The position numbers were made by a program, and so were the translations under genes. From positions 1 to 31,342 of IMG/VR virus record IMGVR_UViG_3300042356_001153: DNA of 31,342 nucleotides. The stretch is one strand, 5' to 3'. The first letter of the stretch is position 1, and every line of letters begins with the position of its first letter. This DNA is from a virus. The notes beneath the pieces were generated by a model. The model searched no databases. It was not told the origin of the DNA and saw nothing but the letters and a program-made list of their open reading frames with translations. This document shows, piece after piece, positions 1 through 31,342 of the stretch.

Positions 1-390
1 TGAGATAGTGTCCGACAAATAACTAAAATCGTCATTTAATAGACTCTCAAAATCCGGTAACTCCCTAAAAATAATATCAGAATCGTGATAAAAATAACAT
101 TTACCTAATTCAGGGTATTCTTTTAACCATTTAGATAAAATTAAAGGTCTTAAAGTCGGGATATATCGTTTATCAATTCGAGTATCTTCATAATGATGAA
201 CATTAACCCCTAATTGTTTTAACATTAAAGATTCTTCACTAGGTTGAGAACCATTTAAAATAACAAACAAAACATGAATTTGATGAGGTTTAACCCCATT
301 ACTAATAAAATTATATATGTAAATTTTAGTTTGCCAATGAAAATACGAAATGTCAGGTTGTGCAGATACAAAAACTAATTCATCAATCAT
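1..390 (-). CDS. Putative GT-A-like glycosyltransferase, 3' end outside window
   Basis: The first 130 codons of a gene that starts with ATG at 390 and runs off the left edge with no stop. The product begins MIDELVFVSAQPD and reaches a hydrophobic-Tyr-His-Asp-Ser-Asp segment (YHDSDIIF) at about residues 101-108. The DSD at 103-105, flanked by hydrophobic residues, looks like the DxD motif that holds the metal and nucleotide-sugar in GT-A glycosyltransferases. A preceding Arg-Pro-x-x-Leu stretch near 81-85 fits the same fold. It is the last visible gene of the tail/adhesin operon, which suggests, by inference only, that it glycosylates a virion protein or host-surface sugar. The acceptor, the donor sugar and the C-terminal half are not visible. 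An unrelated nucleotide-diphospho-sugar transferase fold is the main alternative. Confidence 0.5.
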   Translation of the reverse strand, partial: MIDELVFVSAQPDISYFHWQTKIYIYNFISNGVKPHQIHVLFVILNGSQPSEESLMLKQLGVNVHHYEDTRIDKRYIPTLRPLILSKWLKEYPELGKCYFYHDSDIIFRELPDFESLLNDDFSYLSDTIS

Positions 391-414
391 AATATTTTTT
401 ATTTAAAAAATATT
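391..414. repeat. Perfect AT-only inverted repeat between genes
   Basis: A 10-base arm (391-400) is followed by a 4-base loop (ATTT) and the exact reverse complement (405-414). It lies directly upstream of the ATG of the glycosyltransferase-like gene. With no G or C it would be a weak terminator. It could affect translation start or mark a promoter, but nothing decides between these, and in AT-rich DNA chance is possible. Confidence 0.4.
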
Positions 415-429
415 AAATATATTTGATAA

Positions 430-1449
430 TTAAATATCAAACGTTGGAAACGTATCTCCATCAACACATTTTATTAACTGTTTTAATAAACATTGTTGGT
501 GATACATATTTTGCACAAAAGTATTAAAATTAGCTTGTGTAGTATTTGCAAAATTATTTCCAGCATCAACCCAAAAATTCGACACACTTTGAGTTGTTGT
601 TATAAATTGATTATAATACGTATCACATTGAGGACAAGCTTTTGGTGATGTTACACTACCAGTACCCATAAATTGCCAATTTTGACCGTTTAAATCACCT
701 CTCCATACTTTACTAGTTGTTGATGACGATTGAGCAACATTAGTTACATTATATGGTCCTGCACTACCTCTTAGGTTTGATTTTGCTCTAGTTTCAAACC
801 ATTGATATTGACTATCTCTATAAAAGTTAGCTAACCAAGACGATGAGGTTGTTGTTGAACCAGCAATACCACCTTCAACTAAAATTTTAGTATAACGTTT
901 TGCACCACCTATAGTGTCATTGTCTGATTTAACGTAAAGATTTTGTGTACTACCGTCAGTATTAGTTAGTCCAGGTTCTAACCAATTATCGCCAGGATTT
1001 CCACACAAAATTGCCGGTAAAGGTGAATTAGTTGGTGTAGTAACCACATTTCCACGACCACTACCTAACATAATATAACCATTAGTACTTACATAAAGAG
1101 CATTGGATGCTACACCCGCCATTTTATATGTTGTTGATAATCCTATTGGTGTGTCAGTCCAACCATTGTCAAACGTCGAAACAGTTCCATTTGTAAACCC
1201 ACCATAATATGTATCATAATTATCATAATTTGAGGGCCAAACTAAATTTAGACTTGAGTCATATTGATACGTAAATGATGTAGTATTGGAATTTTCATAC
1301 CAATCCGTAACAGCATCTAATAACGCATCTTTAAACGTCATAAATGAAATACCAAAATCCTGCCAACCAAGAGGTTCTCCAAATAAATCTATAGAATCAG
1401 ACCCAATTGCCTGTTTAATACACCAATCTTCTAAATCAAAAAAATACAT
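430..1449 (-). CDS. Probable tail fibre or adhesin-tip protein, 339 aa
   Basis: Not recognised as a named family. The protein is rich in Ser, Thr, Asn, Gly and aromatic residues, as in phage fibre and receptor-binding proteins. Around residues 117-131 it has a segment (LYVSTNGYIMLGSG) of the kind found in nidogen-like and other secreted beta-domains, where a strand is followed by a Ser/Thr-Asn-Gly turn. A Cys-Pro-Gln-Cys pair sits near 271-274 and the C-terminus is helical and Gln/Asn-rich. It follows the SprB-repeat gene after a 23-base gap (1450-1472) holding an A-rich leader. Position at the distal end of the tail operon, next to a glycosyltransferase-like gene, supports a role in host contact. 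This is inference from composition and context; no enzyme motif was seen. Confidence 0.55.
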   Translation of the reverse strand: MYFFDLEDWCIKQAIGSDSIDLFGEPLGWQDFGISFMTFKDALLDAVTDWYENSNTTSFTYQYDSSLNLVWPSNYDNYDTYYGGFTNGTVSTFDNGWTDTPIGLSTTYKMAGVASNALYVSTNGYIMLGSGRGNVVTTPTNSPLPAILCGNPGDNWLEPGLTNTDGSTQNLYVKSDNDTIGGAKRYTKILVEGGIAGSTTTSSSWLANFYRDSQYQWFETRAKSNLRGSAGPYNVTNVAQSSSTTSKVWRGDLNGQNWQFMGTGSVTSPKACPQCDTYYNQFITTTQSVSNFWVDAGNNFANTTQANFNTFVQNMYHQQCLLKQLIKCVDGDTFPTFDI

Positions 1450-1472
1450 ATTTTAGTTTATTTAAAATTTTA

Positions 1473-3617
1473 TTAACTTGTCTCACAAGATATTTCGTAA
1501 TTGATTTTTAATTTAACTAAGATATTAGAATCTAATAAATTAACATCTGAACCACAATCAGATGTGATAGTAATTTTATTGGTGTTTGTATTAATTGTAA
1601 CATTACCAATACCATCATAACCCAACAATAAATTTCTAACAGTAGTTGCAAATAATGTCTCACTTGGTGCGTCCGTTAATGATGTAGTCGTATAAAATAT
1701 TAAACTTTCAGTTACCTCATTAACAATTGTAATTGCTTCAAAAGTAGCTTCATTTAAAATACAATTATTTTCATCAACAGTTAAATCCACATAACCTTCA
1801 TTTAACATTAATATCGGTGTTTTTTCAAGTAATTCACCATTATTCATAAATTCACTATCACATAAATTATAAATACCATAAGTAATTGCACAATTTACAC
1901 CAACTAACACTATAGTCCTAATTTTAATACAACCATTATTATCAGTTACTTTAGCCGTATATGTTCCCGCTGACAAACTTGTTACAAGTAAACCCGTCTG
2001 ACCGTTAACATTATCACTCCATTCTATAGTGTAAGGAGCTTTACCTTTTGTTATAAACAATTGAATATAACCATTATTTGATGAATTCGCATTACCAGAA
2101 TTATAAATGAAATCAACACCCTCTGAACTATTAACTAACACTGTTGAAGACTGAATACAATTTTCACCTGTATCTGTAACATTAACGGTGTAACTACCTG
2201 AAGGTAATGAACTAAATGTTGCGGTAGTTAAATTTGTCTCTATACTCTCACCATTCAATTCATACACATATGGGCCTGAACCACCAACAACATTAATTTT
2301 TACAATACCATCATTTTTAGAACAAGTTGTACCCGTTACTACAAAAGTAAATGTGAATACTTCTTCATTTAATATTTCATATTGATTAACATATTGACAT
2401 CCACTACCGTCCGTAATTGAAAAAGTGTATGTATCGGAAGCCAATTGTGTAAAAGTGTATGTTGGTAGTGTCGTACTAATTGAATTCTCAACACCCGTTG
2501 TGTTAACTAACTTGTACACATATGGTGGTGTTCCTGATGAAATATTAACATTTAATGTCCCTTGATTATTACCACACGATGAATTAGTTGTAGTTATTGA
2601 CACAATATTAAATGATGATGGTGTGATTAACGCAACACTACTAATAAACGAACATAATCCAGCATCCTGAACAAAATAATTAAAGTTACCAGCACCCAAT
2701 CCATTAAAACTAATTGTCCTATCAAAAGTTACTGAGGTAGTACCGTTTGAACCCGAATAGAAAAATGGTGGAGTTCCACCTGAAAGTATTATTTCAATTG
2801 ACCCATTATTACCAAAACAAGATGGTTGAGTCACAAAAAGACCCGCTTGTCCAACTAACGGAACTTTTAACACATCCGCAGTTTTAACAACAACACAACC
2901 TGAATTGTCACTAACAGTTACACTATAAGACCCCTGAGTTAAACCACTTATTGACGATGTTGTTTTACCATTCGACCATAAATAAGTGTAAGGTGGTGAA
3001 CCATTAATATTATTAATAAAAATTTTACCCGAATTAACGTTACAACCGGCATCATTAACAACATACAAATCATAATCTAAATTTGTCGAATCTTGGATAA
3101 TAACACTATTTGTTGTTGCAGTACAACCACCATTATCAACAACTTTCATATAATACGTTCCGGCACTTAACCCTTGAAATGAACGTCCTGACACTAAATT
3201 CGTTGTTCCCGATGTAATATAACCTAAAGTTGTGTGATATAGATAATATAAATTACTACCATAATCATATTGCGTGTAAGCACTTAGTGAACCATTGTTT
3301 AAATCACAAACAGTGTTAGTCACACCTGTTATTGTTGTACATAACCCACTTGACACATAAATTGACGCTATCTGACTTTGATTTTCAGGGTCAATACAAC
3401 TATCTTTAATTAAAAATGAGTACGTTCCAGCGGTTAAAGATGTTGCAGTGTACGCTGTAACTCCCGGTCCTAAAAAAACAGTACTTAAAGGTGGATTTAC
3501 CCACTCAATTCTATAATCAGGAGCACTTCCTGTAATTGTAATACTGAACGAACCACCACTAATATTACTACAGTCACCTGTTACACCAACAAGACTATAA
3601 TTTAAACTACAACTCAT
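1473..3617 (-). CDS. SprB-repeat virion protein (putative tail adhesin), 714 aa
   Basis: The protein is built from seven divergent units of about 75-85 residues, at roughly 10-88, 93-176, 181-252, 258-333, 336-416, 421-497 and 500-573, then a distinct C-terminal domain (about 576-714). Each unit follows the SprB-repeat pattern: a Cys or polar residue, Asn-x-Gly, a Gly-x-Pro-Pro-Tyr turn, Trp/Tyr-Ser-x-Gly, Leu-x-x-Gly-x-Tyr, and a closing Thr/Val-Asp-x-x-Gly-Cys. Unit 3 (GSPPYTYLWSNG, LTQGSYSVTVSDNSGC) is the clearest. SprB repeats are known from the gliding adhesin of Flavobacterium and other Bacteroidota surface proteins. There is no signal peptide and no type IX secretion C-terminal domain that I can see, so it is likely a virion part rather than a secreted host protein. 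Its ATG overlaps the upstream stop in TAATG. Length and position suggest a fibre or adhesin; the receptor is unknown. Confidence 0.75.
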   Translation of the reverse strand: MSCSLNYSLVGVTGDCSNISGGSFSITITGSAPDYRIEWVNPPLSTVFLGPGVTAYTATSLTAGTYSFLIKDSCIDPENQSQIASIYVSSGLCTTITGVTNTVCDLNNGSLSAYTQYDYGSNLYYLYHTTLGYITSGTTNLVSGRSFQGLSAGTYYMKVVDNGGCTATTNSVIIQDSTNLDYDLYVVNDAGCNVNSGKIFINNINGSPPYTYLWSNGKTTSSISGLTQGSYSVTVSDNSGCVVVKTADVLKVPLVGQAGLFVTQPSCFGNNGSIEIILSGGTPPFFYSGSNGTTSVTFDRTISFNGLGAGNFNYFVQDAGLCSFISSVALITPSSFNIVSITTTNSSCGNNQGTLNVNISSGTPPYVYKLVNTTGVENSISTTLPTYTFTQLASDTYTFSITDGSGCQYVNQYEILNEEVFTFTFVVTGTTCSKNDGIVKINVVGGSGPYVYELNGESIETNLTTATFSSLPSGSYTVNVTDTGENCIQSSTVLVNSSEGVDFIYNSGNANSSNNGYIQLFITKGKAPYTIEWSDNVNGQTGLLVTSLSAGTYTAKVTDNNGCIKIRTIVLVGVNCAITYGIYNLCDSEFMNNGELLEKTPILMLNEGYVDLTVDENNCILNEATFEAITIVNEVTESLIFYTTTSLTDAPSETLFATTVRNLLLGYDGIGNVTINTNTNKITITSDCGSDVNLLDSNILVKLKINYEISCETS

Positions 3618-6600
3618 TAATTACAACATAAATTTAAATTTATTCCAACATTAATTTTAAAATTCAACCCCTGACTGTTTTCAGAACATATTGAATTATA
3701 TATAATTACCTTACCATCATTAGTTAATGTATAACTATATCCATCACTCTCTAAATCATCTAAGGCAACAACTAAAGCGTTATACCATTGAGTATTAGTT
3801 GGTGAACTAAACGCCAATACGTTATAACCAGAACCATTAAAAAACTTATTTTGTATTATAATAGAGTCATTTAATCGTAAGTCAACATACCATTCAGTTT
3901 GAAGTGCGTTTAAATTACAATTATCAGCCGTTTTATCAATTGAGGTTAAATAATCATTAATCACTTTACCTAAAACACCTGAAAACGTCGTAATAGTATT
4001 ACTTGTTCCTGATGGATATATAGAACACTCAACACTTTGGATAGGACAATCTATCGGTAAAAAGTTACTAACGGTAGCACAAGGTTTACAAGGTACTGGC
4101 ACTATTATACAACCTCTTTGTCTTCTCCAAGCATGTTTTTGTCTATGAAAAACTGAATTTTCGTATTTAACACCTGTTGTCCATATTGTTGTTGCCGGTA
4201 TCATTTGTTCAACTAACCTAATCCAATAATCACCTAAACCATTTACATATTGTATCATTGTATCATATGTAAAATTATTATTGGTTACCCCAATTGCCTT
4301 CTCAGATAGTAAATATTTCCAATAAATCGACTCTAAAGTTGGATAACCCATTGATTTACCGTTAGTCATATATTGTCTATTTCTAACGTTAATCATATTT
4401 TTCCAAAATGATTGAGCAAATTCAAAAAACGTTTGTCTTTTTGGTTTTGGGTCGATTTCAGTCCAATCAACACCACCCTTCATTGGATATTGAACATTAG
4501 GAAATGACGATTGAAATTGAGTATTACTCATTTTCATATTATTGGTTGAGTATGGCGTTGGATTACAATGTGTCGGAGCAATGTAGAATAACCCCTCATT
4601 CGGTATAGGATAATTCACCTCTCTTGACATATACCACACGTCATAAACCAAACCTTGAGCCGGATTCATATGTAAATCAATATTCTTAACATTTAAAACT
4701 AATTTTTCATCGTCAACAATATATTTTGAGTTGTAACCCCCATCTAAATTAGCTCTAGTACCAACTTCGTTGATTACCCAACTTTTATTATTATCAATAG
4801 TTTTAGTTAAATTATACCCTAATGACATAAAAGGAAATCTTCTAAATCTATCAAGATAAACTTGACCGTAAGTATAAGGAATTAATGAAGTTTGATAGTC
4901 AGGATTTGACCCAACAAAAGTATTACTTGTTCTCTTAATATCTTCCGGAGCTCTATGAGCCGGTGTTTGTTCAAACCATCCACTACCAATTTGGAAATAA
5001 TAACTTTCACTATCATCAGGAGCTATCGGATAACCATAGTCATCCATCGGAAATTCATTTCTCGTTAATGACACGTCTTTTATCGAAAATTCTGTGGTAA
5101 CACCTGTATATGTAACACCTTGAAATGTGAACACGTCATTAGCATCTAACACAATTTTTTGTTCAACATAAGTACCACCTGAAATTTGAGCAAATTGTGA
5201 ATTAAATTGACGTAAATTAATTGGTCTATCAACTAAATAAACATGTTCGTTAAATTCAACTAAAGCATCAGGAGCACCAATCAATCTCATTAAAGTCTCA
5301 ACGGATTTACGAGTACCTTTTGATTTAAACAAATAAGCAGAATTTAATATTAAATTTCTGAAATATTGATAATTTAACTCATCAGGTGTTAACGCGGTTT
5401 TAACTCCCGAAAATTGAGATTTATCTTGATTTTTTTCACCAAATACTGACTTTAAAAAATCCTCTTTAGTAATTGGGGATATATTAGTATTCCAACCTAA
5501 TGTTTGGGCTAAATTTTTAAGTAATTGTGAAGGTATATCATTACCCACATTATAATTAACTGAATTCATATACGCCAAAGCGTCTATGAATTTTTTAGTT
5601 TCATCAAAACTTCTACCGTATATCTGTAAAGTCTTTTCAGTTTTTTGCCCTATGGTATCAAACTCTTTAAATGAACCCGTAGTTAAAAACCTTGATATTA
5701 AATTTGTTTTATACCCGTCAATATTTTCAACAACATCATTTAGTTGTGTCAAATATAAATTAAAAGAACCTGTCATAATATCAATATTCCAAGTTCCATT
5801 TAAAGGCCAAGTCAATTTTTGTTTTGTTGAGATATAAGTACCATCGTCATTTTCAACAGGAACAGTAAAATTACTAGTGTATATTGGAGTACTCTGTCTA
5901 TTCAATAAAAATTTCTCAACCTCATCAAAATTTTCATTAAAAACTTTACTAACCTCATAATCGTTAGGTCTAATAACTATATTCTGAAATACCTCAGTAT
6001 TATCACCAAATGGTTTACCACTTACCGAAACAGTTAACGTTCCGGTTGTTAATGAGTTTGTTGGTTGGATAAAGATAATATCACAAACTTCATTTTGGTA
6101 ATACATCAAATATTTACTATATTCAACAGTTAAATTCCTTAATGGTGATACAGGTATTTCTCTTAACTCTAAGTTTCTAGTCGACTCATTTGTAAAATCA
6201 ATATCAAACTGATTTCGTATTCTTGTAATATCTAAATCAAATGTGGTAGTATTGTTTAACTTATTATAAACTATGTTACTAGCCGTTTTACCTGTAACAT
6301 AATTAACCCCCACAAATGTTGACTCAATTGCTGCTGGGAAATAACTTATTATTTTTTGAACTGATACCGAAATTCTTTTAGTTAAAGAACCATACATCGT
6401 AAAGTTAGTAACTTGACTTAAATCAAAATTTGGATATACCTTGAAGTTGGCTTCAAATACTTGTTTTGATTGTGCAATATCACTTAAACCTAAATTAGTT
6501 AGATTTATTGGTTCAGAAAATGTTCCCGTAATAAAATTACGGTTTCTCTTTTCTGTAATTGATGTTACAAAATTAAAATTCCCCTGTGTTAATCCACCAC

Positions 6601-6691
6601 CCTGAACTAATTGGAATCCAACTAAATCGTCAGAGAATGTACCAGCTCCTGAAGCTGGTGTTGGGGGACAAGTATATTTTTTAATCGCCAT
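3617..6691 (-). CDS. Large baseplate/tail structural protein with gpI-like motif, 1024 aa
   Basis: A long structural protein without enzyme motifs. At about residues 450-477 it has a Phe-Lys-Ser-Lys-Gly-Thr-Arg-Lys segment followed by an amphipathic helix ending in Gly-Ala-Pro. This resembles the Lys/Arg-Gly-Thr signature of phage P2 gpI, the type VI secretion protein TssG and related baseplate wedge proteins, whose T4 counterpart is gp7 (about 1030 aa). Residues about 858-890 contain a cysteine cluster (CIIVPVPCKPC, then two more Cys), which could bind metal or form disulfides. The gene lies within the operon led by gp25 and gp6 homologues, and is coupled by TAATG overlaps to both neighbours (302-aa gene upstream, SprB-repeat gene downstream). 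A gp7-like or adaptor role connecting the baseplate to the adhesins is plausible but unproven. Confidence 0.55.
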   Translation of the reverse strand: MAIKKYTCPPTPASGAGTFSDDLVGFQLVQGGGLTQGNFNFVTSITEKRNRNFITGTFSEPINLTNLGLSDIAQSKQVFEANFKVYPNFDLSQVTNFTMYGSLTKRISVSVQKIISYFPAAIESTFVGVNYVTGKTASNIVYNKLNNTTTFDLDITRIRNQFDIDFTNESTRNLELREIPVSPLRNLTVEYSKYLMYYQNEVCDIIFIQPTNSLTTGTLTVSVSGKPFGDNTEVFQNIVIRPNDYEVSKVFNENFDEVEKFLLNRQSTPIYTSNFTVPVENDDGTYISTKQKLTWPLNGTWNIDIMTGSFNLYLTQLNDVVENIDGYKTNLISRFLTTGSFKEFDTIGQKTEKTLQIYGRSFDETKKFIDALAYMNSVNYNVGNDIPSQLLKNLAQTLGWNTNISPITKEDFLKSVFGEKNQDKSQFSGVKTALTPDELNYQYFRNLILNSAYLFKSKGTRKSVETLMRLIGAPDALVEFNEHVYLVDRPINLRQFNSQFAQISGGTYVEQKIVLDANDVFTFQGVTYTGVTTEFSIKDVSLTRNEFPMDDYGYPIAPDDSESYYFQIGSGWFEQTPAHRAPEDIKRTSNTFVGSNPDYQTSLIPYTYGQVYLDRFRRFPFMSLGYNLTKTIDNNKSWVINEVGTRANLDGGYNSKYIVDDEKLVLNVKNIDLHMNPAQGLVYDVWYMSREVNYPIPNEGLFYIAPTHCNPTPYSTNNMKMSNTQFQSSFPNVQYPMKGGVDWTEIDPKPKRQTFFEFAQSFWKNMINVRNRQYMTNGKSMGYPTLESIYWKYLLSEKAIGVTNNNFTYDTMIQYVNGLGDYWIRLVEQMIPATTIWTTGVKYENSVFHRQKHAWRRQRGCIIVPVPCKPCATVSNFLPIDCPIQSVECSIYPSGTSNTITTFSGVLGKVINDYLTSIDKTADNCNLNALQTEWYVDLRLNDSIIIQNKFFNGSGYNVLAFSSPTNTQWYNALVVALDDLESDGYSYTLTNDGKVIIYNSICSENSQGLNFKINVGINLNLCCN

Positions 6692-7599
6692 TATTGTGTT
6701 ATATTTGTGAAGTTTTTACTGAAATCAATATTATCATTTCTATCTTGTCTAACTTCATATAATAATTTATTAAATTGGTCTCTAATTTCGTATAAGTTAT
6801 ATTGTCTGTAAATGTTGTTGTCATTATCGTACATCGTGTAAATACCATCATCCATAGACTTAGTTTGGTTACCAAATAGAGCAATTGCCAATGTAGAAAA
6901 GTCGTGTTCCGCAATTTCAATATCTAATGTCAAAGGATTAAAAAACGTATTTGAAATAATTACGTTTTGGTTTGGTTGTCCTATATATGGTATAGATGTT
7001 GGTTTATTAGTTGGTGATGTTGATGGTGATAAAGTACAGAACATAATGTTAGTAACAGTATCGGTATATCTATATCGAATTGATTTTTGTGATGTATTAG
7101 TTAAATTCTCAATCACCGGCTCACAATAAAATGATGAGGTTATTAACCTAAAGAAATTTGGTATTTTAGTACCGTCAGAATTTAAGTATTCAACTCTAAA
7201 TCCAACCAATCCTTGAGTTACAAATTTGTTTCTATACGCTGAAGGAACTTGATTTAAATCAAATATAATACCTCTAACATTTGGTAATGCTGATAACACC
7301 CCACAATCTAAAATTTGTGTTCTTATTTCTGCCGGTCTAATAAATAAAGTATAGATACCTATTTTATTAAATTGTTCTGCTGGTAATCTTAAATTATATA
7401 AACCACCTAAAATTTCAACATTATTATTACCTCCCGTTTCATTATTATGAAAATAAGGTCTTAAAACCGCAGTTGAATCTAACTTGGTTAATAAAAAATT
7501 ATCCGTTTCATCTCTAGATGGTGTATAATTTAAAATTATATCAACATCTTCAGGTGATACATCAGCCGGTCTTATTGTTCCATACGTTCCTGTAGCCAT
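6691..7599 (-). CDS. Tail/baseplate structural protein of unknown role, 302 aa
   Basis: Not recognised. The sequence is beta-rich with no signal peptide, membrane segment or enzyme motif. It starts MATGTYGTIRPADVSPEDVDI, where the acidic DVSPEDVDI part may be a short helix for docking. Its leader (7600-7638) is one of the few real gaps in this operon and carries the TATTTAT motif at 7617-7623 followed by TTAAAA. Its stop overlaps the start of the 1024-aa gene by one base (TAATG), so the two are probably translated together. Context argues for a virion component. Confidence 0.5.
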   Translation of the reverse strand: MATGTYGTIRPADVSPEDVDIILNYTPSRDETDNFLLTKLDSTAVLRPYFHNNETGGNNNVEILGGLYNLRLPAEQFNKIGIYTLFIRPAEIRTQILDCGVLSALPNVRGIIFDLNQVPSAYRNKFVTQGLVGFRVEYLNSDGTKIPNFFRLITSSFYCEPVIENLTNTSQKSIRYRYTDTVTNIMFCTLSPSTSPTNKPTSIPYIGQPNQNVIISNTFFNPLTLDIEIAEHDFSTLAIALFGNQTKSMDDGIYTMYDNDNNIYRQYNLYEIRDQFNKLLYEVRQDRNDNIDFSKNFTNITQ

Positions 7600-7638
7600 T
7601 ATTTAATCTCTTTTAAATAAATATCAATTTTATGTTTT

Positions 7639-8883
7639 TTATTGGATTTCATTAACTTTAAAAAACCCATAACCGTATTTTTCAAGGTCACCCACATTAT
7701 CCACCTCGCCAATTCTCATTAAAGCTTCAAGACCTGATTGTTTACCTCTTTCGATAAATATATCCGACTGTGTTACGGGTTCATCAATAACGTTAAGTAA
7801 TAACTCATTTTTTGTTATTCCTGAACAAACTATCATATCTGACGTTACACCTGAAGATTCAACAACAAAAATCGTTGTCCCATCAAAGAAGTCATAATAA
7901 TCAATATCATTAATTGTGTATGCAGTGTACACACCACCATTTACTACACCCAAAGGACCAACATATGATGGATTGTCTGATGGACCCCAAAAAGTACCAA
8001 TGGTATTTGTGTCAGCAGTTATTTGAATACCCATTTTGAATCTACCGTCATATAACGATGGATTAAATTTACTACCATAGACTTCCAAATCATTTATTGT
8101 CGAATTAGTATACCCTGTTACTAAAAATGGTACGTTTGTAAAATTTCCGCTAGTCTGTAATTCGACATCACACACCGAATCACCACTGAATATATAATCA
8201 TAACTCAACGATGTTGCCGACCAACTACCACCTGCGGGTATAAAATGAGCAACACCTTTAGGATTTGTTATTGTCACCACACTGTATGGTACTGTTACAT
8301 CTTTCTTAACTAAATTTACACCCCAAGGACTCATACCTGACATAGTAATAGTGAATTCACCTTGTTGGGTATATGTATGTGAATAGTTATTAGGTAGAAC
8401 ATTATTAACAGTCATTTGAGGTGAACCATCCCCCCAATCTATTTTATATTCAGAAAATGATAAATATTTTTTAAATTCAGTGTCTGAGGTGTTATAGAAA
8501 TAATACGTGTTGGGGTTTGTGGTTGTTGAAGAAAAGATAAAATTAGTCATCGTTTCTTGTTGCAACACCATCCCATCAAAAACGGTATAAATACCAATAT
8601 CAGTTGTATTTTCAGTGATGAAAATAGGTATTGTTAGACCCGTTAAAATTGAATTGTACTGTTTTGTATTTGTATTGAAACTACCTCCTGACAAAATTTG
8701 AGTCATTGATGAATAAGCATACGTTTGACCACTAAAATATTTAGTCACCGCACTTGTGTAAATGTCACAACAATAAACGTATTCGGCATTTGTTGTATCA
8801 CTATTACCCGTATAATTCACTAAGAATAAATCATTCTTAATGACTTCAGGGGATATTTTATAATGAAATATTCTTTCTTCCAT
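7639..8883 (-). CDS. PKD-domain virion protein, 414 aa
   Basis: Residues about 144-199 form a recognisable PKD (polycystic kidney disease) immunoglobulin-like domain. It has the Trp-Gly-Asp-Gly-Ser core (150-154) and the later strand with Tyr-Ser-His-Thr-Tyr and Gly-Glu-Phe-Thr-Ile-Thr. PKD domains are common extracellular modules in Bacteroidota and also occur in phage tail proteins, where they act as spacers or carbohydrate-binding units. The flanking regions are beta-rich, with many Thr, Gly and Tyr and no enzyme motif. It starts 2 bases after the stop of the 275-aa gene, so it sits inside one transcript with the baseplate genes. A structural or adhesive role is inferred; the PKD call is fairly secure, the function is not. 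Confidence 0.6.
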   Translation of the reverse strand: MEERIFHYKISPEVIKNDLFLVNYTGNSDTTNAEYVYCCDIYTSAVTKYFSGQTYAYSSMTQILSGGSFNTNTKQYNSILTGLTIPIFITENTTDIGIYTVFDGMVLQQETMTNFIFSSTTTNPNTYYFYNTSDTEFKKYLSFSEYKIDWGDGSPQMTVNNVLPNNYSHTYTQQGEFTITMSGMSPWGVNLVKKDVTVPYSVVTITNPKGVAHFIPAGGSWSATSLSYDYIFSGDSVCDVELQTSGNFTNVPFLVTGYTNSTINDLEVYGSKFNPSLYDGRFKMGIQITADTNTIGTFWGPSDNPSYVGPLGVVNGGVYTAYTINDIDYYDFFDGTTIFVVESSGVTSDMIVCSGITKNELLLNVIDEPVTQSDIFIERGKQSGLEALMRIGEVDNVGDLEKYGYGFFKVNEIQ

Positions 8884-8885
8884 TT

Positions 8886-9713
8886 TTAAGGTTGGTTAAC
8901 GTACTCATACCATTTTATGGAACTAGTTGTTCCAACTCTATTATTAGTCAGATTGTATATTGAATACGTGTATTTATCATAATCTAATACCACTTTTTGA
9001 TAGAAGTATTTAGATTCATCAAATAAAAACTTATTTGGTAAATTAGATTGGGGTGTTGTCATCATTCTCATAAACCCACCAAGTCTACCGTTAAAAAACT
9101 TAGCACTCATATAAAATGTTGAAATGTCAATTGTTTTTTTGTCTCTAATCCAATAAATAAAAAACCCTTCTTTATCACCAACAAAATCAAGTTTGAAAAT
9201 CGGAGTTTTTATATTAACATTAGGAATAATTGGTGATATACTTGCGGATTCCGTCGCCCCTTGTTGTGTTGGTATTATTATAGTAAAATACAGTGTTTGA
9301 TTCGCAGATTGATTAGTATCATAAAAATCCAATTTAAAAAATGATTTGGTAAATGGATTTTCGTAATAATAAATCTGAGAGGACGTAAACCCTTCATTAA
9401 GATAAGTAGGTGCCCAATCAGTCGATGTTGCCACTAAAATATCACTTCCTGTTCCCGGATTATTATCAAAAAAATTAAACTCGTAATTAAGTTCAGTTTT
9501 GGTATTATTGGTATGAAAATCGTGCGAAAATCTTATAATTTCATAATCTCTTGGACCACCGATTATCTGTTCAATAACATCTTCTTCATATAATTCAATA
9601 CTCTCATCTCTACCTAAGAAATCCCATTTAATTTCTATTGGTATATTAATATACCCATCATTTTCAGGTATGGTAAATCTATAACTATTCACAGGCATCA
9701 ATTGTTGGGTCAT
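8886..9713 (-). CDS. Tail/baseplate structural protein of unknown role, 275 aa
   Basis: Not recognised. Beta-rich and aromatic, with no membrane segment or catalytic motif. The frame is open from a TTG at 9716, but the ATG at 9713 is the better start. A further in-frame ATG lies at 9698. With the 9713 start it overlaps the end of the 587-aa gene by 29 bases, longer than the 1-4 base overlaps typical of this operon, so the true start may be the 9698 ATG (14-base overlap). Residues near the N-terminus (RFTIPENDGYINIPIEIKW) look like paired strands. Context within the baseplate operon supports a virion protein. Confidence 0.5.
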   Translation of the reverse strand: MTQQLMPVNSYRFTIPENDGYINIPIEIKWDFLGRDESIELYEEDVIEQIIGGPRDYEIIRFSHDFHTNNTKTELNYEFNFFDNNPGTGSDILVATSTDWAPTYLNEGFTSSQIYYYENPFTKSFFKLDFYDTNQSANQTLYFTIIIPTQQGATESASISPIIPNVNIKTPIFKLDFVGDKEGFFIYWIRDKKTIDISTFYMSAKFFNGRLGGFMRMMTTPQSNLPNKFLFDESKYFYQKVVLDYDKYTYSIYNLTNNRVGTTSSIKWYEYVNQP

Positions 9714-11448
9714 CAATTAAATTATCACTAACAAAATTAGTTCCTTCAGGTATTATCCTAAATACATAGTTTTTATAAGGATAATGTTTACCATTTAAAA
9801 ATGGGTAATCAACACCTCTACCATCTTGGTCTAAAAACCCATAAGTATATATGTCCCTCCAAACAAACGAATCACTATATATTGAATAATATGAGTAATC
9901 CGGTAAATTACCCGTATTAAGACCTCCTTCCTCAACGTAATCTGAATATACTCTAATTGTTAATTTATGATGTGGTTGATAATAATAACCCATCATATTA
10001 TTATAATTTTGGTTAGGTCTTTCTTTAATATCAAAAACATTATTGTTATAAACAAACTTATGATATAATGTTGACACTGTTCTTTCCATTTGGTCAAAAT
10101 CATTCCACTCGCATAAATCACCATCAATCACATCCCCTTTTTTTAAAGAATTCACATAATTAAAAATGTCTGTCACAGGATTATTTCCAACATTAGTTGT
10201 TCTAGAATAAAATCCCATAGTAACAGGCATTGACGAGTCCACATTTGTTTTATCCCACCAAGAATCAGGATTACCATTAACCAAAGGTAAGTTAAATTCA
10301 TACCCTTGCTTTAATTTATAACCTGTATTAAACATCCAACCAAAATAACCTTTCCAAATAACAGTAAAAAATAATTCAGTTATTGGTCTTTTTTGATTAT
10401 CTCTTAATGGTTTTATATCAAAATCACAATTAAATGTTAATGAGTATGACTGAGAACCTTCCTTAACTGAAACTCTCTCAATTTTATTTGGTGTGAAACC
10501 ACTACTTTCAAATTTTTTTGTTTTACCAAACACATTTTGTTCAAAACCCGATTTAACCAAAACCGCATCTTCAGGATTTGATAATATTTTTAATTCTTTA
10601 ACATAGTATTTTGATATTGTATCAACAGGGTTATTAATATCAATAACTCTTTTAAATGTCCCTTTTTGTCCGTTAAAAAAAACATTACCGGTAAATCCAT
10701 AATTAAATATGTTGAATATGTATTCATTACTTCCTACAGTACCATCACCAAATGAATAGATTTCAAAGTAATCATTACCTAAATAACTAAAACTAAGTTT
10801 TACATATTCACCTTCATTCAATCCGTGTTTAACAAAACATTTAAAACTAACCAAATTATTACCACTATCCACAATATTTGTAATAACAAATGGAATACCA
10901 TCACCTGACACCCAATTAAACACACCATTAGAATTCGTACACACTAAATTTTTACTGTAATTATTATTAAACGGATAAGTTAAAAAATGATTCCAATTGT
11001 ACGTACTAGCACTTTTAGTGACAAAATCTATATGATTATTTGGTGGTATTGTATATCCAGAAGTATTATAATCAGTTCTAATAAAATCAAACTCATTATA
11101 TTGGGGAAAACCTTTCCACCATATTGATTGTGGGTCACTTAAACATTGTTGTTTCGCCAATTCTTTAACATCCACATAGTACAAATTATTTTCAAATGGT
11201 TCATAATTAGTTTTACCTGTGTAAGCATTTTTAAATAAAATAGAAAACTTACTTGTTGGTCTAAATGTACTTGATTTCTGTCTTTCATTATCAAAAACTT
11301 GTTCTAAACTTACATTAGCACTTCTATCATATTCAACAATTTCTTTTACACTTTGTACTAAAGGTATCTGTATCGCAGATGATAACTCAGGTGCTGATTT
11401 GTACCTTAAAGTACTTAAAACTATTCTTATGTCTTTATTATTCCCCAT
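9685..11448 (-). CDS. Tail/baseplate structural protein of unknown role, 587 aa
   Basis: Not recognised as a named family. The sequence is rich in Asn, Tyr, Phe, Gly and Ser, typical of virion beta-structures. No signal peptide, transmembrane helix or enzyme motif is visible. It begins two bases after the stop of the 1919-aa giant gene (TAA-AA-ATG) and ends in TAG, one of the few non-TAA/TGA stops here. Its tail overlaps the start of the next gene. It belongs to the run of structural genes after gp25 and gp6 homologues, where T4 carries its peripheral baseplate proteins (gp7 to gp12), so a peripheral baseplate or fibre-attachment role is a reasonable guess. Confidence 0.5.
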   Translation of the reverse strand: MGNNKDIRIVLSTLRYKSAPELSSAIQIPLVQSVKEIVEYDRSANVSLEQVFDNERQKSSTFRPTSKFSILFKNAYTGKTNYEPFENNLYYVDVKELAKQQCLSDPQSIWWKGFPQYNEFDFIRTDYNTSGYTIPPNNHIDFVTKSASTYNWNHFLTYPFNNNYSKNLVCTNSNGVFNWVSGDGIPFVITNIVDSGNNLVSFKCFVKHGLNEGEYVKLSFSYLGNDYFEIYSFGDGTVGSNEYIFNIFNYGFTGNVFFNGQKGTFKRVIDINNPVDTISKYYVKELKILSNPEDAVLVKSGFEQNVFGKTKKFESSGFTPNKIERVSVKEGSQSYSLTFNCDFDIKPLRDNQKRPITELFFTVIWKGYFGWMFNTGYKLKQGYEFNLPLVNGNPDSWWDKTNVDSSMPVTMGFYSRTTNVGNNPVTDIFNYVNSLKKGDVIDGDLCEWNDFDQMERTVSTLYHKFVYNNNVFDIKERPNQNYNNMMGYYYQPHHKLTIRVYSDYVEEGGLNTGNLPDYSYYSIYSDSFVWRDIYTYGFLDQDGRGVDYPFLNGKHYPYKNYVFRIIPEGTNFVSDNLIDDPTIDACE

Positions 11449-11450
11449 TT

Positions 11451-14400
11451 TTAATCTGTAAATATGTCACTATCTATCCATTTTCTAGTAAATCTATCAA
11501 ACGCAGATTTACCTTGTGTTAATCCAAAATAAAAATAGAACGGTGCTCCTGTGTTAATTACTCTCTCAGAATATGGCACATTATCACCTGGTGAGTTTGT
11601 ATCCCAATATAATGTGTCAGCATTTTGGACAGGTGGCGTCGAACCATCTACAGAATAAATATTACCTCTATAGTATTTTGTAATCGTACTACCTTTAGTT
11701 CTAAAGTATCTTGAACTTCTTAATAACCTATCAAGGTTCTGATAACCGTAACTAAAGAATGTTGTTGCCGAAAAAGGTTCAGTATGCCATTCATTTAATT
11801 GATTACCAAAAATACTATCAGGTTTATAAGGACCAAATAATGCTGATGGGTTTGGGTCTTCACCATCTGAATTAGGGTTAAAATTTTTCTTAATATACCA
11901 CTGATAATATGGAACAACTTGTGTTTTAACATTAAAATATTCAAATGCACAATTTGCATTATTAATTGTACTTTCATCAGTAATAATAGTTCGTTTAGGT
12001 GTAATATAATCCCTAATTTGTGTGTTAGATGAGAAATACACACCAATAATCGCATCATTAGAATTAGCACCATTATAAAAGACATCGGTACAACTATTAT
12101 AATTCTCATCACTAAAACCAATAGTTCCTAACTCAGAGTTAATACTGTTCATTTGAGCATAATCACCATCAATTTTCAAATTTTCACGACTAAAGTAGGT
12201 TAGAATTTGACCAACACCCAAAATACCCAATATCTTATCTAACGAACTCTTATTTATCAATCTCGAAATTATGAAAGTATTTAACAAATCACTCACATCT
12301 TTAAATGTTGTCGTATCTAAGTTTTTCATAACGTACCCGTCATAATCATTTGAAAAAACAATCTCTTGAGTGTAAATGTCTCTAGGACCTAAATCCGTGA
12401 TAGTAGTCGGAAACATTAAATTTTTCTGATTACCCCCAAAACTTTTATTTGTAAACCAATTTTTTGGACTTTGACGACCAATAAATGTTTTATCGGTTGA
12501 ATTATACGGACTACTTCTATAATAGAAATTATTAGATTCAGTGTTAAAATAAACCATATTTTTACAAAAACAATTATATGGTTTATTCCTCAACTTAGGA
12601 TTAGGTTCAGTCGGACTTGTGAATCGTCGTGAATTAACGAATGAAAACGAGTACAATGTACCATTTATCCAATTATTTGTAAAATAATGTGAGAAAACAT
12701 TTCGACAAGCCCCAAATGTAATCACCATTCTTGCCCTCCATTCAGTTAATAACTTATAATCAAAAATTAACGTTTCAAATGGTACTGTACACGTTATATA
12801 ACAACCTTGATTAAATATCTCTTCAGGTTGTGGTACACCAAATCTAGCGTTAGTTCCTTTAGGAATTCTATTACCCCAACAAGAACCAGGTCCTGATTGT
12901 GGTATTGGTTGTGTTTTATCACGAGGGTAATATGTGAAATTATTATTTTGATTAACATAATAACAATCTAAAGGTATCATACCTTCACAATTAAACGTAC
13001 CTAAGATATCCGCACAAGCTCCTGTTTCAGCGTTAGCCGCTTTTGAATCACCCGCACCACCAACACCTGAAACTGAGTTAACACCCCCATTTTGAATAAC
13101 ACCCCCGTCATCAGTTATTGTAAAATATGTGAAGTTATTGTTAGACATTAAAGTATAACTTAGTTCTCTAAGTGCCGGATTTTCATTAAGTTCCTCTACC
13201 GATGATGATGGTAATCTATCTGACCTCATAACCATTCGAGCATCACCATTACTTAAATTAATATTAACTTCAGGTAATGGTACTTGATTCTTAATAGCAA
13301 CACTATTATATGTCATACTAATGAACCAACTAGCTTGTGTCCAACCACGACCTGTTTCTAATAATGAAATTAATCGTCGATAATATGTTAGTTGTACGTT
13401 TTGTCCTGGAAACCAATTTGGATAACAACAAACCGGAAATCCAGCAATAGTACACGCCGGAATACAATCACCATTCTCATAAGTTATATAGAAAAAATTG
13501 TTGTCTCGTTGACTTATATTAAGTGATGCTAAATTACCCCCTTCAATAATCTCATTTGGGTAATAACCCCTATTATTATTAGTTCCAGGAACATTAGGGT
13601 ACAACCAAATCATTTTATTACCCCAACCTCTAAACCAAGGTGCTAAACCATTATCTTGATTGTTATAATCAGGTTGTACATCAATATAACCACCTAAAGC
13701 ATTACCTTCAGGACCACCCCAATTCACATTACCATTATAGTTAATTCTAAGACCTTTACCTGTTGAGGTTGCTGAATTTTGAGTACCTTTACCATAATTA
13801 TTAAAACAATTATCAGCCATACTTTCATCCAACATTGAATAATAGGTGTGTGCCGTCGTTGAGAATGGTCTAAAACACGCATAATCAGCCGGTCGATAAA
13901 ATGGGTCTCTTCCCGGTGGATTATATGGTTGACAATTTATTGGGTCACCATTAGCATCATAAGTACAAGTTGTCGGGTCATCTTGAGGACCAATTGCCAA
14001 ACTAGTTAACGCTGGTTTCCACATAAAAGTTGAGTGAAACAAATATTGATTACTGTACGTATCTATAAGATTATTGTCAGTGATTGTATGTTTAACACAT
14101 CTAATACCACCTTGAACCGGAATGTTCATTCTCATTTTATCCAATGTAACAATTTTCTTACCCCAATCCTTTTGACTATATAATTTACTCAAATCATACG
14201 AAATTGTCGTTTTTGGTGAATTAGGGTCAACACCTCTAACAAAAAACACAACCCTTAAACTATCTGATTTATCAATATAACCCCTAATATATGGTTTTGG
14301 TGGCGGAGCACTATAAGTTGCATGATAATGTTGTATATCACTAAGACCATGCGGCATATTTATACTCAACAGACTAGGAGTTACTTGTACTCTTTGAGTT

Positions 14401-17210
14401 GAAACAATTGAGTAATTAGCGTTAATAACTCTTTCATAAAACGAATCCGGTAAATTAGAACCTAATGCAGTTACCGCATCAACATAATCTTTTACTGAGA
14501 CATTCTCAATTACTTGAAGATACTCCAAGTCCATCGCAAATTTATGATAACTGTCTTCTGAACCACCGGTAATAGTATATACAGTTTGTAAATTCACACC
14601 TTGACCATTAGAAACTTCACCTTGATTCGGGTCAGCGTATGTTACAGTAACCTGTGCAACATTAATTTTTTTACTACCATTATATGGGACACCAATAGTT
14701 TTACCTGTAATACTATTAGTTCCTAAATCATTAGATGGTAAGACATTTGATAAATTAACATCTTTAGTTTTTGATGGGTCAACAGTTGTTAACATACCCC
14801 CAATTGGGAAATTTGAACTTTCAGTAGAATCAACTAATACCGCAATGACATTATCTAAATGGTATGACCCATTAAATTGATTATTACTAACAGTTAAAGG
14901 ACCACCATTCATATCAGCATTAAATCTAACACCAATTTGATTCACACCACCACCAGGATTATCCGAAGTTTGATTAAAATATTTAGCTTTAACATTAAAC
15001 AAATTGAATCGTTCATGCCAAGGTAAATCTGTTGATTGTAATATTTTTTGGTCATTACCATAATTAAAAATACCCATACTTGGTGCTACACCTTTGTCAT
15101 TGTCTTTACCATTAGTCGGTAAACCTGTTATAAAATAAACATCATTACTTGCATATGGTGTAAAGGCACCTGGAGTATCAGGGATAGGATAAGGTCTTTT
15201 TGAAAACGCCCCGTCTATTACAAGGTCAGCATTAGGTGAGTTACCTTCTTCAACAGGGTCATTAGGGTCAGGTGGTACTGTTTTAGGTGCCGCTGGGTCA
15301 CAAACACATAATTCACAATCAGGAAAAGTCATATTAGGTAATGGTAAATAGGTATCTTTACATTTCCCTTCAATTGATTTCTCTCTATCCGTAAAATTAT
15401 TACACTTATCTCCCGCAAAACGTTTAAATGGATACCAACTTATCGCAGTAATAGAAAACCCCCTATCTTTTAACCAACACCAAAAAGACTTTAATGCACT
15501 TACAATTGGTAGAATAATATTACATAAAACCCAAAGATATAAATGATATACAAAAATAACAAGAAATAAAATAACATAAGCAATAATCATTAATATTTGG
15601 AATAGAATGTAAATAATATCAATCCTAAACATCGCATCATTTGACGGAAACTTATTATTTGTCGATTCACAAGTATCGTCAAGAATGTTTTTAATCGCAA
15701 TAATTCTGTTATTCGAATCACCTTTACGATATTCACTAATTAATTGAGATATTGTATATACTTTATTATATCTCATTTCATAGAATCTATCTTGACAATT
15801 GATAGCTTCTAATATCATTTCATCACCTAATGTAGTTACAGTACCATTATTAGATTTTTCACCATAATCATCCCAATCTAAACTAAACGCATATGATGCT
15901 TTAGCTGCACGACCATTATCTGTTGTTGGAACTGTACTACCATAATCACAAGGGTTGTCAAACCTACCAAAATTAGCCCTACTACCCGTCATTTTACCCG
16001 TTAACGGGTCAATACCGGATGATGTTGTCCATCCATACTCTTTAATATTTGGAACTAAATAATTTGCTCGTTTAACTCTTGCACCTAAATCTGTTGATTG
16101 ATTCCACATCACCTTAAATCTATATTTACCTTTAGTCGGTATACCTTTTTTAGGGTCATTAGAAATAACTTGTTCACCAAACTCATTAGTTACGACATAA
16201 TCCAAATTCATTGGTACGTCAAACATCCAAGTACCATTATCATCAATTACTTGACCACCCTCTTCCAATTCAGCTACCTCTAACGAAGGTCTTCCTTTCG
16301 AATCCATTTTTATAGTTTGTCTAATCGCCTGTATTTGACCAGGCCCTGTAATTAAACTACATAAACTACCGGATTTTAACGTTGGTTTACAATTTCTTTT
16401 TAATGCAAGGTCTTCGTCTGTTGATATTAACGACCCCATAAAAATAGCCGTTGGTCGTATTGTTATATTTTTTTCAGCTGACAAATCAAAATCGGTTCTT
16501 GTAATACCCACCTCACAAACATTTTCATCACCCCAAAATGGTTCAACCGCAATATTCCTATTAATAGTAATAATTTGAGGTAATTCATTTAAATTGCTCG
16601 ATGATTTAAATTTAGTACCATCAACTTGTTGTGGTGTTGCAACACCCATTCGTATCATATCTTGAGGTGACAATGAAAACTCACCAATATCTGATAAGTC
16701 AATATTAACAACAACTGTTTGGACCCCAAGAGGTACTCCCAATATCATATAATCACCACTTTCATTTGTAACTGAATTATACTTATAATATTTGTCGTAA
16801 ATTTCTATTTTAGTTGGATTAGTTAGAACATCTTGTCGTGTAAAAAAAGACCCTGTTGGTACGTGATTACTGTATGATGGTTCTGTTGGTAATAAATTAT
16901 AAAGGAATCCATCACCATTTAACTTTGTTAAATTTTTATAAGGATACAAATCCGCAATTATCGGATTATTAATTTCGTCATCATCTGATAATGGGACGAA
17001 CACTGAAACTTTAGCGTTTGGAACACCAAACCCATTATTAATACTTACTCTACCAATTATGACACCATAATCTGAGCATCTCCTGTTATACACATCACTT
17101 TGAAGGACCTTTATAGATAATACTTCAAGTGATTCGAAATCTTGGTCTAACTTAACTCTAATTGATTTATCGACACCAACCGTTGTTCTTATTCTGTATG
17201 AATTTGACAT
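11451..17210 (-). CDS. Giant baseplate/tail protein with internal hydrophobic segment, 1919 aa
   Basis: The largest gene of the window. Residues about 48-172 look like a carboxypeptidase-regulatory-like beta-sandwich: Gly-Arg-Val, then Val-Pro-Asn-Ala-Lys-Val-Ser-Val-Phe, then Thr-Asn-Glu-Ser-Gly-Asp-Tyr-x-Ile-x-Gly-Val-Pro. Residues about 530-572 form an almost uninterrupted hydrophobic stretch (Ile, Leu, Phe, Val, Tyr), long enough for one or two membrane helices, followed by Trp-rich Phe-Trp-Cys-Trp-Leu. A cysteine cluster (two single Cys, then CELCVC) follows at about 603-637. The remainder is Asn/Gly/Tyr-rich with many Cys, as in a long fibre-like or sheet protein. It directly follows the gp6 homologue, the position of gp7 in T4. 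It is preceded by a 71-base leader with an inverted repeat and the TATTTAT motif. Virion location is inferred; no enzyme domain seen. Confidence 0.6.
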   Translation of the reverse strand: MSNSYRIRTTVGVDKSIRVKLDQDFESLEVLSIKVLQSDVYNRRCSDYGVIIGRVSINNGFGVPNAKVSVFVPLSDDDEINNPIIADLYPYKNLTKLNGDGFLYNLLPTEPSYSNHVPTGSFFTRQDVLTNPTKIEIYDKYYKYNSVTNESGDYMILGVPLGVQTVVVNIDLSDIGEFSLSPQDMIRMGVATPQQVDGTKFKSSSNLNELPQIITINRNIAVEPFWGDENVCEVGITRTDFDLSAEKNITIRPTAIFMGSLISTDEDLALKRNCKPTLKSGSLCSLITGPGQIQAIRQTIKMDSKGRPSLEVAELEEGGQVIDDNGTWMFDVPMNLDYVVTNEFGEQVISNDPKKGIPTKGKYRFKVMWNQSTDLGARVKRANYLVPNIKEYGWTTSSGIDPLTGKMTGSRANFGRFDNPCDYGSTVPTTDNGRAAKASYAFSLDWDDYGEKSNNGTVTTLGDEMILEAINCQDRFYEMRYNKVYTISQLISEYRKGDSNNRIIAIKNILDDTCESTNNKFPSNDAMFRIDIIYILFQILMIIAYVILFLVIFVYHLYLWVLCNIILPIVSALKSFWCWLKDRGFSITAISWYPFKRFAGDKCNNFTDREKSIEGKCKDTYLPLPNMTFPDCELCVCDPAAPKTVPPDPNDPVEEGNSPNADLVIDGAFSKRPYPIPDTPGAFTPYASNDVYFITGLPTNGKDNDKGVAPSMGIFNYGNDQKILQSTDLPWHERFNLFNVKAKYFNQTSDNPGGGVNQIGVRFNADMNGGPLTVSNNQFNGSYHLDNVIAVLVDSTESSNFPIGGMLTTVDPSKTKDVNLSNVLPSNDLGTNSITGKTIGVPYNGSKKINVAQVTVTYADPNQGEVSNGQGVNLQTVYTITGGSEDSYHKFAMDLEYLQVIENVSVKDYVDAVTALGSNLPDSFYERVINANYSIVSTQRVQVTPSLLSINMPHGLSDIQHYHATYSAPPPKPYIRGYIDKSDSLRVVFFVRGVDPNSPKTTISYDLSKLYSQKDWGKKIVTLDKMRMNIPVQGGIRCVKHTITDNNLIDTYSNQYLFHSTFMWKPALTSLAIGPQDDPTTCTYDANGDPINCQPYNPPGRDPFYRPADYACFRPFSTTAHTYYSMLDESMADNCFNNYGKGTQNSATSTGKGLRINYNGNVNWGGPEGNALGGYIDVQPDYNNQDNGLAPWFRGWGNKMIWLYPNVPGTNNNRGYYPNEIIEGGNLASLNISQRDNNFFYITYENGDCIPACTIAGFPVCCYPNWFPGQNVQLTYYRRLISLLETGRGWTQASWFISMTYNSVAIKNQVPLPEVNINLSNGDARMVMRSDRLPSSSVEELNENPALRELSYTLMSNNNFTYFTITDDGGVIQNGGVNSVSGVGGAGDSKAANAETGACADILGTFNCEGMIPLDCYYVNQNNNFTYYPRDKTQPIPQSGPGSCWGNRIPKGTNARFGVPQPEEIFNQGCYITCTVPFETLIFDYKLLTEWRARMVITFGACRNVFSHYFTNNWINGTLYSFSFVNSRRFTSPTEPNPKLRNKPYNCFCKNMVYFNTESNNFYYRSSPYNSTDKTFIGRQSPKNWFTNKSFGGNQKNLMFPTTITDLGPRDIYTQEIVFSNDYDGYVMKNLDTTTFKDVSDLLNTFIISRLINKSSLDKILGILGVGQILTYFSRENLKIDGDYAQMNSINSELGTIGFSDENYNSCTDVFYNGANSNDAIIGVYFSSNTQIRDYITPKRTIITDESTINNANCAFEYFNVKTQVVPYYQWYIKKNFNPNSDGEDPNPSALFGPYKPDSIFGNQLNEWHTEPFSATTFFSYGYQNLDRLLRSSRYFRTKGSTITKYYRGNIYSVDGSTPPVQNADTLYWDTNSPGDNVPYSERVINTGAPFYFYFGLTQGKSAFDRFTRKWIDSDIFTD

Positions 17211-17216
17211 TATTTT

Positions 17217-17253
17217 CTTTTAAAATAAATAGTTTATATACTATTTTTAAAAG
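17217..17253. repeat. Imperfect inverted repeat in leader of the 1919-aa gene
   Basis: The inner arms AAATAGT (17227-17233) and ACTATTT (17240-17246) flank a 6-base loop. Outer arms CTTTTAA (17217-17223) and TTAAAAG (17247-17253) can extend the stem after a 3-base bulge. It has very little G or C, so it is a poor terminator. Its place 7 bases before the giant gene suggests it may shape that leader or a local promoter. Confidence 0.4.
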
Positions 17254-17281
17254 ATAATTGATAAATTTTCAAAATAAATCA

Positions 17282-19120
17282 TCAACTAAAATTAGTTACT
17301 GATAGATTCTTAACTCGAATATTAATATCGTTATTTGGATATCTAATTTGGTACGTTTGACTTGGTTCTGCAAATATAGTTTCATCAATTAATTCAATTT
17401 CTCTAGTGTCTTTATCAAGATATCTTTGTGATGTTTGAGATGATGAGTATTGACCACCAACTTTATTAAATACTGATATACCAGCAACACTAACAACACC
17501 GTTAGTTGCTTGAATTAATCGTCTAATTTCAGAGACATTAACATTTTCACCCATTTGTCTATTACCTGGTTCAAAATAATCAGATACTATATTAATTACT
17601 TGAGTAATTAATGAACCTTGGTTTTGACTACTCTCCAAAACAACATCAATAGTAAAAGACAAATCAATAACATTAGCCACCTGAACCGAAATATAATCAT
17701 TCATCATTCGATAGTTAGATAAGTAATTAGCCACATTATTTTTTAATGTGTCAGAAACAATTTCAGTTAACTTACCATTCTCATCATATGATAACATTTT
17801 AATAACAACTTTGTTGTTTTCTTCCGTAATCGCAACTTTAGCAGGAGCACCAAATTGTGATGGCATTGTTCTAATTAAAGAATCATAATCGTTAACCGTA
17901 ACTGCCCTGTTTTGAGCTGAGAAGTTAAACGCCACTAAGTTTCTAACCTCTTCAATTGTTGGATAATCAGCTCCACCAATAGCCGCAGTTACGTTATTAC
18001 AAGACAATGAGTTAACAACATTCGTGTTTACTGACTCAGATGGTCCGTTAACGAAAAATGATACAGTCCCAATTTGTGTAATAACATTAACACCCAAATT
18101 ACTAACTTGACCTCCACCAACTCTATACTGAACGAATAGTGTTGTATTTGATTTTAATGTACTACCTAACGCAAAGTTATTTGAATATTTGTATAAATTT
18201 AGATTATATCCGTTTCTAGCAAACTCTCTTAATTGTTCATCAGCAGATTGATTACCACCTCCAAATGTCATTTTAAAATAACCTTCAGGTGTGAATTCAG
18301 TTATAAATTTATCATTTACCGACAAATATTTACCAACTTTAATACCAGGACTATCAGACACTTTAGTTGGGTCTTCAACGAATACTCTGTCTTCCGCCAA
18401 CGCTTTAACCTCATACCATCTATTATCAAGCCCCAAAAACTCTTGGTTTGAAGGGACATTACCATATTGTGTTCCGTCTTTTAATAAAACACTTGTGACC
18501 CCCAAAACATTTTTGTCAGGTAAAAACACTTCATAGAAAGGTTTAACATCATTAGGTGTTATAACTTTTTTATATACTTTTGTAACTCCATTAACTACCG
18601 TCTCTCTTTTAACAATCGTATAATTTATTAACTTATTATTAGAGTCGAAATTAGGTATTTTTAAACGATTAGGAAAACCATCACCACTAATTGGTGATGC
18701 AAAATCAATATCATACACAGTTTCAAAAGCTTGTCCAGCACCATTCACCTGAGAACCTCGTCTTAATATACCACAGTATCTTAAATCTTCTTTATCTCCG
18801 TAAGCCGGCACTGTAATTGATAAATCCACCAACGCAACTGAGGGTCTTTGACCCGGTATTTTTAAACCATAAGTTCTTGCGATATTATATATTGAAGACC
18901 TTTGTTGTGCAAATTGTAAAACCGTTTCTTGAATACTTCTATCAATATTGAAGTGTAAGTTATCAGTAACTGCCGCGTTCAAATCTAAGAACACCGAGAA
19001 AATCGCCGCGTCATTAACGTTCTCAATTAAATCAGGATAATACGTTCTTGTAAAATTAATTAACTCAGTTCTTATTGACTGAAAATCTCTTGTAGTATAC
19101 GAAATCTTTTTATTAGCCAT
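17282..19120 (-). CDS. 6: Baseplate wedge protein, T4 gp6 / baseplate J family
   Basis: This 612-aa protein matches the T4 gp6 (baseplate J-like) pattern; T4 gp6 is about 660 aa. The N-terminus has the typical Tyr-Thr-Thr-Arg-Asp-Phe, an Ile-x-Asn-Val-Asn-Asp-Ala segment and a long helical region with Leu-Asp-Leu-Asn-Ala-Ala and Gln-Gln-Arg-Ser-Ser-Ile, then Ala-Arg-Thr-Tyr-Gly. In the middle the Asn-Arg-Ala-Val-Thr-Val-Asn-Asp-Tyr-Asp motif (about residues 407-416) is the J-family signature, where a central beta-domain begins. In contractile tails gp6 dimers join wedges into the inner ring that controls sheath contraction. It starts one base after the gp25 stop (TAA-T-ATG), so the two wedge proteins are translationally coupled. 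It ends with TGA, showing that TGA is a stop here. Confidence 0.9.
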   Translation of the reverse strand: MANKKISYTTRDFQSIRTELINFTRTYYPDLIENVNDAAIFSVFLDLNAAVTDNLHFNIDRSIQETVLQFAQQRSSIYNIARTYGLKIPGQRPSVALVDLSITVPAYGDKEDLRYCGILRRGSQVNGAGQAFETVYDIDFASPISGDGFPNRLKIPNFDSNNKLINYTIVKRETVVNGVTKVYKKVITPNDVKPFYEVFLPDKNVLGVTSVLLKDGTQYGNVPSNQEFLGLDNRWYEVKALAEDRVFVEDPTKVSDSPGIKVGKYLSVNDKFITEFTPEGYFKMTFGGGNQSADEQLREFARNGYNLNLYKYSNNFALGSTLKSNTTLFVQYRVGGGQVSNLGVNVITQIGTVSFFVNGPSESVNTNVVNSLSCNNVTAAIGGADYPTIEEVRNLVAFNFSAQNRAVTVNDYDSLIRTMPSQFGAPAKVAITEENNKVVIKMLSYDENGKLTEIVSDTLKNNVANYLSNYRMMNDYISVQVANVIDLSFTIDVVLESSQNQGSLITQVINIVSDYFEPGNRQMGENVNVSEIRRLIQATNGVVSVAGISVFNKVGGQYSSSQTSQRYLDKDTREIELIDETIFAEPSQTYQIRYPNNDINIRVKNLSVTNFS

Positions 19121-19121
19121 A

Positions 19122-19580
19122 TTATAAATTTATAATAACAAAATCACTTGAGTTGAACGCGTCATCGTTTAACAAGTAATCAATTTTAATTTTTGCAGTG
19201 TGTTCTTTTGTCCCGATACCTGGCACTCTAAAAACTCGTTCATCATTACCATTAACAAACGTTCCTTTATCTTCCTCACCCTCTGACGCTGGTGTTACCT
19301 CTAATTTAGTAATTGTAATACCGGGAATATATTCTTTAACAGAATCCCTAATTTCAGATTCTATTTGTGAAAAAGTTGGTCCATCTAATGGTTCAAATAA
19401 ATACTCATATAATCTTGTCCCAAAATCAGGTAAATAATATCTAGTACCTTTTCTCGTTAGTAATAAATGAATTAGATTTGAACGTATTTCTTCCCTATTC
19501 GTGTTTGATAAATCAAGATATTTACCATCATACGAATCCCTAAAGGGAAAATTAATACCATATGTTAATCCTTCTGCCAT
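19122..19580 (-). CDS. 25: Baseplate wedge protein, T4 gp25 / GPW family
   Basis: A 152-aa member of the gp25/TssE family (T4 gp25 is 132 aa). Residues about 43-66 hold the diagnostic core, with Arg-Lys-Gly-Thr, Pro-Asp-Phe-Gly and Tyr-Glu-Tyr-Leu-Phe-Glu-Pro. The N-terminal Gly-Ile-Asn-Phe-Pro-Phe and Asn-Arg-Glu-Glu-Ile-Arg-x-Asn-Leu segments also fit. gp25 sits in the inner baseplate where the sheath attaches and starts contraction. The frame is open further upstream to 19646, but that extension would run into the terminator hairpin at 19631-19660 and gives an unlikely N-terminus, so the ATG at 19580 (MAEGLTYG) is chosen. It is the first gene of the baseplate/tail operon, and its leader carries TATTTAT at 19586-19592. 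Confidence 0.9.
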   Translation of the reverse strand: MAEGLTYGINFPFRDSYDGKYLDLSNTNREEIRSNLIHLLLTRKGTRYYLPDFGTRLYEYLFEPLDGPTFSQIESEIRDSVKEYIPGITITKLEVTPASEGEEDKGTFVNGNDERVFRVPGIGTKEHTAKIKIDYLLNDDAFNSSDFVIINL

Positions 19581-19630
19581 ATAACATAAATATAATGTCG
19601 TTATGAATTTTTTGTATAACGTTCTAAAAT

Positions 19631-19660
19631 AAAAAACTCTCGACATTGCCGAGAGTTTTT
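19631..19660 (-). terminator. Rho-independent terminator after nrdA
   Basis: The stem CTCTCG/CGAGAG (19637-19642 with 19650-19655) is extended by A5/T5 pairs to 11 bp around a 7-base loop. On the minus strand it is followed by a run of T. It lies 17 bases past the nrdA stop and separates the replication/nucleotide operon from the gp25-led baseplate operon. Its A-rich other flank could let it act in both directions, but no plus-strand gene exists here. Confidence 0.85.
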
Positions 19661-19676
19661 ATGATTTACGGTTTTT

Positions 19677-22091
19677 TTAAGATGAACACCCAAAACATTC
19701 AAATTCTGAATCTTGAGGTTTTTGTGGTATCACATCAACTGTTGGTTTTTCTTTTACAGGTTTTTCTCTTTTCGAGATATCCACCGCTAAGTGTTTAGCC
19801 CCCGTCGAAATCGCTTTAGTTCGGATATAGTAACTTAATGTTTTTAATCCTCTCTCCCAACCGTGAAAGTGAGATGAGGTAATTTTTGACAACGTTGGGT
19901 TACTCATATAGATGTTCATTGATTGAGATTGGTCAATATAAGGAGCTCTGTCAGCTGCCATATCAATCAATTCTCTTTGTGAAATCTCCCAAATCGTTTT
20001 ATATTTAGACATTAAGTGTTCTATTCGTTTAACTTTCTTGTTGTAATTTTTGTCCTCAACATCAAGATAATGATTGAAATTAACGTTCTGAATTGAACCT
20101 TCATTTAGTATGATATCATTTTTCAAATCCTCAGACCAAATCCCTAATTTTTCAAAATCTTGTATTAAGTATTTATTTACTATCAAAATCTCACCACCTA
20201 CAACTCGTCTGTTAAACAACGCCGAATGAGCGGGTTCTGTCATTTCAAATGAACCTGTAATTTTTGCTGAAGACGCAACAGGCATTTGAGCCGTGAATAA
20301 TGAATTACATACACCATATTTCATTACCCTTTCTTTTAATGAAGTCCAATCCCACATTCCTGATAAATCATCCTCAGTCATTCCCCACATATCAAATTGG
20401 AATTCTCCTTTTGACATTGGCGAACCTTTGAAGTATTCATAAGGTGAGTATTTTTCTTCAATACATAATTGATTACTCTCAGTGATTGCGGCAAAGTAGA
20501 TAGTTTCGAAAATTTGTTTGTTTAATTTTCTCGCCTCCTCAGATGTGAATACGTAATCTAATAAATAAAATACGTCAGCCAATCCTTGAACTCCAATAGC
20601 AATAGCTCTTTGTTCTAAACCACCTTTTCTACCCTTCTCAGTTGAGTAACTATTAATGTTAATTACTTTGTTTAAAGTTCTTGTAACCTTTCTTACCTCA
20701 TCAAACAATAGTTTAAAATCAAATTTACCTTCAACGATAAAGTTTTTCAATACCATTGATGATAACGTACAAATAGCCGTAGTTTCTTCATCAGTATATT
20801 GGAAAATCTCCGCACATAAGTTAGATTGATGTATAACCCCAATGTTTTGGTGGTTAGTTTTTCTATTAGCATTATCTTTAGAACATAAGTAAGGAACACC
20901 TGTTTCAATTTGAGACTCAATAATCTTAGTCCAAATTTCAGTTGCACTTACTTTTTTACCAAGACCTAACTCAACCGCTTTCACATAAGTTTCTTCATAC
21001 TCAGAACCGTAAGACTCTTGTAAAGGTTTTAATCCCGCCTTCTTAATATCATTAGGACAGAACAAATACCAATCAGAATTATTTCTAACCGCTTTCATAA
21101 AGTTATCAGGAATCCACAATGCCGTAAACAAGTCTCTAGCTCTCAATTCATCTTTACCTGTATTCTTTTTAATATCCAATAAATCAAAGATATCTTTATG
21201 CCAAGGTTCGATGTAGATAGCTGCACTACCAGGTCTTCTACCTTGTTGATTAAAGAATCTTAATGATTCGTTAACAATTTTAAGATACTTTAATAATCCA
21301 CCCGCAAAACCACCTGATGTAGTAATACGACTTTCTTTACTTCTTTGGTTTGACATACATAATCCAATACCCGCAGCGTCCGATGAGTAAGTAGAAATAT
21401 CATTCAATGTACCCAACAAACCTTGTCTTGAATCTGAATTATTATAATGTAATACACAAGACGCTAACTGAGGGATTAATGTCCCTGAGTTAATCATAAT
21501 TGGGGTTGCCTTAGAAATTCTTTGTTCTGACAATGACTTATAATAATCAACCGCCTCTTCGTAACTATCAGTTACCCACAACGCAATTCTCATATACATA
21601 TGTTGTGGTCTTTCAACAACCTTACCATTCGGTAATTTCAACAAATACATTTCTTGTAATGCTTTCCACGCAAAAAAGTCAAAGTTATAATCATTCTCGT
21701 GATTAATAATTGAATCAATCTTACTTGGTCCATATTTCTCGATAATACTCATTAGATTATCGTGAACAACACCTTCAGTGTGTAATGTGTGCATAGTTTC
21801 ACTAAAACTATCAACCGTATCTTTGTGATATGATGAGATAGCAACTGAAGACGCCAATCGTGAATAATCGTGATGACTACCAGTGTATGAGGACGCAATC
21901 TCATACACCAATTTATCTAATTCTTTTGTTGTGATGTAACCCTCAGTTGGTAGAGAAGTTGTCACTTTAATAAAAATCTCATCAAAGTTAACATTAAGAC
22001 CTTTAGCTGCTCTTTTAACTCTGTTGTAAATTTTTTGAGGATTAAATGATTGTTTCTCCCCGTTTCTTTTTTTAATTTTTAATGACATCAT
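19677..22091 (-). CDS. nrdA: Ribonucleoside-diphosphate reductase class I, alpha subunit
   Basis: This 804-aa large subunit reduces ribonucleotides to deoxyribonucleotides for phage DNA synthesis. Residues 1-90 form an ATP-cone (allosteric activity site). The active-site residues are all in place: Cys212 (ASCVL), Asn424-x-Cys426-x-Glu428 (thiyl radical site in SNLCAEI) and Cys441 (AICTLSSMVL), corresponding to E. coli Cys225, Asn437, Cys439, Glu441 and Cys462. A Tyr-Tyr pair near the C-terminus (LSYYIRTKA) matches the radical-transfer tyrosines. The last residues, Glu-Cys-Phe-Gly-Cys-Ser-Ser, give a C-terminal redox pair with CxxC spacing. It follows nrdB after an 18-base gap; two ATGs (22091, 22088) are possible starts. 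The gene order nrdB then nrdA and the terminator immediately after make nrdA the last gene of this operon. Confidence 0.95.
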   Translation of the reverse strand: MMSLKIKKRNGEKQSFNPQKIYNRVKRAAKGLNVNFDEIFIKVTTSLPTEGYITTKELDKLVYEIASSYTGSHHDYSRLASSVAISSYHKDTVDSFSETMHTLHTEGVVHDNLMSIIEKYGPSKIDSIINHENDYNFDFFAWKALQEMYLLKLPNGKVVERPQHMYMRIALWVTDSYEEAVDYYKSLSEQRISKATPIMINSGTLIPQLASCVLHYNNSDSRQGLLGTLNDISTYSSDAAGIGLCMSNQRSKESRITTSGGFAGGLLKYLKIVNESLRFFNQQGRRPGSAAIYIEPWHKDIFDLLDIKKNTGKDELRARDLFTALWIPDNFMKAVRNNSDWYLFCPNDIKKAGLKPLQESYGSEYEETYVKAVELGLGKKVSATEIWTKIIESQIETGVPYLCSKDNANRKTNHQNIGVIHQSNLCAEIFQYTDEETTAICTLSSMVLKNFIVEGKFDFKLLFDEVRKVTRTLNKVININSYSTEKGRKGGLEQRAIAIGVQGLADVFYLLDYVFTSEEARKLNKQIFETIYFAAITESNQLCIEEKYSPYEYFKGSPMSKGEFQFDMWGMTEDDLSGMWDWTSLKERVMKYGVCNSLFTAQMPVASSAKITGSFEMTEPAHSALFNRRVVGGEILIVNKYLIQDFEKLGIWSEDLKNDIILNEGSIQNVNFNHYLDVEDKNYNKKVKRIEHLMSKYKTIWEISQRELIDMAADRAPYIDQSQSMNIYMSNPTLSKITSSHFHGWERGLKTLSYYIRTKAISTGAKHLAVDISKREKPVKEKPTVDVIPQKPQDSEFECFGCSS

Positions 22092-22109
22092 AATGATTAT
22101 AATATTTTA

Positions 22110-23069
22110 TTAAAACTCATCAGTAAAAGAAATTGTTTCATTCAATTTCGCCTTTTGATATTCAAGTGTTCTATTTTCAAAGAAATTACCTTTAGTTTCA
22201 ACCGCAATCTGTTCCATAAACTTGAAAGGTTGTTCTACATTAAATTCTTTACTACAACCTAACTTATATAATAAACCATCAACAACGAACTCTAAATATT
22301 GTTTCATTAAATTAGAATTCATCCCAATTAATGATACTGGTAGTGATTCAGTTATAAACTCCTTTTCAATCTCTAAAGCTGAAAGTAATATTTCTTTAAT
22401 TCTTTTCTCACTTGGTTTGTTAACAATATGGTTATTTAACAAGTGAATTGCGAAATCACAATGAAGATTCTCATCTTTAAAAATTAATGAGTTAGCGTCA
22501 CATAATCCTTGCATAATTCCTCTCGATTTTAACCAAAATATTGAACAGAACGAACCTGAAAAAAAGATTCCTTCAACAGCAACAAACGCTATCAATCGTT
22601 CTTGAAACGATGCGTTTTCAATCCAATCTAAAGCCCATTTAGCTTTTTTCTGAACTGCCGGTAGTCTGTCAATCGCGTGGAAACAATCATCCTTTTCTTT
22701 TGAGTCTGTGATATAAGTATCAATTAATAAAGAATAAGTTAAAGAATGTTCATTCTCCATAGCAACTTGGAATCCATAGAAAAACTTAGCTTCCGGAAAC
22801 TGTACCTCCCTTGCGAAGTTCTCAGCAATGTTTTCATTAACAATACCATCAGATGCTGCAAAAAATGCTAAAATATTTTTAATGAAATATTTTTCATTAT
22901 CTGATAAATTACTCCAATCTCTGATATCATCACTTAAATCAAATTCTTCTGCCGTCCAAAACGCCGCCTTGTGTTGTGCATAAAATTCCCAAATATCGTG
23001 ATATTGGATAGGGAATACTACAAATCTATCAGGATTTGTTTCTAAAATTGGTTCTACTTTATTTTCCAT
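22110..23069 (-). CDS. nrdB: Ribonucleoside-diphosphate reductase class I, beta subunit
   Basis: The small subunit carries the radical-generating di-metal centre. Numbered from the ATG at 23069 (319 aa), the ligands are Asp44, Glu105, His108, Glu166, Glu200 and His203 (motifs EEFD, ENEH, VEG and KDENLH). Tyr112 lies four residues after His108, exactly as the radical Tyr122 of E. coli lies after His118. This points to an active tyrosyl-radical, di-iron type enzyme (class Ia) rather than the tyrosine-less or manganese-only variants. The reading frame is open up to 23186, but that stretch overlaps the helicase gene and reads as a Lys/Asn-rich tail without family features, so it is rejected. ATG 23069 lies one base after the helicase stop; ATG 23081 (overlap 11) is also possible. 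Confidence 0.92.
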
Positions 23070-23070
23070 A

Positions 23071-24483
23071 TTATTGTTCATCTTTTTTATTTTCATCATC
23101 TTTTTTCTTCTGTGCGTCACGTTCTTTACGTCTTTCCAATAACTCACGAACTTTATCACGTTGTTTTTGGTCGTTTTGTTCTTCAAGACCTAAGAATGTT
23201 ACTGAAGATTCAGTATCAATTTCTAACATACCATTGTCGAACTTACAGTTTTCAAACACAACACCATCATCACCAATACGTGACTTAGTAATTGCGATAG
23301 TTGCTAATTTCATTTCTTTTTGTTGTAATGACTTAGCCACCGATATGATAACGTGACCTACTTGAGCTTTCTTAATAGAACCCCCCATTTGGTCAGTTGT
23401 TACAACTTCAGAAGAAATAGATTGTCTATTACCTTGTGTTGCTGTCCATCCAACTAAATTTAACTCGTGACACATTGCTTCAAACGCTCTCATTACAGAA
23501 CCTTCCGATTTCCATTCATCACCTAAGTTTCTATCAGGTAATACACAGTCAATGTAATCTAACGATATCATATCAAGTTTAACACCATCAGCAATCATCT
23601 TTCTAACCTGATTCTTGATTTGTAACATCGTCATAGTATCTGACGGTAACTTTTTCAAGATTAATTGATTTTGCATTGATGTTTTGATATCAGTTACACG
23701 TTTCAATACCTCATCTTTCTTCAAAGTTAATTCGTCAGGATGAACCTTAGTCCACAAAACTATATGTTTTCGTTGAATAATCTTAGGATTATCTTCAAAA
23801 AATATTTGTAGGACGTTATAACCTAAGTTAAATGCGTGATTTGTAATCTTAGTCATTAGAGTTGTTTTACCAACCCCTGTTGGTGCCAATACAACACCAA
23901 TCTCACCTTTAGCCAACCCACCTTTTAAGAGTCTATCAATCCCTGAAATACCCATTGGTATCGGATGTCTATAATCCTCGTTTAAAACGTCGTCTAAGTT
24001 AGAGAAAACGTTAGTCATACCGTCTTCTCTTTCCCCAACTTGTAGTGCACTTCTTACTAACTGTTCTACTTTGTCGTAGTTTTCGAACTCACCACCATCA
24101 ATAATTTTTTGGGCTTTACCCATTACTTTTTGAAGTTCTTGTTGTTTACAAAACTTCATTGCTTTTTCTTGAACGAACTCAGCACCTTCTATTGGTGCCT
24201 CTTTAATTTTACCAATTGTGTCAATAACTATTTTTGAAGCGGTCTCTTGTTGTAATTCCGACTTAGTTATTTGTTCCAAAGTATCAAACGTTGGTGTGTG
24301 TTCGTATTTTACATAGTATTCTTTAATCATCTGAATGATTAGTTTGAAATACTTGTTTTCAAAATAAGTCACATCAATCACGTCGATAATTGACCTAGAA
24401 AAGTCTTTATCTAAGATAATTTGGTTTAATAACTGTATTTGGAAACCACTTCCTAAGTACTCAAAATTTTTATTTTTACTCAT
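23071..24483 (-). CDS. 41: Replicative DNA helicase, DnaB/T4 gp41 type
   Basis: A 470-aa hexameric-type helicase that unwinds DNA at the fork. The N-terminal 170 residues form a helical DnaB-N-like region. The RecA-like motor follows: Walker A (APTGVGKTT) at about 199-208, a Phe-Glu-Asp segment after it (VLQIFFEDN), Walker B-like Met-Ile-Ser-Leu-Asp-Tyr near 302-308, and the later Gln-Gly-Asn-Arg and Lys-Ser-Arg sensor/arginine-finger stretches. The C-terminal 40 residues are highly charged (Glu/Lys/Arg/Asp, ending DEQ) and could contact primase or SSB. T4 gp41 is 475 aa, nearly the same length. The leader (24484-24510) carries TATTTAT. It overlaps no neighbour; nrdB begins directly after its stop. 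A primase is not visible in this window. Confidence 0.88.
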
Positions 24484-24510
24484 ATATCTTTTTGTATTTT
24501 TAGATAAATA

Positions 24511-24966
24511 TTACGCCTCTAAACTAACTTCAGCATATTCAAAAGATAAATTTTTTGATGAAAAAATGTCAGTTAATGATAAAAGTAAGTTTTTTAGGTG
24601 TGGTCTTACATCCACGGTATATCTTATTTTTGGTGGATAGATTTTAGCGTCGATTTGTCTATGACAAATTGTCACATCACCTTGTTTGATAAATACGTTA
24701 AAATACTCAGGACCTTCAGTATATGATGTATCCATAACCGCAGGATTATTAACTATCTCATACATATTATCTAACATATATGTAACTGTTTTCATTTTTA
24801 ATTGACGTTCTAAATCGTGCTTAAAATCTTTAATTAAGTCGTATAAGTCAACCGAACTTTTAGCTTTTGGGTTAAAATCTTTCACGTTAAAAAAACGTTG
24901 TACAATGATGTTATCGTTAACCATCATTAAAAACTCTAACTTTGTTGATTCGTTTTGCTCTTTCAT
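24511..24966 (-). CDS. Unknown replication-operon protein, 151 aa
   Basis: Not recognised. The sequence begins with Lys/Glu-rich residues, then Glu-Phe-Leu-Met-Met-Val-Asn-Asp-Asn-Ile-Ile-Val-Gln-Arg-Phe-Phe-Asn, a stretch that looks like two strands of an alpha/beta domain. A helical Asp/Lys-rich section follows at about 41-70, and there is one Cys-His pair near 107. It has no membrane segment or enzyme motif. It starts 4 bases after the FEN-type nuclease stop and precedes the helicase, so it is cotranscribed with replication genes. By position it could be a helicase loader or other replisome accessory. T4 gp59 is larger (217 aa) and no resemblance is clear. The call is from context only. 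Confidence 0.5.
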   Translation of the reverse strand: MKEQNESTKLEFLMMVNDNIIVQRFFNVKDFNPKAKSSVDLYDLIKDFKHDLERQLKMKTVTYMLDNMYEIVNNPAVMDTSYTEGPEYFNVFIKQGDVTICHRQIDAKIYPPKIRYTVDVRPHLKNLLLSLTDIFSSKNLSFEYAEVSLEA

Positions 24967-24970
24967 AATT

Positions 24971-25972
24971 TTACTTTTTAAACTTTCGTTTTTCTTTTCT
25001 TGTTAATTTTAAAAAGGGTGTTAAAAAATTCACCCAAGAATTATCATTTTTTGGTAGGAACTTGAAGAATCCATCTTCCATCATCATTTTAATTACGTTC
25101 CTGTGACCTCGACCATCCGGGTCTAAGGTTTCTGAATAATATTCATTTACTACGTTTTTCCCATCTTCAGTTATTAAAGGGTTTGACAAATCAACTATTT
25201 TCTCATTTATAACAAAAAACTCATCACCAAATATACCACTCTTAGTCTTACCCGTCAAAAGATTCTGTAAAACTTTATTGTCTTTATCCTCTTTGTGTAA
25301 AAGTTCGGCTTTTTCTAAAATATCGGTGAATTTTATTTCTCGGTCAAGTAGCTCAGGGAATAATTTCGCTAACGTCTTATCCCCAAGGTAATAGATACCA
25401 TCAATATTATCCGATTTATCACCGGCTATTATCTTGTAAGTCTTAACGTTATAGTGAGGAATTTCAATATCCTTAAACTTAATAGTATCACCAAGTTTGT
25501 AATATTGTTTTAAATCAGGTAAATAAACTCTTACCTTATCCGAAATCAATTGGGTTAAATCACGGTCACCTGAGAATATCGTTTTATCTTCATCAGGAGA
25601 GATTTGACAATAGTAAGCAATCAAATCATCAGCTTCGTTATTATCAACCAACACCTGTCTTATAAACAACTCTTCCAAGTATTGTTTAACACGTTCCTTT
25701 TGTTCGGTAATAGAATCTTCTTTGGTTAAATCAAAAGGGGTCTTTCGATTCGCTTTGTATTGGGGGTATAATATTTTTCGTGACAGTGAATTCTCATCAC
25801 CATCCCAAAATACAACAACTTTATCAAAACCTTCTGTTTCAATAAATCGTCGTAATGTGTTTATAAAGTGCCACACACCACCTATGTGTTTTCCGGAGTG
25901 AAAGAAATCTTTCACCCCGTGAACACCAATTTTAATTAGGTTGTTTCCATCAACCAATAAGGTTTTAGTCAT
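24971..25972 (-). CDS. rnh: 5'-3' exonuclease of the FEN family (T4 RNase H type)
   Basis: A 333-aa flap endonuclease/5' exonuclease, expected to remove RNA primers and flaps on the lagging strand. The acidic metal-binding residues sit in order: Asp8 (LLVDGNN), Asp57 (VFWDGD) with the following Arg/Lys-rich Tyr-Lys-Ala-Asn-Arg, Glu113/Asp115/Asp116 (NEADDL), Asp136/Asp138 (SGDRDL) and Asp185/Asp188 (AGDKSDN). Residues about 182-205 are the helix-three-turn-helix DNA-binding element (Gly-Ile-Tyr-Tyr-Leu-Gly-Asp-Lys-Thr). The C-terminal 100 residues are Lys/Asp-rich and end in a basic Arg-Lys-Glu-Lys-Arg-Lys tail. T4 RNase H is 305 aa. It lies between uvsX and the 151-aa gene, 25 bases downstream of uvsX, in the same operon. 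Confidence 0.87.
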   Translation of the reverse strand: MTKTLLVDGNNLIKIGVHGVKDFFHSGKHIGGVWHFINTLRRFIETEGFDKVVVFWDGDENSLSRKILYPQYKANRKTPFDLTKEDSITEQKERVKQYLEELFIRQVLVDNNEADDLIAYYCQISPDEDKTIFSGDRDLTQLISDKVRVYLPDLKQYYKLGDTIKFKDIEIPHYNVKTYKIIAGDKSDNIDGIYYLGDKTLAKLFPELLDREIKFTDILEKAELLHKEDKDNKVLQNLLTGKTKSGIFGDEFFVINEKIVDLSNPLITEDGKNVVNEYYSETLDPDGRGHRNVIKMMMEDGFFKFLPKNDNSWVNFLTPFLKLTRKEKRKFKK

Positions 25973-25997
25973 TTTTTACCATTAAATGGTTCTACAA

Positions 25998-26999
25998 TCA
26001 ATCTTCGAATTCTTCTTCCTCTGTTGGGACAAATACTTCACTAAGTTTAAAGTCACCCTCACCACCTAATTTCTTATTCCAATAATCGGAAAATTCTTTT
26101 TTGTATTTCTCAATCGCAGATTTATCATCTTTGATATAACCTTGAGGAACCGCTAATATCTTACCATCTTTATATGATAATCCATTTACGTGGTTCTTCA
26201 ATATTGAGATTTTTGTTCTTGTCGCATAAACAACTGTTCTACCGTTTTTAGTTGCGGTAATATGATTGATACCGGCTTTCTTTTGATTACCAAATAAGAA
26301 CACTAATGAAGATGCTAACCAAATCGCCTCACCACCTTTTGCTTTAATCTCAGGTTGACCAAATGGGTTGTCAGGTAATTCAACCCAAGGTTGATTAATT
26401 ACAACCATACTTGCCCAATATGGAACATCCTCTTTTTTAGTTTTAGATATTCTCGCAGAAATACCCATACCAATTTTATCAGCAAAAGTCGCGGCGTTAT
26501 GTTGTTTACCACCTTTACCGTCAAATGTCATTTTACAAGGTATTGAACCAACAGAATCCCATAAGAATAAAATGTTGTAAGGAATTTCACCTTTATCTTG
26601 AGCGTCCAATATTTGATTAATAAAATCTGTTGCTTGTTCAATGTAATCAAAACTATCGTTGAAGATAAAGTTACCATCCCATTCACCTTCTGAGTTTTGT
26701 TCAGCCTGAAGACCTAATTCAACTGCGTGTTCCCAATTCCATTTCCTTTCAGTGATAATGAAAACAGGTAAGTCACCTTGTTTTTGTGCGTTTGCCGCTG
26801 CCAAAATCATTGCGGTAGTTTTAGATGAGTTAGAGTGACCTAAGAACATATTGATATGTCCTTTACTTGGACCAGGTAGACCACAAGCGTCGGCAAACTC
26901 TTCACCACAATCATAAAAACTATCAGCTTTATACTTTGTTTTCGTTGAAAACTTCCCTTTAATCGAATCTAAAGAGAAATCCTTTTTCTTTACTGCCAT
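25998..26999 (-). CDS. uvsX: Recombination protein, UvsX/RecA-like
   Basis: A 333-aa RecA-fold strand-exchange protein. The Walker A is Gly54-His-Ser-Asn-Ser-Ser-Lys60-Thr61; the Gly before Lys is Ser here, comparable to T4 UvsX, which also departs from the standard motif. Walker B is Ile-Leu-Phe-Leu-Trp-Asp148-Ser-Val. A DNA-loop-like segment and Gln-Pro-Trp follow near 205. The C-terminus is acidic (TEEEEFED), as in RecA and UvsX, where the tail moderates DNA binding. It should form filaments on single-stranded DNA for recombination-dependent replication and repair, with gp32 as partner. It follows gp32 but is separated from it by a strong terminator, so its transcription needs its own promoter or readthrough. 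Confidence 0.88.
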   Translation of the reverse strand: MAVKKKDFSLDSIKGKFSTKTKYKADSFYDCGEEFADACGLPGPSKGHINMFLGHSNSSKTTAMILAAANAQKQGDLPVFIITERKWNWEHAVELGLQAEQNSEGEWDGNFIFNDSFDYIEQATDFINQILDAQDKGEIPYNILFLWDSVGSIPCKMTFDGKGGKQHNAATFADKIGMGISARISKTKKEDVPYWASMVVINQPWVELPDNPFGQPEIKAKGGEAIWLASSLVFLFGNQKKAGINHITATKNGRTVVYATRTKISILKNHVNGLSYKDGKILAVPQGYIKDDKSAIEKYKKEFSDYWNKKLGGEGDFKLSEVFVPTEEEEFED

Positions 27000-27018
27000 A
27001 TATTGTGTTTTTAAATAA

Positions 27019-27047
27019 AAGATAAAAAAAGGTAGTGACTTTGTAAA
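27019..27047 (-). promoter_or_regulatory. Candidate promoter overlapping the gp32 terminator
   Basis: On the minus strand, TTTACA (27042-27047, five of six to TTGACA) and TATCTT (27019-27024, four of six to TATAAT) are separated by exactly 17 bases. The -35 lies in the terminator loop and the -10 at the end of its T-run. It would start transcription shortly before uvsX. The -10 match is weak, so this is tentative. Confidence 0.3.
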
Positions 27048-27056
27048 TCACTACCT
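27024..27056 (-). terminator. Rho-independent terminator after gp32
   Basis: A perfect 9-bp stem, AGGTAGTGA/TCACTACCT on the plus strand (27030-27038 with 27048-27056), encloses a 9-base loop. On the minus strand it is followed by six further T residues after the stem. It lies about 15 bases past the gp32 stop and 25 bases before the uvsX ATG. It should sharply limit readthrough from the gp32 unit. Confidence 0.88.
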
Positions 27057-27070
27057 ATCTATAGGTTAGG

Positions 27071-27916
27071 TTAGAATGGTAAATCTTCGTCGATTTCATC
27101 ATTAACTTGTGGGTCAGCATAAACTTCAGTTTTAGCTTTAGAACCACCAAATGATTCTTCACTTTCAGTTGAGTCACCGTAAGTGTATTTACCCAATTCA
27201 GTATTCCATTTTGGAGTTTCTCCACGAGCGATTGCTTCAAGATACTCAACAGGTTTTTTAGAGTAAACGTCTCTCCAAGTTAACTCATCGTTAGCCCAAG
27301 ATTTTTTAGTTTCCTCATCTTCGTGTAAAGGAGCTGGGTCATCATACATAATTGTTTGAATAACAGTGTACTCTTTACCTTTAGGAGTTTTAGCTTTAGC
27401 CAATTCAAGGATTAAATCACGACCTTTTTCAGAATCAGTAACATCACCCTTATTTCTCCAAATAGGAATGATTTTATCTAAAATCCCTTCATTTTTATAG
27501 TTGTGTTTAAAACGCCAGAATTTAGGACCATCTTGTTCGTTATCACGGTCAATAACTTTAACGATGTAGAACTTACGAGATTTATATTCTGAAGCCAATT
27601 TTTTATCACCTTCAATTAATAATTCTTCATACACCTCATTTAACGGTGAACGTTCATTATCCATCGCTGGGTCGTATAATTTAATATACTTACCATCAAT
27701 CAACATTTCGTGAAACATTGCCTCTTTAAAAGGTGAGGAACCGTCTGTCGTTGGGAGAATTCTAAGTCTTTTTTGACCTTGTTTTTCATTATCACCTAAG
27801 ATAGCCGCAAAGTATCTTTTCATTCTCTCTTCTTGAGACATTTTTGGGGTAAAGTTACCCGTTTGTTGTGCTTTCTCGTACTGAGCTAACACCGCATCTA
27901 AACTGTTTGTCGCCAT
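27071..27916 (-). CDS. 32: Single-stranded DNA-binding protein, T4 gp32-like
   Basis: A 281-aa gp32-type SSB that coats single strands during replication and recombination. The OB-fold starts near residue 48 with Lys-Arg-Leu-Arg-Ile-Leu-Pro, and a typical Phe-Trp-Arg-Phe-Lys-His strand follows later. T4 gp32 binds zinc with a His and three Cys, in a Cys-Pro-x-Cys-Glu context. The aligned segment here reads Ser90-Pro-Leu-Asn-Glu94, and the whole protein has no cysteine, so the zinc site is lost. The C-terminus is acidic and ends Asp-Glu-Ile-Asp-Glu-Asp-Leu-Pro-Phe, resembling the bacterial SSB tip (E. coli DDDIPF) more than T4 gp32. The gene stands alone between a consensus promoter and a terminator, as expected for a highly made protein. 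Confidence 0.85.
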   Translation of the reverse strand: MATNSLDAVLAQYEKAQQTGNFTPKMSQEERMKRYFAAILGDNEKQGQKRLRILPTTDGSSPFKEAMFHEMLIDGKYIKLYDPAMDNERSPLNEVYEELLIEGDKKLASEYKSRKFYIVKVIDRDNEQDGPKFWRFKHNYKNEGILDKIIPIWRNKGDVTDSEKGRDLILELAKAKTPKGKEYTVIQTIMYDDPAPLHEDEETKKSWANDELTWRDVYSKKPVEYLEAIARGETPKWNTELGKYTYGDSTESEESFGGSKAKTEVYADPQVNDEIDEDLPF

Positions 27917-27946
27917 AAATTTTAATTTATTTTATTTGTTTATCTA

Positions 27947-27975
27947 ATTATAAGTCCGCCATATTGTATTGTCAA
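27947..27975 (-). promoter_or_regulatory. Consensus sigma70-type promoter for gp32
   Basis: On the minus strand TTGACA (27970-27975) and TATAAT (27947-27952) are separated by exactly 17 bases. This is a perfect match to the classic housekeeping-sigma consensus. Transcription would start near 27940, leaving an AT-rich leader of about 24 bases before the gp32 ATG at 27916. It sits immediately after the terminator of the previous unit. Bacteroidota hosts use a different consensus (TTTG and TAnnTTTG), to which this site is only a partial match. Confidence 0.8.
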
Positions 27976-27985
27976 ATCGTAAGGG

Positions 27986-28018
27986 AAAAAAAACTTGTTT
28001 TTTTATAACAAGTTTTTT
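27986..28018 (-). terminator. Rho-independent terminator after the 228-aa gene
   Basis: A 12-bp stem pairs AAAAAACTTGTT (27988-27999) with AACAAGTTTTTT (28007-28018) around a 7-base loop. It has an adjoining T-run on the minus strand. It starts about 15 bases past the stop of the 228-aa gene and directly precedes the gp32 promoter. The stem is AT-rich, with only four G or C bases, but has the right form and place. Confidence 0.75.
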
Positions 28019-28032
28019 CTCTTACTTATAGA

Positions 28033-28719
28033 TTAGTATTTTGTTTTAAAAACATTATCCTCTTCACCGTCACCGGTAAAATCACTAAATGTTTTTTGTA
28101 TTTCTTTAGGTGAAAAATCTTCAACATCATCTTTAGTTAAGATATATTCATCTCTACCTAATTTTTCAAAATCCTCTTCTTTATCTTCAAAATATTGAGA
28201 TAATTTTTGATTAAATGGTCCAGAATCTAAAGTTCTAAGTTCCATTTTTTCTTCAGGTGATTTTTGTCTATATTTTTCAACTTTAGCCTCTAAACTATTT
28301 AATTGATTAACGATATTATCCATCTCACCTAATTTACTTTCCAAATTTTCTAAGTGAGAAAATAATTGTTGGAAGTACTCTTCTTGTTTTTCCTCAACAT
28401 TCTTTTGACTATTAACTAATTCAGTAACGTCTAATTCTTTTTTATTATCACTTTTTTCATCGTCACCAACTTTTTCAACATCAGGGTCATTTTCAATATC
28501 TACAGGTTGAGGTACATCACCTGTTGGTGCTGCGGGTGCTGGTGGTGCTCCTGCCGCTAATGGGTCCGCAGGTGGTGCTCCTGCCGCTAATGGGTCCGCA
28601 GGTGGTGCCGCCGCTAATGGGTCTTCCACAGGTGGTGGAGGTAATTCTTGTTCGTTAATATATCTATTAATCGAATTAAATCGTGTAATCTCTTCTAATA
28701 TTTTTTTATCTACGCTCAT
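28033..28719 (-). CDS. Pro/Ala-repeat and coiled-coil protein of unknown function, 228 aa
   Basis: Not recognised. The N-terminal helix (residues 1-25, ILEEITRFNSINRYINEQ) is followed by a Pro/Ala-rich linker (26-65). That linker contains the ten-residue unit ADPLAAGAPP twice exactly, plus a shorter variant. Residues 75-100 are acidic, and about 104-152 is a likely coiled coil (heptads of Leu/Ile/Val). The acidic C-terminal part (about 165-228) ends near a Lys-Thr-Lys-Tyr. The linker is GC-rich compared with the rest of the window because of tandem DNA copies. The layout (helix, flexible spacer, coiled coil, acidic domain) suits a scaffolding, tether or virion connector role, but nothing identifies it. 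It follows the 74-aa gene with a gap of 2 bases and ends at a terminator. Confidence 0.5.
   Translation of the reverse strand: MSVDKKILEEITRFNSINRYINEQELPPPPVEDPLAAAPPADPLAAGAPPADPLAAGAPPAPAAPTGDVPQPVDIENDPDVEKVGDDEKSDNKKELDVTELVNSQKNVEEKQEEYFQQLFSHLENLESKLGEMDNIVNQLNSLEAKVEKYRQKSPEEKMELRTLDSGPFNQKLSQYFEDKEEDFEKLGRDEYILTKDDVEDFSPKEIQKTFSDFTGDGEEDNVFKTKY
28541..28630. repeat. 30-bp tandem repeat encoding ADPLAAGAPP
   Basis: Two identical 30-base copies (28541-28570 and 28571-28600) are followed by a degenerate third copy (28601-28630). The length keeps the reading frame of the 228-aa gene. The tract is visibly richer in G and C than its surroundings. It looks like recent duplication by slippage or recombination, so copy number may vary between relatives. 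It is inside a gene with no spacers, so it is not a CRISPR array. Confidence 0.85.
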
Positions 28720-28721
28720 TT

Positions 28722-28946
28722 TTACCCGTTTAATAATTGTTTAACTCCATTATGTGTTTCCACTTGAACTCTTCTGTTAGTTGCCATAGTATTGTCAACT
28801 CTTTCAATAAGCCCGTCTTTCATTCTAATTGTATAACAATCACCTGTTTCTAAATCACATACTTGTTTAAATCCGTTTCCGGCATCCTTTTCAGAATATT
28901 TGGTATTCTTACCCAAATAATTATCTAATATTAATTTTGTATTCAT
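28722..28946 (-). CDS. Small hypothetical protein, 74 aa
   Basis: Not recognised. The sequence is short and mixed, with a Cys at about 30 and a second Cys at 37 (Cys-Asp-Leu-Glu-Thr-Gly-Asp-Cys), and a Val-Glu-Thr-His-Asn-Gly-Val stretch near the end. The spacing of these two Cys residues is not a standard zinc finger. The leader (28947-28987) has TATTTAT at 28963-28969. The frame is clean, it starts with ATG, and it lies in an otherwise packed region with a 2-base gap to the next gene, which supports a real gene. No function is proposed. Confidence 0.5.
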   Translation of the reverse strand: MNTKLILDNYLGKNTKYSEKDAGNGFKQVCDLETGDCYTIRMKDGLIERVDNTMATNRRVQVETHNGVKQLLNG

Positions 28947-28987
28947 AACTTTTAGTTTATTAATAAATATCTTTTACTGTGAAAAAA

Positions 28988-31333
28988 TTATAAGGTAAAA
29001 GTTATTGGGTAACTTTTATAAAAATCAGCTCTTGCATTATCTTTTGTCCCATCAGGTTTAAGAGGGGTTGTATAAATCGACACTTTGAATTTATAAGTTC
29101 CTTTTGAATCCTTTGACGGTACGTTAGAACAATCCAAATCATCTAATAAGTCTTGAAGCTCAATTATAACCTGTTGTTTATTATTTGAGATTAAGTTAGT
29201 ATTAAACTGTTGTCCCGTTCCTCTTCCCGCGGCACAATTAGCGTCAGTTTCATAATCAAAGTTAATACTAAAAATTTCTCTTGGACCATCAATTTTTGGG
29301 TCGACTGTAATCGTTAAACTTTCAAATAATGGTGGTGTTGTTTGAGCATACTTATACACATCAACTAACGGATTTAGTTTTGGTGGTGGTGAACTAACAT
29401 TACCTGATGTCGGATTAAACAATTTAATTGACTCTTCAACTTTAGTTTGAATATTTAATAATTGTGTTTTATCCATCTGACTATATACCGTTTCAGGTTT
29501 GTCATTAGAGTCATTCAATATAATAAATTTAGTAATTTCTTCCTTTGAATTGTCTTTAACCGTCACCATTCTACCCTTATATCTTTCAATTAAAAAATCA
29601 ATATTTTCATCAATACTTTTAAAAACCATAAATGGTTGTGAAACAGAATTCATTGTTTTACAGAAAAATTTCGTACTTGGTGTACTAGACCATTTACTAA
29701 TTAATGTAAGATTAGTGAAATTATTTTCATACGCTTTAAATGATGACCCATAATATGATGACAAATATAAAGACGCAAATATCACATACTTTAATTTATT
29801 ATCATCAGTAATATTCTTATTAAGAATTCTTGAAACCACTTTAGTTTGAACATCTTTAACAGTTATTGATGTTTCCGTAGGACTATCCACAGGTGTGTAT
29901 TTTTTATAATCTTCATACAATGTTTCTTTACAAGCATCCGATTCTTCAATTTTATTTTGAGTAGATAACGTTGATTGTGTTTGTGTTTGTATGTTTTGAT
30001 TAGTACCTGTACTATTCTCAAGGTTTGTCGATGGACTTGATTCTTTTTGAGTTTCAATAACTGACTTTAATAAACTTGTTTTTAATGTTTGGATGAAATC
30101 ATCAATCTTTAACACAGATGCTGTTGGTTGTCTAATACCTTCAATAGTTGTTTCAAAAACACCTGGACTTATAACGTGATTTACTTGGGTTATCATATAA
30201 GGACCGTAAAACATTGGGACGTATCTTAAATTAAAATACATTGTAGGTTGTATTAATGCGTTACCCATCATAGACACAGTACAAGTATAACTTCTGTTTT
30301 TGTAGATATTATATAATGAAATACTTTGTGTTGCAGAATTTTTACCTGAACTCATATTCGCCATCATATTTTCAACTTCAAGAGATTCCGCAGTTGCAGT
30401 TCCTGATTCTTGGCCAACACTAAAATTAAAAAATATTGATTGATTTTCAGGACCGATATCAACATTAAACCCGACAACTCTATTTGATGTTGCCCAATCT
30501 TCTTTATTTTTTTGGTCTTCCAATAACGGATTGTCAGACGCTTTAGTAATATCAAAAGCATCGTCCCTAAATTTAAAATCAACATTTTTAATTGCTAAGT
30601 ACTCACTAGGTTTACCGGCATAAGTACAAACCATTTTAGCTGACGATTGTCTAACATCAACATTTAAAAATGTACCAAACAAATTATTAGCAAATTCTAA
30701 AGTCCCCTCCAATTTTGGTGTTGGTTTTTTAACTACTTCTTGTACGTTATAAAAATTAACGTATGACGGTAAGTTCATCACAACAAAATTGTTTTCTATT
30801 AAAATTGATTCAACAAATGATAACATATCAATAGTAGGTTCACTCGAAAATAGATTATCAAGTCGAGTTTTTAACTTATAGATATCAACTAAAATTTTAT
30901 CACCAATATTTCTTGATGCCCTGTCTAATAATAACACATCTTCAAACAATGTTTTATTATTAAATTCATAACCAGCAATCCATTTATCATTTAACGATTT
31001 AAAACACTCCCAATGTTCTAATTTACCAATAGTATCAGTTATCTTAGAATTAGTTATTTGTTCGGGTGTCTGAGTAATTGACGGTAAAGCAGTTTGTAAA
31101 CGTAACATTAAATTATTCATTGCTTTATCTTGAAAATTACTTAAAGTATCTATATACTCATCAACCAACCCTTTAAAATTTTGCATGTTAAAATTTGATT
31201 TAAATGGTACATCCAATTTTAAACCTTTAGGTCTTATATATTTTGTCACTATAGGGTTGTCTTGTAACCCAAATGGACCATAATAATCAGTAATTGTATC
31301 TTCAAATAATTCTTCCTCACTATACAAAAACAT
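28988..31333 (-). CDS. Baseplate-hub-like protein, possibly incomplete at the 5' end, 781 aa
   Basis: Residues about 356-404 (Gly-Asn-Ala-Leu-Ile-Gln-Pro, Met-Phe-Tyr-Gly-Pro-Tyr-Met-Ile, Gly-x-Phe-Glu-Thr-Thr) resemble the C-terminal part of phage baseplate hub proteins (P2 gpD, T4 gp27), where the central spike complex is formed. A Ser/Thr/Gln-rich linker (about 428-465) then leads to a second region (about 512-588). There the Tyr-Glu-Asn-Asn-Phe, Gln-Pro-Phe and Phe-Lys-Ser-Ile-Asp-Glu-x-Ile pattern recalls glucosaminidase or lysozyme-like tail domains; the catalytic Glu expected early in such domains is not evident. The C-terminal 130 residues are beta-rich. ATG 31333 lies 9 bases from the window edge and the frame stays open to the edge, so the gene may begin further upstream. 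Confidence 0.55.
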   Translation of the reverse strand: MFLYSEEELFEDTITDYYGPFGLQDNPIVTKYIRPKGLKLDVPFKSNFNMQNFKGLVDEYIDTLSNFQDKAMNNLMLRLQTALPSITQTPEQITNSKITDTIGKLEHWECFKSLNDKWIAGYEFNNKTLFEDVLLLDRASRNIGDKILVDIYKLKTRLDNLFSSEPTIDMLSFVESILIENNFVVMNLPSYVNFYNVQEVVKKPTPKLEGTLEFANNLFGTFLNVDVRQSSAKMVCTYAGKPSEYLAIKNVDFKFRDDAFDITKASDNPLLEDQKNKEDWATSNRVVGFNVDIGPENQSIFFNFSVGQESGTATAESLEVENMMANMSSGKNSATQSISLYNIYKNRSYTCTVSMMGNALIQPTMYFNLRYVPMFYGPYMITQVNHVISPGVFETTIEGIRQPTASVLKIDDFIQTLKTSLLKSVIETQKESSPSTNLENSTGTNQNIQTQTQSTLSTQNKIEESDACKETLYEDYKKYTPVDSPTETSITVKDVQTKVVSRILNKNITDDNKLKYVIFASLYLSSYYGSSFKAYENNFTNLTLISKWSSTPSTKFFCKTMNSVSQPFMVFKSIDENIDFLIERYKGRMVTVKDNSKEEITKFIILNDSNDKPETVYSQMDKTQLLNIQTKVEESIKLFNPTSGNVSSPPPKLNPLVDVYKYAQTTPPLFESLTITVDPKIDGPREIFSINFDYETDANCAAGRGTGQQFNTNLISNNKQQVIIELQDLLDDLDCSNVPSKDSKGTYKFKVSIYTTPLKPDGTKDNARADFYKSYPITFTL

Positions 31334-31342
31334 AACTCTTGA

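Follow-up and report, generated by a model that had tools for sequence, protein, structure and literature searches.

The stretch of viral DNA analyzed here (IMG/VR record IMGVR_UViG_3300042356_001153; 31,342 nucleotides, hereafter the window) encodes P0001, a real and conserved phage protein that is most likely a tail arm or fiber with a SprB-type stalk and that belongs with the Ig-like repeat proteins of phage particles. We consider it probable, with good though incomplete confidence, that P0001 is a structural arm or side fiber of a contractile-tailed phage, one that probably infects Bacteroidota. A fixed chain of seven domains, encoded in a run with baseplate genes and mostly ending in a variable tip among its relatives, is probably a virion arm or fiber rather than a copied gliding adhesin. 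In the proposed architecture, a stalk of almost constant length would be built from the seven SprB-type Ig-like units; the C-terminal domain, which is shared with the neighboring protein P0003, would be a probable docking or joining module; and in most relatives this domain would be followed by a tip that differs even among close relatives, as receptor-binding tips do. P0001 itself carries no such tip. The protein and its parts are as follows.

1473–3617, minus strand: P0001, probable SprB-repeat fiber/arm protein, 714 aa, ATG start; seven Ig-like units and a C-terminal domain, without a tip
3342–3617, minus strand: unit 1, residues 1–92, without an SprB stretch of its own
3081–3341, minus strand: unit 2, residues 93–179, without an SprB stretch of its own
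2859–3080, minus strand: unit 3, residues 180–253, with the motif GSPPYTYLWSNG; SprB stretch at 2961–3065, 31.6 bits
2616–2858, minus strand: unit 4, residues 254–334; top-scoring SprB stretch, at 2736–2834, 42.6 bits
2364–2615, minus strand: unit 5, residues 335–418; SprB stretch at 2502–2597, 27.5 bits
2124–2363, minus strand: unit 6, residues 419–498; SprB stretch at 2250–2348, 27.9 bits
1893–2123, minus strand: unit 7, residues 499–575; SprB stretch at 2004–2081, 24.7 bits
1476–1892, minus strand: C-terminal alpha/beta domain of P0001, residues 576–714, homologous to the C-terminus of P0003

P0001 matches the Pfam SprB family (PF13573) with 88.9 bits (E 1.5e-25), well above the curated cut-off of 28, which bears out an earlier note on this DNA that recognized SprB-type units from the letters alone. 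Five stretches are individually significant and coincide with units 3–7; units 1 and 2 have no individual SprB stretch and owe their status to predicted strands and alignment, the same two sources from which we set all unit boundaries. The earlier note had described seven units of 75–85 residues with the pattern GxPPYxYxWSNG: the count of seven holds, but the lengths range from 74 to 92 residues and the exact motif occurs, within P0001, in unit 3 only. Two IMG/VR contigs, 173,656 and 131,650 bases long, hold identical copies of P0001; the only further SprB-like matches (E ≤ 1) in these records were weak ones in downstream frames of 360 and 123 residues. In locus L006, past the low end of the window, ORFs of 122 aa (12230–12598) and 360 aa (12639–13721) gave SprB-like scores of 16.8 and 21.5 bits, both below the cut-off. 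No SprB match above the cut-off was found in 14 control genomes.

The AlphaFold2 model of P0001 (mean pLDDT 83.1, pTM 0.33) has beta strands over residues 1–575, divided into seven beta-sandwich units, and then a low-confidence stretch (575–595) that precedes the alpha/beta domain. As the pTM is low, the placement of one unit relative to the next is not predicted. The top three Foldseek matches in the PDB were structures of Aureispira GhpA (9flp, 9fly, and 9flw; E 1.6e-18 to 1.3e-16, 16–18% identity), with whole-chain TM-scores of just 0.16–0.22, so that a common domain type is indicated and a common assembly is not. In VIA-align, the best GhpA row (Z 10.4) fell below fragments of fibronectin (Z 12.0, rmsd 15.9 over 297) and CD45 (Z 11.0, rmsd 19.2 over 292), and a row for RB49 Hoc reached Z 9.7. 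Judging from the model, the stalk may be described as an Ig/FN3-like chain and nothing more specific.

Turning to the genomic setting, the neighbors of P0001 and the nearest genes with a recognizable tail function are listed below.

1–390, minus strand: beginning of a conserved phage gene (PHROG 4417, no known function)
430–1449, minus strand: P0002, 339 aa, directly downstream of P0001; no Pfam match; a separate tip is one guess
3617–6691, minus strand: P0003, 1024 aa, conserved throughout this group of phages; a probable tail protein, judged solely by its position
3620–4042, minus strand: C-terminal domain of P0003, residues 884–1024, common to P0001
17282–19120, minus strand: Baseplate_J / baseplate wedge protein, gp6-like (family match)
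19122–19646, minus strand: baseplate wedge protein, gp25-like (family match)

The names gp6 and gp25 are those of the two baseplate wedge proteins in T4. P0001 had been placed in a run of baseplate genes, and this is correct insofar as both wedge genes lie in the same minus-strand run; they are, however, about 13.7 kb upstream, and the six genes in between (276–1919 residues, P0003 included) have no confident family. A tail role for these six, P0003 among them, is suggested by position. Beyond the wedge genes, the same run encodes ribonucleotide reductase subunits, a DnaB-like helicase, an exonuclease, a UvsX-like recombinase, and a single-strand binding protein, with both reductase subunits (19677–23186, minus strand) situated between the wedge and replication genes. 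A contractile tail sheath gene (PF04984) was present in all seven related records tested. Within the run, a 414-aa protein (7639–8883, minus strand) has a weak, sub-cut-off PKD-like stretch (E 0.0068) and is possibly another Ig-like structural protein. P0008 (1919 aa; 11451–17210, minus strand) has a hydrophobic stretch at 15471–15620, with a Kyte-Doolittle maximum of 2.99 over 21 residues near residue 531; a stretch exceeding 2.0 also occurs in 26 of the 28 P0008 relatives aligned there, and a membrane-inserting virion protein is possible.

P0003 and P0001 overlap as genes and share a domain as proteins. In the sequence TAATG, the stop codon of P0003 overlaps the start of P0001 by one base. 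HHalign aligned residues 573–714 of P0001 with residues 869–1024 of P0003 (probability 96.9, E 1.6e-10, 21% identity over 92 columns); eight other segments of P0003 served as controls, seven of them scoring no higher than 0.8 and the eighth, which overlaps the domain, 94.9, and the units of P0001 itself scored at most 6.6. A profile of the P0001 C-terminal domain directly recovers P0003 homologues (24 domain rows), and the order of helices and strands is equal in the two domain models, P0003 having an additional strand and a short helix. Adjacent, overlapping genes whose products share a terminal domain are most simply understood as encoding parts of one assembly. P0003 itself is not confidently matched by any PHROG, Pfam family, or PDB sequence, and its identification as a named T4 protein found no support: PHROGs, PDB sequences, and an AlphaFold model (pLDDT 46.8) yielded no solid lead. 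For its C-terminal domain, chains from phage tails, nozzles, sheaths, and baseplates came up at Z 3.7–4.7; these matches say little, since human DNA polymerase eta reached Z 3.7–4.0 on the same stretch.

The conservation of P0001 was assessed in loci collected with P0003 as the query. The best 80 of 126 confirmed relatives were taken, including two (L016 and L058) that represent the window's own phage. Nine loci end inside P0003; the other 71 hold 60 distinct ORFs, 12 of which run off their contig and were omitted, and removal by hand of six near-duplicates (L054, L057, L062, L076, L077, and L080) from the remaining 48 distinct complete ORFs left 42 complete representatives. Start codons of relatives were taken as the first ATG, GTG, or TTG after a stop. 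Among these best 80 of 126 relatives, an ORF starts at or within 12 bases of the end of P0003 in all 71 untruncated loci (60 distinct proteins), the start minus the P0003 end being 0 in 57 loci, -3 in 10, -9 in two, -12 in one, and +4 in one. Every one of the 42 representatives matches SprB (Pfam, E ≤ 0.001); by a crude motif count, the SprB motif is absent or nearly so in the contig-truncated ORFs of L064, L086, L087, and L089. The core aligns along the whole of P0001 in all 42 and measures 709–747 residues in 40 of them, the other two having 802 and 852.

Within the 42 representatives, pairwise identity of the core runs from 31% to about 100% (median 44%), and dN/dS values of 0.06–0.19 for nine pairs indicate purifying selection. 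Units at the same position share a mean identity of 0.43–0.55, against 0.28–0.36 between positions (14 of the 42 proteins compared); because same-position units are the most alike, the array has a set order and is probably old. In units 2–6, a pair of cysteines per unit is kept in 98–100% of members. A scan with the alignment of the 42 confirmed at least 474 stretches, redundancy kept; 79 distinct loci were obtained from it. P0003 gave no tblastn match at E ≤ 1e-5 among 50,697 records of known phages, and no relative of it was confirmed in 84,980 bacterial species genomes, so that, as far as those collections show, the phage group is uncultured; megablast of window positions 1–25000 against known phages likewise returned no match. 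Two unannotated metagenomic records are weakly similar to P0001. The 642-kb metagenomic phage record LR756502.1 contains six places resembling P0001, the best at 515530–516981 (29% identity over 72% of the query).

What follows the core is far less constant. A tip of 96–789 residues extends beyond it in 34 of the 42 representatives; the other eight, P0001 included, stop within 12 residues of the core. Any similarity at all was detected in only 74 of 561 tip pairs. When DNA was compared across the tip boundary in six close pairs, identity fell at the tip in every pair and recovered behind it in three: L061/L067 (89–100% upstream and in the core, 55–59% in the tip, 96–98% in the next 1 kb), L033/L053 (71–91% before, 43–59% in the tip, 71–91% after), and, as a weaker case, L059/L079 (74–93% before, 65–76% in the tip, mostly 75–93% after). 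In L090/L092 (98–100% in the core, 65–86% in the tip, 61–73% after), as in L017/L018 and L016/L017, the fall at the tip was not followed by recovery in the compared stretch. The three pairs with fall and recovery look like the exchange of a tip cassette; in the other three, divergence merely begins at the tip. Tip contents include DUF285/PARCEL repeats, a repeat named in Pfam and NCBIfam after mycoplasma and surface proteins, and a beta-propeller-like domain. DUF285/PARCEL repeats make up most of the tips of L030 (14151–16517; E 3.2e-92) and L051 (14178–16199; E 1.1e-164), and the tip of L053 (14157–15203) has by eye the look of a Hint (hedgehog/intein-type) domain, with no Pfam match at E ≤ 0.001.

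Such variability is the pattern expected of receptor-binding ends, and the variable tip of the relatives, absent from P0001, is the more likely specificity part. A different division of labor would make the Ig-like stalk the main receptor-binding part, contacting glycans or surface proteins of the host directly and leaving the tip an accessory role, which is compatible with a tail arm. For phage Ig-like domains, binding to hosts and carbohydrates is stated in the introduction of PMC6949934, and P0001 and seven other representatives have no tip to bind with; we nevertheless regard a binding stalk as unlikely, as the core is under purifying selection and it is the tip that varies, the reverse of what a specificity part would lead one to expect. 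P0002 was considered as the missing tip of P0001. Full-length relatives of P0002 occur in L017 and L018, two genes downstream with one further gene between, alongside fused tips of 291 and 285 residues; this coexistence weakens the proposal, as P0002 need not replace a tip. In a gene of L056, the parts matching the two ends of P0002 adjoin directly, the middle being absent, and some 320 residues of other sequence come after them.

The assignment to the tail has to be weighed against the nearest PHROGs families, whose labels are 'Hoc-like head decoration' and 'virion structural protein' and whose category is head and packaging. P0001 matches PHROG 2973 ('Hoc-like head decoration') at E 6.1e-12 and PHROG 26672 at E 3.3e-9; among the 42 relatives, PHROG 26672 is matched by 22, PHROG 2973 by five, and PHROG 3945 ('Hoc-like') by four. 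Profiles also matched, weakly (E 1.1e-4 to 8.8e-4), PDB chains that bear the names decoration protein and neck whiskers protein. Together with these matches and the RB49 Hoc row in VIA-align, the labels favor a head decoration or neck appendage, in which a Hoc-like Ig chain on the capsid or neck would weakly bind host surface polymers. We judge this rather unlikely: the gene lies in the strand run of the baseplate wedge genes and in 57 of the 71 loci starts on the stop codon of P0003, with which its product shares a domain, and the relatives end in variable C-terminal tips. A head or neck place would still be compatible with these observations.

The relation of P0001 to cellular SprB proteins bears on whether the protein acts on the particle or on the cell surface. 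No T9SS sorting domain was found in the last 100 residues of any of the 42 phage proteins, P0001 included (E ≤ 0.01), while among cellular SprB-repeat ORFs whose C-terminus is complete, 43 of 64 matched type A and 20 type B, overlap between the types being possible. A whole-length scan did match T9SS type A in 12 of the 42 (E ≤ 0.01, best 2.4e-8), and Pfam Por_Secre_tail was matched over the whole length by six (E ≤ 0.001); in P0001 the type A match sits in unit 7 at 16.9 bits, under the cut-off of 23, and the matches of the other phage proteins are presumably internal, given that none falls in the last 100 residues. In P0001 neither visual inspection nor a crude pattern shows a signal peptide, and the pattern fitted none of the 42 phage proteins against 38 of 63 cellular ORFs; being crude and fitting just 38 of the 63, it is weak evidence. 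The earlier note's observation that P0001 lacks a type IX sorting domain is upheld, as is the phage structural-gene setting, and its conclusion that the protein is assembled in the virion is the best reading.

These results also speak to a phage-made adhesin that the host would export to its surface as a mimic of SprB. The units are of SprB type and their cysteine pattern is akin to the cellular one, the first as well as the later part bearing a cysteine in 89% of the cellular units (n = 1007) and 83% of the phage units (n = 294), and the 12 type A matches of the whole-length scan could be read in its favor. Against these stand the empty C-termini, the lack of signal-peptide patterns, and the adjoining of P0003 in all 71 loci, which were themselves found via P0003, and we hold an exported mimic to be extremely improbable. 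No evidence emerged that P0001 mimics host adhesins or that it engages the gliding machinery, and the data give no support to its being a gliding adhesin itself.

Going by record titles, Bacteroidota account for 78 of the 80 loci with the best cellular matches to unit 3 (80 kept of at least 509 confirmed, several loci sharing a genome), the other two coming from a single bin; records titled by genus or family only were assigned to a phylum by that name. Sequence likeness of this kind suggests a Bacteroidota host. Recent theft of domains from a host adhesin was considered and is unsupported, as the units of P0001 are on average equally close to 1007 cellular units as to one another; the exception is units 5 and 6, which score 124 with each other against a mean of 101 for the best of six random cellular units. 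The cellular loci were chosen with unit 3, and the closeness of unit 3 to them is accordingly biased. The proposal that host modules had recently been turned into a fiber thus finds no backing: the array is ordered and looks old, and neither direction nor date of transfer is supported. Matches to P0002–P0008 at E ≤ 1e-20 were absent from the 80 cellular loci. L237, which has a 74% segment and lies in a Bacteroidota bin, was considered as a possible phage contig and rejected, its genes looking cellular.

Gliding offers a possible biological context. Mutations in gliding genes confer phage resistance in Cellulophaga and related flavobacteria, according to PMC13288928, and phage receptors likely belong to the gliding machinery, according to PMC7345892; if the arm meets this machinery, it would bear on such resistance. 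An SprB-type arm might even recognize moving SprB filaments or their track, with the gliding motor carrying the virion to its injection site. We think this very improbable; if true, the units would resemble the host adhesin in function as well as in structure. More broadly, SprB is a second Bacteroidota-type Ig-like repeat, after BACON, in a conserved phage gene set with many uncultured relatives, often with a variable tip. That tip offers a definite starting point for tracing host range in phages without a cultured member in the collections covered, and the SprB-type arm is a possible marker for Bacteroidota phages.

Among known systems, the SprB gliding adhesin and other cellular SprB proteins share with the phage units the Pfam repeat family and a similar cysteine pattern. 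Cellular SprB proteins mostly end in a T9SS domain and can hold many units (43 in one ORF of 3,635 residues, and many matches in a frame of 13,103 residues), whereas the phage protein has seven units and no T9SS domain. GhpA, from the Aureispira grappling hook, is a cellular appendage protein whose likeness to P0001 is one of domain type. The Hoc-like Ig decoration proteins of T4-like phages are likewise Ig-like chains and have a PHROG label in common with P0001; unlike them, P0001 has a gene setting, a domain common with P0003, and relatives with variable tips that point to the tail. In the parts of the open-licence literature covered by our search, we met no account of a phage protein with SprB repeats; a UniProt entry, A0A6J5LD72, is already named 'SprB repeat [uncultured Caudovirales phage]' and, at 714 residues and 34% identity to P0001 (Foldseek E 5.1e-63), probably represents P0001 in a related phage. 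The nearest published precedent found is the tandem BACON array in tail proteins of crAss-like phages (PMC6949934). The BACON family is absent among the 17 Pfam families matched by our 42 members (E ≤ 0.001). The two arrays have in common tandem Bacteroidota-type Ig-like domains near tail genes and a poorly conserved C-terminus; P0001 differs in its domain family, in having seven divergent units in a fixed order, and in the domain that it shares with the adjacent protein.
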